From the NCBI GenBank assembly GCA_027487485.1, contig JAIYDN010000091.1, forward strand, positions 248,001-312,000: a stretch of 64,000 bases of DNA, written 5' to 3'. The notes beneath the pieces were generated by a model. The model ran no database searches and was not told the DNA's origin. It saw nothing but the letters and a program-made list of their open reading frames with translations. Positions 1 through 64,000 of the stretch are shown here, piece by piece. Source of the DNA: Planctomycetaceae bacterium (GTDB lineage: Bacteria > Planctomycetota > Planctomycetia > Pirellulales > Pirellulaceae). Positions within the stretch are counted from its first letter, which is position 1, and every line of letters starts with the position of its first letter. Position numbers and translations under genes: made by a program.

Positions 1-1
1 T

Positions 2-2353
2 GAGCCTCAAAAAATGGAAGGAAAGAAAACCGTCGATTCGCTTACCAATTTTAAGCCAATGATTATTCTCCGCTATTCAGCGACCCATAAGATTGTCCAT
101 AACAAAGTATATCGACTTGACGCACTAGATTCATACAATCGGAAGCTGGTTAAGAAAATTGCAGTGCGTGGCATATCGATTAAGGGGTTGTCTGGAACTA
201 ACGCGTACCTCTACGTTGGTTCGATTGATATTTCGCATACGAAACCGCCGACGGCCCGAGTCGAGCTTGAAATCAAGCAAGTGGGTGGTATTAAGCGAGT
301 TCATAAGAATCTTGGTAAGGGCGACAATTTGTTCGATTTGTCGGGCGGACTTGACCAATACAAAGGTTTTGTCATCACCGATATCGACGCTCGCACCAAC
401 ACTGTGAGCTTTAGCAATGGTGTGGATCTGCAAGCGGGTGATGCAACTGGCGATGTCAATGACTCCACGCTTCGCAGAATACAAATTCGTGAGGCAATTA
501 GAGCCCACTTCGAAAAGGAACAAGTCCTGTTCAGTAAGGGAATCAAAGTACTCACCTTGTTTTTTATCGACGAAGTTGCCAAATATCGAATGTACAACGA
601 GTCAGGGCAAGTACCTGGTGAGTACGCTGAAATTTTCGAAGAGGAGTATGCCAAACAGCGAGATGAAAATCTCACTATGTTTGGCGACACCTACGACAAA
701 TATCTAAAGGGGATTGAGCCGTCCCAAACCCACAACGGCTACTTTTCCATTGACAAGAAGACTAGGCGTTTGGTCGACCCTGCGTTTAAGAAAACCGGTG
801 AGTCTAAAGGGGAAACTGACGATGTCGATGCTTTCGACTTAATCCTCAAAGACAAAGAACGGCTCTTATCATTTGAAGAACCTACACGATTCATTTTCTC
901 GCACTCGGCGTTGCGAGAGGGATGGGACAACCCAAACGTCTTCGTAATATGTGCTCTCAAACACAGCGACAACACAGTATCACGTCGACAAGAAGTAGGG
1001 CGAGGGATGAGATTAGCCGTCAACCAGTTTGGTGATCGACAGGATGATCCAGCCACTGTCCATCAGGTCAACATTTTGACCGTGGTCGCCAGTGAAAGCT
1101 ACAAGGACTTCGTTTCCGCACTTCAGAAGGACATTAGCAATTCACTTTCCGAGCGTCCCAAGGTTGCCGATGAAGCTTACTTTACTGGAAAGATTCTTAG
1201 GACCGAAACCGGCGACGTTCCAGTAACGCCGCAACTCGCAAGGCTAATTTCTCGTTACTTGGTTAAGAACGATTACACGGACACATCGGATCGAATCACC
1301 AGTACTTTCCATGAGGCCAAAGAGTCCGGAACGCTAGCAGCACTTCCAACCGAATTGGCACCCCATGCGGATCATGTGTTCACATTGATCAGTAGTGTCT
1401 TTAGCGATGCTCAGCTTCCCGAAATCGACGACGAGCGAGCGGCAAAGTCGAACCCACTCAACTCAAATTTCGAGAAAAAGGAATTTCAAGCGCTTTGGCA
1501 ACGCATCAACCACAAGGCTATCTACACGGTCCATTTCGAAACGGATGAACTGATTGGGAAGTGCGTTCGAGCCCTTAACAAGGAACTGAACGTCACTCCG
1601 CTCCAGTACACCATTCAAGCCGGAGAGCAAAAGGATCAAGCCACATTCGACGAACTCCGCCAAGGCTCTGCATTCGAATTGAAGGAGACGAACACCGATT
1701 CGTACAACGATTCAGTGCAGTCGACCGTTAAGTATGACTTACTAGGCAAAATGACCGAGTCAACACAACTAACCCGAAAGACCGTCGCTCAAATTCTCGG
1801 GTCCATCGAACCAGTTGTCTTCAAGCAATTCCAGATGAACCCTGAAGACTTCATTATGAAGGCAGGTCGATTAATCAACGAGCAAAAGGCGACAGTAATC
1901 GTCGAACACCTTAGCTACGATAAGCTCGAAGACCGCCACGAAGCGGAGATCTTCACGAGGGACAAAACTAAGAAGGACTTCGGTAAAGCGACCAAAGTAG
2001 ACCGTCACATCTATGACTACGTTTTCACAGACTCCAACACAGAGCGAACGTTTGTTCGCGAGTTGGATACGAGCGCTGAAGTTGTAGTCTATGCCAAGCT
2101 CCCCAAGTCGTTCTTCATTCCAACACCAGTAGGCAACTACAACCCGGACTGGGCCATCGCGTTCGAAGAGGGCAAAGTGAAGCACATCTACTTCATAGCC
2201 GAAACCAAAGGCTCGATGTCATCAATGGAGCTCCGCAAAATCGAAGAATGCAAAATGGACTGCGCCCGCAGGTTCTTTGCAAAGATAACATCGGACCAAG
2301 TCAAGTACGACATAGTCAACAGCTACGCGAAGCTCATGGAACTGGTGAAGTAG
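2..2353 (+). CDS. Type III restriction endonuclease Res subunit, C-terminal part (5' truncated by window)
   Basis: The frame is already open at the window edge, so this is the C-terminal part of a longer protein; the first Met in view is at 14. The Res subunit of type III restriction-modification enzymes is an ATP-dependent superfamily 2 helicase/translocase that cuts DNA together with a Mod methylase. Helicase lobe 2 is visible: a SALREGWDNPNVF motif near residue 298 (counted from Met14) and a QEVGRGMRL motif near 327, the usual signature of this family. The C-terminus carries the endonuclease core, NPDW near residue 710 followed by ETKGS near 729, a PD-(D/E)XK pattern. Lobe 1 with Walker A and B must lie to the left, and the Mod gene is probably there too. 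It starts the island's defence-gene run. Confidence 0.88.
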   Translation, partial: EPQKMEGKKTVDSLTNFKPMIILRYSATHKIVHNKVYRLDALDSYNRKLVKKIAVRGISIKGLSGTNAYLYVGSIDISHTKPPTARVELEIKQVGGIKRVHKNLGKGDNLFDLSGGLDQYKGFVITDIDARTNTVSFSNGVDLQAGDATGDVNDSTLRRIQIREAIRAHFEKEQVLFSKGIKVLTLFFIDEVAKYRMYNESGQVPGEYAEIFEEEYAKQRDENLTMFGDTYDKYLKGIEPSQTHNGYFSIDKKTRRLVDPAFKKTGESKGETDDVDAFDLILKDKERLLSFEEPTRFIFSHSALREGWDNPNVFVICALKHSDNTVSRRQEVGRGMRLAVNQFGDRQDDPATVHQVNILTVVASESYKDFVSALQKDISNSLSERPKVADEAYFTGKILRTETGDVPVTPQLARLISRYLVKNDYTDTSDRITSTFHEAKESGTLAALPTELAPHADHVFTLISSVFSDAQLPEIDDERAAKSNPLNSNFEKKEFQALWQRINHKAIYTVHFETDELIGKCVRALNKELNVTPLQYTIQAGEQKDQATFDELRQGSAFELKETNTDSYNDSVQSTVKYDLLGKMTESTQLTRKTVAQILGSIEPVVFKQFQMNPEDFIMKAGRLINEQKATVIVEHLSYDKLEDRHEAEIFTRDKTKKDFGKATKVDRHIYDYVFTDSNTERTFVRELDTSAEVVVYAKLPKSFFIPTPVGNYNPDWAIAFEEGKVKHIYFIAETKGSMSSMELRKIEECKMDCARRFFAKITSDQVKYDIVNSYAKLMELVK

Positions 2354-2483
2354 ACGCGATATTTCCAGCGCACAGCAGCTTCCATTGTTCAGGATGTGTA
2401 TCCGTTGGATTGAATATTGATCGATTCGCAAACAACAGTTCAATGAACTGGTAAATACCCCCTCTAAACCAATAGTCCCGAAA

Positions 2484-5400
2484 ATGCTAAGCACAATTTT
2501 TGACATTGTAACATCTGGCTCCAAAGCCGGAGCGAACGAGTTAGATTCGCCTTATGTAGTCAAAGGCGGGAACAATTTTCTCGATCTCTTTTTGAAATCA
2601 GAACGGGTACCGAAGAGAAAAACCCACGCAATGAATCATTGCTTCGCAATGGCCGAGTACTACGCCTTGAGAAATGAACTGCCATTGAGTTCGGATTGGA
2701 TCGTTTCGGCAGCCGCTGTTTGCGATCAGGAGACGGAATTCTTGGACAGACTACATGCTCTCTGGGCAAAGCAAAGTGGGCTGGAGGGCGATAGCTGGAA
2801 TGATTTGCTGAGACGCCTTCCTGAAAAAGTAGAAAAGCGTTCCGTAGGCTTAACCATAATTCGCGCTATTTCCAAAGCACAGTTTGAGTGGTCCCAAGAG
2901 AATGCCGCGAGATTGCTAGCGTTCGCGCATTCTGTGTGCACAGACATCTTTGACCGATTGAGAATACAGCAAGCAGCGCAGCCTTTTGAGCAAGTTTTTG
3001 AATTGAAAAGACTTGATGCCAAGTTAGAAGAACTACTTGCCCCGGTTACTGCAGCGATCGAATCTTGCGATTTGCGTTCCATTTCACTTAGGAGGCATAC
3101 CGTCTCTCAGGCGTTAACAGACGGATTGGTAGTCGCTTTCGTTAGGCCGCAACTACCCACCGGCTTTCTCAAGGACAAAATGGTTGCGATTTTCAAGGCA
3201 ATTGAATCGATTATCGATGCAACAAGTAGTCAAGATTTTCTACGTAATATCACTGCTACTCAAGCCGAAGTAATTGCAGCGAAGAAACAGCTTACAGAAT
3301 TCCCGACCTGCTTCTCTTTAGGACTATTATTGCCATTCTTCGATAAAGTTTCGCAGCTCATTCAAGATGCGTACGAATCATCGGACGCAATTAAGCCAAC
3401 ATCGTTAACAATTGAAGCTTACGACCGCAAGTATCCTTTCCACGAGAAAGGAAGCGATGTTCGATTGAGGTTTATCCTGCACAACAGTGGACCGGGACCA
3501 GCAAAAGACATTGTTGTGATGTTTAATATTTTCCACGACGTGATTCCAAGTGAAAAAGTTGTTCGGATATCAGAATTGAGTGTCGGCCAACAGGCTATAG
3601 ATATTGACGTCAAACTTGGAACCGTAACCGAGGATGTTGTTTATGCAATACAAATTGATTGGAACAACATGGATTCGACATCGGGAGAAACAACGGTCGA
3701 AGGGAAACTAAGGTGCCAAAATCCAAACGTTGATTGGGATCAACTCGTTTATGCAGATCCCTACAATTCTGACGCGATCGACTGGGAATCCGACCGTCCA
3801 TTCATTGGGAGGGCTGCTGATTTGCGCACTCTTCAGCAGTCGTTCTCAACCAAAACAGTTGGCTCCTTCTATATTTACGGACAGAAGCGTGTTGGAAAAA
3901 CTTCCCTAGCGATCGAAGCTGTAAGCAGGGCTCAGGAAAATATTGCGGAGTTCAAGTATGTTTATTTGGAGGGCGGAGACTATGTACGACCATCCGGCGA
4001 GGGAACACTCAAATCACTTGGTCGGCAAATCGTAACTAGATTAAAGCGATGCAGTCGGCAAATCGAACGCCTGCCTGAGCCGAACTTTACGGATTCGATT
4101 CAAGAGCTAAACGAGTATATGGAGGAAGTTCTGCAAGTACTTCCAACATCTCGATTTGTGATTGTACTTGATGAATTCGATGAACTACCACTCGATCTTT
4201 TTAAGCGAGGGCCTCTGGGGGATAGTTTCTTTCTCACACTTCGAGCTCTCAGCGGTAAATCCCGTGTGGGACTAATTTTGATCGGTGGAGAGAAAATGAA
4301 CCCAATTATTTCTGCCCAAGGAGACCAACTCAATCGATTCAATCATCTAAGGGTGGACTACTTTCGCCGCGAAGATCAATGGCGAGATTTTGAGTGCCTC
4401 GTACGAGAACCGGTAAACAATGAAGTTGAGTTTTCAGATACAGCTATCGAAGTTATGTATAGCTGGTCCGCAGGAAACCCTTACTTCACAAACATGATCT
4501 GTCGCGAAGTCCTCAAACGATGTTGCGATCGAAGAGATTCATACGTTACGGAGAGAGAAGTTGAAGAATGTGCAAACTCAGCTTGTCGCAATGCTGGTGC
4601 AAATAGTTTTGCCCATTTTTGGGAGGATGGCGTTCTTGATACAGGTCTTTCTACGGAAGATGTATCCGTGATGCGACGACGCATACTGCTCTCTCTCGCT
4701 GCAATTCGCCGCTCTGGCTTAATTTCGACCAGCGAAAACTTCGCAAAGCAATACGACCTTAGAGCAATCCCATTAAAATCGATCGAATCAGAACTTAAGC
4801 GGTTTGTAGAACGTGGAGTCTTCACTGTCGGTAATGGTGGTGAATATCGATGCCGGGTAACTTTTTTTGAGCGGTTTTTAGAAGAAAGAAGTGCAGATTT
4901 GATCTCGACCGACTTTACCGATCAAGAAGAAAGAAGGGGCTTCGAACATCAGGAAAACGAAGCGTTTGTGAGTGCCTCCGAGATCAATAAACTTGTCGAT
5001 CATTGGGGACTGTATCGTTCTGAGAAAGTCACAGACAGTAAGGTGAGATTATGGCTTGAACAATTTGGAACAAAACAGAATCAGAGATTGATGTTCAAGC
5101 TTTTAGAGTCAATACGATTCTATTCCGAGGCGATGGTTCGGGAGAAGCTTTACATTGCCATGCAACACGTGAGGCGAAACACAGTCGAAACAAAGAAGTC
5201 TGGCGAGAAATCCAGAAGGGATATCCTAGTATCATATCTAGGAGGCGTCGCAAAAAGCGGAACACAGTACGCGAGAATGTTTTGCCAAGAGAACTCTCTG
5301 TTGAAGGATAACGCCATGAACCTGCAAGGATTGGGAGAGAGAGTCGCAAAGTCTGGAACTAATATTCAAGCAATCGTCTTTGTAGAAGACTTCATAGGGA

Positions 5401-5816
5401 CTGGTGGAACGGTAATAGAAGCAATGCGGCAGTTGAATCATGAAATCGGCGATGCTGTCCGGCAGCACGGGATAAAGTTATTTATCCTCTCTATTTGTGG
5501 CTTTGAGAGGTCTTTGGCGAAAATCAAGAATGCGGCAAAACAATGTAACTTACCAATTGAGCTGTTTTGCTGTGATCCTCTGGACGAATCTGATATGGCA
5601 TTCAGTTCCACTTCAAAAGTGTTTCCGCATGCAACAGAACGCGAACAAGCATGTGCTTTGGCGAAGGAAAAAGGCGATTTCCTTGAGCGGAAGTATCCAC
5701 TTGGACATGGTGAATGTCAGGCACTAGTTGCCTTTTTTTCCAATTGCCCTAACAACACCTTGCCGATCCTTTATAAGGAAACGGAAAGATGGATCCCATT
5801 GTTTCCACGAACCTAA
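2484..5816 (+). CDS. STAND-type ATPase with C-terminal phosphoribosyltransferase-like (PRTase-CE type) domain
   Basis: This 1110-residue protein has three visible parts. Residues about 1-300 are helical and unrecognised; about 310-410 read as a beta-sandwich (an LHNSGPGPAKDI stretch typical of CARDB/Ig-like domains). An ATPase follows, opening with FIGRAADLRTL, with Walker A GQKRVGKT at 466-473 and Walker B VIVLDEFDE at 559-567. From about residue 830 the C-terminus is phosphoribosyltransferase-like: VEDFIGTGGT at 967-976 matches the PRPP-binding loop, and the ends GHGECQALVAF and PNNTLPIL resemble the PRTase-CE family predicted as an effector in prokaryotic conflict systems. The inferred design is a one-gene immune sensor, in which the ATPase switches on the PRTase effector. 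It stands alone, 130 bp after the type III restriction gene. No signal peptide or membrane segment is seen. The PRTase reaction is unknown. Confidence 0.75.
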   Translation: MLSTIFDIVTSGSKAGANELDSPYVVKGGNNFLDLFLKSERVPKRKTHAMNHCFAMAEYYALRNELPLSSDWIVSAAAVCDQETEFLDRLHALWAKQSGLEGDSWNDLLRRLPEKVEKRSVGLTIIRAISKAQFEWSQENAARLLAFAHSVCTDIFDRLRIQQAAQPFEQVFELKRLDAKLEELLAPVTAAIESCDLRSISLRRHTVSQALTDGLVVAFVRPQLPTGFLKDKMVAIFKAIESIIDATSSQDFLRNITATQAEVIAAKKQLTEFPTCFSLGLLLPFFDKVSQLIQDAYESSDAIKPTSLTIEAYDRKYPFHEKGSDVRLRFILHNSGPGPAKDIVVMFNIFHDVIPSEKVVRISELSVGQQAIDIDVKLGTVTEDVVYAIQIDWNNMDSTSGETTVEGKLRCQNPNVDWDQLVYADPYNSDAIDWESDRPFIGRAADLRTLQQSFSTKTVGSFYIYGQKRVGKTSLAIEAVSRAQENIAEFKYVYLEGGDYVRPSGEGTLKSLGRQIVTRLKRCSRQIERLPEPNFTDSIQELNEYMEEVLQVLPTSRFVIVLDEFDELPLDLFKRGPLGDSFFLTLRALSGKSRVGLILIGGEKMNPIISAQGDQLNRFNHLRVDYFRREDQWRDFECLVREPVNNEVEFSDTAIEVMYSWSAGNPYFTNMICREVLKRCCDRRDSYVTEREVEECANSACRNAGANSFAHFWEDGVLDTGLSTEDVSVMRRRILLSLAAIRRSGLISTSENFAKQYDLRAIPLKSIESELKRFVERGVFTVGNGGEYRCRVTFFERFLEERSADLISTDFTDQEERRGFEHQENEAFVSASEINKLVDHWGLYRSEKVTDSKVRLWLEQFGTKQNQRLMFKLLESIRFYSEAMVREKLYIAMQHVRRNTVETKKSGEKSRRDILVSYLGGVAKSGTQYARMFCQENSLLKDNAMNLQGLGERVAKSGTNIQAIVFVEDFIGTGGTVIEAMRQLNHEIGDAVRQHGIKLFILSICGFERSLAKIKNAAKQCNLPIELFCCDPLDESDMAFSSTSKVFPHATEREQACALAKEKGDFLERKYPLGHGECQALVAFFSNCPNNTLPILYKETERWIPLFPRT

Positions 5817-6036
5817 GTAGAAAAATCACAAGATTTTCGGTGAAACAATGTTCCTCAGGTAGTAACGGATAATTCCTTAAATCGCACAGACCATTTGCTA
5901 GCCGGATTCCATTAGGTTAACTGCAGCTTGCAGCGAGCAATGCTGGAGTTGTAAGGAGATTGCGATCGATACGGCTGGCCATTTACGCACGGCGGACCTT
6001 AATCGCAGAGACAAACAACATTTCGCATTGGAGCTC

Positions 6037-6051
6037 TCTGGTCAGACCAGA
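6037..6051. repeat. Small perfect inverted repeat downstream of the HNH gene
   Basis: Six bases (TCTGGT) are repeated inverted around a CAG loop in the 257-bp gap between two convergent genes. There is no T-run on either side, so an intrinsic terminator is not supported. The rest of the gap 5817-6073 shows nothing recognisable. Confidence 0.3.
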
Positions 6052-6073
6052 ACACTGACGAGACTGATCTATC

Positions 6074-6772
6074 CTAGTTGCCTTCAAAGCCCATTTCCAG
6101 CCATCGATACTTTGCGTCGCTCCAGTGTCCAAGGGCTTCCTGCGGAAGGTTCGAGATGATTTTGTGAAGCATAGTCCAAACCCTTCTTTGATACTCAGGA
6201 TGAATCCCGAGTGGGTATAGATAGACCCAAGAGTCTCCAGTGATGGAGTGAAGAGCTTCTTCGAAAGTAGCCACAGGAGCTTTCATCCAAGATCGCCATG
6301 ACTCCTGGTCATTCTCGTCGAGGTAGATTCCGCCCCGGCCGACTTGGTATTCCCATTTTCCAAATGTGTCTCTGATTCTATAAATACCTGCACTGCCTCC
6401 TTCGGCCCCTAGTTCAAATACCAGTTCGGGCTTGGCCACGGAATTGGTCGCTATGATTGTTTGTGAACTTTCATCGAGACCTTGAGGACTGCGCCCTTGC
6501 GATTCTGATGCGATAGCCCTCGATCGCTTTGGCCCTGAACCACTCTTGGCAATGTCCCGCATCGCAACAATCACTTCAACGGAAATCAGCTTCTTTCCCA
6601 GCATCTTCTTGCAGTTCGGACACAGAATCACTAGATTCGATATGTCATTGTTTTTCCGGTCGCCATCAATGTGGGCGACATCGAGAATGGCAAGTATTCC
6701 GAATCCGCAGTGAGTGCAAATTGGATCGTAATTCGCAAACGCCAGTTTTCGATAATTGACGCGCGATGTCAT
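6074..6772 (-). CDS. HNH endonuclease-domain protein with unknown C-terminal domain
   Basis: This 232-residue protein starts with a compact HNH/treble-clef nuclease domain. Cys19-x2-Cys22 and Cys51-x2-Cys54 are zinc ligands, and His34 in AHIDGDRKNN sits where the metal/catalytic histidine of HNH enzymes is found; the Asn of DISNLVILC is also conserved. A charged linker (about 70-115) leads to a domain of about 110 residues containing GIYRIRD, WVYLYPLG and a tryptophan-rich end, which I do not recognise. It is transcribed away from the large helicase gene beginning at 7029, with 256 bp between them, so shared regulation is possible. The nuclease call is solid; a defence role is inferred from the surroundings. 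Confidence 0.78.
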   Translation of the reverse strand: MTSRVNYRKLAFANYDPICTHCGFGILAILDVAHIDGDRKNNDISNLVILCPNCKKMLGKKLISVEVIVAMRDIAKSGSGPKRSRAIASESQGRSPQGLDESSQTIIATNSVAKPELVFELGAEGGSAGIYRIRDTFGKWEYQVGRGGIYLDENDQESWRSWMKAPVATFEEALHSITGDSWVYLYPLGIHPEYQRRVWTMLHKIISNLPQEALGHWSDAKYRWLEMGFEGN

Positions 6773-6842
6773 TTAGGGGCTTTCAAAATGCGTTCCTAGG
6801 TTCACTCTGATATGGAACGATCGAGTTAGTTCTTGATTTGGA

Positions 6843-6863
6843 TCAGTGTAGCCGATGCACTGA
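6843..6863. promoter_or_regulatory. Inverted repeat in the divergent HNH/helicase intergenic region
   Basis: TCAGTG and CACTGA form a 6-bp inverted repeat with a 9-bp spacer between two divergent genes, which is where an operator for both would sit. No clear sigma-70 promoter boxes can be assigned by eye. Such short repeats also arise by chance. Confidence 0.22.
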
Positions 6864-7028
6864 ACACTTGCTACTTTTTCACACAACCAGCCTGTGTTTC
6901 TGCCAAGCCACTCGGCGGCGAAATCTTATTCTTAATCCACTTTGGCTTGCTATCCATTGAGACCGTTCGAGATTACCATACACCTACTTGAAATCGACTC
7001 CTATTAGCCCGATAACTCCCGTTGCATT

Positions 7029-10000
7029 ATGCCAAATGACGATGTCGTTTTGATCAACGAACTTCAGCGATTTCGTGGGAAACTGTTGGATCTAAGTCTT
7101 CGGAACCCGTTGCTAAATTACCGCAAAAGTTCACGGAAAACATTGCAGATAGTTGATGAACTTCCTGATGAGGTATACCGTCGCTTAGTAGAGCTCACAA
7201 AGCCCATGAAGCTCGTCGCCGACTTAGCCTTGGATGCAAAAGAAAAGCGGCAAGCCTCGCTGAATGTCGCTGATGAACTGTCCGGGAAACTAGAGCAACT
7301 TGAGCTGCTTCCGAAATCTAGCTACGTAGTCACATTGCCAAAATCCGTAGATGGCAAAAACGAAAAGCGTCATTCAGATGACTGCTTGCAAACTAATCTT
7401 AGTTCGCAAAAGCTTCAATCCCTGATGAGAACGATTGCTCGCGACGCCAAGGCAACCATCGACGAAACAGGCATCAATTATCTCCATCTTGCGATTGGCT
7501 TCTTAAAATGGAAGGAGACCTCAATCGGCGATGCTGAGGGTAGGCTTGCCCCGCTAATCTTGATCCCTATCAATGTCGAGACGAAGCCGACATTCTCCGG
7601 TACCAACGAATACTATCTCAAGTGGAACGAAGACGAAATCCAGTCTAATGCAAGTCTTCGTAGGAAGTTGGAAAGCGATTTTGGCCTGTCATTGCCTGAA
7701 ATGAACGAGGAGGAAAGTCCCGAGGTGTACATGCGGCGTATCGAAACAGTCGCTGCGCAACACGGTTGGATCATAGAGCGTCAAATGCTACTTGGGTTCT
7801 TTTCGTTTCATAAACTTTCGATGTACGCTGATATCGCACCTGAGAATTGGGAAGCGTCCGGTGCTCTCGGTGATAATTCGCTTGCTTCACGCCTTATTGT
7901 GGGTGGAAGCGCGGGCGGCGGCGATGGAATCTACGCTACCGACTACGACGTGGATGAACACCCCATCGCTCGAACGCTCGATCTACCTCTTGATGCTGAT
8001 AGCTCTCAGCAATCTGCAATTTCAGATATCGCGGACGGAAAGAGTTTGGTTATTGAAGGCCCCCCAGGTACTGGAAAATCCCAGACGATCGCAAATGCCA
8101 TTGCAAACGCAATGCACCAAGGCAAAACTGTACTTTTTGTTGCGGAAAAGCATGCTGCTTTGGAGGTGGTGCTAAAACGTTTATCCAATGCAGGGCTTGG
8201 CGATTTTTGTCTCGATTTGCATGGTCAAGCCGTTGCCCCAAAGAAGGTAATGGAGTCGCTCGCTAAACGACTTAGCCGATCGATAAGCCATCAACCAGGT
8301 GAAGTAGACCCTAAGAAACGACTTGCTGCTTGCAAGCAAAATTTAAGCAACTATCTGAAAGATACTGCCAAGATCGTTGGTCCGTATCGCGAACCACTTT
8401 ACGATCTTTTCTGGAGGGTTGTTCGCATTCGTCAAAGTGGAGGTCAAGTCCTTCGTGACATTGAATGCGATATAGATCTGGACCTCGATGGTTTTGAACA
8501 GGCAACAGCATCACTCAAGTCGTTCGAGAAATCCTTGAAGGATTTTCAAGATCCAAAAGATAGTGCCTGGTGGGGCTTCTTCCCAACCGAACTCGCACCC
8601 AACGAATCAAACCGAATTCTTGACGTACTGAGGAAGCTAGGAGAATTCGCTTTGCGTTTAGAAGTGAATGTTCAACAAACGAGCGAATTATTGGGATGTT
8701 CAAACGGAACGGCATGCGATTTTCTATCCAAACTCAGTGTCACCGACTTAATTCGCTTGGGATCTACAAAACTTAACTTTGGAGTGATCGGCCTTGACCA
8801 GATAGTTAACCCCAAATCCCAACAGTTCGGGATTGATTTGCAGCGAGCGCACACGGATTTTACTGAAACCAAAACCAGCCTTGCAAAAACGCTTCTTGTC
8901 GACGTATCTGATGCCACAGCCTCATTGAGCTTGATGGATGCGGATGCATGGAAGCGATTGGAAGATTTTCCAAAGTCCCTTCAGGTCTGGCAACTTCAAG
9001 AAGTTCGAATCTGGGCGGAAACAACTCTTGGTATTGCGTTCAAGCTCGTGGAGTGGGCGAAGTCCATGAACGTGCTGGGTTTCGTCGATGTTGATCGCTT
9101 TGACGATTTCGAACGCGCTATTCAACAAATCCATCTTGTACAACATCCGATAAATGTCGATCAAACTAGTTTGCCACAAAGTTTGCACTATGATTCCGCG
9201 AAAACTATCTTGGGAAGTGCAAAAGCAAAATGGGATACACTTACCAAACGCAAACAGGAAATCGCAACTGTATTCCATCTTGCCTCTGTTCCCGACTCCG
9301 ACAACCTAGTCGCAATCCTCAAAAAGTTTCGTGCAAGCAGCAATGGGTTCTTTAGGGCTTTTAAGTCAGACTATCGTCAATCGCTAGCAGAGATTAAGCA
9401 ATTTGCTGACTTCCCCAAGAAGTACAGCTCTAAGCAGATCTTGTCCGCACTGGAGTCACTAGAACGGTTCGAAAGGGACAAGAAGGAATTTGAGAGTGAC
9501 GAGTCACTGAAAAGATTGCTTGTAAACTTCTTTAAAGGGTTGGACTCCGACTGGGACAAGATAAAGACCCTGATGGCATGGGTACAAACCGCAAGGAAGC
9601 TAGGCCTTGATCCCATTCGTATCAATACACTACTTCCACAGCGGGATGAAATCTGCCTGAAGTTCTCAGTGAAGGAAATGAACTTGGAACTTGCGAACAT
9701 CAAAGCGCAATTGAGCTCAGAACATTCGAAATCGGCAGGACTCGACAGCTTGGAGGGTGGAGCTTGCCGCATCAACAATCTTGTATCACGACTCATGCAG
9801 TTAATATCACACTTGCGTCAAATCGATTCAACTTCGAGAGTACTTTCGGATGGCAGAAACGCGACGCTAGCAGATATCAAATTTGTTGCAGAGCAAATTG
9901 ATCTACATCGCGCCAGCTTGAAATCAATCGAGAAGGCGGCAATATCAACGGATGCGGATGAACACGCCATCCTCAACGCGATTCAGTCCAAGCAAGTCAA

Positions 10001-12002
10001 CTTCAAAGAATTAGTTGCTTGGGTAACTGACTTCAAGAAACTGAATTTGGGAATCCATGCCTTCGACAATCTAACGAAGTTTGGACCGAATATTTTTTGT
10101 GAAACACTAGCGACGACATGCATTGAAACTCAAAATATTGTATCCGAGTGGAACACACATCGGGAGCTTATTGTTGGCAAGGCTGAGGTTAACAGGAACT
10201 GGCTAAGCCCAATGGAGAATGGTGTGCTTCGTAGCGATATTACATCAATGGTGCAAAAACTGGAGGCCGAAAAGGAACGCCTTCCTGCGTGGATATCTGT
10301 TTGCCGTAGCTATTCCAGATGCCGACGATTGGGGGTGAGCGCTTTTGCTATGGCAGGTATAGAAAACCAATCGCCCGGAATTGGTTTTGCGGAAATGTAC
10401 CAAATGACATTCTTACAGAAAATTGCAGATCGCGAATTACACTCTAGCCAAATCGGTTTCGGTTTCACAGCTGCGGAAATGGAAGACACCCGACGAAGCT
10501 TCCAGAGTATCGACAGAGCCTGCATGAGTGCGGTTCCCGATGAAATCGTTCGCAAAGTAACTCAGCGGAGACCGCCAGAAGGAAATGGGCGAGGGCGTGT
10601 AGTCGAGTTCACGGAATTAGCGCTCATCAAGCACGAAATCGCGAAAAAGACTCGTCATTGCCGTATCCGAGACTTAATGTCGCGGGCAGGAACGGCTGTT
10701 CAGGCAATCAAGCCTTGCTTTTTGATGAGTCCGCTATCGTTGTCTCGCTATATCCCTAGCGATCAGGTTAAGTTTGATTTGGTGATTATGGATGAAGCGT
10801 CGCAAATTAAACCCGAAGATGCAATTGGGGCAATTCTTCGTGCCAAGCAATTGGTCGTCGTTGGTGATCCAAAACAACTTCCACCGACTAGTTTTTTCGA
10901 TCGGACTGACGAAGATCTTGAGGATGATGAGGCAACTCAATTTGACAATGCGGAGTCTGTTCTTGAAGTGGCGATGAAATCATTCCAGCCTTATCGCAGA
11001 CTTCGATGGCATTATCGTAGCCAACACGAAAGTCTTATCCACTTCTCGAATCATCGGTTCTACGACAGTGACCTAATCGTGTTTCCATCCGCCAAAGGTA
11101 TTTCGAGCGGTTATGGAGTTAAGCACCATTATGTTTCAGATGCTACCTGCCTCAAAGGTGCGAATGTCCAGGAAGCAGAAGCGGTAGTTAGGAGAGTGGT
11201 CGAACATGCACGGACCACGCCAACCGAGTCACTGGGTGTAGCTGCGTTCAATCAACGACAAGCTGAGCTGATACAAGATCTTCTCGACAAAGCATGTGAT
11301 CAGGATCGAAGGGTTGCGGAAGCTGTCGACGCACTTCGTAATTTGGACGACGAGTTGTTCGTCAAGAACCTGGAAAGTATCCAGGGAGATGAACGGGATG
11401 TGATGTTCATTTCCTATACCTATGGACCGGACCCGACCACTGGTCGAGTATTTCAAAGGTTTGGCCCAATCAACTCTGAAATGGGATGGCGACGACTGAA
11501 CGTTATGGTTACTCGTTCGCGAAAACGAATGGAGATCTTTTCATCGCTCAAGCCTAGCGATATTCATACCGGGCCTGACAAGAGTCGTGGAATCAACTCG
11601 TATCGGGAGTTTCTGGAATATGCAGCAACAGGCCGGATGATCGAGGCAGGAACCGAATCGGGACGTGAACCTGGTTCGCCTTTTGAGGAATCGGTAGCCC
11701 AGGTCGTGTCGAGCTTTGGATTGGAGCCGGTATTTCAAATCGGGGTAGCAGGGTATTTCATCGATATCGGAGTAAGGAAGCCCGGAGAACAGGGGAATTT
11801 CATTCTAGGTATCGAGTGCGATGGAGCCACCTACCACTCTTCTCGCTCCGCTCGAGACCGAGATCGCCTACGCGAAGAGGTAATCCTACAAAGAGGGTGG
11901 ACGCTCCATCGAATTTGGTCGACAGAGTGGTTTCTCAATCAACGCCAGGAAGAAGTAAGATTACAACGTATCCTTGAGGCGATATTGAAACAACCCAGCT
12001 AA
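7029..12002 (+). CDS. DUF4011-type superfamily 1 helicase with C-terminal Vsr/DUF559-like nuclease
   Basis: A 1657-residue protein. The N-terminus has the DUF4011 signature (KLLDLSLRNPLLNYR, about residues 16-30). The superfamily 1 helicase core is split by a long, partly coiled insertion: Walker A GPPGTGKS at 344-351, then DEAS (motif II) at 1255-1258, GDPKQLPP (motif III) at 1279-1286, QGDERD near 1452 and VTRSRKRMEIF near 1493. The last 120 residues hold a nuclease of the Vsr/MTES_1575 class, with IECDGATYH from 1595 and RGWTLHRIWSTEWF near 1630. This DUF4011-helicase-endonuclease order is known from predicted antiviral genes (the hhe type). The inferred job is sensing and cutting foreign DNA in the cytoplasm. 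All motifs appear intact. It is likely a single-gene unit, possibly co-regulated with the divergent HNH gene. Confidence 0.85.
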   Translation: MPNDDVVLINELQRFRGKLLDLSLRNPLLNYRKSSRKTLQIVDELPDEVYRRLVELTKPMKLVADLALDAKEKRQASLNVADELSGKLEQLELLPKSSYVVTLPKSVDGKNEKRHSDDCLQTNLSSQKLQSLMRTIARDAKATIDETGINYLHLAIGFLKWKETSIGDAEGRLAPLILIPINVETKPTFSGTNEYYLKWNEDEIQSNASLRRKLESDFGLSLPEMNEEESPEVYMRRIETVAAQHGWIIERQMLLGFFSFHKLSMYADIAPENWEASGALGDNSLASRLIVGGSAGGGDGIYATDYDVDEHPIARTLDLPLDADSSQQSAISDIADGKSLVIEGPPGTGKSQTIANAIANAMHQGKTVLFVAEKHAALEVVLKRLSNAGLGDFCLDLHGQAVAPKKVMESLAKRLSRSISHQPGEVDPKKRLAACKQNLSNYLKDTAKIVGPYREPLYDLFWRVVRIRQSGGQVLRDIECDIDLDLDGFEQATASLKSFEKSLKDFQDPKDSAWWGFFPTELAPNESNRILDVLRKLGEFALRLEVNVQQTSELLGCSNGTACDFLSKLSVTDLIRLGSTKLNFGVIGLDQIVNPKSQQFGIDLQRAHTDFTETKTSLAKTLLVDVSDATASLSLMDADAWKRLEDFPKSLQVWQLQEVRIWAETTLGIAFKLVEWAKSMNVLGFVDVDRFDDFERAIQQIHLVQHPINVDQTSLPQSLHYDSAKTILGSAKAKWDTLTKRKQEIATVFHLASVPDSDNLVAILKKFRASSNGFFRAFKSDYRQSLAEIKQFADFPKKYSSKQILSALESLERFERDKKEFESDESLKRLLVNFFKGLDSDWDKIKTLMAWVQTARKLGLDPIRINTLLPQRDEICLKFSVKEMNLELANIKAQLSSEHSKSAGLDSLEGGACRINNLVSRLMQLISHLRQIDSTSRVLSDGRNATLADIKFVAEQIDLHRASLKSIEKAAISTDADEHAILNAIQSKQVNFKELVAWVTDFKKLNLGIHAFDNLTKFGPNIFCETLATTCIETQNIVSEWNTHRELIVGKAEVNRNWLSPMENGVLRSDITSMVQKLEAEKERLPAWISVCRSYSRCRRLGVSAFAMAGIENQSPGIGFAEMYQMTFLQKIADRELHSSQIGFGFTAAEMEDTRRSFQSIDRACMSAVPDEIVRKVTQRRPPEGNGRGRVVEFTELALIKHEIAKKTRHCRIRDLMSRAGTAVQAIKPCFLMSPLSLSRYIPSDQVKFDLVIMDEASQIKPEDAIGAILRAKQLVVVGDPKQLPPTSFFDRTDEDLEDDEATQFDNAESVLEVAMKSFQPYRRLRWHYRSQHESLIHFSNHRFYDSDLIVFPSAKGISSGYGVKHHYVSDATCLKGANVQEAEAVVRRVVEHARTTPTESLGVAAFNQRQAELIQDLLDKACDQDRRVAEAVDALRNLDDELFVKNLESIQGDERDVMFISYTYGPDPTTGRVFQRFGPINSEMGWRRLNVMVTRSRKRMEIFSSLKPSDIHTGPDKSRGINSYREFLEYAATGRMIEAGTESGREPGSPFEESVAQVVSSFGLEPVFQIGVAGYFIDIGVRKPGEQGNFILGIECDGATYHSSRSARDRDRLREEVILQRGWTLHRIWSTEWFLNQRQEEVRLQRILEAILKQPS

Positions 12003-12279
12003 CCATCCTGTGAATTTGTACGGATCAGGATCGATCCGAATGGACAACGCTTTGGCGTCGAGATGAACATGCAACGTTGAAGGTGCCCAAGAATTCGACG
12101 ATCTGGCTTACGTTCTGAGAGGAGGATTGTTGTGTTCACATGTCACCGTGGTTAAACTCAAGCAGATATTTCAGAGAAACATGGATGGTAGTTTCGATCC
12201 AGCGTTTTATCTACTTGTAGTCTTGTGCTCGCGTTCACTCATAGCAGACATTGTCCTAACGCAGGAGTTCGTCTTTGTA

Positions 12280-12975
12280 ATGGCCACCTTTGCTTGTCTC
12301 CAATGTAATCATCAACAGTCTGTTCCCGACGGGTACATCGGGAAACGTACGAAATGCCCCAAATGTGGCGAATCAGGCACGGTGAAGGTTGGGACTGAGT
12401 TGGTTACCGCTGAAGTGGTTATGCCAGTATCGCAAGAAGGTACAGTAGTCTTACGTCAACCGGGTGGCTCAATTCGCACGCCACTCTCCAGGACGATTAT
12501 CCTGAATAAGGAATCTAGCCTCGAGCGAGAATTCATTACAGTAATCGACAAATCGCTTCCCGCTGGTTTGACATCGTGTGTTGGCATTATCACCGTATAT
12601 GAACCAGAAACTGACTATTCAACTGGGCAGTATCAATATTCAGCGAGCTATGCGGTAAAGGCTCTGGCGGAAATCCGCGCATTTGAAGTGAGATTTCTCA
12701 TATTCAATCTTTGGGGGAAGCATGTTCACACATTGACTGCGACCGAAATCGCAGATTTATCCGCTGGGGAAATGCGGCAATGCGACGGCAAGTGGGACCT
12801 GTTCGACGAAAATGAGGCTTGCGAGCACTACGCGTCAATCGCGTATCTTGCCAAAATCAGAACGGCGTCCGGTCAGGTGCTGGAGGCTGATATTGAGCCT
12901 ATTATAGCAGAAGCGAAGCATTTTTCATCCAAATTCACCGATGCCGATTTAGAGCCAACGCCGCGCCCACGCTGA
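12280..12975 (+). CDS. Zinc-ribbon protein of unknown function
   Basis: The chosen ATG has a GGAG 13 bases upstream and begins directly with a zinc ribbon: Cys6-x2-Cys9 and Cys26-x2-Cys29 (CLQC ... CPKC), a type common at the start of planctomycete proteins. The frame remains open upstream to a TTG at 12127, but that extension looks unlike protein. Residues about 60-231 are a soluble domain with alternating strands (FEVRFLIFNLWG, ITVYEPE); I do not recognise it. No membrane segments are seen. It sits alone between the helicase gene and a second small zinc-binding gene. Function unknown. Confidence 0.6.
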   Translation: MATFACLQCNHQQSVPDGYIGKRTKCPKCGESGTVKVGTELVTAEVVMPVSQEGTVVLRQPGGSIRTPLSRTIILNKESSLEREFITVIDKSLPAGLTSCVGIITVYEPETDYSTGQYQYSASYAVKALAEIRAFEVRFLIFNLWGKHVHTLTATEIADLSAGEMRQCDGKWDLFDENEACEHYASIAYLAKIRTASGQVLEADIEPIIAEAKHFSSKFTDADLEPTPRPR

Positions 12976-13119
12976 AGTAAGGCTGGACAAACTGCATCGT
13001 AAAGGACCTGCTAAAGTCTCTGAAAGCCATGAAGGATGAGTCTCGGGTTTAGTCCAGCTGAAACGAAAAGTTATTAGACATGATACTTTGCATCACCACA
13101 TTCAAACTGGAGTTCGTCA

Positions 13120-13587
13120 ATGAACTACATTCCACCGCCAAAATTCCAAACTGATGACTGCGGCGAAATTAAGTGCTGTATTTGTGGCGACAAATGCGTA
13201 CTCTACTGGTTGAACGACGACGTATGGGAAAAGTGCCATTCCGATGCATCTTGTTGTGGTGGTCATCTTTGCCTACTGCATGCTGAAAGCATTCTTGGAC
13301 GGAAAATTACGCTTGCCGATCTTGCTGTGGAAAAGTACTTGCTAACTGCGAGAAACGAGAAGAACGGTCAACGTAGGGTTGTTCATTGCCTTGTTGATAC
13401 CATGATCGGGGCTGCAAATCACTCGAACGTACAAATTCCAACGGGATGGTGCTCAATGTGGAGTGAGTATGTAGGACTTGGTAGAACGCTAAGTTCGCAG
13501 ACCGAGAATGCCCCTTTCTTGGTTCGGCAACTTATCGCCGAAACAACGAGACATTTCCCAAACTTTGCCAACCCATATGCGCGCTGA
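13120..13587 (+). CDS. Small cysteine-rich (treble-clef-like) phage-type protein
   Basis: A 155-residue protein with a cysteine/histidine cluster in its first 55 residues: CCICG, then a WLNDDVWEKCH segment, then CCGGHLCLLHAE. The pattern CxxC ... DDxW ... LC ... LGRxxT resembles a zinc-finger family found in phages and mobile elements; I know of no function for it. The ATG follows GGAG with a 7-base spacer, so the start is well supported. The C-terminal half has no recognised motif. It probably belongs to the mobile-element cargo. Confidence 0.6.
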   Translation: MNYIPPPKFQTDDCGEIKCCICGDKCVLYWLNDDVWEKCHSDASCCGGHLCLLHAESILGRKITLADLAVEKYLLTARNEKNGQRRVVHCLVDTMIGAANHSNVQIPTGWCSMWSEYVGLGRTLSSQTENAPFLVRQLIAETTRHFPNFANPYAR

Positions 13588-13961
13588 CCAGTTCAGCACT
13601 AGATCGGCGATAAAGGATTTCGGATACCATGTACTGGGTTTGATTTCGCGTTGCCACTCTAGCGACCTACGCAAGCTAGTCCTCGGTTAACTGCCCAGTC
13701 AATGTTTTCTTGCTTAAGAGGTTAGCCAGATTTTAATCCGATATTCGAGAAGCCCAAGCTGCGGTTCTTGATTCGCTAAGGATTATCCCGACCGCGCTTT
13801 CTTGGCGGCTTCGTTGATCGGCGGTGTTTGGTTTGCTCGAAGGATTTTGTTACTTGCACTTCCATCACCATAGTTAAACCCGCTGACGGCAATTGGCATC
13901 TGAAACATCCATTACAATTCCCAACTTTTGATTGAAGGACATCCCACCGATATTGGAACAT
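13588..13961. other. Stretch without a convincing gene
   Basis: Nothing with protein-like composition or a supported start is seen on either strand. The stretch leads into the decayed phosphatase gene and may hold further unrecognisable remnants. Confidence 0.4.
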
Positions 13962-14287
13962 ATGCATGACATAGATGGATAGATCGCAATTGGGGATGTT
14001 AATGGACATACCAAGGCACGCTCCAAGTTGATTGATTTGTTCGAGCCAACATCGTCCGACACGATCGTGATGCTCGGTGACTGCATCAATCGTGGTCCGG
14101 ATAGCCGTGGAGCTCCTGAGCAGCTGATCGAACAGTGGAAAGCTGGTAACCTAGTTTGCTTTTTTGAGAATCATGAAGAAACCATTTTAGAAAGCTCGTC
14201 GGAGTCAGGGGCCCACTGACAGCATTCGATTTGACGAACGGAGAGACATTCATCTGTTCTCAAAGCGCCGCGAAACTCTCGACTTAG
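13962..14287 (+). pseudogene. Decayed PPP-family serine/threonine phosphatase (nonsense, internal deletion, frameshift)
   Basis: From the ATG at 13962 the seventh codon is TAG (13980-13982). Behind it the frame reads IAIGDVNGH, then IVMLGDCINRG, then FFENHEE, which follow the three PPP phosphatase motifs GDVHGN, GDxxxRG and GNHE of the intact copy at 15441. The frame stops at 14217-14219. A C-terminal phosphatase tail (GPLTAFDLTNGETF) then continues in another frame to a TAG at 14285-14287. About 130 central residues are missing. GDVHG is already changed to GDVNG and GNHE to ENHE, so the copy is old and inactive. Confidence 0.72.
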
Positions 14288-14338
14288 CTGGGTAATAAAG
14301 CAGTAGTTCGCTTTAGCACCCTTACTGGAGATTTTCAA

Positions 14339-15316
14339 ATGGCTCATGAACTGGCTACTACAAATGGCAAAACTTCGATGGCATATTTTGGTGATACGCC
14401 GTGGCATCGACTTGGAACGAAACTGAACGAACCCGCAACGGCAGCTGAGGCAATCATCGCGGCTGGCTTGAATTACCAAGCGGATTTGAAATCAATTCAA
14501 ACGCTCGATGGCAAAGCGGTAACACAACGCAAGGCCGTCGTTCGATCCGACACCGGCGACGTACTTGGTGTTGTGGGAAACTCCTACGTGCCTGTCCAAA
14601 ATCATCAAGCGTTCAGCTTCTTGGACGGCGTCGCTGGTGATGGTTGCTTGCGGTATCATACTGCGGGGGCACTTGGGAACGGGGAGCGAGTATGGATGCT
14701 CGCGAAACTCCCATCTGAAATTCGGGTCAAGGATTCCGATGACGTGACCGAGAAGTTTTTGCTTCTGAGCAACTCTCATGATGGAAGTTCGGCATTGCGA
14801 GTTTTCTTCACTCCTATCCGCGTCGTTTGTGCCAACACTCTGGGGGTTGCCGAACGTAAGGGGCGAGGCCAAGGTGTTTCAATAACGCACAAGGGCGACT
14901 TGAATGCGAAGGTGCACGAGGCTCGAACCATTTTGGGTATCGCTGACCGATTCTTTACAAATCTTTCGGGACATATGGATCACCTGGCCAGCGTCTACCC
15001 AACTCGGCAGCAATTGGAGGTTTATTTCGAGTCCCTTTATCCAGACACCGAAGGGAAACCAAACACTCGTGCGAAAAACATTCGACGCGAACTTTTTCAG
15101 TTGTTCGAACATGGACGAGGGCAAAACATTCAGTCTACGCGTCTTACGATGTGGTCGGCATTCAACGCAGTTACCGAATATGTCGATCACCATCGCTCGA
15201 CGCGAGGCCGGAACGAATTCGATCGAGAAAGTCGAAGACTTGAATCGGCCTGGTTTGGAAGCGGTGCACACGTCAAAGCACGAGCTTGGGAGCTAGCGTT
15301 GAATCTCGCAGTATAA
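14339..15316 (+). CDS. DUF932 / TIGR03299 phage- and plasmid-type protein
   Basis: A 325-residue soluble protein matching the DUF932 (phage/plasmid-like TIGR03299) family. Diagnostic segments are TPWHRLGTKL near residue 20, then YQADLKSI, VLGVVGNSYVPVQNHQAF and LSNSHDGSSALRVFFTPIRVVCANTL. The family is widespread on plasmids, phages and integrative elements, often next to recombination genes; its biochemical role is not established. The ATG is preceded by GGAG with an 8-base spacer. It lies between a decayed and an intact copy of the same phosphatase gene, which suggests repeated local rearrangement. The family assignment is strong. Confidence 0.85.
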   Translation: MAHELATTNGKTSMAYFGDTPWHRLGTKLNEPATAAEAIIAAGLNYQADLKSIQTLDGKAVTQRKAVVRSDTGDVLGVVGNSYVPVQNHQAFSFLDGVAGDGCLRYHTAGALGNGERVWMLAKLPSEIRVKDSDDVTEKFLLLSNSHDGSSALRVFFTPIRVVCANTLGVAERKGRGQGVSITHKGDLNAKVHEARTILGIADRFFTNLSGHMDHLASVYPTRQQLEVYFESLYPDTEGKPNTRAKNIRRELFQLFEHGRGQNIQSTRLTMWSAFNAVTEYVDHHRSTRGRNEFDRESRRLESAWFGSGAHVKARAWELALNLAV

Positions 15317-15440
15317 TGGCTGATTGACCCACGTATGTCACACAGCACGGATAACGTTGTAAGAGCACTTTCCAACACAAGGCCAAGTGCAACACAAACA
15401 TGTCTTCCGCGTGGACGTATTCGGATCTGAAACACTCGTA

Positions 15441-16082
15441 ATGGCAAACCCGAAAATTGAATCGAGAATATTCGCGATCGGTGATGTTCATGGGAATTCG
15501 GCGGCATTAGAGCGGCTGCTTGCGGAAATGCGCCTAAGGCCCCACGACACGCTTGTTATGCTGGGCGATGTCATCAATCGCGGGAATGACACACGAGGAG
15601 TTATCGAACATTTGATAGCCCTTGCCGAATTCTGCAATCTAGTTTGTGTTCTCGGCAATCACGAGGAGGTCTTACTCGAAGTCTTGAGACGTCCTGAAGC
15701 CATCGAGCAATTCCTGAGCATGGGAGGTGACTCAACATTAGCATCGTATGGCGATCTTTCATTGCCCCAACAACTTCCTAGTAAGCACATTGAATTCATA
15801 CGCGGGTTTGTACCGTATTTCGAGACGCCTGAATTCATCTTCGTGCATGCAAATTACTGCTGGTACATGCCGATGGACCAACAGCCAGGGTCCCTACTCC
15901 GCTGGACCAGCATCGAAGACGAACCACCCAAGGCCCACACATCGGGCAAGCTAGTGATCTGCGGGCATTCACCTGGACTAGTACGAGATCTGGGGCACTG
16001 CATCTGCATTGACACTGGCTGCGGCTTCGGCGGGAACTTGACTTGTTTGGACCTGTTCATCCGCAAATTGCTTCACTCGTAG
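15441..16082 (+). CDS. PPP-family metallophosphatase (calcineurin-like serine/threonine protein phosphatase)
   Basis: 213 residues, about the size of bacterial PPP enzymes. The metal-binding motifs appear in order: GDVHGN at 14-19, GDVINRG at 42-48, GNHEE at 72-76, then HANY and CGHSP, and an IDTGCGFGG end. PPP enzymes remove phosphate from Ser/Thr proteins or cleave dinucleoside polyphosphates (ApaH type) using two metals. One oddity is that the usual GDxVDRG aspartate is Asn46; the decayed copy also has Asn here, so this is a lineage feature. The ATG at 15441 is preferred over an in-frame GTG at 15387, which would add an unlikely leader. It is convergent with the HEPN-type gene. A role in phosphorylation-linked defence is speculative. 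Confidence 0.8.
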   Translation: MANPKIESRIFAIGDVHGNSAALERLLAEMRLRPHDTLVMLGDVINRGNDTRGVIEHLIALAEFCNLVCVLGNHEEVLLEVLRRPEAIEQFLSMGGDSTLASYGDLSLPQQLPSKHIEFIRGFVPYFETPEFIFVHANYCWYMPMDQQPGSLLRWTSIEDEPPKAHTSGKLVICGHSPGLVRDLGHCICIDTGCGFGGNLTCLDLFIRKLLHS

Positions 16083-16119
16083 ACTGACGGCGGGTGCCCA
16101 AATTCTCACATGTTCGCCT

Positions 16120-17556
16120 CTACTGCCGCCAATTGATAATTGGACGAGTGAGCTCGACGAAGGTTTGCTTCCTGTTTGCTTTGTAGGCATTCGGAAGGTC
16201 TGCCTGCAGAAACTCCAGAGCCTGCTGGATTCTCTCTGAAATGGCCGTGCTGCGAAGAATGGTAAGGACCGCTGCAAGGTGAGATTGGCAGATCTGGCTT
16301 TGAAGCTTTGAGTTGATTTCTGGCGCAAACAATGAAATTATTGCGTGAACGATTCCGGTGTCGTCAAGTAAACGCAAAAACTGGTCGTACATGGGAACTC
16401 CTGCCGGGCTGACACCCTGACGGTATTGCAGTCCGCGCCCGATACGACATGAGATGACAGTCTTCACCAGCGAAGGCATTATTACCGCAGGGATGTCCGT
16501 TGACTTTCTGATGTAGCCAAGAACCTCTCCCATGATCGGTGGTTCATGGTAGAAATTGTCCCTGCCTGTATGCGCCTCTCGAAGGCGGGTATTCAACAAG
16601 TTCAAAGCTACCGTTCGAGCAGGGAGTGACTCAAACGCACGCCCATTAACCAGCGTGAGAAACTCTAGGCCGCATTGTAGTTTGTCATTCTCGAGATTGG
16701 TGCGATATCCGTCGATCATCGTGCCAAGGCGGTATTTGACGCGATCCTCTGTGCAATTCCAAATGCTGGGGGCGAGCAAAGAAATGTTCTTCTTAAGTAC
16801 ATGATCGCTGTTACGATCGGCATACATTCCAAACAACGAAATCAACAAATTGTGAACATGAGAAACCGACAGATTACGAACTTCTGCCTCGAATCGAGCG
16901 ACAGTGTCACTGTCTATTACCGCCGTAGCGGATCGAAGGTTGTTGATCAGGGCACGTATTCGGATTGCCGAATCGGACGGCCTGTCTCGAAGAACATCTT
17001 TAATGCATGTTTGCAGCCAACCAAGTAACTCAAATCCTCCAATACTCTCAACATTCGGATGTGAGGCGGCCACTTCGTTCCGCATCGTCAGAATGTGATC
17101 AATTTTGCAATAGACGACATCTGATATCAGCTCAAGTTTTCTACACGTGTCCAATAGCACTGAGTCCTTGAGGCCGTCCAGATCAGATTCATCTTTGTAG
17201 AGGCTGCGGGCTGCTCCGCCCACCGCTGCATCGAAGAACAAGTCAACTCCGTACACGATGGTTTTCCGACGGAGATTTAGGACTACCTCGTTCCATACAT
17301 AGTTAAGAGCCGCATCAAAGAGCCCAATCGCGGTAGCGCCGACAAACTTGGAAAGGTATCTCGCGTCTCTTAACTCATCGTGTGAAAGGGTCTGAAGAAA
17401 CGCAGGTAAATTCGAGGCGATAACGTCCCGCTCATGAGTCGTGGCGATAACGTTGTCGGTAGGCAAACCGATTTGTTCAAGATAAGCCGTGAATGTGTTT
17501 GTTTCCGCGGTCAAGTCGCGAGGCTGAATCAACCGAAGTTCCCTTGCGTCACTCAT
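16120..17556 (-). CDS. HEPN-type abortive-infection-like protein
   Basis: A 478-residue soluble protein. Residues about 65-190 form a helical domain ending in MRNEVAASHPN, where Arg159 and His166 make the R-x6-H motif that marks HEPN RNases. The helix before it (ATAIGLFDAALNYVWNEVV) resembles HEPN domains of abortive-infection proteins. The C-terminal 280 residues are helical and unrecognised and could be a sensor or inhibitor part. HEPN proteins of this kind cut RNA on activation and halt the infected cell; that function is inferred here from the motif and the defence-rich island. No antitoxin gene is obvious next to it. The start ATG has AGGA about 12 bases upstream. Confidence 0.65.
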   Translation of the reverse strand: MSDARELRLIQPRDLTAETNTFTAYLEQIGLPTDNVIATTHERDVIASNLPAFLQTLSHDELRDARYLSKFVGATAIGLFDAALNYVWNEVVLNLRRKTIVYGVDLFFDAAVGGAARSLYKDESDLDGLKDSVLLDTCRKLELISDVVYCKIDHILTMRNEVAASHPNVESIGGFELLGWLQTCIKDVLRDRPSDSAIRIRALINNLRSATAVIDSDTVARFEAEVRNLSVSHVHNLLISLFGMYADRNSDHVLKKNISLLAPSIWNCTEDRVKYRLGTMIDGYRTNLENDKLQCGLEFLTLVNGRAFESLPARTVALNLLNTRLREAHTGRDNFYHEPPIMGEVLGYIRKSTDIPAVIMPSLVKTVISCRIGRGLQYRQGVSPAGVPMYDQFLRLLDDTGIVHAIISLFAPEINSKLQSQICQSHLAAVLTILRSTAISERIQQALEFLQADLPNAYKANRKQTFVELTRPIINWRQ

Positions 17557-17852
17557 TTTGCGGAGTCTTTTCCTACTAAAGACGAACGTATAGCGATTTA
17601 TCCCGAGAGAAGCGAAGCGGAGCCGTGGGAAAGATCGAGCGTTGGGCTACGCCGCTTCGCCGTGGCACCTTTGCGACCTCTACCGAGTTCACACGCTACT
17701 TCTTGGCCTCAGTGTAGCAGCTCCGTTACCCTTTTGGCAACGTCCTGCCTTTTGAGACTTAGTTCCAACATTCTTCTTGTTCGCTTCGCCGCGATTGTTA
17801 CGCCCTGCTGACGACCAAGTTGTACGAAGCGATCGGACTGGCCTGGGATGGT

Positions 17853-17951
17853 CGAAATCTGAGGCACTGCATCTGCATTGTTGCACGTTGTGGCTTTGGT
17901 CGGAGCTTGACTGGTCTGGAACTGTACAGCTGCCAACTGTTTCACTCGTAG
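17853..17951 (+). pseudogene. C-terminal remnant of a second decayed PPP phosphatase
   Basis: The frame reads RNLRHCICI, then CGFGRSLTGLEL, then QLFHS and a TAG, parallel to the last 32 residues of the intact phosphatase ending at 16082 (RDLGHCICI, CGFGGNLTCLDL, KLLHS). About 19 of 32 positions agree and the stop codon is in the same place. Upstream the similarity fades after a likely one-base deletion. There is no start and no metal-binding motif, so it is a remnant. The rest of 17557-17978 holds no supported gene. Confidence 0.68.
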
Positions 17952-17978
17952 ATCGGCAGCTGTTGCCGTTCATGGATT

Positions 17979-18293
17979 TTATTTTGGAGGAGTGTAGATT
18001 CGATAGGATCGACTTTCGTCCTCTCCTGGGATTTTTTCGCTACTCCAATTTAAATCATCTTCAAGGGCTTCTTTTATCAAGATTCCCATCGCTTGTCTTT
18101 GGTATGGAGTCGTGTAATTTTGAAAATCATCTCCAATCCCTTTCCATCCTAGTGCGGTTCCGGCAGCGTTCCGACTATTGACCTCATCATTTTTTCTTGG
18201 GCCGTTAGCATACTTGACAATTCTTGCTTTGATTTTGTTACGTAATTCTTCTGGTACACGCTCCAACGCTTCCTCAGCGTCTTTGTACGACAT
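17979..18293 (-). CDS. Small hypothetical protein
   Basis: A 104-residue, charged, soluble protein beginning MSYKDAEEALERVPEELR, so its N-terminus is predicted to be helical; it also has an NYTTPYQRQAMGILIKEAL helix. I recognise no family. Codon use and composition look like a real gene. The ATG has GGGAAG about 7 bases upstream. It faces away from the recombination-type operon starting at 18417, with 123 bp between them. Confidence 0.55.
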   Translation of the reverse strand: MSYKDAEEALERVPEELRNKIKARIVKYANGPRKNDEVNSRNAAGTALGWKGIGDDFQNYTTPYQRQAMGILIKEALEDDLNWSSEKIPGEDESRSYRIYTPPK

Positions 18294-18416
18294 CGAGATA
18301 CTTCCCTTCGTGTTGAAATCAATTCTAGGGCAACAATAACGGTACGACTTGCCACCGTCACGATCATGTCCTTTATCTGGGTACTGATTCTAGCACCTAC
18401 TCAAAGGAACACAAAA

Positions 18417-18983
18417 ATGATCAAAGTAAATGTCGGAATGAGCCGTAAAGTCTCGAAAGACTTCAATAGCACAGGGTTTTCGCTTAATCTCGAAGGAGAG
18501 GTTGCCCTGAGCCTAGACGATCCTAATCTCGTTATCGAGAGGATCAAACAGTTTTACGATCTGGCCGAGGAATCGCTCGCACTTCAAGTTGAACGCTATG
18601 AACACTCCCGTACGGATTCTGGCCGCGAAGTGGAGCCCACGAATCGAATAGTTCTTCTTCGAGCAGGCGACTCAAACGTGGGTACAAACTCGGAATCCAG
18701 CAACGCATCTTCGGCGCCGGTCCCTCAACAAAGTCGTACTTACGACGGTCGAACGTCAGGACCCGCTCGCACGTCGAATCAGGACGAAATGGCTACCAAC
18801 AAACAACTTCAATTTCTGATGACACTCGGGAAGCGAAGGGGAATGAATTCAAAGCAGCTGGAAGAACTTGCTTCGAAAGACTTTGGACCAATTCACAGCC
18901 TGTACGACCTTACCAAGCAGCAAGCTGGCTCAATGATCACGGACCTTAACCAAGCCGCAACCGAAACCTCTCGCCGCAACTAG
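18417..18983 (+). CDS. Small mobile-element protein with UBA-like C-terminal helical domain
   Basis: 188 residues. The chosen ATG at 18417 has AAGGA with an 8-base spacer; an in-frame ATG at 18366 is less likely. The N-terminus (MIKVNVGMSRKVSKDF ... FSLNLEGEV, to about residue 65) reads as beta strands followed by a helix. A Ser/Asn-rich linker follows (about 85-120). The C-terminus, TNKQLQFLMTLGKRRGMN to MITDLNQ, is a three-helix UBA-like fold of the kind seen at the ends of phage and plasmid recombination proteins. I recall similar proteins beside RecB-type nucleases on mobile elements, but no tested function. It is the first gene of a tightly packed operon with a nuclease gene, so a role in DNA recombination or end binding is inferred. 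Confidence 0.65.
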   Translation: MIKVNVGMSRKVSKDFNSTGFSLNLEGEVALSLDDPNLVIERIKQFYDLAEESLALQVERYEHSRTDSGREVEPTNRIVLLRAGDSNVGTNSESSNASSAPVPQQSRTYDGRTSGPARTSNQDEMATNKQLQFLMTLGKRRGMNSKQLEELASKDFGPIHSLYDLTKQQAGSMITDLNQAATETSRRN

Positions 18984-18996
18984 AGGACATCCAAAA

Positions 18997-19251
18997 ATGG
19001 ATCCGGAAGCAACTTGGAACGAGCTAGTCGAAGCCATCATTTCGCGAAATCGATTGGATGCGATTTCCGCCGCCCGAGCTTTGATCGAATGGCTGAATCG
19101 AGGCGGGTTTCCCCCGAAGGTCAGCCTCAAGGACTTGTCATCAGACTGGCAATCCTATCTCTGCCGCCGAGCGTGCGAAAGCGTTGTTCAAGCAACTGAA
19201 GAACTATGGAAGGAAAAACATGACATCAAAACGCGACCACTGGAGCTATAG
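18997..19251 (+). CDS. Small hypothetical protein of the nuclease operon
   Basis: 84 residues, mostly helical (WNELVEAIISRNRLDAISAA ... ALIEWLNRGGF). It starts 13 bases after the previous gene with GAGGA upstream, and its end overlaps the following nuclease gene by 32 bases, so all are probably translated from one transcript. No recognised family. The tight packing argues that it is real and works with its neighbours. Confidence 0.55.
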   Translation: MDPEATWNELVEAIISRNRLDAISAARALIEWLNRGGFPPKVSLKDLSSDWQSYLCRRACESVVQATEELWKEKHDIKTRPLEL

Positions 19252-20071
19252 TTCGATCAATCAATATCTTCGTTGTCCGTTGCAGTATTACTTCGAACGG
19301 GTACTCAAATTACCGCGGAAATCTATACCAAGTGCAATGGTGATGGGATCTGCAATCCACGCTGGTCTCGCGGAGTTCCATCGAGCTCTTCAGCATGGTG
19401 ACGAACCTTCAAACGACCATATTCGCGAAATCGTAGTCGGGAGCTGGAAGAATTCCTGCAACGAGAAAGTAGTGGATTTCAAAGATGGCAACACGCAGGA
19501 AGAACTAATCAAGCAGTCGATCGAACTGGTCGAACTCTACACAGGGAGTGAACGTCCAACCAATATTCGAGCTGTGGAACTTCCTTTCTGGGTCCCCATC
19601 ATTACCAGCTCTGGCGAAGTGCTAGAGAAACCACTGCTCGCCGTTGCTGATCTTATCGTGGAGCGGGAAAGTGGACTGACTGTTCGTGAATTCAAATCTT
19701 CGGGCCGCGCCTATAGTGACTTTGAGGTGTCTTCATCCCTTCAAGCTACGTGCTATGTCCATGCGACATGGGAGAAGCTATCGCAATGGTCTCAGGTCGA
19801 ATTCACCGTCTTGGTCAAAACCAAAACTCCGAAGATCCAAAATATTCCGACGACTAGAACATCTGCCGAAGTAGGTCGAATGGGAGATCTATTTCAACAG
19901 GTCGCGAGCTCAATCGAGCTAGGGATTTTTTATCCCATCGAAAACGTGATGAACTGTTCGGGATGTCCATATCGTGCGGAATGCAAACATTGGGTAGGAT
20001 CGAAACCAAATGCTTCCACGAATCCAATTCGTAAGCCAATCAATGGAGTTCATGCATGCTTGCCGAATTGA
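19220..20071 (+). CDS. RecB/Cas4-like PD-(D/E)XK exonuclease with four-cysteine (Fe-S type) motif
   Basis: 283 residues from the ATG at 19220, which has AAGGAA upstream. The RecB/PDDEXK_1 signature is complete: YSSINQYLRCPLQYYF at the start, GSAIHAGLAEFHR near 45, AVADLIVE near 141, REFKSS near 155 and a downstream LQATCYVHA helix. Cys19 together with the C-terminal CSGCPYRAEC (about 247-256) gives the four cysteines that bind a 4Fe-4S cluster in Cas4 and AddB. The family degrades DNA ends with 5' or 3' polarity. No cas gene is near, so this is not a CRISPR adaptation gene here. Operon context suggests phage-style recombination. Confidence 0.82.
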   Translation: MTSKRDHWSYSSINQYLRCPLQYYFERVLKLPRKSIPSAMVMGSAIHAGLAEFHRALQHGDEPSNDHIREIVVGSWKNSCNEKVVDFKDGNTQEELIKQSIELVELYTGSERPTNIRAVELPFWVPIITSSGEVLEKPLLAVADLIVERESGLTVREFKSSGRAYSDFEVSSSLQATCYVHATWEKLSQWSQVEFTVLVKTKTPKIQNIPTTRTSAEVGRMGDLFQQVASSIELGIFYPIENVMNCSGCPYRAECKHWVGSKPNASTNPIRKPINGVHACLPN

Positions 20072-20883
20072 ATTCGAAAGGGGGATGTCTATGCAAACAT
20101 GCCACGGAGGGCAAAATCCGGTGCCCTTTGATTGTCCGTCCCACGAGTGAAGATGTCGTAACGGGGAACTTATTTGGTGTACTCAAAGCGATCGACCCAC
20201 GATGGTGGCTTCCCGGTTTACTGAATTGTGCTTTACAAGATCCGATGTCGGATAAAAGGCGATTCCGGCAGCAGTTCTATCGCCAATTCACTATCTCTCT
20301 ATGGCAGAAGCAGGCTGCTTATCCGCCAGGCCTGATTCCTTGGGAGGAGGGAGTCACCGAGGTGGATGTTGTCATCGAGTTTGAAAATCCTGCCACGACC
20401 ATCTTCATCGAAATGAAGTACGGATCTCCACTTTCCAGTACGACCTCGAAAAACGCAGGAGACCATGGTTTTCCATCAGACCAATTGATCCGAAATATCC
20501 GCATTGGACTTCGACGATGCAACTGGTTTGATGAAAACCTTCTTGTATCAAAAGCAAAGCGAGACTTTCTGGTAATTGTTCTTGCCCCCTTTTCTGTCCC
20601 GAAGCTCGTGGATACCTATCAGAATCCAAGCTCGATTCGAGACGCCATTCCGAACGGTGCTCAACTTTCGCAATTGCCAGCACACAGATTCGTCGGAGGG
20701 ACGACTTACTCTAAACTGATGTTCGAATTGGAATCCAACGTTCCATTCATATCGGCTTCGGAAAAACGATTGGTTCAACAACTTCGGGATTATCTTGATT
20801 TCAAACAATCGAGCATCGCTAAGCGACAATCACCAACTTCGAGGGAGGTCACTGGGACTTTCTTGCCCGTAGTCTCAGTCTAG
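20056..20883 (+). CDS. Second PD-(D/E)XK-like nuclease-domain protein
   Basis: 275 residues. The ATG overlaps the previous gene by 16 bases and has GGAG with a 7-base spacer, so the two are coupled. The middle shows a PD-(D/E)XK pattern: a strand GVTEVDVVIEF near 99-109 with Asp, then TIFIEMKYGS near 115-124, then SDQLIRNIRIG as the usual following helix. The N-terminus has CLCKHA and IRC cysteines. I do not recognise the full-length family. It differs from the RecB-like neighbour, so the operon carries two unrelated members of this nuclease fold. Enzymatic activity is inferred only. Confidence 0.62.
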   Translation: MLAELNSKGGCLCKHATEGKIRCPLIVRPTSEDVVTGNLFGVLKAIDPRWWLPGLLNCALQDPMSDKRRFRQQFYRQFTISLWQKQAAYPPGLIPWEEGVTEVDVVIEFENPATTIFIEMKYGSPLSSTTSKNAGDHGFPSDQLIRNIRIGLRRCNWFDENLLVSKAKRDFLVIVLAPFSVPKLVDTYQNPSSIRDAIPNGAQLSQLPAHRFVGGTTYSKLMFELESNVPFISASEKRLVQQLRDYLDFKQSSIAKRQSPTSREVTGTFLPVVSV

Positions 20884-21016
20884 ATTTTCATTAAGCCAAC
20901 TGACCCACCTTTGGCATGTCTCTACCAGAAGATTCAAGATTTTACCTCGAAATGAACAAAACTTCGGTAAGCGAAAATTGCCATTTTCGAATAGAACCTC
21001 AAATCGTTCCGGATCC

Positions 21017-22087
21017 ATGAAAAAGTCCATCAAAGCTCCATCCTCGAAGATTGCAAATATCCCTAAACGCCCCGACCGAGACCGGCGGGTTCGCCAAAGT
21101 GAACGTCTTGCACGTATTCTCCGATTGCTCAATCTTATCCAATCTCGTGGCAGATGGGACAGGCAAGGACTCGCCGAAGAGCTCCAATGCTCCGAGCGAA
21201 CGGTTTATCGCGATTTACAAGTTCTCGAGTTCGCGGGTGTTCCCTTTTATGTTGAAAGCCCAAGAGGTTATTATCGGGTTCGAACAGACTTCCGGTTTCC
21301 AACGTTGGCTCTTTCGAAAGACGAAGCTATTGGGCAAGCGATAGCAACTCGCATCAGTCAGGTTGATGGACTGGATGTTTCACCAGGAGTGAACGTTGTC
21401 ACGCAAAAAATTGCATCTTCGTCCAATGAAGAAACGCGTGATACCTTGGAAGATGCTCTGGCGATCGTGCAAGTGCTTGATTTGAAACTAGTAGACCACA
21501 GTCGCCATCACGAAATGATCAAGTCGATCCAGTACGCCCAACTCGTGGGCAAGCAGCTAAGTGGATGTTATGAGTCGCCCTACGATGTGGACGCTGACAG
21601 TCAGCAACCTAAAAGCCAAAAGCTAACGATTCATCCCTACCGCTTATGTCTCATCAAGAAGGCATGGTATCTGATCGGTTACGTTTCCCAATTCGAATCC
21701 GTGCGTACGCTGCGAATTGCTCGATTCAAAAACATCCGGATGCTCGAACAGTCTGCGACCATCGATGTGAACTTCGATCTTAAAGCCTACCTGGGAAACG
21801 CCTGGTCTGTGTTTCGAGGGGAGAATTCATACCCAATCCGATTGGAGTTTGATGCGAGTTCAGCTAATGTCGTGATTGAAACTCAATGGCATCCAACTCA
21901 AAAGGTAAAGCGATTGAAAAATGGGGCGGTAGAGCTGAGCTTTGAAGTGGATGGGCTCGAAGAGATTTTGAATTGGGTCCTTTCATGGACCGGGAAAGTT
22001 ACCGTCCGATCCCCTCGTGAGCTACGTGACATGCTTTTGGATCGCCTGAACGACGCAATCGCAATGCACAGCGAAAGCAATCTCTAG
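21017..22087 (+). CDS. WYL-domain transcriptional regulator
   Basis: 356 residues. An arginine-rich N-terminus leads into a winged HTH at about 28-95 (GLAEELQCSERTVYRDLQVL). The WYL domain follows: YRLCLIKKAWYLIGYVSQF near 205-225 contains the Trp-Tyr-Leu signature and TLRIARFKNIRML comes after it, ending in the WCX region. WYL regulators bind nucleic-acid or nucleotide ligands and commonly control defence islands (BrxR/CapW type). It follows the nuclease operon by 133 bp on the same strand and is a good candidate regulator of it. The start ATG at 21017 is chosen over an upstream TTG. Two relatives of its HTH part lie at 26352 and 28387. Confidence 0.85.
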   Translation: MKKSIKAPSSKIANIPKRPDRDRRVRQSERLARILRLLNLIQSRGRWDRQGLAEELQCSERTVYRDLQVLEFAGVPFYVESPRGYYRVRTDFRFPTLALSKDEAIGQAIATRISQVDGLDVSPGVNVVTQKIASSSNEETRDTLEDALAIVQVLDLKLVDHSRHHEMIKSIQYAQLVGKQLSGCYESPYDVDADSQQPKSQKLTIHPYRLCLIKKAWYLIGYVSQFESVRTLRIARFKNIRMLEQSATIDVNFDLKAYLGNAWSVFRGENSYPIRLEFDASSANVVIETQWHPTQKVKRLKNGAVELSFEVDGLEEILNWVLSWTGKVTVRSPRELRDMLLDRLNDAIAMHSESNL

Positions 22088-22213
22088 GTCGTCAGAAGTT
22101 CGTCGACGCAAAAAGGGGGAAAAATCTCTGTCCAAGACCGCGACCCACGTCTGTCTGCACATTCGGGTATAGGTAGTGATGTTGCGTTTCACTACTTCCG
22201 AAAGGGTTCAGTC

Positions 22214-22630
22214 ATGGTGTGTTTGTTGCGTTCAATTTTGGTGTCGAGTCTTGCTTTTTGCCTGCTGACAGGCTGTTCTCTCCAAAACAAACCCGATTCC
22301 GAGGAAGCCGCAAAGTCTTTTTTGGACAGTGAGTTCAAAACTTGGATGGGTGGTTCCAAAAGTTCGGCCGTACTGGCTTCATCGCCGATCGGCTTTAAGG
22401 CTCCACCGGTGGGATACTCAATCAAAAGCATGTTTCCTGATCGGCCACACTTGATGGCTTTTTCGAGTGATCGAGGCCAACCCAAGGACTGGCAAACATG
22501 GACGGCTTACAAGGTTAATGTCGCGATCGAATTCAAATCCCAAGCAGGTTCGCCACTCGAGAAGATTGCTACCTACACACTGACTTGGAATCCGCATGAA
22601 TCTCGTTGGTTCTTGAACGAGCGATTCTAA
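22214..22630 (+). CDS. Hypothetical lipoprotein
   Basis: 138 residues with a lipoprotein signal peptide: MVCLLRS, a hydrophobic core, then the lipobox LLTGC with the lipidated Cys at about 20. The mature part is small and beta-rich (WTAYKVNVAIEFKS, TYTLTWNPHESRWFL) and not assigned to a family. The ATG has AAAGGG with an 8-base spacer. It lies 49 bp before a membrane-protein gene and is probably co-transcribed with it. Confidence 0.65.
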   Translation: MVCLLRSILVSSLAFCLLTGCSLQNKPDSEEAAKSFLDSEFKTWMGGSKSSAVLASSPIGFKAPPVGYSIKSMFPDRPHLMAFSSDRGQPKDWQTWTAYKVNVAIEFKSQAGSPLEKIATYTLTWNPHESRWFLNERF

Positions 22631-22679
22631 GCTCGAAACGTCTTGCAAAAACTCAAAATTCCAACAGGAGAATTGTCTA

Positions 22680-23057
22680 ATGACCTCTGATAACAACAAG
22701 TACTATGATGCCGTAGAACGAGGGTACGGTGACGCAAATGCGACCATTGCGATCGCGATTTCCAATCTTATTGTTCTTAGTTTGTCCTGCCTTTTCGGCT
22801 ACCTCATGTCACTTCTCGAAATGGCAATTCGAGGTCCAGATGCTCTTCCCTATGTAGGGGTGGTTCTGGGAGGCTGCCTGTACGTGATTCTGGGAGCTTT
22901 ACTCTGTGTTAGTGCTTTCCCCAGGCAAAAAGGGGAATGCGTTTTAGCGTTTTTCATAGGTCTGTTGTTTGCGTTCGCTATATCAGACGGTTTCCTCGAT
23001 CACGTAAAAGCGCAGAACAAGCGGTCCTCCCTAACCAAATCCGGGAGTGCGAAATGA
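22680..23057 (+). CDS. Small inner-membrane protein
   Basis: 125 residues with three hydrophobic segments at about 22-46, 58-80 and 87-105, hence likely a three-helix membrane protein. The start has AGGAG with a 9-base spacer. Its stop codon overlaps the ATG of the next gene (ATGA), so the two are translationally coupled. I recognise no family. The coupling links it to the DnaE-palm-like protein. Confidence 0.62.
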   Translation: MTSDNNKYYDAVERGYGDANATIAIAISNLIVLSLSCLFGYLMSLLEMAIRGPDALPYVGVVLGGCLYVILGALLCVSAFPRQKGECVLAFFIGLLFAFAISDGFLDHVKAQNKRSSLTKSGSAK

Positions 23058-23704
23058 TTTTCAGAACTGCCCACACGAGTGACACGTATTATGTCCCGTT
23101 TTGGTTCCAAGACCAACAATCCGGATTAAGCGACAAGGAGTATCTTGAAGCGAGATGTCGAGGAAAATTGAAAACCCTTCCTGAACTTGCCTCCGCGATT
23201 TCGATCGCAGAGATCTTGCGAGACGAGCTGGATTTCTACGAAACGTGGGGGCATATCGGTAAGCTTCTCGGTTTGCTGCATATCGCCGACCAGCTTCAAG
23301 AAACTCGACACGTAGTGGCTTGTCCCACGCTTGTTGGATCTTTGGTCGGGTACCTTCTCGGAATCACGCATGTTTGCCCAGTGACCTCCCGGACGTCGTT
23401 CGCCTCCGTCTTCGATGGCGATCCTCTGAATCGACTGGAAGTAACTTTCGTCGGCTCTATCGAAGCAAGAAACTTTCTTTTTCCAGATTACTCGCGGGAA
23501 AGCAATCGGGAACTTAAACCGGAGGACTATGTCATCCACGAGGCGATGGAAATTTTTGATGAGTGTCGATTTGGCTTATCGCAGGAATATGTCTCCGCAG
23601 TGCAATGTGACGAGCTAGGTGACGTTTGCAAAATCGATTGGCAAACTTCAGAAGAGTTGACGCTTCCGATGGCTCGTTCGATCGAGACGCGAGAGACAGC
23701 TTAA
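23054..23704 (+). CDS. Hypothetical protein with a DnaE (Pol III alpha) palm-like segment
   Basis: 216 residues, start fixed by the ATGA overlap with the preceding membrane gene. Residues 87-109 (HVVACPTLV, then GSLVGYLLGITHVCP) line up with the conserved DnaE segment VGPGRGSaagSLVaYlLgITdvDP, and the flanking FYETWGHI and TSFASVF fit the same region. However, the GRGS nucleotide-binding loop is replaced by ACPT and the PDIDIDF catalytic aspartates are absent. A polymerase would need about 1000 residues. The reading is therefore a short, catalytically dead relative or a convergent pattern. The remaining sequence is unrecognised. Function unknown. Confidence 0.5.
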   Translation: MIFRTAHTSDTYYVPFWFQDQQSGLSDKEYLEARCRGKLKTLPELASAISIAEILRDELDFYETWGHIGKLLGLLHIADQLQETRHVVACPTLVGSLVGYLLGITHVCPVTSRTSFASVFDGDPLNRLEVTFVGSIEARNFLFPDYSRESNRELKPEDYVIHEAMEIFDECRFGLSQEYVSAVQCDELGDVCKIDWQTSEELTLPMARSIETRETA

Positions 23705-23894
23705 AATCTGCTTTTAAGGAGCTACGCGAAGCTGTGAGCCTTCAAACGCGCCGTCCCCTTGTTTCTCGAAAATAGTTTTGGCCGATTGACCACTCGTGTC
23801 AACGAAGTCTGTTTAGATCACAGCGAGGTCATTCGGCCAGTGCAAGTTTCATTTGGGGCAAGCACTAACAATATTCAAAACAAGGGACATCCAT

Positions 23895-25190
23895 TTGGAA
23901 ATTATCGTTCATCGAGGTTCGCATGAAGTTGGTGGGAACTGCGTTGAAATACGCGGAAAATCGAGTCGCATCATTATCGATGTGGGGTTGCCGTTGTTCG
24001 ATGAACTTCGAAATCCGCTCGATGGTTTCGGACTGAAAAAACTCAGTGCTGAGGAGTTACGAGAAAAAGGAATACTTCTGGATATTCCGGGACTTTTCGA
24101 AATGGATCGCAATCGGGATCTGAGTTTGTCGGAACAACCAGCGATCGATGCGATTTTTCTATCGCATGCACATTTCGATCATTGTGGATTGCTTCCTTTC
24201 ACGCGATCGGAGATTCCGGTCTACGCGTCTTCGATTACTTCCAAAATGATGCTGGCTGGAAGCTTATTTGCAAATCAAGTTTGTCTGCCACAAGGGCGAC
24301 ATCGAAAAATCAAGGACAAGCAGACGATTCAAATCGGTGAGTTTACGGTAACGGCCTCCTCCGTCGATCACTCGATTGGCGGGTGTTTGGCATTCCAAGT
24401 TGAAAGCGACGGGGAAACAGTTCTATACACCGGTGATCTCCGCATGCACGGACGAAAACCCGGGATGATGAAAGAGTTCATTCAGTCAATGTCGCGTCAG
24501 ACAATTGGAACTTGTTTGATAGAAGGAACTCACATCGGATTGCCCAATGGTTCAACAAAGTCCGAATTTGAAATCGAATCGGAGTTTATTGATGTTTTGA
24601 AAAAGTCCGAAGGATTGACATTGATGTCGTTTTCGCCGCAGCACATCGATCGGTTGGTCGGTTGCATCCGAGCCGCCAAGCAAAGTCAACGCATTCTGGT
24701 TGTCGATGCCTATACTGCATTTGTGCTGTATCTTTTGTCAACGGAGATCAAGGTTCCGACTATCGAGCTGGACGCGAACATGCGGATACTGATGACTGAT
24801 GCAACTCGGAACAAACTATCGAATGGCAAACTTGCAAAATTGCGCGAGAGCTGGGAGTCGAAATTGATCTCGCGAGATGAAATCATGAAAACTCCCGACA
24901 AGTTCGCGATGATGTTCCCCAGCTCCTTGTTCAAGAGCGTTTTCGAGGGTCGGTTTCCTGATCAGACCGATTTGGTTTATTCCAGGTGGAGTGGATACTT
25001 GGAGCAGAGCGGGATGAAGGAAATTGTCGAAGCAATTTCTGATTGTGGAGGGACGACGCACCAGATCCATACGAGTGGGCACATCTTCGATTTTGATATC
25101 CCGATCCTTCTGAAGCAACTGCGACCGAAATCGGTTGTTCCGATTCATACTTTTGAACCGGAGCAACTTCGACAACTTCACTCTGGATAG
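23895..25190 (+). CDS. Metallo-beta-lactamase-fold hydrolase, RNase J / beta-CASP-like
   Basis: 431 residues from a TTG at 23895 with AAGGGA about 8 bases upstream; a TTG at 23853 is possible. Metal-binding motifs are intact: SHAHFDH near residue 93, SSVDHS near 158 and YTGDLRMHG near 180. The second half follows the beta-CASP plan (FSPQHIDRL, VDAYTAFVLY) and ends with HTSGHIF and VVPIHTFEPE, the C-terminal histidine motifs of RNase J-like enzymes. The family cleaves RNA or, less often, DNA. Its end overlaps the opposite-strand nuclease-like gene by 13 bp. The island copy is probably not the housekeeping RNase J, being shorter than the usual 550 or so residues. Confidence 0.78.
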   Translation: MEIIVHRGSHEVGGNCVEIRGKSSRIIIDVGLPLFDELRNPLDGFGLKKLSAEELREKGILLDIPGLFEMDRNRDLSLSEQPAIDAIFLSHAHFDHCGLLPFTRSEIPVYASSITSKMMLAGSLFANQVCLPQGRHRKIKDKQTIQIGEFTVTASSVDHSIGGCLAFQVESDGETVLYTGDLRMHGRKPGMMKEFIQSMSRQTIGTCLIEGTHIGLPNGSTKSEFEIESEFIDVLKKSEGLTLMSFSPQHIDRLVGCIRAAKQSQRILVVDAYTAFVLYLLSTEIKVPTIELDANMRILMTDATRNKLSNGKLAKLRESWESKLISRDEIMKTPDKFAMMFPSSLFKSVFEGRFPDQTDLVYSRWSGYLEQSGMKEIVEAISDCGGTTHQIHTSGHIFDFDIPILLKQLRPKSVVPIHTFEPEQLRQLHSG

Positions 25191-26149
25191 TTTGCCTCAC
25201 TCAGCGTCGTTGCGAACTTGGTAAGTTCCACCATTCCTCGCTCCCAAAGGCCTTGGCCTAGAAAATGACTTCTTGCCACCAGTATCCGGCCAGTGAATTG
25301 TCCGTTTTCGCAAGCCGTTCTGTATAGTTCATTCAACCTATCAATCTCCCGTCTCAAGATTGCTGACCTTGGATTGCAATCTCCAAGCATGACGAGGTAA
25401 TCAGGGTGGCGATCCGCAAAGCTTGCGATCAAACTTGGCGCAGCTGGGATGAATCCCAGTTTTTGTTTTTGATTGAACCTACCTAAAACTTCGTCTCGGA
25501 AGTTGTCAAGCTGGCTGTTGTCTTGCAAGAATGTCAGAAAGTTCTGGAAGTGTCCAACGAGGCCAGACTGCCCGCTCCCGTTTGGAATCGCACTTGTTCC
25601 AAACTTTACTTCTCCAATGCACAAGTGCAGATCTTGATTGTTCTGTCGAGCTGGTCCGGTTGCGGGCCAGCGGACTCCAACGAGATCAAAACGTTGACTC
25701 AGATTCGCAAACTCCATGTCGCAGAAAAAATAGTCTGTCTTGATATCCCCATAGCAATGATTGTTGGCGATAACGATTTGCTGTTGAAACTCTTTTTCTC
25801 GCATCAACCTGACACGATCGAAGTAATCGTCCATCAACGCTTTGAGGATAGGAATAGACCGAACTCGACTTGGTATCACACCTTCGCCTGAATCGGGATT
25901 CCGAAGTTCTTCCACCTTGATGCCAAACCAGTTTCTCGCTTCTTCTAGATTCAAATACTCTTTCGTGAGAAACGATTGGAATTCCCCGGTGGGCAGTCGA
26001 TTGATTTGAAGCAGTGAGCCGCCTCGGTAATAGATCGTAAGAATGTCGTCTCGAATCTCGGGACAAAGACTCGGATCACTCGTCACCGCCTCCCTTAGTG
26101 GACGAAGCGTACCGGATTGAAGTGCTTCAAAAAATGCGACGGACAACAT
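25178..26149 (-). CDS. PD-(D/E)XK-like nuclease-fold protein
   Basis: 323 residues from the ATG at 26149; an in-frame TTG at 26212 would add 21 residues. The centre shows a possible nuclease core: QRFDLVGVRW near 150-160 with Asp, then HLCIGEVKFG near 174-183, giving D-x(n)-ExK, followed by a glutamine-bearing helix (GHFQNFLTFLQ). The N-terminal 100 residues contain a small beta region (DDILTIYYRGGSLLQINRL). No family name recognised. It converges on the MBL-fold gene with a 13-bp overlap. This is the third PD-(D/E)XK-like gene within 7 kb. Activity is inferred. Confidence 0.58.
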   Translation of the reverse strand: MLSVAFFEALQSGTLRPLREAVTSDPSLCPEIRDDILTIYYRGGSLLQINRLPTGEFQSFLTKEYLNLEEARNWFGIKVEELRNPDSGEGVIPSRVRSIPILKALMDDYFDRVRLMREKEFQQQIVIANNHCYGDIKTDYFFCDMEFANLSQRFDLVGVRWPATGPARQNNQDLHLCIGEVKFGTSAIPNGSGQSGLVGHFQNFLTFLQDNSQLDNFRDEVLGRFNQKQKLGFIPAAPSLIASFADRHPDYLVMLGDCNPRSAILRREIDRLNELYRTACENGQFTGRILVARSHFLGQGLWERGMVELTKFATTLSEANYPE

Positions 26150-26351
26150 ACTTCTGACCTTGGAGAACGAGGGGCAAAACAATTGCCGAATTCTCCTGAG
26201 AGCCTGTGCCAAGAGTGGGTCAAACCTACCGAAACGCCGCGAAAGACACTCGTGTTCTCAAGTTCGAAACGAGCACTGACCCACTGTTGGCAGTGCTGGT
26301 CCTTACCTTCATCTCGTAACAACTACGGGAACTGTGGGTTTGAAATTGGGA

Positions 26352-26759
26352 ATGCCAAAGAAGAAAGTACGACCAGAGCGAGATCGACGGGCTCGACAAG
26401 CAGAAAGACTTGGGCGGTTGATGCACCTGCTTCGCCTGATTTCTGGCCGGGGCCGTTGGAATATGGCCGATCTTGCAGCTGAACTTGAATGCTCCGAACG
26501 AACCATCTATCGACTTCTTGATGCATTAACGGCATGCGGTGTTCCATGGTACTTCGACAAGCAACAAGAAACCTATCGCATCCGCGAAGGCTTTCGACTC
26601 GGAAATCTCGTTGACGCCTCATCCCAGTCCCAATCACAGACGCAAGAGAGTCCAGAAAAAGCAATCGCGATTGTCAATGAAGCCCGTTGTCTGATCGAGC
26701 AACTCAAGTCTTTTGTCGCTCGCCTTGAAGCGGTAATCAATCAATCTTCTAGCACTTGA
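26352..26759 (+). CDS. HTH regulator related to the WYL protein but lacking the WYL domain
   Basis: 135 residues from the ATG at 26352. The first 80 residues are a close paralogue of the WYL regulator at 21017, including the Arg-rich RDRRARQAERL lead and the winged HTH LAAELECSERTIYRLLDAL. In place of the WYL domain there is a Ser/Gln-rich linker and a C-terminal helix (EARCLIEQLKSFVARLEAVI) that may oligomerise. The decayed copy at 28387 has the same short layout, so this is a distinct form rather than a truncation. It may bind the same operator as the full WYL protein and compete with it. Confidence 0.7.
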   Translation: MPKKKVRPERDRRARQAERLGRLMHLLRLISGRGRWNMADLAAELECSERTIYRLLDALTACGVPWYFDKQQETYRIREGFRLGNLVDASSQSQSQTQESPEKAIAIVNEARCLIEQLKSFVARLEAVINQSSST

Positions 26760-26875
26760 AGACAATTCTTAGCTCTTCATCGGAAGTGTGGTACTGATTG
26801 GTTCCGCAATTTGATCTTCGTTGAGCTCGAAATACAGCCGATGGCTTGAGACAAATCATTTGGTGTCTTAGCGAG

Positions 26876-27202
26876 TTACTCGCTTTCACGTGGCTGCGGA
26901 CGCAGTGACGCGCGCCTTGGGTAAAGAGCGTCGACTTTTGGGCTCACATTATCGCTCAATGGAGGAGTGAATTCGAAAAGCATTCCGGGTTCAAAACTCG
27001 GATGATGAATTTGGAAAAAACGACAGATTGCTTCGATGTTTGCGGAGTTGGTTACCGGCTCGCGCGTTAGCGTTGTGAGGCCAGCAAGCGTGGATCGCGC
27101 AATTCCGGTTGTGGTGGCCAGGTCTTTTAACCCGAGGTGCTCACTGCGGGTTCGCCCCACGTTGCATTCCACCAACAGTTCGTGAATCTTGAATCGAAGC
27201 AC
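26876..27202 (-). CDS. XRE/Cro-type HTH regulator
   Basis: 108 residues, GTG start with AGGA upstream. The HTH spans about residues 20-75: LKDLATTTGIARSTLAGL is the recognition region and IEAICRFFQIHHP the last helix, as in the Cro/C1 HTH_26 type. The C-terminal 30 residues are basic and disordered. It is divergent from the hypothetical gene at 27449 (246-bp gap) and may control it. Confidence 0.72.
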   Translation of the reverse strand: MLRFKIHELLVECNVGRTRSEHLGLKDLATTTGIARSTLAGLTTLTREPVTNSANIEAICRFFQIHHPSFEPGMLFEFTPPLSDNVSPKVDALYPRRASLRPQPRESE

Positions 27203-27448
27203 CGTTTCCTACTTTCTCAAAAAATCTTCAAAAAACCTCTGGAACTGCCTTGTAGCATCTGCCTCGCTTCGCCATAATGTCGAAGGCAACGACAAAAACG
27301 CGAAGGAGGCGATTTTTTGTCTGTGCCAAATTGTAGGCCCGTTGGTTAGCAATGCAAGTGATTTGGTGGGCATACATGCGAAATTGGAGAATGAATGTTC
27401 ATTCCCCATGGAGATTTAACTATTTTTCGAGAAGGTGAGTTTTGAATC

Positions 27449-28318
27449 ATGTCAGACGTAGTGTTGCATAAAGTGGAAAGTGAATCGGTTTTCGAGCGAT
27501 GTGGTACAAATGCGAGGGGATTTGCAACGTATTTGGAAGCGCACCAATCGATCCCTGAGATCCAGAAGTCCGGAGCATCGTTGCGCGTACCCTATCGGTA
27601 TAGTAAATTCGACCAATTGCATCAAAAGAATCGAATTCAATATTGTTTCAGTGGGACAACGATGTTGACCTTCCCCCCATTGATTCCAGGCGATGGATGC
27701 GATTCCATTAGTCTGAACTGGCTACTGGCAAAATGTCCTGACGAAATCAAATTCAAGCGGGCTGACGATGAAGTTAACTTGTTCTTGTTAATCTATCACT
27801 TCGCGACGAAAAACATGGATCACTGGATTCGGTTTGTGGCTATTGACAAGGCGACTGGCGCGACGTTGGATATTAACCAACATCATCTCGCTTACTATTT
27901 TAACAAAGGTCAGATGTATTTCCCGGGAAGGGAAGTCGAGTTTGATTTGGCACCCGCCGAAAGTTGTGCTGAATCTCTTGGGAGGCAATTCAATAATCTC
28001 GATATTCCGGTTCACAATCAATCATTCGAACGGTTCTTCAAGTACGTATTTGCGAACGCAAATTTAAAGAAACAGCATGTTGAGCAATGCATCAAGATTC
28101 TTGCCGAACGACGGTCATCCAAAGGACTTGAAGTCGTGTCGTATTACGACCTGTACCTTGTCCTTTGTGTTTACTTGGACCAGCACTGTCTTGCCGGCCC
28201 AAACAATTCAATACACGAAACTGGAGTTGCAGAAGTACTTACAGGAGGTGTTTTCAAACTCAAGCGTCGCGCTATGAAAAAGATTACGAGGAAACTAGTC
28301 GAATCCGGACAGTTGTAG
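27449..28318 (+). CDS. Hypothetical protein
   Basis: 289 residues, soluble, no signal peptide. Aromatic and histidine-rich segments (FLLIYHFATKNMDHWIRFV, DINQHHLAYYF) in the middle and a helical C-terminal part (KQHVEQCIKILAERRSS, DLYLVLCVYLDQH). I recognise no family or catalytic pattern. GAAGGTGAG lies about 12 bases upstream of the ATG. Neighbours are an XRE regulator and a decayed HTH gene near the integrase, typical mobile-element cargo. Confidence 0.6.
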   Translation: MSDVVLHKVESESVFERCGTNARGFATYLEAHQSIPEIQKSGASLRVPYRYSKFDQLHQKNRIQYCFSGTTMLTFPPLIPGDGCDSISLNWLLAKCPDEIKFKRADDEVNLFLLIYHFATKNMDHWIRFVAIDKATGATLDINQHHLAYYFNKGQMYFPGREVEFDLAPAESCAESLGRQFNNLDIPVHNQSFERFFKYVFANANLKKQHVEQCIKILAERRSSKGLEVVSYYDLYLVLCVYLDQHCLAGPNNSIHETGVAEVLTGGVFKLKRRAMKKITRKLVESGQL

Positions 28319-28386
28319 ATTTTGACTAACTCGTATCGATCAAGCCACGCGCATACCCAGCGTCTGACACAGTTGCGAAGGTAGTC

Positions 28387-28749
28387 CGATGTGCACCTTC
28401 GTCAGAACGACCGAGGAGGTTTTTGCAGCTTCTGCGTCTTGTCGCTGGTCGAGGGCGGTATGGAATCGAAGAGTTGGCGGCGGAGATGGGGTGATATCGA
28501 AGAACCGTATTGCGCTTACTCGCTGCACCCACAGCCTGTGGTGTGCGTTGGTATCTGGACCGGAAAATCAACGCATATCGAATTCGAGACGGATTCAAAC
28601 TCGGAGCACTTGGTGCAGTACCCAATTTGGACAAGCAGAGTTTTGACTCCGAAAAGCTAGAGCGGTTGGCGATCGAGGGCCATCAATTGGCTGAGCTTCT
28701 AAACGTTTTTTTAGCTGAAATCGAAAAGTTACGCGAAGCGTCACGATAG
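28387..28749 (+). pseudogene. Decayed copy of the short WYL-related HTH regulator (in-frame TGA, no start)
   Basis: A single frame reads SSERPRRFLQLLRLVAGRGR, then IEELAAEMG, a TGA at 28492-28494, then YRRTVLRLLAAPTACGVRWY and YRIRDGFKLG, ending at 28749 after a coiled-coil-like helix (LAELLNVFLAEIEKLREA). It follows the gene at 26352 throughout. The TGA sits exactly where both intact paralogues have Cys (TGC) in the HTH, so one base change inactivated it. No ATG, GTG or TTG is available at the right place upstream. The C-terminal part after the TGA is still open and well preserved, so the decay is recent. Confidence 0.7.
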
Positions 28750-29052
28750 CTAGCTAAGCGACTTCCGATTGCCAGAACTGTCACCCAGTGAATTCTTGCC
28801 TTGTTAGTCTTCCGGCCAATGCCTTCCGCGAGTCCTTGGCGGTAGGGATTGACACTCCAAGAAGAGTACCGAATAATCGAATCAACTGATTTTTGTACCA
28901 CGATTGTCGAAGCAGATTCTGCGTTTGACGACGATTTGAAATACCAAAAAGCGGCCACTCCGGTTCGAACAATAAGGAACACGAAAGCGGAGGCAAAATT
29001 CATAATCTGCGAGAATCTCGATCCGGCCACCTACGGTTTCACTCGCGGCTAG
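28750..29052. other. Unresolved stretch with competing small open frames
   Basis: A plus-strand frame from a TTG at 28849 (67 codons) ends immediately before the ATG at 29053, and a minus-strand frame carries a hydrophobic segment. Neither has a convincing start or a recognised family, and they exclude each other. I cannot decide that any of them is a gene. Confidence 0.3.
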
Positions 29053-29268
29053 ATGACTCAAATGTTTCGTTCCAGGCTTGCCTGGACTTTATGTTTTGGA
29101 GTCGTCATGTTCCTTATTTTGCAGACCTTTGGTCTTAGCCATTCCGTTCATTCTTGCGGAAGTTATCGGGGCACGGATGTTTTCCGTTGTCGGACGCGTA
29201 TCGGACATTTGGCGTGGTTGCTCGTCTCACTTCTCTGGGTATGTACCTATATCGAGAGGTGCAAGTAA
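29053..29268 (+). CDS. Possible small membrane protein upstream of the excisionase
   Basis: 71 codons with two hydrophobic stretches (about 8-27 and 50-66). Its TAA overlaps the ATG of the excisionase-like gene by one base, which suggests coupling, but composition is also compatible with chance. No family recognised and no strong ribosome site before it. Confidence 0.3.
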   Translation: MTQMFRSRLAWTLCFGVVMFLILQTFGLSHSVHSCGSYRGTDVFRCRTRIGHLAWLLVSLLWVCTYIERCK

Positions 29269-29633
29269 TGACGCGAAAACAAATCGACGAGCAAGTCTCA
29301 ATGGAGCTGCTCGATAAATCAAAAGTTGCAGAATTCTTTGGCGTTTCGTATCGAACGCTTTCTCGCTGGCAACACGATCCTAACTTTCCTAGAGCAATTA
29401 GGGTCACAACTTCGAGTCGCCCCAGATGGGTCGTTGCTGAGATACATGCCTATATCGCTGCAAAATCGGCAGAAGTCAATGAGATCGCAACCCTGCGTCA
29501 AAGTAGTTACCGACAACATACGACTCGCCAGCGAGAATTGCCAACTAAGCATTCCCACCCGATCGCCTGGAGTGATTTAAAACGCGTGCGTGATCCGCAG
29601 AAGAGCCAAAGTCAGAAAGGAGGTGACCGGTGA
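29268..29633 (+). CDS. AlpA/MerR-like HTH excisionase
   Basis: 121 residues. The ATG follows GAGAGGT with a 7-base spacer. Residues about 10-60 are a HTH_17-type DNA-binding domain: LLDKSKVAEFFGVSYRTLSRWQ, then FPRAIRV and PRWVVAEIHAYI, as in AlpA and other excisionase-like regulators. The C-terminal 50 residues are basic. Its stop (TGA) overlaps the GTG start of the tyrosine recombinase, so the two are co-translated. This arrangement supports a role as recombination directionality factor or integrase regulator of the island. Confidence 0.8.
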   Translation: MTRKQIDEQVSMELLDKSKVAEFFGVSYRTLSRWQHDPNFPRAIRVTTSSRPRWVVAEIHAYIAAKSAEVNEIATLRQSSYRQHTTRQRELPTKHSHPIAWSDLKRVRDPQKSQSQKGGDR

Positions 29634-31099
29634 TATATTGGCTTATTCAAAAAACCGTCACACGACCGCTTCCCGCCAATGCAAAGGTGGAGATGCGCGG
29701 GTCGCGAAAAGTCGCAATATGTCCTTCCAGAGGTGGGAAGAAAAAGACTTACCCTGTCTTCGAAAAAGAGGGAATGCTTAGAATTCGGACGAAGTCAGAG
29801 ATCTACTATGCTCGGTATCGCGATGAGGGAGGAGTTCTACGAGACGTAAATACGGGGCAACGCGACAAATCGAAAGCCAAAGTCTTCGCTCATAACTACT
29901 TTCTGAGACTCGAGAGAATCAGTTTGGGAATTGGAACCGAGGAGGAATTCGAATCTCGTGATAAGCTCGCAACTCCGATAACCACCGCCGTTGAGGAGTT
30001 TTTGGCATCCTCAGAAGCAATAGGAAACTCTGATCGATACGTCGATGATCAGCTTAGACTTTTGAAGTGTCTCTTCACCGAAGCAGACATGAAAATTCTG
30101 AGCGATATCGATGCCAATCGAATAGTCGAATGGATGAACAAAGCGTCCAAAAAACATCTATCAGCGAAAACAGTCAATTCGTATTTGAAGCAAGCGAAGC
30201 AGTTTACTAAGTTCTGCGTGCAATCTGGATATCTGACTCGCGACCCGCTGCAACATCTCGCTTACCGAAAATCCCCAGATGATCAGCAAGAGAAACGACG
30301 AGCATTCACAAAAGAAGAGTTTCAGAAGTTGATCGACATAACTAGTAGGCGACCTATAGCTGAACATGGTCGCGAGACGCTCAGCAAACGCGTTGAGACA
30401 AAATCTCGACGACGCAACACATGGACAAAAGCCACACTTACTCAGCAAAATTTTGAAGAGTGCTTCGTGCGCGGGAAACAAAAGCTTGCAAGTAATCCCA
30501 AGTTATTGAGCGAGCTTCAGCGTGACGGCCTGGAGCGTAAATTGACCTACACGATTTTCACTTACTCGGGAATGCGACTGAATGAACTGCGGTCCATCCG
30601 ATTAAGCGACATTGTCGAAAAAGAGCAACAATTGCTCATAGTGCTCCGATCGCAAAATGCAAAGAATCGCAAATCCTTCACGTTCACTCTGCCAAGCTTC
30701 GTTTGCGACGAAATTCGTGAATGGATCAAAATGCGAAAGTTGGAAACCACCCCGAGCAATGGTAAGACTCCGGACTCGAATTTACTCACAGTGCCGAAAC
30801 AGTTAGTTCGAATCCTGGACAGAGATCTCATCGCTGCTGGAATTGCAAAAAAGGATGAGCGAGGAAGGACCGTCAACGTCCATGCTTTTCGACATACCTA
30901 CTGCACTTGGCTTCAGGCAAGCAATATTTCGCAGCGGATTGTCCAGGAGCTAATGAGGCATAGTAGCCCTGAATTGACGGCGAACACCTACACGCATTCA
31001 GACCAACTTGACCTAGGCGGTAGCGTTGAGAAACTTCCCAATCACGGTGCCCCCAGCCGGAACAAAAGCTCCGATCCAAATTCGGGAGAACTTCCATGA
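29630..31099 (+). CDS. int: Tyrosine recombinase / integrase of the island
   Basis: 489 residues from a GTG that sits behind AAAGGAGGTGA (29616-29626), a perfect Shine-Dalgarno, and overlaps the excisionase stop. The N-terminal part carries an arm-binding-like region, then a SAM-like core-binding domain (about 120-205). The catalytic domain is complete: Arg316 in YSGMRLNEL, His418-x2-Arg421 in HAFRHT, His444 in MRHSS and Tyr454 in NTYTHSD. An insertion of about 60 residues precedes the first Arg. The enzyme inserts and excises the element by site-specific strand exchange. Its end lies 211 bp from the 3' end of tRNA-Asp, the typical place for a tRNA-targeting integrase. Confidence 0.92.
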   Translation: MIYWLIQKTVTRPLPANAKVEMRGSRKVAICPSRGGKKKTYPVFEKEGMLRIRTKSEIYYARYRDEGGVLRDVNTGQRDKSKAKVFAHNYFLRLERISLGIGTEEEFESRDKLATPITTAVEEFLASSEAIGNSDRYVDDQLRLLKCLFTEADMKILSDIDANRIVEWMNKASKKHLSAKTVNSYLKQAKQFTKFCVQSGYLTRDPLQHLAYRKSPDDQQEKRRAFTKEEFQKLIDITSRRPIAEHGRETLSKRVETKSRRRNTWTKATLTQQNFEECFVRGKQKLASNPKLLSELQRDGLERKLTYTIFTYSGMRLNELRSIRLSDIVEKEQQLLIVLRSQNAKNRKSFTFTLPSFVCDEIREWIKMRKLETTPSNGKTPDSNLLTVPKQLVRILDRDLIAAGIAKKDERGRTVNVHAFRHTYCTWLQASNISQRIVQELMRHSSPELTANTYTHSDQLDLGGSVEKLPNHGAPSRNKSSDPNSGELP

Positions 31100-31267
31100 G
31101 CCAGACAGCCAAACCTTGGAACTTATTATGCTTCCATTGTTATCCAAAAACCCACTTTCGACGGCCTCCAAAGTTGCACCTAATGTTGCACTCAATTGTG
31201 GCCGCAAGGGGCTTTTTGTGTCCTTTTGTGACTGAATCTCGATCGCAGCACTTTGCGACGGGAAACG

Positions 31268-31305
31268 AAAAAACCCTGGGATTCACAAGGAAAACCAGGG
31301 TTTTT
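31268..31305. terminator. Bidirectional intrinsic terminator between integrase and tRNA-Asp
   Basis: ACCCTGG (31273-31279) pairs with CCAGGGT (31295-31301) around a 15-base loop. A run of A precedes and a run of T follows, so it reads as hairpin plus U-tract from both strands. It would end the leftward tRNA transcript just past the tRNA 3' end and the rightward integrase transcript. Confidence 0.75.
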
Positions 31306-31310
31306 GTAAG

Positions 31311-31346
31311 CGAGGTCGACGGGGCTCGAACCCGCAACCTCCGGAT
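31311..31346. other. Candidate chromosomal attachment site (tRNA-Asp 3' end)
   Basis: The 3' half of the tRNA gene faces the integrase, as in most tRNA-integrated elements. The matching direct repeat at the other end of the island was not seen in this window, so the exact core and length are unknown. It is placed here from context only. Confidence 0.35.
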
Positions 31347-31384
31347 CGACAGTCCGGTGCTCTAACCAATTGAGCTACGACCCC
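31311..31384 (-). tRNA. tRNA-Asp (GTC)
   Basis: Read on the minus strand, a 74-base cloverleaf forms. The acceptor stem GGGGTCG pairs with CGACCTC (one G-T pair). A D-arm has GCTC/GAGC, the anticodon arm is CCGGA/TCCGG around loop CTGTCGA with anticodon GTC, and the T-arm contains TTCGAGC. The discriminator base is G, as expected for tRNA-Asp. No CCA is encoded. It marks the border between the integrated island on the left and core genome on the right. The terminator at 31268-31305 follows its 3' end. Confidence 0.96.
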
Positions 31385-31672
31385 TTCGCTTGGACGGATT
31401 ATATCCCTGGTTCCAAGCGCTGCAAGGACTGTTGCCCTTCTGACCGCTATTTCCTTGTGATTCCATGGCGTGGTGCCCCTGCTTCACCCGCTTATTGCTC
31501 AAAATCAGCATTTTTGATACTCGGCACTTGCAGTTTTCCAGCCTTTTTAGCTCTCGGTTCCGCGTTTTCGGTCTGTGTTCTGGACCGCGACCTACCGTTT
31601 CTACGGACTGTATTTCCTGCCCCCGGTGCCTTCTGGGATCTTGGGGCGTATTCGACCGAATAGATTTTCACC

Positions 31673-31816
31673 ATGCAAACCATCACTAATTTCCTTTCTG
31701 GCATCGTCAAAGGCATTTGCTATAGTGTCGAACACATGAGCATTACCCAGTGGTCCATTTTCGGAATCACTTCGGTGGTGCTTGGCTTTCTTTGCTTGCG
31801 ATCGACAAGACACTAG
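31673..31816 (+). CDS. Possible 47-residue membrane peptide upstream of pepT
   Basis: An ATG-started frame of 47 codons ends in a single hydrophobic helix (WSIFGITSVVLGFLCL) followed by a short basic tail; an internal ATG at 31736 would give 26 residues. There is no family to compare with and no strong ribosome site. The rest of 31385-31865 shows no gene, so this may be chance. Confidence 0.28.
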   Translation: MQTITNFLSGIVKGICYSVEHMSITQWSIFGITSVVLGFLCLRSTRH

Positions 31817-31865
31817 ATCGCTTCCACCCCTGTACCCCTTTGAAAAACCATCAAACGGATTTGAT

Positions 31866-33110
31866 ATGCAACCTACGGCTATTGCAGCGGATCGTCTTCT
31901 CGAGCGATTTCTTCAGTACGTTCGCATTGGAACGGCGGCCAATCCCGAAAGCGAACAGTACCCCAGCTCACCCGGTCAGCTAACGCTGGGGCGACTTCTT
32001 GCAGACCAATTGCTGGAAATGGGCGTTGCCGACGCGCACCAGGATCAAAATGGCCTGGTTTGGGGCACTATCCCTTCGAATGTTTCCTCACCCTGTCCAA
32101 CAATCTTGCTGAATGCTCACTTGGATACTTCTCCAGAAGCACCTGGCGACAATTGCCAACCTCAAGTGCTTTCCAACTACGATGGCCAGCCCATTGTTCT
32201 GAAGACAGGTGAGATGATCGACCTGGAGTCGACTCCTGAACTCGCGGACTTGATCGGTCATACCCTCATCACGACAGACGGAACGACGTTGCTGGGCGCT
32301 GACGATAAAGCGGGCGTTGCTGCTATCATGCAGTGTGCTGAGACTTGGCTAGAAAACCCACAGATTCAGCACGGACCCATTCGGATTCTGTTCACGTGCG
32401 ACGAGGAGATCGGCAGGGGGACTCGACACTTTAACGTGAAGACTGCAGGCGCCGACTTTGGATACACGCTCGATGGCGGTGGAGCCGGTACCGTTGACGT
32501 TGAGACCTTTTCAGCGGACGGCGCCACCGTTACGTTCCGCGGCCGCAATTCTCATCCTTCGGTTGCGAAAGGCAAAATGATCAACTCAGTGCGAGCAGCA
32601 GCTGAATTCCTTTCGAAGCTACCGTTGCAAACCTTGACCCCCGAAACCACCTCGGACCGACTAGGGTTCATCCATCCCTACACGATCCATGGCGGAGTAA
32701 GCGAAACGGTGATCCAGTTCATTCTTCGCGATTTCGATACTCCCAAGCTCCAGCAGTACGCTGACTTGCTTCGTGCAACGGCAAGCCTGGTTGCGCAGGA
32801 AATACCTGGCCTTGAGGCTCACGTTGAGATCACAAGACAGTATCGCAACATGGCGGATATGTTGCGTCAAGCTCCGAAAACCATTGAGCTGGCAGAGCGG
32901 GCTTACCGCGATCTTGGCATCCCATGCCGTCGTGATTCCATCCGTGGCGGAACCGACGGCGCATTGATGAGCGAGCTTGGTCTGCCAACACCCAACTTAT
33001 CGGTGGGGCAATACAACATCCATAGTGTTCGAGAATTTGCATCGCTCCATCAAATTCAATTAGCTGCACAGCACGCTATAAGGCTGTGTGAGCTTTGGGC
33101 ACAAAGCTAA
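31866..33110 (+). CDS. pepT: Peptidase T (tripeptide aminopeptidase, M20 family)
   Basis: 414 residues from the ATG at 31866, the usual PepT length. Two-zinc M20 centre visible: His85-x-Asp87 in NAHLDTS, Asp146 in GADDKAG, Glu180/Glu181 in DEEIGRG, then DGGGAGTVDVETFSAD and a dimerisation-domain region NSHPSVAKGKMINS. The C-terminal RGGTDGA and the NIHSVRE segment complete the active site. It releases the N-terminal residue from tripeptides in the cytoplasm. It is the first clear core gene to the right of tRNA-Asp and seems to be transcribed alone. The longer upstream frame lacks similarity, so the ATG before MQPTAIAADRLLERF is chosen. Confidence 0.93.
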   Translation: MQPTAIAADRLLERFLQYVRIGTAANPESEQYPSSPGQLTLGRLLADQLLEMGVADAHQDQNGLVWGTIPSNVSSPCPTILLNAHLDTSPEAPGDNCQPQVLSNYDGQPIVLKTGEMIDLESTPELADLIGHTLITTDGTTLLGADDKAGVAAIMQCAETWLENPQIQHGPIRILFTCDEEIGRGTRHFNVKTAGADFGYTLDGGGAGTVDVETFSADGATVTFRGRNSHPSVAKGKMINSVRAAAEFLSKLPLQTLTPETTSDRLGFIHPYTIHGGVSETVIQFILRDFDTPKLQQYADLLRATASLVAQEIPGLEAHVEITRQYRNMADMLRQAPKTIELAERAYRDLGIPCRRDSIRGGTDGALMSELGLPTPNLSVGQYNIHSVREFASLHQIQLAAQHAIRLCELWAQS

Positions 33111-33218
33111 AAGTCGTCAATTCAAAGAGAAGCGGCAAAACAACAACGGTCCGAATGAAGCTGACTGTTCCAAGACGCTCGCCTAAGCACGAATCCGGAC
33201 ATCAATGCGAAAAGCGAA

Positions 33219-33782
33219 TCAGCTCTTTTCGTTGTTGATGTATGTGACCTGATTCATGATCGGGTCTTTACTGTCTTTGGGCTCCGGACGCGTCAAATAG
33301 TTGGCCAGTGCCGAGACCCAAATGGCGCCTAAGACAGCAATGCTGGACCATGCGGCGTAGACCCAAAATTTGGTCGATGGGTAGCTGTAAGCAAACTTTT
33401 TGGAGCCCGACAATTCTCTTGTGAGGAAGTTGCTGCGGGCTTCGTTTTCCTCAAACATGGCCGTTTGGGATGTCTCTAGGAGACCATACTGAATCGAGAA
33501 TTCGAGCATCCCGTACAGCACGTGACGTCGGCCAAAGGTATCGACGCCAATGGCTTCGAAGAACCAGAGTTGTCTACCGAATTGTGCTTCCGTTTCCTCA
33601 ACCAAGTGCATGCAACGCAGATTTTCCGTGTGCGATTGTTCTGGACAAAAGTCCCGGCGCACCAAACACAGGTATGCGTGCTCCGATGCAGCTTGCCAAA
33701 TCTGCCGCGAAAATTGTATTTTTCCAGTTTCTGGCGTCATAATTTCGAGTCCTTCAAGAACTAATGGCGAATCATGCGCCAC
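33219..33782 (-). CDS. Hypothetical C-terminally membrane-anchored protein
   Basis: 187 residues: a soluble N-terminal domain (about 1-140) and one hydrophobic helix at about 143-164 (WVYAAWSSIAVLGAIWVSAL) with a short charged tail. The soluble part has WFFEAIGVDTFGRRHVLYGMLEF; not recognised. It stands alone, convergent with pepT and divergent from the histidine kinase. Probably a lineage-specific planctomycete protein. Confidence 0.62.
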   Translation of the reverse strand: MAHDSPLVLEGLEIMTPETGKIQFSRQIWQAASEHAYLCLVRRDFCPEQSHTENLRCMHLVEETEAQFGRQLWFFEAIGVDTFGRRHVLYGMLEFSIQYGLLETSQTAMFEENEARSNFLTRELSGSKKFAYSYPSTKFWVYAAWSSIAVLGAIWVSALANYLTRPEPKDSKDPIMNQVTYINNEKS

Positions 33783-33991
33783 TCAATCGGCTCTAGGTTG
33801 GTGCGGATTACCATTCTAAGCAAGTGATGTGGCCCGAGTCAGGGTCGAAAGTAGTTCGAATCGCGTTTTTTTGGAAATCTTTGAACTTCAGTTTATAAAT
33901 CGTCGCAAAATCGATACGTTAGCTAGCCGGGACTGATCCGGAGGCTCCCATTGTGTTCCGCGAACTCGCTAGGCAAAACTCCTGGAAAATC

Positions 33992-34003
33992 CCCGCTAGC
34001 GGG
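33992..34003. repeat. Perfect 12-bp palindrome upstream of the histidine kinase
   Basis: CCCGCTAGCGGG lies in the 291-bp divergent gap between the hypothetical membrane protein and the two-component operon. It shares the GCTAGC centre with the larger palindrome at 40518, and may be an extragenic repeat or a regulator site. Confidence 0.4.
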
Positions 34004-34073
34004 TGGTGAGCTTCCTGGTGCCGATTCGCGTTGAAGGATTGGCCCAAACTATTCCCTTAGAGGTCGAACGATC

Positions 34074-35039
34074 GTGTTTGAACGCAAAAGCTTAAAATGG
34101 CCGATCTTCCTGGCCATTGTCATGATTATTCTTTTGGTGGTTTTGTCGGTTGGTTGGGTTCTCATCACCATCTTCGGCGCGAACTGGACCCTTCTTAGCG
34201 TCGGCTCGATCATGTTTGGCGTCGTGCTTTCGGGGGTCATTTTGTACTTGGTTTGGAGCATCCAGCAGATCAATTTGAATCGGCGCCAAAGCAATTTCAT
34301 CGACGCGGTGACTCATGAATTGAAGAGCCCAATCGCCTCGCTGAAGTTGTACCTGCAAACGCTGGGAAGACGCAACATGGACGAGAGCCAGCGGAACGAA
34401 TTCTATCGCTCGATGCTGGAGGATGTTGACCGGCTGGATCAGTTGATTACACAATTGCTGGATGTCGCTCGGCTTCAGCAAGATTCCAATGAACCGGAAC
34501 AAGAAGCGTGGATACCGATCGATAAAACGCTCAAGGGTTGTGTCGAGAAATTGGTAGTGCAACATCATGTGGCACCCGAGTCGATTCGCTTAGAATGCCC
34601 GGAGCTGGATGTGTGGGCCAAAAGAATTGATATTGAAGTTCTGGCTAGGAATCTCATTGACAATGCTATCAAGTACGCTGGCAGCCCTCCTGAAATTGAC
34701 ATCGTCGTGGAAGTGGATTCAGAAACTCTTAACTCAAGATGGTTGATTTCGGATAATGGAGCTGGCGTACCAAGGCATCTTCGTCGCCAGATTTTTCGGC
34801 GTTTTTATCGGATTGGTGACGAGCTTGAACGGACTAAGCCCGGAACAGGTCTTGGATTGTTTCTGGTTCGATCGATTGTCCGACGGCTTCGGGGCACGAT
34901 TCGTGTGATTGATATTCCCAAGAGATCGGGGGCACGATTCGAAGTCATGCTTCCTCTATCTAGAAATCGGCCTAACGATGATAACAATACGCAGCAAAGC
35001 GTTTCGGAAATTGACAACACAAGTCCTTTTGGCGAATAA
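34074..35039 (+). CDS. Membrane sensor histidine kinase
   Basis: 321 residues, GTG start with AGAGGT about 9 bases upstream. Two transmembrane helices (about 10-34 and 41-62) with almost no periplasmic loop, so it may sense within the membrane. HisKA follows with phospho-acceptor His81 in THELKSPIASL. HATPase_c has the N box (LIDNAIKYAG), G1 (ISDNGAGVP) and G2 (TKPGTGLGLFLV) motifs. It is followed 3 bp later by its response regulator, forming a classic two-component operon. The signal is unknown. Confidence 0.92.
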   Translation: MFERKSLKWPIFLAIVMIILLVVLSVGWVLITIFGANWTLLSVGSIMFGVVLSGVILYLVWSIQQINLNRRQSNFIDAVTHELKSPIASLKLYLQTLGRRNMDESQRNEFYRSMLEDVDRLDQLITQLLDVARLQQDSNEPEQEAWIPIDKTLKGCVEKLVVQHHVAPESIRLECPELDVWAKRIDIEVLARNLIDNAIKYAGSPPEIDIVVEVDSETLNSRWLISDNGAGVPRHLRRQIFRRFYRIGDELERTKPGTGLGLFLVRSIVRRLRGTIRVIDIPKRSGARFEVMLPLSRNRPNDDNNTQQSVSEIDNTSPFGE

Positions 35040-35042
35040 CCC

Positions 35043-37879
<2,837 letters not shown>

Positions 37880-37890
37880 AAAAAATCGTC

Positions 37891-39810
37891 TTACTCGATT
37901 GCTTCGAGTTTGCGTTTGGCGGATTCAATCAGTTCGCGAGCCCATGGCTTTTCTTCGAACAGCTCGATCAGCCCTCGCAACCATTCGGCCCGAGTGCTCG
38001 CCGGAAGATTGGCCTCGGCCCATATCATTTGTTCCTTGATGGATTCTATGGCTGGGTTTCGTGAGGGTTTGGATTCGGCTTCCAATTGTTCGGCTAACCG
38101 GCTTGCTTGATCAACAAAAATTCGCTGCTTTGCAGTTAGATTCTCGCTGGCGCGAAACACGGTCGCCATGGCTCGTAGTTTGCGTTTGGCTATCTCCGAA
38201 TCAATTTCCTGATACTTGATGCACTCCAAAAAAGCTTGCTCAACGGGATCCAGCAGATCGGTTCCACCCCTTCTGGCCTTACGTTGCAATTGCTTGATGG
38301 TTTGAAGCGATTCAATCTCCTCCAAGAGCACCTCAACCTCTGCATTCCTTGGATCGCTTGGATAGAGGGTTTGGAAGCTTTCGGCGATCGGTTCTGCATC
38401 CAGAATTTGTGAGTCCTCGGCTGAATTCATTGCCTGCGAAATCTCTAGGTACAAGGAATCTGCAGAGGGCGGACGAGTGAACCAAAAGATGATTCCCGCG
38501 CATAGAGCCAGCACACCGATGAGCCCGGCAACGCTGAGCCATTGGTTCCAAGCAGTTGCTGATTCGGTATCAGCGATGACGATGCTCGAACGTCGACGAT
38601 CACTTTCGCCCACCTCAGTAAAGTTCGTCTTGGCTGTTAAGTCTACTCCGCTAGGTGGATCGCTCAGTTCGAATTCCGAGTTCGAGAGGGCGATGCGCGT
38701 CGGGTCTTGAGGGCCTGCGACCGAATGAGAAATCGATGGGGAAGTCGACGACTTCGTTTTGGCTTGTTCCTCGGAATGGTCACCGTCGGATTTGGAATCG
38801 GATTGCTTCTTGAAGGACTCGCTTGGTGTGGTTTTGTTCTTGTCTGACAGAACCACCGTCGCGTCGGATGGCGCCATGGACGGAAGTGCGGATGCGAATT
38901 CCGTATCATCACGAAGATCGATGCTAGTAAGTTCTTTCAGGTTACCTACCTCGGTCTTGTCTGCCGCCAAATCCTTGGCGCGTTTGGTGAGCCCAGCGCG
39001 AAGCGACTGCAATCGATTGCCTACCACCAGCCCTGTGGGGGGACGCATTGAAGGCTCTTTGCGAAGCATCTCCTCAATCAATCCACAAAGCTCCTTCGGA
39101 ACATGAGGTGCCAAGTTTGCTAGTGGAGAAAGTGTTCCATATCGCACGTTGAATAGAATTTCAGGAATGTTCTTTCCTGTATACGGTGGGCGACCGGCGA
39201 GTGCTGCGTAACAGATGCAACCAAGCGAGTACAAATCGCTTCGAATGGAAACCGTTTTTCCTTCGGCTTGTTCTGGGGACATGTAATCCGCCGTCCCAAG
39301 AACCGAGCCTTCGACGGTGACTTCCGAAGCGCCGAAAAGGCGAGCGATTCCAAAATCCGTCAGTTTGAGTTTTCCCTGAGAATTGATCATCAGGTTTGCT
39401 GGCTTCAGGTCCCGATGAATGACACCGAAATCATGCGCGTGTTTGAGTGCGGAACAAACGTCGATCGCAAGATCGACCACACGCTCCCAGGGCAAGGTCT
39501 TTGAACGCCTTAATTCCTGTTGCAGATTCTCGCCATCCACATACTCCATAGAGTAAAAGAGAAGGCCTTTTTCTTCGCCAAATCCAATAAGTTGGACGAT
39601 GTTTGGATGTTTCAGCTTGATCAGCGTTTGGATTTCGGCGTCGAATCTTCTTCGAAAACGCTGATGCTGAGCCAAGTTAGCAGCGATGACTTTCACAGCC
39701 ACGGGATCTTTGCTCTTTGCATGGACCGCTTCATAAACGGTTCCCATTCCCCCTTGGCCTAGCACACGGATAACGCGATAGGGACCGATCACCTCAAAAT
39801 CAAGAGACAC
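37891..39810 (-). CDS. Hanks-type serine/threonine protein kinase, membrane-anchored
   Basis: 639 residues. The kinase domain (about 9-270) is complete: glycine loop LGQGGMGTVYEA, Lys40, catalytic Asp134 in HRDLKPANL, Asp152 in DFGIARL and an SPEQAEGK segment of the activation lobe. A long Ser/Lys-rich linker (about 300-415) is followed by one transmembrane helix at about 424-446 and a helical C-terminal part rich in charged residues, probably outside the cytoplasm. PknB-like layout common in planctomycetes; substrates unknown. It converges on ligA with an 11-bp gap. Confidence 0.92.
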   Translation of the reverse strand: MSLDFEVIGPYRVIRVLGQGGMGTVYEAVHAKSKDPVAVKVIAANLAQHQRFRRRFDAEIQTLIKLKHPNIVQLIGFGEEKGLLFYSMEYVDGENLQQELRRSKTLPWERVVDLAIDVCSALKHAHDFGVIHRDLKPANLMINSQGKLKLTDFGIARLFGASEVTVEGSVLGTADYMSPEQAEGKTVSIRSDLYSLGCICYAALAGRPPYTGKNIPEILFNVRYGTLSPLANLAPHVPKELCGLIEEMLRKEPSMRPPTGLVVGNRLQSLRAGLTKRAKDLAADKTEVGNLKELTSIDLRDDTEFASALPSMAPSDATVVLSDKNKTTPSESFKKQSDSKSDGDHSEEQAKTKSSTSPSISHSVAGPQDPTRIALSNSEFELSDPPSGVDLTAKTNFTEVGESDRRRSSIVIADTESATAWNQWLSVAGLIGVLALCAGIIFWFTRPPSADSLYLEISQAMNSAEDSQILDAEPIAESFQTLYPSDPRNAEVEVLLEEIESLQTIKQLQRKARRGGTDLLDPVEQAFLECIKYQEIDSEIAKRKLRAMATVFRASENLTAKQRIFVDQASRLAEQLEAESKPSRNPAIESIKEQMIWAEANLPASTRAEWLRGLIELFEEKPWARELIESAKRKLEAIE

Positions 39811-39882
39811 TTCAACTCACGCTCAGCTAAAAGATAAGAAACCAAGTTTCCTTGATTCTAGCTGAATTTTCAGAAATTGCGC

Positions 39883-40257
39883 TTAGATCCGACAGCCCAA
39901 CGAGTCGGATACGAGATGGGTTGCATCCAAATTCCATAAAACCGTACGCCGAGTTCGGTGATCAAAGATCGCAATCTCGAATCGATCCGAATCATCCCAT
40001 TGATCAAACATGGCATAGGCTTCTTTTGCAGAGATGCCATTGATAGCGACAATCGAATCGCCGACCTCCGCGACCCCGACCAACATAGGTTCAATCGCTG
40101 CAAGGACGCGAAGGGGGCTTTCTTCACCGATTCGAACGAGTCTAAGTCCTAGTTCATCGTGCATTACATCCACGTCAAATGTATACCTTGCGGTCGAAGA
40201 CAAGGGAGATCGAACGTTCGTTTGATGGCGGCGATGACCAGACGGTAGTACGAGCAT
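39883..40257 (-). CDS. Small PDZ-domain protein
   Basis: 124 residues from the ATG at 40257; an in-frame ATG at 40299 is possible. Residues about 45-115 form a PDZ-like unit: ELGLRLVRIG, then VGVAEVGDSIVAINGISAKEA and FEIAIFDHRTRRTVLW, i.e. the carboxylate-binding strand and the GDxIxxINGxxA loop. No protease domain is attached and no signal peptide is seen. Likely a peptide-binding adaptor; partner unknown. It precedes the kinase gene on the same strand by 72 bp. Confidence 0.62.
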   Translation of the reverse strand: MLVLPSGHRRHQTNVRSPLSSTARYTFDVDVMHDELGLRLVRIGEESPLRVLAAIEPMLVGVAEVGDSIVAINGISAKEAYAMFDQWDDSDRFEIAIFDHRTRRTVLWNLDATHLVSDSLGCRI

Positions 40258-40517
40258 AGTTCGTTTGGGATGATTGAGTTTTTCCGAACAGAGAAGCAAA
40301 GTCTCTACTTAGGAAGACGCAAAAAACGATCTCGCCACGACAAAATTTTTTTGGAAAATCAAAAGTAATTTTCTCGAACAGCAATTCTCTGTGAATCCGG
40401 CCGTTGAATTTTTCGAATTGGCCCGTAACCACCTAAGCCGTCAATGCAGGCATTGGGGGGCAAGTTGTGATAGGTACTTTTCGCGAAGAAGAATCCGTGT
40501 ACCTGATTGCGTTCGCG

Positions 40518-40564
40518 GCTAGCGCGGATTATTCATAGTAGGTTCATCAATAATCCGCGCTAGC
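40518..40564. repeat. Perfect 16-bp inverted repeat with 15-base loop
   Basis: GCTAGCGCGGATTATT at 40518-40533 is exactly inverted at 40549-40564. It lies 28 bp past the stop of the anti-sigma gene (minus strand), within a 334-bp gene-free gap. There is no U-tract, so it is either an unusual transcript end and RNA-stabilising hairpin or a dispersed extragenic palindrome. The remainder of 40258-40591 shows no gene. Confidence 0.7.
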
Positions 40565-40591
40565 AACCGTGGCATAGCTGGAATCGTCGGG

Positions 40592-41878
40592 TTAGGGCCG
40601 CTTTACGCGATTATTCGGCCTTCTCATAATTTCTTCAACTTGCCGACGGGTTTGCTGGGGGTCGTTCAGGTCAATTCTCTCGCGCGCTTCGCGTGGAATT
40701 CGATCGTATTCCTCGATGATCGACTTGGAACTTGCGACTCGATTGGGTGCAAGCCATGTGATAAGAACTCCTAATTGATCGCGACGTCCAACACCCTCCA
40801 GCAACTCGCGGCCTGTTTTCGAGAGATTCGGAAGCAAAGCTGCAACGACATCTTCTTGATCCACCAATTCATATCCGTTTTCAACGGAACGTCGAAACCA
40901 AAGCATGCTCAACAAGGTTCGCTTTTCAATCCCCCGAGGGGACTGTAAATCTCGTGCGATCGCAGGGTGAAAGTACGCATCCTCCCATTCATCTAACGCC
41001 TTGGTTTCCTCCGATGTCAAGCGAGCCGCATAGTACATCGCAGCCGATAGATAGACTTGCTCTTTCAAGAACTGAAAACGCTGTTCTGGATTCATGGCAT
41101 CAAGATCCAGTCGCTTGGTATTGGGTAAACTATCCATGACCAGTCCGGTAAGATGAATTGCGTCTTGCACTGAATCGCTATCAGGCGATTGCTCGATCTT
41201 GGTCTCCATGGACGCAAATCGATTGTAGGAATCCCTATCGAGCTTCCGCAGAATTTCGCGGCCGGAATCGAGTTTTGCAAAATGTAGCGGGGATAAGCTA
41301 TCCATCCAGTTCTTGCGTTGCCAAATGGATGATGGGATCGGCGGGACAAGTCTCTCTTTGAGCTGCTCTTTGAGAATTCCCATCGCTTCGGTCTCTTTGC
41401 TTAAACTGATAGCGATGTTGACATCGTTGACGTCCATCAACCCAGGTAAGTTCGCAATCAAGCCTAAGTCGCGAATGTCTTGGCGAATTTGATTGAAGCG
41501 AATCAAGAATCCAAGTAAAAGCCCAATGAAAACCAAACCACTCAGTGTCAGCAGAATACGTGGCCATGCCCACCAGTCTCTTTGAGTCTTGAATTCAATC
41601 GTGGATGGATTGCTGCTGGGTACGGCGGCCGATTCTTTGGAATTAGAAAGCTCTTTCACAACCAGTTCCAGCGTGCTTCGAGTGAAACGCTGATCAAACG
41701 GAGTTTCTGGAAGCTCATCCAAGAGATCGTAGGACTTTCGCAAGTCCGCCAGTCGCAACCGAAGCGATTCATCGTCGACCAGTCGAGCTTCAATGGCAGC
41801 GGCTTCTTCGGAGGATAGCTCGCCATCTAAGTAGGCTGTTAATTGTTCGGTGATCGCATCTAAATCTTGAGCGTTCAT
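40592..41878 (-). CDS. Anti-sigma-factor-like membrane protein with large C-terminal domain
   Basis: 428 residues. The N-terminus (LTAYLDGELSSEEAAAIEARL, about 10-35) is the anti-sigma helical domain common in planctomycetes; it lacks the zinc HxxxCxxC. A single transmembrane helix follows at about 107-127. The remaining 300 residues are helical and would face the periplasm; not recognised. Its start overlaps the sigma-factor stop by four bases, so the pair is translationally coupled and the protein very likely holds that sigma factor at the membrane. The outer domain is the probable sensor. Confidence 0.78.
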   Translation of the reverse strand: MNAQDLDAITEQLTAYLDGELSSEEAAAIEARLVDDESLRLRLADLRKSYDLLDELPETPFDQRFTRSTLELVVKELSNSKESAAVPSSNPSTIEFKTQRDWWAWPRILLTLSGLVFIGLLLGFLIRFNQIRQDIRDLGLIANLPGLMDVNDVNIAISLSKETEAMGILKEQLKERLVPPIPSSIWQRKNWMDSLSPLHFAKLDSGREILRKLDRDSYNRFASMETKIEQSPDSDSVQDAIHLTGLVMDSLPNTKRLDLDAMNPEQRFQFLKEQVYLSAAMYYAARLTSEETKALDEWEDAYFHPAIARDLQSPRGIEKRTLLSMLWFRRSVENGYELVDQEDVVAALLPNLSKTGRELLEGVGRRDQLGVLITWLAPNRVASSKSIIEEYDRIPREARERIDLNDPQQTRRQVEEIMRRPNNRVKRP

Positions 41879-42561
41879 TTTCCTTTGTCCTGTTCACTCA
41901 AAGTATCGATGTCGTCATCCGCTAAGATTGTTGTGGGGTTCTGCCCATCCGCCATATACGGGTCCAGCAAAGTCTTTAAGTTGACTCGTGCACGACTCAA
42001 TAGTGACTTCACCGCCTGGACACTGAGTCCCATGGTGTCCGCAATCTCCTGGTAGCTCATGTTTTCAAATTTGCTTAGCATCAGAGCAGTTTTTTGACGT
42101 TCTCCCAGGGCTTGCAATGCTTGCATGATCATGGTCGCACGCTCTGATTTGTCGATCTGCCGCGTCGGTTGAAATCCGCTCGGGGCAAAAGCGATGTTCT
42201 CGATCAACGCTCGTGATCCTGACTGGCTTTCACGACTGGACAGTTGATACTCGCGTCGATTCGCATTGTCACGGATATGGTTGGAAGCCACGTTGTTTGC
42301 AATTCGATACAGCCAGGTCGTGAATTTGGCGGTCGGCAAATAGTTTTTTCTTGCCTTGAAAACTCGCAAAAAGACGTCCTGTGCCAGATCTTCAGCCTGT
42401 TGCGCGTTGCTGACCCAGCCCAGCAAAAATCGTTGGATTTTGCCTTGGTGCCGGTTGATCAGCATCTCAAATGCTTGCGCATCGTCCTCCTGCACCCGAA
42501 GCATCAGCGCCACATCGGGATCGATCGAAGCATTTTCAGATGGAGTCGGGAAGCGTGACAA
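41875..42561 (-). CDS. ECF RNA polymerase sigma factor
   Basis: 228 residues. Region 2 (about 30-100) has NRHQGKIQRFLLGWV, then AEDLAQDVFLRVFKAR and FTTWLYRIANNVASNHIRD, contacting the -10 element. Region 4 (about 150-210) has LGERQKTALMLSKFENMSYQ followed by EIADTMGLSVQAVKSLLSRAR, contacting -35. The linker between them is long. It is co-transcribed with the coupled anti-sigma-like gene. Acts at unknown extracytoplasmic-stress promoters. Confidence 0.93.
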   Translation of the reverse strand: MSRFPTPSENASIDPDVALMLRVQEDDAQAFEMLINRHQGKIQRFLLGWVSNAQQAEDLAQDVFLRVFKARKNYLPTAKFTTWLYRIANNVASNHIRDNANRREYQLSSRESQSGSRALIENIAFAPSGFQPTRQIDKSERATMIMQALQALGERQKTALMLSKFENMSYQEIADTMGLSVQAVKSLLSRARVNLKTLLDPYMADGQNPTTILADDDIDTLSEQDKGK

Positions 42562-42745
42562 TGTTGATACGAAAAGGAATGCGCGAAAAAACGACAGGCA
42601 AGGTCAAGCCTACGATCCAAGAAACCCTAAAACCACGAAAAGGTTTTGGTCGCTTTGAAAAGCCTGCGTAAAGCACTCGATGCTTTGCCCCGCCGCTGGA
42701 CATTCTCATGATAACTTATTCAACGTGCCAAGACGATATGGCAAA

Positions 42746-45136
42746 TCATCGCCAATGGGCATTCCCCACGTGATAATTGTGGCACTGGGTACAAGCCTCA
42801 CCCGCCGCATTGGCTGTGTGGCAGCTACTGCATTGGGCTTTTTGCATCGGCAGGAATTCATTGGTGTGCCTCTTGCCGCCGTCCGTGCCCACGATCCCGT
42901 CCGATCCTGCTAAAAGGTGGCAAGATCGGCAATCGTTGATGGAGGGTAGGCTCAAATGAGGCGTATGGTCAAACTTGGTGATCGGCGATGCGTTGGCGGC
43001 CCGACGTTCGCCTCGCCAACATTGAGACCCCTGTAAAGAATCAAACAAGGACTTCACGTTTTCCGAACGGAGCTGTTCATCGACGGGTTTCGGTGCATTG
43101 GCCTGCCGGAATGAGACCTGCCAGTTTTTGCCATTGTTTTTGGATTCTGCTTGCATGGCTGGCTTGTTCGATTCTTGCGAAAAGTCTCCCAACAGATGAC
43201 AAGACTTGCATTGCTGCCCCATGAAACCACTGGCCGTGACCGATTCGAGCTTAGGATTCTTGATTTTCTCTAGTTCAATCCATCTCGAGAGCCACGGATC
43301 GGCATGTCCCTTCGGAACGTAAACAACCGCCATCCGTTGCCTATCGATCATCCAACCGCCGTAGCTTAGCTGATCCCAGGCTTTGGTGTCCCGAAACGCA
43401 GGATTGGAAGAAGAGCCAGAGTTGGAATTTTTGCCACCGTCCAGTGTGTTACCGTCCAATAAGCTATCGCCTTGCAATAGTTCATCTCCCGAAGCATCGC
43501 TACTCTTCGATGGGACAAGAAGCAAGTCGTCGTCGGACGATTGGATCTGAGACGACAGCCACACTTTCGCTGTTTCCGATTCTGCTTTTGAGGGCAGGTC
43601 CGAGTCGGTGCTGCCAAGCCCATTGTTGGGCCAAGGCGTGGTCGTCATAGGTTGGGTGCGCAACGAGGGGACAAACCATTCGGACATTGCCGCTCGAAAC
43701 ATGTCAGGTGGAATTCCACTCGCGAACTGGTCGAGCCACTGTTGTTGATTCGACTTGCCTGGCAAAGAACTCGTTATGGAGCTGGCAACAGAATTCGCGC
43801 TAGAGGTAGAAGGAATGTTGATCAGCTTTTCGATCGATTCGCGGAAACCAGGTTGCCCTTGGTTTGCAAGCTTGCTCATCAGATTTTTGGTAGCCCCGAT
43901 AAGATTCGCGAGAGCCTGACGCTGCGAAGGGTCTGTCATATCCACTTCAGACAATCGACCGCTTGGCGGTAAGGAATTGAGAAGCAGATCTCCACCGACC
44001 TCTGCTTGCAGTAGCCATCGCATTGGCAACGGTATCGTGCCATCGTTGATTTGGCTGGCTTGTTCAGGCCATTCGCCAATGTCCAGACCTGCTTGGCTCA
44101 ATTGTTTTCGATTCACGCTTGGCAATTGAAGCACGATCAATCCATCTTGAACGGATGATTTCGTTGGTTCAGCATGGCACGACGCACAAGCTGTCTCAAA
44201 GGGCAAGCTTCGAAAGACCTGCCCGACGGCTCCCACTTGGTCACTTTGCACATGACAAGACTTGCAATCGAATTCGGCAGACTTTTTGGTGTAGTGCAGG
44301 TCTTGATGACGTTTGTGATCGAATGCAATTCTTCGCTCTGCTCCGGCAGGATAGTGCTGGAACTCTGGATGCCCGTTCGAAAACGATTCAAAGGCTTCTT
44401 GATGGCAAGCTTGGCAACGTTCCGAAGTCATGATTTGCAAATCGTGGGATGCACCTTGATGCTCACGATGGCATTGCCCGCATTCGGTGGAGCCTGATTC
44501 CCAAGCGATGGGGCGATGTCCCACCAGTCGAGTGAATAGGCTTTTGCCTTGTTTGCTATTTTCTCGTTGCACAAGCTGTTTTAGAGCGGCACCGGTCAGA
44601 TCATGCGGCGAGCCAAACTGCGCGTCGGGCATGGTTTCCTTATGGCAATTCAGGCACAGCTGCGACTGAGTGATTTTCACTGGTTTATCTTTGCTGCTGC
44701 TGGTGCTGGCGTTTATGTTTGGATCATGCGCCGCCAATTGAATTGAACTTGGATTCGAATCCTGAGCATCTAGGCCAGGATGGCAGGCGGAGCATCGATT
44801 GTTCGCATCGATGGCCAGCTTCGGCCCGGCGTCACCGCTCTTGGCGACCAACAATTGAGCATGCGATACGGACAAGGAGCCTGGCGTGGCAATACGTCTG
44901 GTCGAGATATTGCCCCACGCAAAACTAACTAGGATCAAGCACAGCAACGCAAACGTGATTCGAATGATGTTGTTCCACCAATGCAACGTGCGGATCGGTT
45001 TGCAGGGAACTTCATCCGAGCCCGAACCCTGCAAACCACACCGTCCGTGGATAGGGCCGCTCGAGCATGGCTGCCCTGTCGCAGATTTACCGCATTTGTT
45101 CGTGGAGCGAGGGAGTCGATAGTAGTTCATTTGCAC
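42746..45136 (-). CDS. Ten-heme c-type cytochrome with cytoplasmic Cys-rich N-terminus
   Basis: 796 residues. Ten CxxCH heme-attachment motifs are present: CSACH, CLNCH, CGQCH, CQACH, CKSCH, CASCH, then after a long heme-free stretch CKSCH, CRSCH, CSSCH and CTQCH. A transmembrane helix at about 57-75 anchors it, placing the hemes in the periplasm. Unusually, about 55 residues precede this helix with Cys15, Cys24, Cys33 and Cys45, which could bind metal in the cytoplasm. It is the last of a three-gene operon with a b-type membrane protein and a ferredoxin protein, four bp after its neighbour. Inferred role: periplasmic electron transfer. Redox partner unknown. Confidence 0.88.
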   Translation of the reverse strand: MQMNYYRLPRSTNKCGKSATGQPCSSGPIHGRCGLQGSGSDEVPCKPIRTLHWWNNIIRITFALLCLILVSFAWGNISTRRIATPGSLSVSHAQLLVAKSGDAGPKLAIDANNRCSACHPGLDAQDSNPSSIQLAAHDPNINASTSSSKDKPVKITQSQLCLNCHKETMPDAQFGSPHDLTGAALKQLVQRENSKQGKSLFTRLVGHRPIAWESGSTECGQCHREHQGASHDLQIMTSERCQACHQEAFESFSNGHPEFQHYPAGAERRIAFDHKRHQDLHYTKKSAEFDCKSCHVQSDQVGAVGQVFRSLPFETACASCHAEPTKSSVQDGLIVLQLPSVNRKQLSQAGLDIGEWPEQASQINDGTIPLPMRWLLQAEVGGDLLLNSLPPSGRLSEVDMTDPSQRQALANLIGATKNLMSKLANQGQPGFRESIEKLINIPSTSSANSVASSITSSLPGKSNQQQWLDQFASGIPPDMFRAAMSEWFVPSLRTQPMTTTPWPNNGLGSTDSDLPSKAESETAKVWLSSQIQSSDDDLLLVPSKSSDASGDELLQGDSLLDGNTLDGGKNSNSGSSSNPAFRDTKAWDQLSYGGWMIDRQRMAVVYVPKGHADPWLSRWIELEKIKNPKLESVTASGFMGQQCKSCHLLGDFSQESNKPAMQAESKNNGKNWQVSFRQANAPKPVDEQLRSENVKSLFDSLQGSQCWRGERRAANASPITKFDHTPHLSLPSINDCRSCHLLAGSDGIVGTDGGKRHTNEFLPMQKAQCSSCHTANAAGEACTQCHNYHVGNAHWR

Positions 45137-45139
45137 ACC

Positions 45140-46048
45140 TTACCAACGACTCGAAAATTGATAGGCAACCCAAACATGCGCAATGGTCAGAATCACGAAC
45201 CCTCCTAAAAGCCATGTATGAATGCTCGCCCAAAGACGAATTCGATTCTGAATCGCAGATTGGAAATCCAGGTCATCTTTTGCCTGAACCAGCAAACTCA
45301 TTTGGCGACGAAGCTCTTTGCCTTGATCGTCGAGATAGCGATCTAGATTTTCTAGCGCTGCAAGCATTCGACGGCGGTGCGATCCTGTCGGCCGAATACG
45401 AAACAAAAGTCCACGATGGAACCCAAAGAAAGCAATCAGCGTTGATTGATAGTGGTCTGCGAGTGTTGCCGAATCGGCTCGTCCGGCGGCTTCGATCGCG
45501 ATGCGATATGCTTGCGAAGCAACTTGCTTTTTGCGTTCTGCAATGTCCTGCCTCAGAATCTGCGGACCTGCTGCACTCAGCAATCTCGGAGCCGTTCGGT
45601 TGATATACCAACTCACCAAGCCGCTCAGCGTAATGGCCCAAAAAGATATCGCCAACATGGATTCTAACCAGCCCGTTGTGACCACCCCCGCATGAAGAAC
45701 ATAGGCTCCAAGACAGAACATACCCAAGTAATGATGAGTGCGTTGCCATATCGCGGCTGAACCAAAACGAGGTGTCGTGATCCTTCTTCGAACGCCCAAC
45801 AATAACAAAAGAAAGGTTGTCGCTACTAAAGAGTATCCGGAGGCAAACGCTTCATTCCTAAGCTTGGCTTCCGCATTGCTTTGGATACTGCGAATCACGA
45901 GAAAGGCGGTAAGCACGACCAAACAGGGTAACAGCCGACGTCCAATTCTTGCCGACATGGAAGCGTAGCCACGCAGGAAGCCAGCCATCGGAGGGTGCTG
46001 GACTGTCTCGGACGAAGAAAGTGTTTGTTTTGGTATAAGGGTTTGCAT
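45140..46048 (-). CDS. Membrane cytochrome-b-like electron-transfer subunit
   Basis: 302 residues from the ATG at 46048, which overlaps the upstream stop as TGATG. Five or so hydrophobic segments. Histidine pairs occur in two helices (RTHHYLGMFCLGAYVLH near 110 and SIHTWLLGGFVILTIAH near 280), a pattern for bis-His heme b as in ferric-reductase or succinate-dehydrogenase-like membrane subunits. A charged helical loop (about 165-265) lies between them. Together with the ferredoxin and the ten-heme cytochrome it would carry electrons across the membrane. The exact family is unclear. Confidence 0.68.
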   Translation of the reverse strand: MQTLIPKQTLSSSETVQHPPMAGFLRGYASMSARIGRRLLPCLVVLTAFLVIRSIQSNAEAKLRNEAFASGYSLVATTFLLLLLGVRRRITTPRFGSAAIWQRTHHYLGMFCLGAYVLHAGVVTTGWLESMLAISFWAITLSGLVSWYINRTAPRLLSAAGPQILRQDIAERKKQVASQAYRIAIEAAGRADSATLADHYQSTLIAFFGFHRGLLFRIRPTGSHRRRMLAALENLDRYLDDQGKELRRQMSLLVQAKDDLDFQSAIQNRIRLWASIHTWLLGGFVILTIAHVWVAYQFSSRW

Positions 46049-47934
46049 CAGGCGACTCGCTTCCTTAACCAAGCTTCCATCGACGCGGTTTCGCTCGTGT
46101 CAATTCGGATCAATGCTTCATGAGGGCACGCATTTTGGCAGGAGGGGCCCGTTTTGAGCGAGTGGCACATGTCGCATTTGGACGCTTGTAAAATGGGCAA
46201 TTGTGTTTTTCGGTCGACAACAGCTCGCCCTCGTTGATCGCGAACCTGGATCATCACGATGTTTTCGTAAGGGCAGCTTTCAGAACATGTTTTGCATCCA
46301 ATACATGTTTCTGAATTGATAGAGATCACACCCGTCTCCTGATCGCGGGCGATCGCGCCTGTTGGACAACCAATCATGCAGACTGGGTCAGCGCAATGCA
46401 TGCATGCATGCGCGAAAAGCAAAGGTCCAAATTGCTTTCCATTGCGAACAAATCGAGGAGTACCTTGGTGAGTGCTCGCGCAGGCTTTCACACACTCATC
46501 GCATCCCGTGCACCGGTCCAGGTCAATCAACATGGTCTGCTTCCCGTTGATCAAACGCTCATCCACCAGAAACTCGACCAACGATGTTTCTAACGCGTGA
46601 GACGCCGGCTGGTTCGAAGAATTTAAGAGACCTTTTGACTCCGTCGATGACGTTGCATATGTCGACACATCTGGAACTACCAACCCACCTTCGTCGTATC
46701 GAGGGTTCGTTATCGGCTTGGGAAGCTCCGTCGCGCGAACTTGAGGCAAAACGTGAGCCAGCACCAGCTCGCGTGGGATGCGCAGAATATCCACAAACCC
46801 CAGCGCTCTTAGGGACTCCTGGAATGGAATTGGCTTCGACGTCGGGTTGTGGAACTGATGAGCCAGTTCCGATAGCCCGTGCATGTGGCCGCGTCCTAAA
46901 TAAGCAACCGTTTGATGACCACGACCATGCTCGAAACTCAAGCGTGCGAAACCCGCTCGTACTAAAATCAGGTCATTCACCGCATGACCTTCGGTAGCAA
47001 TGATCGGTTCGCGTTCGATCTGGCTTTGAATATCAAGCTTCTGAGTGTCTCGATATTCTGCGAACCACTCCCGTTCACCCAGCGATTCGATTTTTGTTTC
47101 TGCGATGACCAAGTTCATGGTTGCATCGTCGAGAAATCGAAATAGGGCAGTTTCTCTTAAGTGAGTTTTTAGGCTCGTTTCACGGAATCGTGTGTCGAGA
47201 TAATCGCGGAAGGACTTGTCACGCCGAAGCATGCGAAGCCCCTGCCAACGAATCTCCAAAACGACGGTCGCGGATTCTGCAACCACCGTGTAGCGATGTT
47301 GCGAGCGCGTGATGGCCGCCATTTCGCCAAAGATTTCACCCACACCAAGCGGTTCGGATTGGTAGTCCGCAATCACCGCATTGATGTCTTGCAAAAAAAT
47401 ACGGTTCCCCTGTTCCGTCGATTCAATGCGTTGAACCGGCGCAGGATGCTTGCTTCTTGATTCGACGTCGCGAGCAACACGACGGTTGGCGCTACGCTTG
47501 TCCAACCCAGACTGCTCGTTCGAGTTGGTTGCTGACACGTCGGACTTGGATGCAGCCCCAGTCGTCCGGCGAAACCTGCTGGCCAGCATCTCTAGAAAAC
47601 CGCTTTTCGATTTCTGTTCGGAAGGTTTGCCTCGCGAGCTCCATAACGATTCTAAGAATGCGCGAACCGATCCTCGCAGCACCAAGAATGCGCTGCTGCC
47701 ATAGTCTCCCTCGCGAATCACGATATCCCCAGGCTCGAATCTCAGGATTCGGCTGTCGTGTCGCAGAACATTTTCAATGGAGCAATTCGAATTGAACAGG
47801 TCGGGATTCATCGCGGAAAACGGATGCTGATCCAACATCCAGTTGATGTCGCGCGATAGCATATCGCTGTCCAATGGATGATCCCATCGGACAGGTCTGT
47901 CGATCGCAACATGTTCAGGCGACAAAATCTTCAT
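46048..47934 (-). CDS. Cyclic-nucleotide-binding / polyferredoxin fusion protein
   Basis: 628 residues. Two cNMP-binding (CRP-like) domains: about 60-235 (RFEPGDIVIREGDYGSSAFL, then LGVGEIFGEMAAI), interrupted by a charged insert, and about 255-400. The C-terminal part from Cys475 holds four cysteine sets for 4Fe-4S clusters: CTGCDECVKAC, CMHCADPVCMIGCP, CIGCKTCSESCP and CDMCHS ... CQNACP, resembling the DmsB/NrfC electron-transfer subunit. It begins the operon whose next gene starts on its stop codon. The fusion implies that electron flow to the cytochromes is gated by a bound ligand or redox signal. Confidence 0.85.
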   Translation of the reverse strand: MKILSPEHVAIDRPVRWDHPLDSDMLSRDINWMLDQHPFSAMNPDLFNSNCSIENVLRHDSRILRFEPGDIVIREGDYGSSAFLVLRGSVRAFLESLWSSRGKPSEQKSKSGFLEMLASRFRRTTGAASKSDVSATNSNEQSGLDKRSANRRVARDVESRSKHPAPVQRIESTEQGNRIFLQDINAVIADYQSEPLGVGEIFGEMAAITRSQHRYTVVAESATVVLEIRWQGLRMLRRDKSFRDYLDTRFRETSLKTHLRETALFRFLDDATMNLVIAETKIESLGEREWFAEYRDTQKLDIQSQIEREPIIATEGHAVNDLILVRAGFARLSFEHGRGHQTVAYLGRGHMHGLSELAHQFHNPTSKPIPFQESLRALGFVDILRIPRELVLAHVLPQVRATELPKPITNPRYDEGGLVVPDVSTYATSSTESKGLLNSSNQPASHALETSLVEFLVDERLINGKQTMLIDLDRCTGCDECVKACASTHQGTPRFVRNGKQFGPLLFAHACMHCADPVCMIGCPTGAIARDQETGVISINSETCIGCKTCSESCPYENIVMIQVRDQRGRAVVDRKTQLPILQASKCDMCHSLKTGPSCQNACPHEALIRIDTSETASMEAWLRKRVA

Positions 47935-48891
47935 GAGGCAGGCCGAAGCATTTCCAGTCCGTGGATAGTTCTAGATGGATCCGTGATCGAGGCGCGGATT
48001 GTCGTCCAATTGCTCGAGTCAATTCAAGATCAATTACTGCTGCTTATTGCTAGCAAATTTCGATTTTCAATGAAAGTCGCGTATCAGATGACAGCCGACA
48101 CATGGTACATGTGCAATTGCTTATCTAAAGCGGTCGCACTTTTTTATGCGCCAAGGTAGCGATCTCAATTCGGCCAGAAGCAAATCAATCGCAAAGAATG
48201 CAACGACTTTTCGGCCGGAAACAGTTCCGCTTCCGTCGAGTTCATCTCGGCGGAGCGAACAACTGAAAGCTACAAGTTGCTTCCGAATAGGTTGAACCCA
48301 ATGGAAAGCTATGCGGCTCGATAGCGAGCGCTGGCCGGCACCGCTCAATCATCGTTTCATCGGTGGAGAAACCACCTTGAGAATAGGTCAGTCTGTTATG
48401 GATCTGATGTATCGGCCTCCCGGCTTAGCAAATCGATGCGCCCGAGTCCTGGTATCCCGGAGGAATTGAATCCCGTAGCCGAGTTCTGGCATTCCGAAGG
48501 AATTCAAGAGTATAGCCGGCGGTTGAGCGTCAGCGACACCACCGGTAACACGTCAGTTCGCTCATCGCACCCCGATGGGGTGCCAGCCGTAAATCGCTGC
48601 CCCCAAGTCGATCTCGAATTACGTTAAAGAGGCCTGACCCCTTTGATGTCTCCCCTGGAGGGATGATATTGGGTAGCCGGTGGTTTGAGCGAAGCGAGCA
48701 CCACCGGGTCTTTGCGCGCCGTCGTGTACCGACCGCGAAGCGGTCGCAGAGTGATCTTCGACCCGTCCCGGGTCAAACGCCAGTCGTTTTTCATCGGTCG
48801 GGAGCAGCCTGCAGCCCCCTATTTTCGTGTGGAATCACTTGCCCTTAATTTGTATACTTAGGCAAAAAGATCGCGAAAGGAAATACGTCAA
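47935..48891. repeat. Gene-free stretch with degenerate extragenic palindromic repeats
   Basis: No gene is supported across these 957 bp. Between about 48446 and 48720 related units recur: ATCCCGGAGGAATTGAAT, then CATTCCGAAGGAATTCAAG with TAGCCGGCGGTTGAGCG and CACCACCGG, then CACCCCGATGGGGTG, then CTGGAGGGATG with TAGCCGGTGGTTTGAGCG and CACCACCGG. Each has an inverted core (CCGGcGGT/ACCaCCGG), as in planctomycete dispersed repeats. A TATACT at about 48857 may be the -10 box of the following gene. Confidence 0.6.
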
Positions 48892-49122
48892 ATGCCAAAT
48901 GAAGTAAGCCTAATGATTACCGCCGAGGGATTATCGGCTTTAGCCAGCATGGCACTGGCCCCCAAGAACCAAGCACAGTTGGACGCTCTTCTTGCAAAGA
49001 ATGTAGAAGGGAAGCTCTCTGACGAAGAAACCAAAGAACTTGACCTTCTGCTAACGCAGGTCGACGAACTCAATCTCGTGAAAGCTCGTGCGGCCGCAAC
49101 GCTGCATCGGATAGAGAATTAG
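48892..49122 (+). CDS. Small helical protein paired with an HNH nuclease gene
   Basis: 76 residues, predicted entirely helical (LDALLAKNVEGKLSDEETKE, LVKARAAATLHRI). The ATG follows AAAGGAAA. It ends 9 bp before the HNH gene, so the two are co-transcribed. Such small-protein/HNH pairs are frequent in cyanobacteria and planctomycetes; whether it is an inhibitor, partner or antitoxin is not established. Confidence 0.7.
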   Translation: MPNEVSLMITAEGLSALASMALAPKNQAQLDALLAKNVEGKLSDEETKELDLLLTQVDELNLVKARAAATLHRIEN

Positions 49123-49130
49123 GATTTGCT

Positions 49131-49550
49131 TTGAGCGTCTACATTCCTGTCGAGCTCAGGCGACGCATTCGTGCCCACTTCTTGCAGCGTTGTGCCTATT
49201 GCCTGTCGAACGAAGCGCTTACGGTTGTCACCTTTGAAGTAGAACATATTCAGCCGCTGTCGCTTGGTGGACAAACGGAATTCGAAAACCTTTGTTTAGC
49301 TTGTCCTGCTTGCAATCGACATAAAGCCAATCGAGTCAATGGGCTCACCGATGAAGGAACCGAGACGCGATTGTTCCACCCTCAGCGCGACAGCTGGCTT
49401 GCTCACTTTGATTGGTCAGTGAACGGTACGGTGATTGTCGGGTTGACTGAGATAGGTGTCGCTACGGTCAACCTTTTGCGCATGAATAGACCACAATTGA
49501 CGGAAGTGCGTTCGCTTTGGGTCATCATTGGTAAGCATCCGCCGAATTGA
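49131..49550 (+). CDS. HNH endonuclease
   Basis: 139 residues, TTG start 8 bases after the previous stop. The HNH domain spans about residues 20-70: CAYC (zinc), FEVEHIQPLSLGG with the catalytic-region His, FENLCLACPACNRHKANR with the Asn and second zinc pair. The C-terminal half (RDSWLAHFDWSVNGTVIVGL) is a short beta region seen in this family. DNA target unknown. It lies next to a repeat cluster, so it could be a domesticated homing-type nuclease; other options are a toxin or repair enzyme. Confidence 0.82.
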   Translation: MSVYIPVELRRRIRAHFLQRCAYCLSNEALTVVTFEVEHIQPLSLGGQTEFENLCLACPACNRHKANRVNGLTDEGTETRLFHPQRDSWLAHFDWSVNGTVIVGLTEIGVATVNLLRMNRPQLTEVRSLWVIIGKHPPN

Positions 49551-49611
49551 GCTGGCGGCGTTTTGTCAGAGCTTCTCAACTGGACGAGCGACTCTCCCAC
49601 GCGACCGTGGC

Positions 49612-50523
49612 TTACTTCTGCGCTAGACCTTCGACAGGTTTGCCGTTAGTAGTCAAGATTTGGATTTCATGAACATTGTGTTTGCCCGTGTAGGACCAAA
49701 CCAGCTTTCCCTCGCGAGTCAGCTCGAAGGCCTTCACGCCACCCTGCGCTCCGTAGCTTGCGATGACAGTGTTGCCATTGGGAAGTCGTTGACCACCGCA
49801 TGGGTCTGCAAATGGTTTTTCAGGAAAGGATTGGTTGCCCATTTTCCAAACGACTTTACCTTCCGAATCGAATTCGACACATTGGTTGCCGTGTGTAAGA
49901 TTGACCAGCGTGTTGCCATTGGTAAGACGTATCGCTGTGAACGGCCAGTTCTCGGCTGCGCGACCTCCCAGTTCCGGTAGATCTGTCCGCAATGATCGAA
50001 CCACTTTTCCATCGGGTGAGTATTCTTTGACTTGGAAAGCCAGCAAATGAGGCACGAGATAATTGCCATTGCCGAGCTTTCTCGCCATGCGAGTCTGCAT
50101 GTGCGCGTTGTCGGTCTCTGGCAATAAAGGGATCTCGACATGGATCTTGCCGGCAAGGTCGACTTCCATGAGCTTCGGCTGGGCCCCGAGTTCGGTGATC
50201 AGTGTTCGCCCATTCTCCAACCGCTGAGCCGTGCTGATCTCGCTGTTGTTGGCTGACTTGGCATAACGAAACACCACGGTCTTATCTGGCGTCATCTCCA
50301 GAACTTCATCGGCCCAGGCGATCAAAGCATTTCCGTTGGGCAAAATGAAGCCGTCGCGTGCACCAGGACGTCCCGAGTCCCAGGCTTCCTGCCCGTTTTC
50401 ATCAATGATTCCTGTAAACGATGGCCCAGCAATCAGAAACGAATGCCGAATCTCATCCGAATGAACGAAGGCGGCTGAGCAGCTCCACAAAAGAATGAAA
50501 ACAAAAGCAACAGGTTTTTTCAT
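49612..50523 (-). CDS. Secreted beta-propeller (PQQ-like repeat) protein
   Basis: 303 residues with an N-terminal signal peptide (about 1-22, ending FVHSDE). Repeated units of about 40 residues contain LPNGNALI, LENGRTLI, LGNGNYLV, LTNGNTLV and LPNGNTVI, each followed by an ELD/EFD strand, the pattern of six- to eight-bladed propellers. No PQQ or catalytic residues can be assigned, so it is probably a periplasmic binding or scaffold protein. Divergent from the ThiF-like gene. Confidence 0.75.
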   Translation of the reverse strand: MKKPVAFVFILLWSCSAAFVHSDEIRHSFLIAGPSFTGIIDENGQEAWDSGRPGARDGFILPNGNALIAWADEVLEMTPDKTVVFRYAKSANNSEISTAQRLENGRTLITELGAQPKLMEVDLAGKIHVEIPLLPETDNAHMQTRMARKLGNGNYLVPHLLAFQVKEYSPDGKVVRSLRTDLPELGGRAAENWPFTAIRLTNGNTLVNLTHGNQCVEFDSEGKVVWKMGNQSFPEKPFADPCGGQRLPNGNTVIASYGAQGGVKAFELTREGKLVWSYTGKHNVHEIQILTTNGKPVEGLAQK

Positions 50524-50656
50524 AGGGTGACTCGCGTAGAATGGGTCAAGTGATGTTTGTTTTGCATGGACAACGTATACTAGTCCCCTTTCCGTTTTTG
50601 CAAACTAGCCTAGATGAATCACGACGCTCACAATTCTTATTCCTGAACCCTATTTC

Positions 50657-51670
50657 ATGTCCGATCGATATCGACGACAACGCGCATTCCACCACGTGGG
50701 TGAGGCAGGGCAGAAGCGATTGAGCGAATCGCGAATCGCAATTTGTGGCATGGGGGCATTGGGTGCCATGGTTTCCGAACGGCTTTGCCGGATGGGAATC
50801 GGATCTCTGCGGCTGATCGATCGGGATTGGGTCGAACTGGATAATCTCCCTAGGCAAGCCCTGTATACGACTCAGGACGCTATGGAGCTTCGTCCGAAAG
50901 CGATTGCGTCGCAAGCCCATCTGCTTGCGATTAATCCTGATATTGCTTTAGAGACCGTGGTCGAAGACATCACTTTTGAAAATGCTGAACAGTGGCTCAC
51001 CGGAGTCGATTGCATTGTCGACGGAACAGACAACTTTGAGACGCGTTACCTGATCAATGAGGTTGCGTGGAAGCACAAGATTCCCTGGGTTCATGCGGGC
51101 ATCGTCGGGGCATCAGGGCAAGCCATGACATTTTTCCCTGGCAAAACCGCTTGTTTTCGATGTTTGCTGCCCGACGTTCCACCCATCGAGCAAATGCAGA
51201 CCTGCGATTCGGCCGGTGTGCTGGGCGCAGCAGTCGGCGTGATCGCTTCTTGGCAAGCCATGGACGTGGTGAAAACGCTTTTGCAACCCGATACCGCCGA
51301 TAGCCAGCTTCGTATTTTTGACCTGTGGGAAGGAAGTGTCCGAAAGCTAAAGCTCCCTTCCGCCTCGCAATGTGGGGTGTGCCAAAAAGGACAATATGAC
51401 TTTTTGGCTGGATCGGCGGGGGCTCTTGCACGAGTTCTTTGCGGACGCGGGGCTGTCCAGATTCAATCTAAGGGGCGCGATGCTATCCGTCTTGAAGACT
51501 TGGCGGTGAGGCTCCGACTGGAAGGAGACGTTCAAGTGAATCCGTATTTGTTGCGTTTTTCAAAACCTCCTCACTCGTTGAGCGTCTTCGCGGATGGTCG
51601 CGCTATCATTCATGGAACCGAAAGTCCGGACGAAGCAAGAAAAATTTATACTAGGTGGATCGGCGGTTAG
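50657..51670 (+). CDS. ThiF/MoeB/HesA-family adenylyltransferase (E1-like)
   Basis: 337 residues. Rossmann ATP-binding loop ICGMGALGAMVSERL near 27-41; the LIDRDWVELDNLPRQ segment, DGTDNFETRYLIN near 121-133 (adenylation) and zinc cysteines CFRC near 170 and CGVC near 239 are present. C-terminal 90 residues form an extra beta domain often found in MoeB/ThiF proteins. It activates the C-terminal glycine of a sulfur-carrier (ThiS, MoaD or similar) for sulfur transfer in thiamine, molybdopterin or cysteine synthesis. The carrier is not in the window, so the exact pathway is open. Confidence 0.88.
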   Translation: MSDRYRRQRAFHHVGEAGQKRLSESRIAICGMGALGAMVSERLCRMGIGSLRLIDRDWVELDNLPRQALYTTQDAMELRPKAIASQAHLLAINPDIALETVVEDITFENAEQWLTGVDCIVDGTDNFETRYLINEVAWKHKIPWVHAGIVGASGQAMTFFPGKTACFRCLLPDVPPIEQMQTCDSAGVLGAAVGVIASWQAMDVVKTLLQPDTADSQLRIFDLWEGSVRKLKLPSASQCGVCQKGQYDFLAGSAGALARVLCGRGAVQIQSKGRDAIRLEDLAVRLRLEGDVQVNPYLLRFSKPPHSLSVFADGRAIIHGTESPDEARKIYTRWIGG

Positions 51671-51815
51671 GGGGTTTATGGTATCATAGAGCGGCGGAAA
51701 CCTTAACATTAACCGTCTTGTCCAGAATTCACTCATACGTGACGTGCTGCCTTCGAGCTGGCTTTGGCTGTCGAAAGAGCAATTGAAACGTCACTAGGAA
51801 GTACCCAGGAACGCC

Positions 51816-52973
51816 ATGCGATATGCATTTAGACTTGCCGAATTGCTCGGCCACACGCCTGATCGCCGCAAGCGGCCGGGTACGATCAAGGCAATCGTAG
51901 AGTATACGGGATTGGATCGTCACCAGGTTGCGGCGCTTCTTAAAAATGAAGCCAAATACATTCCGATCGAGGCCCTTTCGCGACTCTGCGATTACCTGAT
52001 TGAGCACGGTTACGCACGGGCAGAAGAATTGCCGGGAGCCCTATTTGCGATTACTCCAGAGAACTTCTGGGAAATGCTGGCACGCCGATCGCGATTGGAG
52101 ATTTGCGTGGGCGTTCGGCGTCCGCCCGATAACGAATCGGCTGACACCGCCTGGATCGTCGCTTCGGACAGTGTGCTGGCTGGTGAAGTGCTCAATGGTG
52201 TCTCCACGCTCGGCGGAACCGCGAAAGCGATCTCGGGCAAGAAAACCGTGGGCAAGGAAATGCCTCATATTGAGCACTTGCGACAAACCCTCGTTTGGAG
52301 TCCTGGGACAATGAGCCCCGAACAGGTGCAAAGCCGTTCTCAAGGAGTCTACGACGACTTCTCCGAGATGGGTGGCGACAAAGCGATGGTTTGCATTGGT
52401 TCGGTCAAGAGCAATCCCACGGTGGAATTGGTGCTTGCGAACGCCTTTGGTTGTGATCCTTTTGTTTCGCAAGACGATGTGAAAACGGCCTCCGAACGCG
52501 CTTGTCCGTTCTTCTTGCGTTATCGTGAACATGATCCGCATCCCCCAGCCTGTTCGGCCGGAAAACGACTCAGCAAAACACAGAATGCCGATGAGCCAGG
52601 TTTGTATTACGAACAAGCGGATGGGTCCTGGGCCTTTGCCGGTGGCGCGACACGTGGCCGCGATGCCGCTTTGGTCTTTTACATCTTCCGAGAATCCTTG
52701 GGACGGCTCGAGATGGTTTTGAGTGGCTTCTCGGGGCGTGCAACTCGTTTGCTCGCAAGAACACTGGCCTACCGTGCTGAAGACTTCTGGCCTCCCATTT
52801 TTCACGAGAACTACCTGCAAGTGGGCGCTTACTTGGTTCAATACGAGGCGTCGGAGGAATCTGAAGATACGCTGGATATCTTGTCGACCGACACGATGGC
52901 CAACGCGACGGTCATTCCACTTCCGACTGAAGCGATCTCCAAGCGATTGGGTAAAGGCCTTCTTGGCGGATGA
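51816..52973 (+). CDS. HTH-domain protein coupled to pyrD
   Basis: 385 residues. The N-terminus (about 1-70) is an XRE-like HTH (IVEYTGLDRHQVAALLKNEA) with an unusual lead RLAELLGHTPDRRKRPGT. The remaining 315 residues are a mixed domain, including AWIVASDSVLAGEVLNG and CIGSVKSNPTVELVLANAFG, not assigned; it may bind a ligand. Its stop overlaps the ATGATGA start of dihydroorotate dehydrogenase, so the two are co-translated. It may regulate pyrimidine synthesis, but it might also be a conserved planctomycete protein unrelated to PyrD. Confidence 0.7.
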   Translation: MRYAFRLAELLGHTPDRRKRPGTIKAIVEYTGLDRHQVAALLKNEAKYIPIEALSRLCDYLIEHGYARAEELPGALFAITPENFWEMLARRSRLEICVGVRRPPDNESADTAWIVASDSVLAGEVLNGVSTLGGTAKAISGKKTVGKEMPHIEHLRQTLVWSPGTMSPEQVQSRSQGVYDDFSEMGGDKAMVCIGSVKSNPTVELVLANAFGCDPFVSQDDVKTASERACPFFLRYREHDPHPPACSAGKRLSKTQNADEPGLYYEQADGSWAFAGGATRGRDAALVFYIFRESLGRLEMVLSGFSGRATRLLARTLAYRAEDFWPPIFHENYLQVGAYLVQYEASEESEDTLDILSTDTMANATVIPLPTEAISKRLGKGLLGG

Positions 52974-53908
52974 TGAGTCAAACGAATCTGGATGTTGGCT
53001 CCATCGATCTTTCGGTGGAGCTTGGTCGATTGAAGCTCAAAAATCCGATTTTGGTAGCGTCGGGCACCTTTGGATATGCCAAAGAGATGGCCAGCGTTGT
53101 GCCGTTGAAAGAACTGGGCGGCATCCTTCCAAAAACCATCACTCAAAATCCCCGTCCAGGCAACGCACCTTGGCGCACGGTCGAAACCAGCGCTGGCTTG
53201 CTCAATGCCATCGGCCTTGATAACGACGGGATCGATTACTTTCTTGCCAATCATTGGCCCTACCTTCAAGCTACGGGTGCGGACATCATTGTTAGCATAG
53301 CGGGTAAATCGCACGAGGATTTTGTTTCGCTTGCCAACCGTCTCAATGAAGCGTCGGGTATCCATGCGGTAGAACTGAATATCTCGTGCCCCAACGTTTC
53401 GGGTGGTGTGGATTTCGGCACGGATCCACAACGTTGCTTCGACGTGGTCGCAAGCTGCAGAAAGGTGTTGTCCTGCCCGATCATCACCAAGCTCACGCCC
53501 AACGTGACTCGTATCGTTGACATTGCCAAAGCTGCTCAAGATGCCGGAACCGATGCGGTGACTTGTATCAACACTGTCTTGGGTATGGCGGTCGATTGGC
53601 GCAAGAAGAAACCAATGCTGGGCAATGTTGTCGGCGGTTTAAGCGGCCCCGCGATCAAGCCCATCGCGCTGCGATGTGTTTACCAAGTTGCGAGCCAATT
53701 GAGCGTGCCGGTTATCGGCGTGGGTGGCATCGCGAACCTCGACGACTGCATGGAGTTCCTAGTGGCGGGTGCTTCCGCCATTCAAATCGGAACCGCAAAC
53801 TACTACGATCCACTCGCCAGTATCAAAATGATTCAAGGGTTACCCGATGCGGTCGCTTCGCTGGGTGCGACCTCGGTGAAACAAATTGTTGGAAGTCTCA
53901 AGACTTAA
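52970..53908 (+). CDS. pyrD: Dihydroorotate dehydrogenase, class 1
   Basis: 312 residues, normal class 1 size. It starts within ATGATGA, overlapping the HTH gene; an ATG at 52973 is equally possible. FMN site and active centre: NPILVASGTFGYAKE, then AVELNISCPNVSGG with the class 1 catalytic Cys, TKLTPNV and GVGGIANLDD ... GASAIQIGT near the phosphate-binding end. It oxidises dihydroorotate to orotate in UMP synthesis. Sequence style resembles class 1B (NAD-linked, needing PyrK), but pyrK is not in view. Confidence 0.93.
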   Translation: MMSQTNLDVGSIDLSVELGRLKLKNPILVASGTFGYAKEMASVVPLKELGGILPKTITQNPRPGNAPWRTVETSAGLLNAIGLDNDGIDYFLANHWPYLQATGADIIVSIAGKSHEDFVSLANRLNEASGIHAVELNISCPNVSGGVDFGTDPQRCFDVVASCRKVLSCPIITKLTPNVTRIVDIAKAAQDAGTDAVTCINTVLGMAVDWRKKKPMLGNVVGGLSGPAIKPIALRCVYQVASQLSVPVIGVGGIANLDDCMEFLVAGASAIQIGTANYYDPLASIKMIQGLPDAVASLGATSVKQIVGSLKT

Positions 53909-53956
53909 ATTCGCTGGCCAGTACGTCCCTATTCCCAATCAGAAATTGCAAAAGTC

Positions 53957-54946
53957 ATGAGAGTATTAAGCGGGATTCAGCCAACAGGCCGATTTCACTG
54001 GGGCAACTATTTCGGAGCCATCAAACAATACATCGATCTGCAAGATGCTCACGATGGATACTATTTTATCGCGGATCTGCATGCGCTGACCACCATCCGT
54101 GAACCCGATGTGCTTCGAGGATACGTTCGCGATGCCGCATTGGACTTGCTGGCGCTGGGACTGAATCCTGAACGAGCAACTCTTTTCGTTCAGTCAGACA
54201 TCCCTGAGGTTTCGCAATTGTGCTGGCTGCTGATGACCGGCGCACCCCTTGGTTTGCTCGAGCGATGCCATGCTTACAAAGATAAAACCGCCAAAGGAAT
54301 GAAGGCCGATGTGGGCTTGTTCACCTATCCGATCCTAATGGCGGCCGACATTCTGGCTTACGATTCGAACTGGGTCCCTGTTGGAGAAGATCAGGTGCAG
54401 CATATCGAAGTCTGTCGCGATCTCGCTCGCAGCTTTAACGCGCATTATGGTGAAGTGTTCACAATGCCCGAAGCGAAGATTGTTCCAGGTGCAGCGAAAG
54501 TACCGGGGACCGATGGCGAGAAAATGAGCAAAAGCTACGACAATACCTTAGCACTTTTTGGTGATCCTAAAGAGCTACGCAAGAAGATCATGCGGATCAG
54601 CACCGACTCGCGACCCATGGAAGATCCAAAAGACCCCGAATCAGACCACTTGTTTTTGCTGTATCGATTGTTCGCAAGCTCCGAACAAATCGAAGAAGTC
54701 AAAGCCATCTATCTGCGTGGTGGATTCGGATACGGCGATATCAAGAAACGACTCGCAGATGCCGCCGACGCCTACCTGGAACCTGCAAGACAACGTCGAG
54801 CCGCATTGGAAGGTAACCCGCAATTGGTGGATGACATTCTGAAAAAGGGAGCGACCAAAGCACGCCAAGTTGCTGCCGCCGTTCTCGAACGAGCAGAAAG
54901 AGCTTGCGGGCTGAAAAACAGTCTACCGCAATCGCTCAAGAAATAG
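53957..54946 (+). CDS. trpS: Tryptophanyl-tRNA synthetase
   Basis: 329 residues, the usual bacterial TrpRS length. Class I signatures: the HIGH-equivalent in TGRFHWGNYFGA near 10-20 and the KMSKS loop in GEKMSKSYDN near 190. ADLHALT, MTGAPLG and GEDQVQHIEVCRDLAR also match. It charges tRNA-Trp. It follows pyrD by 48 bp on the same strand. Confidence 0.96.
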   Translation: MRVLSGIQPTGRFHWGNYFGAIKQYIDLQDAHDGYYFIADLHALTTIREPDVLRGYVRDAALDLLALGLNPERATLFVQSDIPEVSQLCWLLMTGAPLGLLERCHAYKDKTAKGMKADVGLFTYPILMAADILAYDSNWVPVGEDQVQHIEVCRDLARSFNAHYGEVFTMPEAKIVPGAAKVPGTDGEKMSKSYDNTLALFGDPKELRKKIMRISTDSRPMEDPKDPESDHLFLLYRLFASSEQIEEVKAIYLRGGFGYGDIKKRLADAADAYLEPARQRRAALEGNPQLVDDILKKGATKARQVAAAVLERAERACGLKNSLPQSLKK

Positions 54947-55051
54947 CCCTTGTAGGGGTATTCAATACGATGGGGTTCGGTTCTGATGGTCGCCATGGCA
55001 ACATGGGCTGGCGCTCAGCCATTCTTATCCCCAATATGCAAAGAGTCATGC

Positions 55052-56152
55052 ATGCATTTAGCTCGCGAATCAAGCTTGGACGTTTTGGAAGCGAATGGCG
55101 AGCCAGCAGGTGTGAGCGAACTTGAATCGAATTGGATTCATGATGCAAGGCTAGCTATTCGCGATGCGCCGACAGACTATTTCGCCGTGAATGCGAAACG
55201 CTATTGGATCGACTTCCTTGTTTCGCTTGTCTGTGCTTATACCTCCTCCACCTTCTTTCTCCTGGCTCCCTTGGGTTCATGGGTTCAGTGGGTGACCTTT
55301 CCCATCTCCGTCTTTTGGCTGTATCGGTTAGGATCCTTGGTTCACGAGGTGTGCCATCTGGGACAACATGAAATGCTAGCGTTTAAGGCAACATGGAATG
55401 TACTGGTTGGAGTCATGACCTTTACCCCATCTCCTTTTTTCACTCGGCATCATCGAGACCATCATAGCCAGCGTTTTTATGGAACTCAGGAAGATCCAGA
55501 ATACGTCGCCAACGTTTTAGAAGGGGGCAATTGGCGAAGTGCATTGGGCTATGCATTCCATATTTGTATGTTTCCCATTCTGGTTTACCTGCGATTTTTG
55601 CTTGTGCCGTTCACCTTCATGCACCCTAAGCTAAGGGAGACGGTGCTCGAGCGAGCTAGTGCCCTAACCATGAACTTTCAGTACCGTCGTAAGTTGAACG
55701 CATACGACCGACGATCCATCGTGGTGATGGAGTGGATGTGTTTTATCCGAGCGGCACTGATCCCGATGACAATTTTTATCGGAATCGCCCCCTTGAGCAG
55801 GATTCCACTACTCTATTTGCTTGGTCTGTCCACCTTGATTTTGAATCAAATGAGGCAGCTTGCGGATCATCATTTCGAGGGGGATGGGGCGCGGGTGGAT
55901 GTGGAAACGCATGTGCTCGACTCCTGTAACTTTTCGGGCAACGACTTGTTGACGCGTTTGTTTTTTCCGTTCTCCATTCGTTACCATGCGCTGCATCATT
56001 TGTTCCCGTCGATGCCTTACCACAATCTTCAGGCTGCGCACCGTTACTTGCTTCAAATGTTGCCCGCCGTTTCACCCTATCGTGAACTCGACCAACCGGG
56101 TTGGTGGAGCGTTGCACGTGTCACTATCACTGGTAACCGAGCCAGCGTCTAG
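55052..56152 (+). CDS. Membrane fatty-acid desaturase
   Basis: 366 residues from the ATG at 55052; an ATG at 54986 would add 22 residues. The three histidine boxes of acyl-lipid desaturases are seen: HEVCHLGQHE, RHHRDHHSQ and HALHHLFPSMPYHN, plus ADHHFEG. Several hydrophobic segments surround them. It introduces a double bond into membrane lipid acyl chains or acts as a related hydroxylase with a di-iron centre. Likely transcribed alone; convergent with the ABC permease. Confidence 0.85.
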   Translation: MHLARESSLDVLEANGEPAGVSELESNWIHDARLAIRDAPTDYFAVNAKRYWIDFLVSLVCAYTSSTFFLLAPLGSWVQWVTFPISVFWLYRLGSLVHEVCHLGQHEMLAFKATWNVLVGVMTFTPSPFFTRHHRDHHSQRFYGTQEDPEYVANVLEGGNWRSALGYAFHICMFPILVYLRFLLVPFTFMHPKLRETVLERASALTMNFQYRRKLNAYDRRSIVVMEWMCFIRAALIPMTIFIGIAPLSRIPLLYLLGLSTLILNQMRQLADHHFEGDGARVDVETHVLDSCNFSGNDLLTRLFFPFSIRYHALHHLFPSMPYHNLQAAHRYLLQMLPAVSPYRELDQPGWWSVARVTITGNRASV

Positions 56153-56192
56153 ATTAAGATGCACGCGTTTCGGCATGCGTGTGAGCGGTTTT

Positions 56193-57188
56193 CTATTGAG
56201 GTGCAGGCAAATCTCGGACGCGAAACCGCATTAGGCCCACCACGTAAAAGCAGCATCCAAGAAGAACCAACATCGAAACGTATCCAAGGGGACCAACGCG
56301 ATCGGCAAACCATGGTGTTGTGTTTGCAACCGCATCAGCCGCTTTGCTAGCCGGTACAGTCCATGACCATGCGCTCGACGGGTCGCGATGAACTGTTTGA
56401 ACGATCCAATCCGGTTGGTACGCCGCTAAGAAACTAAAGGGTTTTAAGAATCCAAGCTTGGGAGTCGACTTAGCGAGAATGAATAGCAACAGCTGCAGGA
56501 CATAGACTCCGATGGTAACCCCGATCGTTCGCCAACGATATTGATCGATTGCACTGACCATCGAACTCAGCCCTAGCATCATGAATCCAAGCCCAAACAG
56601 ATTCATGGTCGGGACAACATAGATACTGGCAGAAACTAATTCCGAAAGCGGGACCAAGCTGGGTGTCGAAGCAGCCACAGGACTTGCAATCTCCCAATTC
56701 AAGATCGGGATCTTGAAACCAATCGAACTGGAAACCGGGGTGGAGTTCGTGTGGATTCCCAGATAGATCCCAGCGAACACAAGCAAACATAGCAACATCA
56801 ATCCCGTGATCGTGACCAACGCGTGCGCCCCGAAGACTTGTGTCCGGCTGATTGGTTGCGCTAACATCATTTCCATGGTGCCGCGTCCCAGTTCGCCGCT
56901 CACGACATCGGACCCTCGTGAAATGCTCCAAACAAGGATACACAAGATCAGAACGGGCTCATCGAAAGTGAAGCCGATGATGCCGTGATAGGTTAGAAAT
57001 TGCTCCAGCGGGACAGGCGAAAATTTCTCGAAAGCCCTAAATTGCTTTAGCAACGGCGCGAAGCCGCTCAGTTCAAACTGGCTGACAGTCCAGATGCGAA
57101 CCCAGGGGAAGAAAAAAAGGACCAGGGCACAGGCGGACCACAGCAAGATGGCTTCGTTGACACATTTAGCAATCAATAGTCGAAACAT
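56193..57188 (-). CDS. ABC-2 type transporter permease
   Basis: 331 residues with about six hydrophobic segments and the cytoplasmic loop GELGRGTMEMMLAQPISRTQVFGA typical of ABC-2 permeases. It starts 15 bp after the MgtE stop. No ATP-binding subunit lies nearby: upstream is MgtE and downstream the convergent desaturase. It must recruit an ATPase from elsewhere. Substrate unknown. Confidence 0.8.
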   Translation of the reverse strand: MFRLLIAKCVNEAILLWSACALVLFFFPWVRIWTVSQFELSGFAPLLKQFRAFEKFSPVPLEQFLTYHGIIGFTFDEPVLILCILVWSISRGSDVVSGELGRGTMEMMLAQPISRTQVFGAHALVTITGLMLLCLLVFAGIYLGIHTNSTPVSSSIGFKIPILNWEIASPVAASTPSLVPLSELVSASIYVVPTMNLFGLGFMMLGLSSMVSAIDQYRWRTIGVTIGVYVLQLLLFILAKSTPKLGFLKPFSFLAAYQPDWIVQTVHRDPSSAWSWTVPASKAADAVANTTPWFADRVGPLGYVSMLVLLGCCFYVVGLMRFRVRDLPAPQ

Positions 57189-57203
57189 TCAGATCCAATG
57201 CGA

Positions 57204-58553
57204 TCAAGGCAATAAGAGCAGAGCGACATTGACGTAGATGCAGATTCCAAGGATGTCGCTCAAGCCCGCCACAAACGGGTTGCTCATCATTGCCGGATCC
57301 AAGCCTAGACGCTCAAACAAAAGTGGCAACATGCTACCCGTGCAGGTTCCGCAAACGACAACACATAGTACCGTGATGGGAATCACTAGCGCCTCGTACC
57401 AAGAAGGCGCTAGCAATAACGCACAACCGAATCCGATCACCCCCATGAAGCTGCCAAGCACCAGCCCCATGATGCACTCACGCCGGAGCACAACCAGCCA
57501 ATCACGCCCCCGAACATCTTTCGTGGTGAGCGCGGTAATCACGAGCGTCGAGGATTGGCTACCCGAATTTCCGCCGCTGCTGATAATCAAAGGAATGAAC
57601 AGGACGAGCCATTTATAGCGTTCCAATTCCGCGTTGTAGCTCTTCAAAAGCACCGCTGTTAACAACGCAGCAAAAAAAAGAATGGTAAGCCAAATTCCTC
57701 GCTTCCATGATAACGTGGTAAGCGGAGTTCGCATGTAGGAATCACGCAGAGGTTCCACCGCAGCGATACGCTGAACGTCTTCAGTGGCTTCGTCGCGTAC
57801 AACGTCGATGACGTCGTCGTGCGTGATGATGCCCATCATGTGCCGCTGGTCGTCCACCACGGGAATCGCCAACAAGTTATAGAACGCTACTTTTTGAGCG
57901 ACCTGTTCTTGATCGTCTTGGACGTTGGCGGTGACAAGATCCTTTTTCATCATGTCAACCAGACGGGTCTCGGGACGTCCGATCGCCGAAACCAGCGCCC
58001 GAGTGCTAACAACACCTTGCAAGTGATTGGTGTCGTCGGTTACATAGATGTAATAGATTGTTTCGAGCCGTTCTGCTTGGCGGCTCAGTTGATCCAAGGC
58101 CTGTCGGAGCGTTAACGTCTCGGATAAGCAAGCGGCCTCTGTTGTCATCAGAGCGCCCGCCGTTCCTTCCGCGAATGTCTGAAGCCGCCGAATATCGCGA
58201 CGGTCCGTCGCAGGAACCAAGGCTAAAATTTGGTCAACGCGTTCGGTACTGACCTCGTGCAGCAAGTCCACCGCATCGTCGGCAGGCAAGTGCGTCACCA
58301 AGGACGCGACTTGCTTTTCATTTTGGTTCGCCAACAGTTCGACTTGGCGATCCCAATCAAAATACTGAAAAATCTCCGCTTGCAGGCCGTATTCGGCGTG
58401 TTGAAGCACTTCCCAAGTCTCAGAATTCTCCAAGCCTTCCATAAACTCGGCGGTGCGAGCTGGGTGCAAGGCAACACAGAATTCGCGCAGTTCCTCCGAT
58501 TGCTTCTCAGCAAGCATTTCTCGAAGTTCGGGTAGGAACAGCGTATTGATCAT
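57204..58553 (-). CDS. mgtE: Magnesium transporter MgtE
   Basis: 449 residues. MgtE N-domain helices (about 10-115, LPADDAVDLLHEV), two CBS domains (about 125-245, MTTEAACLSETLTLRQALDQ and MMGIITHDDVIDVV), then five transmembrane helices (about 285-449) with SSGGNSGSQSSTLVITAL, the pore signature. The cytoplasmic part gates the channel by Mg2+. It starts 5 bp after the DUF3500 stop and precedes the ABC permease. Confidence 0.93.
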   Translation of the reverse strand: MINTLFLPELREMLAEKQSEELREFCVALHPARTAEFMEGLENSETWEVLQHAEYGLQAEIFQYFDWDRQVELLANQNEKQVASLVTHLPADDAVDLLHEVSTERVDQILALVPATDRRDIRRLQTFAEGTAGALMTTEAACLSETLTLRQALDQLSRQAERLETIYYIYVTDDTNHLQGVVSTRALVSAIGRPETRLVDMMKKDLVTANVQDDQEQVAQKVAFYNLLAIPVVDDQRHMMGIITHDDVIDVVRDEATEDVQRIAAVEPLRDSYMRTPLTTLSWKRGIWLTILFFAALLTAVLLKSYNAELERYKWLVLFIPLIISSGGNSGSQSSTLVITALTTKDVRGRDWLVVLRRECIMGLVLGSFMGVIGFGCALLLAPSWYEALVIPITVLCVVVCGTCTGSMLPLLFERLGLDPAMMSNPFVAGLSDILGICIYVNVALLLLP

Positions 58554-58558
58554 GACTG

Positions 58559-59716
58559 CTATTGGGTAGCCAGCGGTAGATTGAAGTCACCAGTCATATC
58601 ACGCCATACAGCATGAATATGATTGGCAATGTTACCTTGCGGATCGGTTTGAAAGTTACACAATTCGGCAATAAAAGTAGGGCCTTCGATTCGGAAGTAG
58701 TGTTGTCCCGCTTTATCTTTGGCCCCGGCCCATCCGAAGTAAATTTGATCGAGCCCCGCCTCTTTGATCAAGGCGTTTCGTTGCTGAATGACTTCTTCTG
58801 TCATGTTTGCATTGAAGCTATCCAGGATCGCTTGAAGCATTGTTTTTTGCGGAGCGCTGAGCTCTTTGGCTTGGATTCCCACTTTAGGCTTTGATTGCGG
58901 CTGAGGCTCGCCCGCCCATTGAATATCGTCAGGGCATTCTTGCGTATAAACCGCCTTTTGCAGTTGAGCCGCGTTCATGCTCTTTAATAGCTCGAATGCG
59001 GTGTCCTCTTCTTGAGCCAACAGTCTAACGCCCGAATCGAACTCGCGCTTTTTGCCTGGTTGAGTGATATCAGGAAGGGAGAAGCTCTTCTTAAGAGTCG
59101 CTGGATTGACTCCGAAAAATTGAGGCGTCGAATCCACCAGCACGCCCTTTTCGAACGTGTAGTTGATCGAAAGGTGGTGCCCTTCGATGCTCAGCCCCCA
59201 TGGACTTGTCTCGCCCGGTTCCCCGAAAAGAGTGAAGTAATATTTGGTATAGTCGCGACGCTTGGCTGCAGCAGGTCCTTCCAGCTCCAGCAAAATGGCC
59301 TCATACGCAAAAATGTCTAAGGCTCTTTGGTAACCAGCAGGGCTCAAGACTTGACGCATCAAGATAAGCGCGGCTTGACGTTGCGGTTCGGTCATGTCGC
59401 GAAGAGGCAATCCCTTGCGGGAATCGATGGGAATAAAGTGCCAATCCAGCCGCTTCTCAGTTTCAAAGGGAATCACGGCCAAACGTTGTTGATCTGAGCT
59501 CAACGATGCAACAAAGGCTTTCGCAGCCGCGATCGCGCTTTTCGAATTTCCTGGCCCCGCAAAATCGAATGTCGCGTTCGGCTCGTTGGCGTTCGCCAAA
59601 CCGATTGCACGTGAGCTCAAAGCGACCTTCGCAACCACAGCCGATGCCACCATGGGCAATAGAACAGACCGTCGAGAGATCGCAACAGAAGTTGGTTTTT
59701 TGGATTCAGAGGACAT
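58559..59716 (-). CDS. DUF3500 protein with Tat-type signal peptide
   Basis: 385 residues. The N-terminus has a twin-arginine-like SRRSVLLP followed by a hydrophobic stretch, so export as a folded protein is likely. The body matches DUF3500: LSSDQQRLAVIPFETEKRLD, WHFIP, PQRQAALILMRQVLSPAGYQ, then GEPGETSPWGLSIEGHHLS with paired histidines, and a C-terminal FRIEGPTFIAEL ... HAVWRDMTGDF. Function is not known; the conserved histidines suggest metal binding. Tight spacing before mgtE implies co-transcription. Confidence 0.85.
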   Translation of the reverse strand: MSSESKKPTSVAISRRSVLLPMVASAVVAKVALSSRAIGLANANEPNATFDFAGPGNSKSAIAAAKAFVASLSSDQQRLAVIPFETEKRLDWHFIPIDSRKGLPLRDMTEPQRQAALILMRQVLSPAGYQRALDIFAYEAILLELEGPAAAKRRDYTKYYFTLFGEPGETSPWGLSIEGHHLSINYTFEKGVLVDSTPQFFGVNPATLKKSFSLPDITQPGKKREFDSGVRLLAQEEDTAFELLKSMNAAQLQKAVYTQECPDDIQWAGEPQPQSKPKVGIQAKELSAPQKTMLQAILDSFNANMTEEVIQQRNALIKEAGLDQIYFGWAGAKDKAGQHYFRIEGPTFIAELCNFQTDPQGNIANHIHAVWRDMTGDFNLPLATQ

Positions 59717-59784
59717 GGTTTTGGGAGGGGATCCTTAAGGTGGGAAAGAAACAAGAACCAGTATTATGATCAATCGACAGGTTA

Positions 59785-60432
59785 CTACAACGACTTCTCA
59801 GCAACGGCCATCCGAGCTGGTTTGTAGATTCTCGCGTCCCAGTCGATGTTCGGCGGAAGAAGCTCCAAAGGGGTTGATTCCTCCAATTCAACAGCGAACA
59901 AGGACCCAATCGGTGCTGCTTTCCACCAATTTCCAATCATGGTTTGAAGCCGCTGGCCATCCGATTTCCACATGGCATAGGGAGGGCAACAGAACACAAC
60001 CCAAATTTGCTCCGGTCTCAACTGAAATCGCTCGATACTAGCCGGAAGGCCGTCCGACCAATCGAGCACGTCCGACTGCAATATCTGCATTTTGTCTTGG
60101 ATTCCGAGGGTTTTAGCATTAGTCTGGATCTCCCGAGCCGCCTGCTTCAAGATCTCAAAAACCACCCCGTTGGACGCTCCTCGCGATAAAGTTTCAAACG
60201 CAAGAACGCCCGTTCCTCCAAATAAATCGAACACGGCCGCATCCTTGAACGTACCACCGAGTAAACTCATGACGGCCTCACGGGTTCGATCTTTCATCGG
60301 ACGCGTTCGAGGGTCTACTGCAAATTGGATTTTACGGGTACGAAGCGTACCGGCGATGATTCGAAGAGTAGTCGTTTCCAATATCCGTCTTGTCCTATAG
60401 ATTTGTTGCCGATTTCCATCGTCCTGTCCCAC
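59785..60432 (-). CDS. rsmD: 16S rRNA (guanine966-N2)-methyltransferase
   Basis: 215 residues from the furthest start; a TTG at 60381 (before TTTLRIIAG) gives 198 residues and fits RsmD better. Signatures: LRIIAGTLRTRKIQF, RPMKDRTREAVMSLLGG, then the SAM-binding VFDLFGGTGVLAFETLSRGA. The catalytic (D/N)PP(F/Y) is here CCPPY, an unusual change of the acidic/amide residue. It methylates G966 of 16S rRNA. Divergent from the cyclophilin gene. Confidence 0.86.
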   Translation of the reverse strand: MGQDDGNRQQIYRTRRILETTTLRIIAGTLRTRKIQFAVDPRTRPMKDRTREAVMSLLGGTFKDAAVFDLFGGTGVLAFETLSRGASNGVVFEILKQAAREIQTNAKTLGIQDKMQILQSDVLDWSDGLPASIERFQLRPEQIWVVFCCPPYAMWKSDGQRLQTMIGNWWKAAPIGSLFAVELEESTPLELLPPNIDWDARIYKPARMAVAEKSL

Positions 60433-60450
60433 GTTTTCAGAACAAAGCGT

Positions 60451-61803
60451 ATGCCATTCGACCTATTCTCACTAGTGCGTAGCCCGTTTCAAAGCCAACA
60501 TTCCCGTGTAGAAGTCACTCTCCTGCTGGGATTCGCCTTGAGCGTGGCGGCCTTTCCCACCGACCGGATCTGGGCTCAGCGATCAACGGGTAACGAAAAT
60601 TCGTCCCTGACGCCGGAAGAAAGGGCGGCAGCCAAACAACAAGAAGCTGCTCGCAAATTGCAAATGGCACAGCTCCGGCGAGAAACGTTCGGAATCGTCC
60701 CGGAGGAGGATCAGTCAGCTCTAGCCATCGAGTATCGAAGCTCTTTCGATACTTTTCGAAATGCCTTGGCTGATATGGACGAAGTACAGAGCCGATTGCA
60801 AGTGGAACCTAATCTGACTGTGCCCAAACGCGATGACTTTTTCATCAAGTGGTGTAAGGGGCTAGAAATTGCGAATCAGGCTCGCGAAAACTGGCTTCTA
60901 AAAGCCAGCCAGCTCTATTCGAGCGATGCGGAAAAGTACGCATCGATCGGCGAGACCTTGATTGAAATGCTCGTCTCAGACGTCAAGTTAGATCGATTTG
61001 ATCCGTGGCTTGCACCCTGCCAAGCGCTGGTCAACGGGGGCAAGATTCAGGACGAAAAGCTCTTGCAATCAGCCGGATTCGTCGCCCTCGCCCATTCCGA
61101 CTTTGATCTATTGGAAAAATGTTGGGGGCCACTGCAACAGCAAGGAATCTTGTCCCCCATGGAAATCTCGTTGCTGGGACAAATCGATAAGTTGCGAGCT
61201 AGTTGGGAACGCGAGCAAAAGTTCCGTGAAGAGGACGCAAAACGAGGTGACAATCCCTTAGTAGAATTCCAAACTTCCAAAGGGCGAATCTTGGTTGAGC
61301 TTTTTGAGGACAACGCTCCCGAAGCGGTCAACAGCTTTATCTATTTGGTCGAGAAAAAATTCTACAACGGTAAATCGTTCTTCCGTGTCGAACAACACAC
61401 GTGCGCTCAATCAGGTTGCGAGAAGGGGGATGGCAGCAGCAACGCTGGATATGTTTTTGCCGGCGAAGCAATAAATGAAAATCGACGCGATCACTTCCGT
61501 GGAACCATTTCGATTGCGTTGGGTGTCGACGAAGCAACCGAAGCCGTTAATCAAAATTCGGGCGGCTCCCAATTCTATTTCTGTTTCCTTCCCCTAATAC
61601 ATCTCAATAACGACTTCACCGTTTTTGGTCGTATCGTCGAAGGTCAGCCTTCCATCAGTCTGTTCCGAGTGATGAATCTGACCAATGAAAAGGAAAGGAA
61701 AGATACTTCCAATAACCCAGACTTTATTTATTCAGCAAAAGTGATTCGCAAACGTGATCACGAATACAAACCGAATGTCCTAGCTGGAAAACTCTATCGG
61801 TAG
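60451..61803 (+). CDS. Exported cyclophilin-type peptidyl-prolyl isomerase
   Basis: 450 residues from the ATG at 60451. A hydrophobic N-terminal segment (about 22-40, ending before IWAQ) is a likely signal peptide. Residues about 50-265 are helical and unrecognised. The cyclophilin domain occupies about 270-430: VEFQTSKGRILVELFEDNAP, FFRVE, SGGSQFYFCFLP and FTVFGRIVEG follow the isomerase core. The Arg-x4-Phe equivalent (FRVEQH) is partly kept, so activity is plausible. Role: folding of exported proteins. Confidence 0.87.
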   Translation: MPFDLFSLVRSPFQSQHSRVEVTLLLGFALSVAAFPTDRIWAQRSTGNENSSLTPEERAAAKQQEAARKLQMAQLRRETFGIVPEEDQSALAIEYRSSFDTFRNALADMDEVQSRLQVEPNLTVPKRDDFFIKWCKGLEIANQARENWLLKASQLYSSDAEKYASIGETLIEMLVSDVKLDRFDPWLAPCQALVNGGKIQDEKLLQSAGFVALAHSDFDLLEKCWGPLQQQGILSPMEISLLGQIDKLRASWEREQKFREEDAKRGDNPLVEFQTSKGRILVELFEDNAPEAVNSFIYLVEKKFYNGKSFFRVEQHTCAQSGCEKGDGSSNAGYVFAGEAINENRRDHFRGTISIALGVDEATEAVNQNSGGSQFYFCFLPLIHLNNDFTVFGRIVEGQPSISLFRVMNLTNEKERKDTSNNPDFIYSAKVIRKRDHEYKPNVLAGKLYR

Positions 61804-61844
61804 AATCGACTGGACGCCCGCTTGGGTTGTTCGAGGTGATTGAT

Positions 61845-61953
61845 TTGAGCCGCGGGCGCCAGCCGCGTTACGGATTCATGACAAAGCCCAAATGCGGCTA
61901 ACGCCTGCGGCTCAAACAACACCTGTCTCACGGCTAGCGCCTTAGGCTCAAAC
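61845..61953. repeat. Extragenic palindromic repeat upstream of recO
   Basis: A 22-base arm TTGAGCCGCGGGCGCCAGCC at 61845-61866 (first 20 given) pairs with its near-inverse at 61894-61915 (three changes, all compatible with G-U pairing), with a 27-base loop. A third, direct copy of the right arm (CGGCTAGCGCCTTAGGCTCA) is at about 61930-61953. It lies between the cyclophilin stop and recO and has no T-run, so a terminator is unlikely. It has the style of planctomycete dispersed palindromes. Confidence 0.7.
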
Positions 61954-61972
61954 AGAACGCTACAACAGCATC

Positions 61973-62734
61973 ATGATCTCCGAGAAAAGCGAAGCGATTG
62001 TGATTCGCGCGGTCCCTTGGAGCGAGACCAGCTTTGTTGTGACCCTTTTCTCCAAAGACTTCGGAAAAGTCTCGGCGGTTGCGAAAGGAGCAAGACGCCT
62101 CCGAAGCCCCTTCGAAACCTCATTGGATCTGCTAGCAAAATCACACATCGTCTTTATCCACAAAAATAACGACACACTAGATATTCTGACCGAAGCCAAA
62201 CTCATTCGACGTTTCCGCTCCAGCCAAATCGCATTGCTACCTTTGTACTGCGGTTATTACGTTGCCGAGCTTTTGCTGGCATTAACTGAAGACCATCAAA
62301 AGGTTGGCGAGCTCTATGAATTAGCCGACCTAACCCTTCAAGATTTGGACGCCGGAAAAAGTCCTGCCGAACTCGTGATGCGGTTCGAAATGCAGCTTCT
62401 CAAAATGCTGGGACATTTGCCAACTTTTCATCTATGCGCGAGTTGCGGAAATCATGTAGAGTCCGACGAGGCTGGCGAGGAGACTCGGCTGGGTATTGCC
62501 GCAGGAGGAATACTTTGCCAAAACTGCTTACCAGGGCAACGCTTTGTAATTCGTATCCGGGACCAAACTTTTCAGACCCTGATTCGCTTTGCAACCGCAG
62601 AATGGCACCAAGACCCAGCCGCAATCGACAGCGAGTACCGAGGCGAAATTCGATTCGTCATGGAGAAGTTTATTTCGAATCTTGCTGACCGACATTTGCG
62701 ACTGACGGATTTCTTAGAGGAACTGAAATACTAA
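61973..62734 (+). CDS. recO: DNA repair protein RecO
   Basis: 253 residues, typical RecO length. OB-fold start EAIVIRAVPWSETSFVVTLF, FGKVSAVAKGARR, then SPFETSLDLL; a helical middle (LLLALTEDHQKVGELYELAD); a zinc finger CASCGNHV near 160 with CQNC near 184. It loads RecA with RecR during single-strand gap repair. The palindromic repeat immediately upstream overlaps its promoter region. Confidence 0.92.
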   Translation: MISEKSEAIVIRAVPWSETSFVVTLFSKDFGKVSAVAKGARRLRSPFETSLDLLAKSHIVFIHKNNDTLDILTEAKLIRRFRSSQIALLPLYCGYYVAELLLALTEDHQKVGELYELADLTLQDLDAGKSPAELVMRFEMQLLKMLGHLPTFHLCASCGNHVESDEAGEETRLGIAAGGILCQNCLPGQRFVIRIRDQTFQTLIRFATAEWHQDPAAIDSEYRGEIRFVMEKFISNLADRHLRLTDFLEELKY

Positions 62735-62754
62735 CCCAATCTGAGAGACATGGC

Positions 62755-64000
62755 ATGGATAGCCATCCTAATCCCCACTCGCATTCTCAAATCGCTCGGT
62801 CACCTGCCTTGGTGATCTCGTGTCTCGTCTTTTCTTCAGGCTGCGCATCGTTCGGCCTTTTCAAAAAGGAAGACGAGATGTACGAACGCGCCCGAAATGC
62901 AATCGAAGGATACGAAGACAAGGAAGGGAATTGGGTGCGCCCCGAGGGAATTCGCGCCGACAAAGTTCGCGACAGTTCGCTTCCTAAATCGCTTCAGTGG
63001 ATCGAAAACATTGGGAAGAAACCCGTCAATAAAGAACTCGCCCGCAGCACCTACCTGGAAGCAGACCAAGTTTTCAAAAAGGCAATGACTCTGCAAGGGG
63101 AAGAACAACGAGATGCATATCGCGCGGCAGCCAAGCTGTACAACGAGGCCGGCAAGAACTGGGTCAGCAGTGCCTTGGAACAAGATGCATTCATGATGAC
63201 CGCCGAAAGCTACTTCTTCTCCGAAGACTACCCGAAGTCAGAAGACTTCTATTTGAAACTGCTTAAAAACTATCCTCGCACTCGGTACCAAGATCGTATC
63301 GATCAACGACTGATGGAAATTGGACGATTCTGGAAGCAATTCGAAGACGAATTTTATCATTTGAATCTCACGGACAAAAAACGCCCATTGAATGACACAC
63401 GCAAGCACGGCGTCCGAGTGCTCGAAAAAATGCGGCTGAATAACCCGACAGGAAAGCTTGCCGATGATGTAACCATCGAATTGGCGAACACCAATTTTGA
63501 ACGTGAAAACTGGAACGATGCGTTAGACACTTATCAAGATCTGATCACCACGTATCCCGACAGCCCCCACCAATTTGACGCTCACTTTTTGGGGGTCAAA
63601 GCGGCGCTCATGTCATACCAAGGACCGGAATACTCCGAAGAGCCGCTCGAGAAAGCAGACAAGATGATCAAGCAAATGGTCCGTCAGTTTCCTCAAAAAG
63701 CCCGTGAAGAAGAGGAAAAGATCAAGGAAGCCTTTATCGAAGTTCGCTATCGACGCGCCGAACGGCTCTACACCCAAGCCAAGTATCGTTACAACAAGAG
63801 CGAAGCTCGCGCTGCCCGTATGCACTGCACAGAAATTCTATCGAAGTACAGCGACACTCCGTTTGCAGACCAAGCCAAGGAGATGATGGAACAAACAGGC
63901 GGTATGCCTGCCGAACCCGTGCAGCAACTGAGCTGGCTGGCGGATCTATTTCCAAGCCGCGACAAGATCAAGCCCCTGCTAAAGCCAACCCCGAACATCG
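62755..64000 (+). CDS. BamD-like tetratricopeptide lipoprotein (3' end beyond window)
   Basis: The frame runs from the ATG at 62755 to the window end without a stop: 415 residues in view. A hydrophobic start ends at SSGCAS, a lipobox with Cys at about 29. Later segments (AESYFFSEDYPKSEDFYLKL, NYPRTRYQDRIDQRL, WNDALDTYQDLITTYPDSPH) are TPR-like repeats of the BamD/YfiO type, including KYSDTPFADQAKEMM near the end. BamD helps assemble outer-membrane beta-barrels; this member is longer than the E. coli protein. Linked to outer-membrane assembly by family only. Confidence 0.8.
   Translation, partial: MDSHPNPHSHSQIARSPALVISCLVFSSGCASFGLFKKEDEMYERARNAIEGYEDKEGNWVRPEGIRADKVRDSSLPKSLQWIENIGKKPVNKELARSTYLEADQVFKKAMTLQGEEQRDAYRAAAKLYNEAGKNWVSSALEQDAFMMTAESYFFSEDYPKSEDFYLKLLKNYPRTRYQDRIDQRLMEIGRFWKQFEDEFYHLNLTDKKRPLNDTRKHGVRVLEKMRLNNPTGKLADDVTIELANTNFERENWNDALDTYQDLITTYPDSPHQFDAHFLGVKAALMSYQGPEYSEEPLEKADKMIKQMVRQFPQKAREEEEKIKEAFIEVRYRRAERLYTQAKYRYNKSEARAARMHCTEILSKYSDTPFADQAKEMMEQTGGMPAEPVQQLSWLADLFPSRDKIKPLLKPTPNI

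Follow-up and report, generated by a model that had tools for sequence, protein, structure and literature searches.

The gene at positions 2484..5816 (+ strand) of the window, a 64,000-nucleotide stretch of contig JAIYDN010000091.1 from a Planctomycetaceae bacterium, raises the question of what a single protein that joins an ATPase to a phosphoribosyltransferase (PRTase)-like domain does for its host. The gene encodes 1110 amino acids from an ATG start and was delineated from the list of open reading frames, Pfam matches, homologues and an AlphaFold2 model. Among 7995 candidates scored, 243 homologues were found at E ≤ 1e-3, and within the best 120 of these the identity falls to about 30% over about 90% of the length. 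The reading frame is thus a real gene with conserved relatives and not a chance occurrence. Judged from its sequence, the product is very probably a defence protein consisting of a sensor, a STAND ATPase and a C-terminal PRTase.

The full-length AlphaFold2 model has a mean pLDDT of 92.0 and a pTM of 0.62. The N-terminal region (residues 1–305, 2484..3398), a putative sensor, is helical to about residue 299 of the model and is followed by a β-rich region (306–412, 3399..3719) of eight strands (308–411). The AAA+/STAND ATPase domain (430–690, 3771..4553) is matched above the Pfam cut-offs by ATPase_2 (440–667) and AAA_22 (459–606), and contains both nucleotide-binding features of STAND NTPases, a Walker A motif (GQKRVGKTS, 466–474, 3879..3905) and a Walker B motif (VIVLDEFDE, 559–567, 4158..4184). 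A helical/winged-helix region (690–815, 4551..4928) comes next and lies within fold matches to ORC2 and archaeal ATPases, which extend to model residues 800–815. Searched against PDB sequences, the full-length profile hit AAA+ entries together with a single NB-ARC protein and a single orotate PRTase (E 0.32); the ATPase is best described as AAA+/STAND-type, as these matches do not separate the STAND from the ORC/Cdc6 branch. The original prediction had placed GQKRVGKT at 466–473, VIVLDEFDE at 559–567 and VEDFIGTGGT at 967–976, exactly where the sequence has them. Its domain order also stands, from helical N-terminus through β-rich part and ATPase to C-terminal PRTase, except that the β-rich region, said to be Ig/CARDB-like, has no Pfam profile match.

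In 105 aligned sequences the residues R469, V470, G471, K472, T473 and S474 of Walker A, E564 of Walker B, and D969 and G974 of the PRTase domain are invariant, and D563 is kept in at least 90%. The N-terminus is the least conserved part of the protein, with a median identity over 46 relatives of 12.5% for residues 1–120 and 16% for 120–310, against 35% for the ATPase.

The C-terminal domain (residues 854–1109, 5043..5810) is matched over the whole PRTase-CE model (PF24390, model 1–253 of 253) with 176.1 bits against a curated cut-off of 27 (E 1.6e-51), as the PRTase assignment would have it. The fold agrees, as type I PRTases are the best matches of the C-terminal model, the top rows being enzymes of free-base salvage (UPRT, HGXPRT, OPRT); the absence of other families from these rows is no evidence against those families. 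By Foldseek alone, the four best rows have a TM-score of about 0.2 by query length and an r.m.s.d. of 6.6–14.3 Å. The best row for the C-terminal profile against PDB sequences is an orotate PRTase (E 0.0027). The acidic pair and the TG of a PRPP loop are present (E968 and D969, T973 and G974) within VEDFIGTGGT (967–976, 5382..5411), and a [DE]D..[TS]G-type pattern occurs in all 40 STAND-type rows. A candidate pyrophosphate loop, KSG (924–926, 5253..5261), has each residue in at least 90% of the 105 sequences; a similar pattern was not found in 3 of the 40 STAND-type rows. The domain closes with a family hallmark, CPNNTLPILY...WIPLFPR (1088–1109, 5745..5810), whose PN[NT] and W.P..R-type tail is present in all 40 STAND-type and all 6 NADAR-type PRTases.

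Whether the setting is retron, NADAR, ORC-CDC6, NACHT or STAND, the PRTase-CE domain is the part that stays the same, and comparison with these systems bears on its role. A close precedent is DS-32, named as anti-phage in NCBIfam, in which a PRTase-like protein (DS32_1) is paired with a NADAR protein (DS32_2). PF24390 scores above cut-off in DS32_1 as in the window protein, the C-terminal hallmark is the same, and a profile comparison covers the whole domain (probability 98%, E 2.9e-13). DS-32 differs in that it consists of two small genes, one of them the NADAR partner, and has no ATPase; membership for the window protein was rejected, since its DS32_1 score is 26.2 bits where 250 is required and no NADAR gene is nearby. 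Of the defence models, those that fit the window protein best are the PADLOC PRTase_III-A models (E 4.8e-41) of the type III-A retrons, which comprise a PRTase, a winged helix and a reverse transcriptase (RT). The window gene would be under the control of a STAND ATPase instead of RT-DNA; no RT was found by Pfam in the restriction enzyme gene and nine right-hand proteins or by PADLOC in nine left-hand proteins, and Rfam had no match in positions 1–20000. A retron III effector was accordingly rejected. Counting against a defence role, Retron-Bpu1 (III-A) protected from none of the phages with which it was challenged, and Retron-Ppe1 failed to transform (PMC12548924).

Pairs of PRTase-CE with an ORC-CDC6-like protein (PF24389) are encoded by two genes, with a PRTase of 294–306 amino acids, whereas the window carries one fused gene of 1110 amino acids. 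In DprA-PRTase, which protects against T7 and lambda, the PRTase is the proposed effector (PMC9122126). That system differs in having DprA as the proposed sensor; DprA is not named in the Pfam results for the right-hand neighbours of the window gene. Avs and other STAND NTPases combine sensor, STAND switch and effector in one protein, the Avs effector being N-terminal and the sensor C-terminal. The window protein shares this single-protein logic, but with the order reversed, the effector being C-terminal (854–1109) and the sensor N-terminal; for this reason assignment to Avs was rejected, and no Avs model matches at E 0.01. PRTase-CE is very probably the effector of the window protein. That proposal is strengthened because a homologous domain forms half of DS-32 and the effector of retron III-A, but the type of effector is already known in phage defence: PRTase-CE occurs in retron III-A, in ORC-CDC6 pairs and in anti-phage DS-32, and is not a new kind. 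What is new is a variant in a single gene that places the effector at the end, opposite to Avs, together with a lead on the chemistry. The names PRTase-CE and retron III probably go back to Burroughs and Aravind in 2020 and Mestre in 2020, where a STAND fusion may already have been drawn.

Among 65 loci (L032–L096), 46 carry the ATPase and PRTase parts fused in a single frame of more than 700 amino acids. Eight others (L034, L055, L066, L076, L079, L082, L084 and L085) have the PRTase in a shorter frame of its own, and in 11 (L059, L071, L072 and L087–L094) none of the frames showed a PRTase part; a frameshift, decay, a contig end or a genuine two-gene arrangement may lie behind these exceptions. 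Two phylum surveys gave 31 matches, of which two are STAND-fused, both being the centre genomes themselves, and 29 have other contexts or are unread. No match was found among 50,697 phage records; 22 stretches of viral contigs fit a pattern and two of these encode a relative, and seven plasmid records matched, none covering more than 80% of the query.

The gene's own surroundings are those of a defence island, as the original prediction calls for, with type III restriction-modification (R-M), CBASS, capH/capP and an Hhe-like helicase found nearby by PADLOC. Immediately upstream is a gene for a type III restriction enzyme, Res, of which 14..2353 (+ strand) lies within the window (PADLOC REase_III; longest frame 1010 amino acids with the left flank). 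Downstream are an HNH endonuclease-like gene (6074..6772, − strand; weak HNH matches below the Pfam cut-offs) and a DUF4011/MTES_1575 helicase-nuclease of Hhe/PDC-S37 type identified by PADLOC and Pfam (7029..12002, + strand; PDC-S37 1215 bits, Hhe E 2.2e-252). Promoter-like sites numbered 3 against 5.2 expected, and terminator-like sites 7 against 4.1.

Around the relatives the picture is similar in direction. PADLOC model matches number 304 near relatives and 9 in the control, a count in which models are redundant and one neighbour alone accounts for 68. Counted per protein, 3 of 10 neighbours have a PADLOC match (type I specificity, SspF and SoFic) and no more than 10 of the 127 control proteins do (p 0.055 by a one-sided Fisher test). 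The 10 were drawn at random from 136 neighbours, themselves a random draw from 184 eligible (150–1200 amino acids, two on each side; 51 of 57 loci, 50 represented), and the control took 127 of the 155 proteins encoded in 20 randomly chosen 10-kb stretches of long contigs in 16 of the same genomes. With 13 defence proteins as phmmer queries, 1 of the 136 neighbours matched, apart from the query proteins, and none of the 127 controls, a difference too weak to decide. The predicted island enrichment thus points the same way for the relatives as for the window's own locus, and the greater richness in defence genes is suggestive only.

The position of the gene also allows that it is not free-standing but an accessory, such as a guard or specificity factor, of the upstream type III R-M operon. 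It lies on the same strand with the Res stop 130 bases upstream, and a search for sigma-70-like sites, with other promoter types outside its scope, found none between the two genes. The neighbours of the relatives are, however, diverse: no conserved operon partner was found among 380 neighbours at 57 loci, and the largest cluster of neighbour proteins, HsdM-like by eye, is common to only 4 of the 57. The tie to type III R-M was dropped as the main reading because of this lack of a conserved partner, and an accessory role is hardly likely. It is quite improbable, too, that PRTase-CE is a nucleotide- or ssDNA-binding regulator, like PyrR or ComFC, and that the ATPase or the N-terminus does the harm, as the active-site residues are invariant in the 105 sequences, the variable part is the N-terminus, and PRTase-CE is retained whatever its partners.

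With PRTase-CE preferred as the effector, the lead on its chemistry comes from DS-32. NADARs cleave N-glycosidic bonds. In each of 38 loci that were picked without regard to NADAR, a NADAR gene follows the DS-32-type PRTase-CE gene, and one is next door in 44 of the 44 such loci found. Because the partner cleaves this kind of bond, the analogy suggests that PRTase-CE effectors may attach a ribosyl group to a base through an N-glycosidic bond. NADAR was found near none of the STAND-PRTase genes (0 of 65 loci), nor in the window or locus L002, so that the lead extends to the window gene solely through homology, by way of a DS-32-type subfamily at 18% identity. The NADAR-type PRPP loop, DDxxF[ST]G in 6 of 6, differs from the STAND-type loop, and the acceptor or the donor may therefore differ. 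The NADAR partners could also remove something else, or act by binding alone. A parallel is the DarT1-NADAR toxin-antitoxin, in which DarT1 is an ADP-ribosyltransferase (PMC11543638, PMC11125620); there NADAR likewise stands beside a base-modifying enzyme, as proposed for the DS-32-type pairs, but DarT1 is not a PRTase and the window gene has no NADAR.

Two other chemistries can be weighed against base modification. PRTase-CE may act as a metabolite sink, draining PRPP or catalysing nucleotide pyrophosphorolysis so that nucleotide and NAD synthesis collapse with no DNA or RNA base modified. Defence often ends in the depletion of nucleotides or NAD, and both the type I PRTase fold with its PRPP loop and the free-base salvage enzymes among the best fold rows would suit it. 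Several UPRT alignments end at model residues 420–421 and chain residues 208–209, which would place the conserved tail near what we take to be the UPRT base site. A sink would need no dedicated N-glycosidase, yet NADAR adjoins every DS-32-type gene, and we regard this reading as possible but unlikely. The donor might instead be an ADP-ribose derivative (ADPR-pyrophosphate or NAD+), making PRTase-CE an ADP-ribosyl transferase built on a PRTase fold. A pocket in NADAR recognises ADP-ribose (PMC11543638), and certain phage proteins that carry PRPP synthetase and NAPRT annotations are similar to enzymes for which use of ADPR-PP is reported (PMC11559045). Against this, the domain retains both the acidic pair and the TG expected in a PRPP loop, and profile searches showed no NAD+-using transferase family; such a donor is improbable.

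We thus return to base ribosylation by a PRPP-using effector as the preferred chemistry, itself tentative, within what is probably a one-protein phage defence of STAND logic working in four steps. The variable N-terminal helices and the β-rich part would probably sense a product of infection. Sensing would free the AAA+/STAND ATPase for nucleotide exchange and assembly, as its Walker motifs and fold suggest, and assembly would join or expose the C-terminal PRTase-CE domains. Once active, these may use up PRPP or a related ribosyl diphosphate, in keeping with the fold and PRPP loop, and could transfer ribosyl-phosphate to a ring or amino nitrogen of a base, in the free base or nucleotide pool or in nucleic acid, so that growth and phage production would stop. 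The base is a guess at the acceptor, made because DS-32 relatives have a NADAR partner. The original prediction envisaged either transfer or release of a ribosyl-phosphate group, which is likewise inferred. A wider and rather doubtful generalization is that PRTase-CE domains are widespread PRPP-using toxins that place an N-glycosidic ribosyl-phosphate on a nucleobase, that the NADAR of DS-32 removes the adduct, and that the window protein holds the toxin under an infection-sensing STAND switch, not an antidote enzyme. By analogy, DS-32 would then be the phosphoribosyl counterpart of DarT1-NADAR.

From retrons and DS-32 to DprA-PRTase, ORC-CDC6 pairs and STAND proteins, PRTase effectors keep reappearing. 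No explanation of their chemistry was found in the open-licence PMC literature, and PMC9122126 calls the mode of action unknown. The one-gene STAND form should be easy to clone and to study through point mutants, and the strict PRTase-NADAR pairing offers a direct handle on the chemistry through any rescue from the PRTase by NADAR. An N-ribosyl-phosphate base adduct, if true, would to our knowledge be a new base modification in immunity.

The gene at 2484–5816 (+) encodes, from its ATG, a protein of 1110 residues. Its C-terminus, originally predicted to be a phosphoribosyltransferase-like effector, matches the full PRTase-CE model of Pfam (PF24390) over residues 854–1109 (E 1.6e-51), and ATPase_2 and AAA_22 exceed their cut-offs at 440–667. 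Domain analysis shows the order of sensor-like part, switch and effector as claimed. In PADLOC the protein scores best against the retron effector family PRTase_III-A (E 4.8e-41); the NCBIfam model DS32_1, ‘phosphoribosyltransferase-like anti-phage protein’, is matched weakly (26.2 bits vs a cut-off of 250). The host genome holds one PRTase-CE match.

From 7995 candidates scored, 243 proteins reach E ≤ 1e-3, and PF24390 is present in all 120 relatives listed of these 243. An alignment of 105 sequences shows no change in the Walker A core R469–S474, the Walker B residue E564 or the PRPP-loop residues D969 and G974; D563, an acid at 968 (mostly D in relatives, E in the window protein), K924-S925-G926 and the tail residues P1089, N1090, P1094, W1103, F1107 and R1109 are at least 90% conserved. 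The protein was also compared with 46 relatives, drawn from genomes as well as viral contigs and including a few near-duplicates. Median identity is highest in the ATPase (35%), followed by the PRTase (30%), the winged-helix part (26%) and the beta region (22%); it falls to 16% over residues 120–310 and 12.5% over 1–120, the N-terminal alignment being the least sure. Such a gradient would be expected if the sensor varies while switch and effector are conserved. Extra Pfam domains occur in some relatives (PF08238 in P0070, PF13643 in P0066, PF03682 in P0053). The protein is probably a defence protein of sensor–switch–effector layout, with PRTase-CE about as probably its effector; we infer its trigger, assembly and catalysis.

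In the host locus (L002, C3:233001–252999), PADLOC identifies to the left of the gene the E2 protein, CD-NTase cyclase and phospholipase effector of CBASS, further toward it capH, capP, an HKD+Snf2 helicase and a 223-aa protein without a match, and nearest to it a type III methyltransferase and then a type III restriction enzyme, which ends 130 bases before the STAND gene starts. Its right-hand neighbours are an HNH-like gene and a helicase-nuclease of Hhe/PDC-S37 type (7029–12002; 1657 aa, DUF4011/MTES_1575). The stretch L002:2996–13516, where CBASS is divergent from capH–capP, the HKD+Snf2 helicase, the 223-aa protein and the type III methyltransferase, is a dense defence island left of the window.

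STAND-type loci number 65 (63 from the GTDB genome scan, 2 from the viral-contig scan). ATPase and PRTase share a single frame of >700 residues in 46 and occupy separate frames in 8; no PRTase was found on a frame in 11. The locus titles include Symbiobacteriaceae, Spartobacteria, Anaerolineae, cyanobacteria, Chitinophagaceae, Bryobacterales, Gemmatimonadetes, Armatimonadetes, Thermoleophilia, Pseudomonas and Rhizobiales, and therefore several phyla. In six loci from Caldilineaceae and other Chloroflexi (L087–L092), proteins of 1017–1094 aa have a related ATPase, no PRTase match and an N-terminal part that resembles RelA/SpoT by eye alone. A 702-aa frame (L093:2439–4547) passes from just past the Walker A region directly to the PNNTLPIFW-type tail, without most of the ATPase and PRTase, through deletion or an assembly fault.

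No neighbour cluster is common to more than 4 of 57 loci. At 1e-10, 304 PADLOC models are matched among 136 neighbours (within two genes); the 25 models listed are Old/AriA, GajA, type II methyltransferases, DruM and DrmMII, none of them in more than three proteins. Among 127 control proteins from random stretches of relatives' genomes, 9 models give 10 protein–model matches in total. Because PADLOC models are redundant (one type I specificity neighbour matches 68), a random draw of 10 of the 136 neighbours was checked per protein: three matched (type I specificity, SspF and SoFic) and seven did not. Against at most 10 of the 127 control proteins this gives a one-sided Fisher p of 0.055. The expected setting in defence islands is seen at the gene's own locus, among CBASS, type III R-M and Hhe-type genes, and defence-gene enrichment around its relatives is suggestive, not proven. 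Pfam families among the 136 neighbours, counted without a control and with 25 of 133 families listed, include DDE_Tnp_1_4 (4 proteins), Phage_integrase (3) and Resolvase (2). The STAND–PRTase gene seems to be independent cargo within regions that vary and are in part related to defence.

One subfamily of PRTase-CE is NADAR-linked in every locus found. A profile built from six of its PRTases matches in 3/369 Gammaproteobacteria, 2/385 Alphaproteobacteria and 32 viral-contig loci. These matches, L003, L004, L117, L118 and three plasmid-collection records make up 44 loci; a contig end truncates L166 and L186. A NADAR frame adjoins the PRTase on the same strand in all 44, and in 38/38 (23 clusters at 90% identity) without the six profile-building loci; NADAR follows PRTase-CE in L187:4941–6574, L147–L149, L150–L186, L003, L004, L117 and L118. 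The gap is ≤15 bases or negative in 41 (42, 89 and 256 in the other three), though choosing the longest frame inflates the overlaps; by annotation the gaps measure 1–5 bases in L147–L149 and 2 in L187. In the lambdoid prophage L187 of E. coli, the pair sits between replication protein P and ninE-region genes, and each protein scores above its NCBIfam cut-off (DS32_1 and DS32_2). The pair is DS-32, an identity based on NCBIfam names, and is therefore already known. DefensePredictor (PMC13092281) is the source of the DS-numbered systems; in the part of that paper available, PRTase appears in the legend to Fig. 4 and NADAR a single time, and ‘DS-32’ does not occur in the main text. The literature searched yielded no reading of the pair's chemistry. 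A NADAR gene whose DNA is ~66% identical to that of Klebsiella occurs in 62/5426 E. coli genomes, L187 included (matches cover 22% of the query in the rows listed), with PRTase upstream in the single neighbourhood read of the 62.

PRTases form an N-glycosidic bond to ribose-5-phosphate, and NADAR proteins cleave such bonds. The simplest joint reading is of enzyme and antidote acting on one bond. Against a riboflavin-intermediate N-glycosidase model (cut-off 73.7) the Klebsiella NADAR scores 81.0 and that of L187 71.0, just below. The window PRTase domain is homologous over its length to DS32_1-type proteins (hhalign probability 98%, E 2.9e-13, 18% identity), and the tail PN[NT]...W.P..R is found in 40/40 STAND-type and 6/6 NADAR-type rows. 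Transfer of the clue to the window gene is weakened because no NADAR was found in the 65 STAND-type loci or the window, a strong match (E 1e-53) lies elsewhere in the host genome (G000:C107:3019–3495, L188), and the PRPP loops of the two types differ. Base N-ribosylation is put forward tentatively as the chemistry of PRTase-CE. Its main rival, a drain on PRPP or nucleotides, is somewhat less likely still, and an ADPR-based donor (PMC11559045, available in part) is improbable.

The effector kind is already known. In the available parts of the sources, a DprA–PRTase pair protects against T7 and lambda, and PRTase action in retrons is called unknown (PMC9122126); PRTase/WH are typical retron III-A1 effector genes, the III-A retron Bpu1 failed to protect against the phages tried and Ppe1 was not transformable (PMC12548924); and PRTase domains in phage and plasmid proteins are discussed as nucleotide makers or sensors (PMC5512222). 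No paper in the open-licence PMC literature searched uses the term PRTase-CE, and in PADLOC 2.0.0 and NCBIfam 20.0 the single-gene STAND architecture with a C-terminal effector matched no dedicated system.

PF24390 exceeds its cut-off in 12/392 genomes of the window's phylum and 18/398 of that of Pseudomonas trivialis (G398, genome of L042). The 31 hits together, sorted by neighbours or fusion, comprise 9 adjoining a retron-like RT (Y-x-D-D motif), 6 an ATPase gene (4 also with a HAD-like gene, read by eye), 4 NADAR, 4 an ORC-CDC6-like gene, 4 other, 1 unread, 2 STAND fusions, both survey centres, and 1 NACHT fusion. HAD-like and ATPase genes flank PRTase-CE in L012, L013, L126 and L132, possibly a three-gene system; in L130 and L131 the ATPase alone was detected. 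The ORC-CDC6-like ATPase directly follows PRTase-CE (PF24389 in L005, L006 and L009; L121 by similarity to L009), so that two genes here correspond to the single fused one of the window. The NACHT protein (L007:1384–3735), with PRTase-CE at its N-terminus, has the classical STAND order, whereas the window gene has the opposite one. PRTase-CE is probably a swappable effector; its occurrence on either end of STAND-type proteins fits a module controlled by others.
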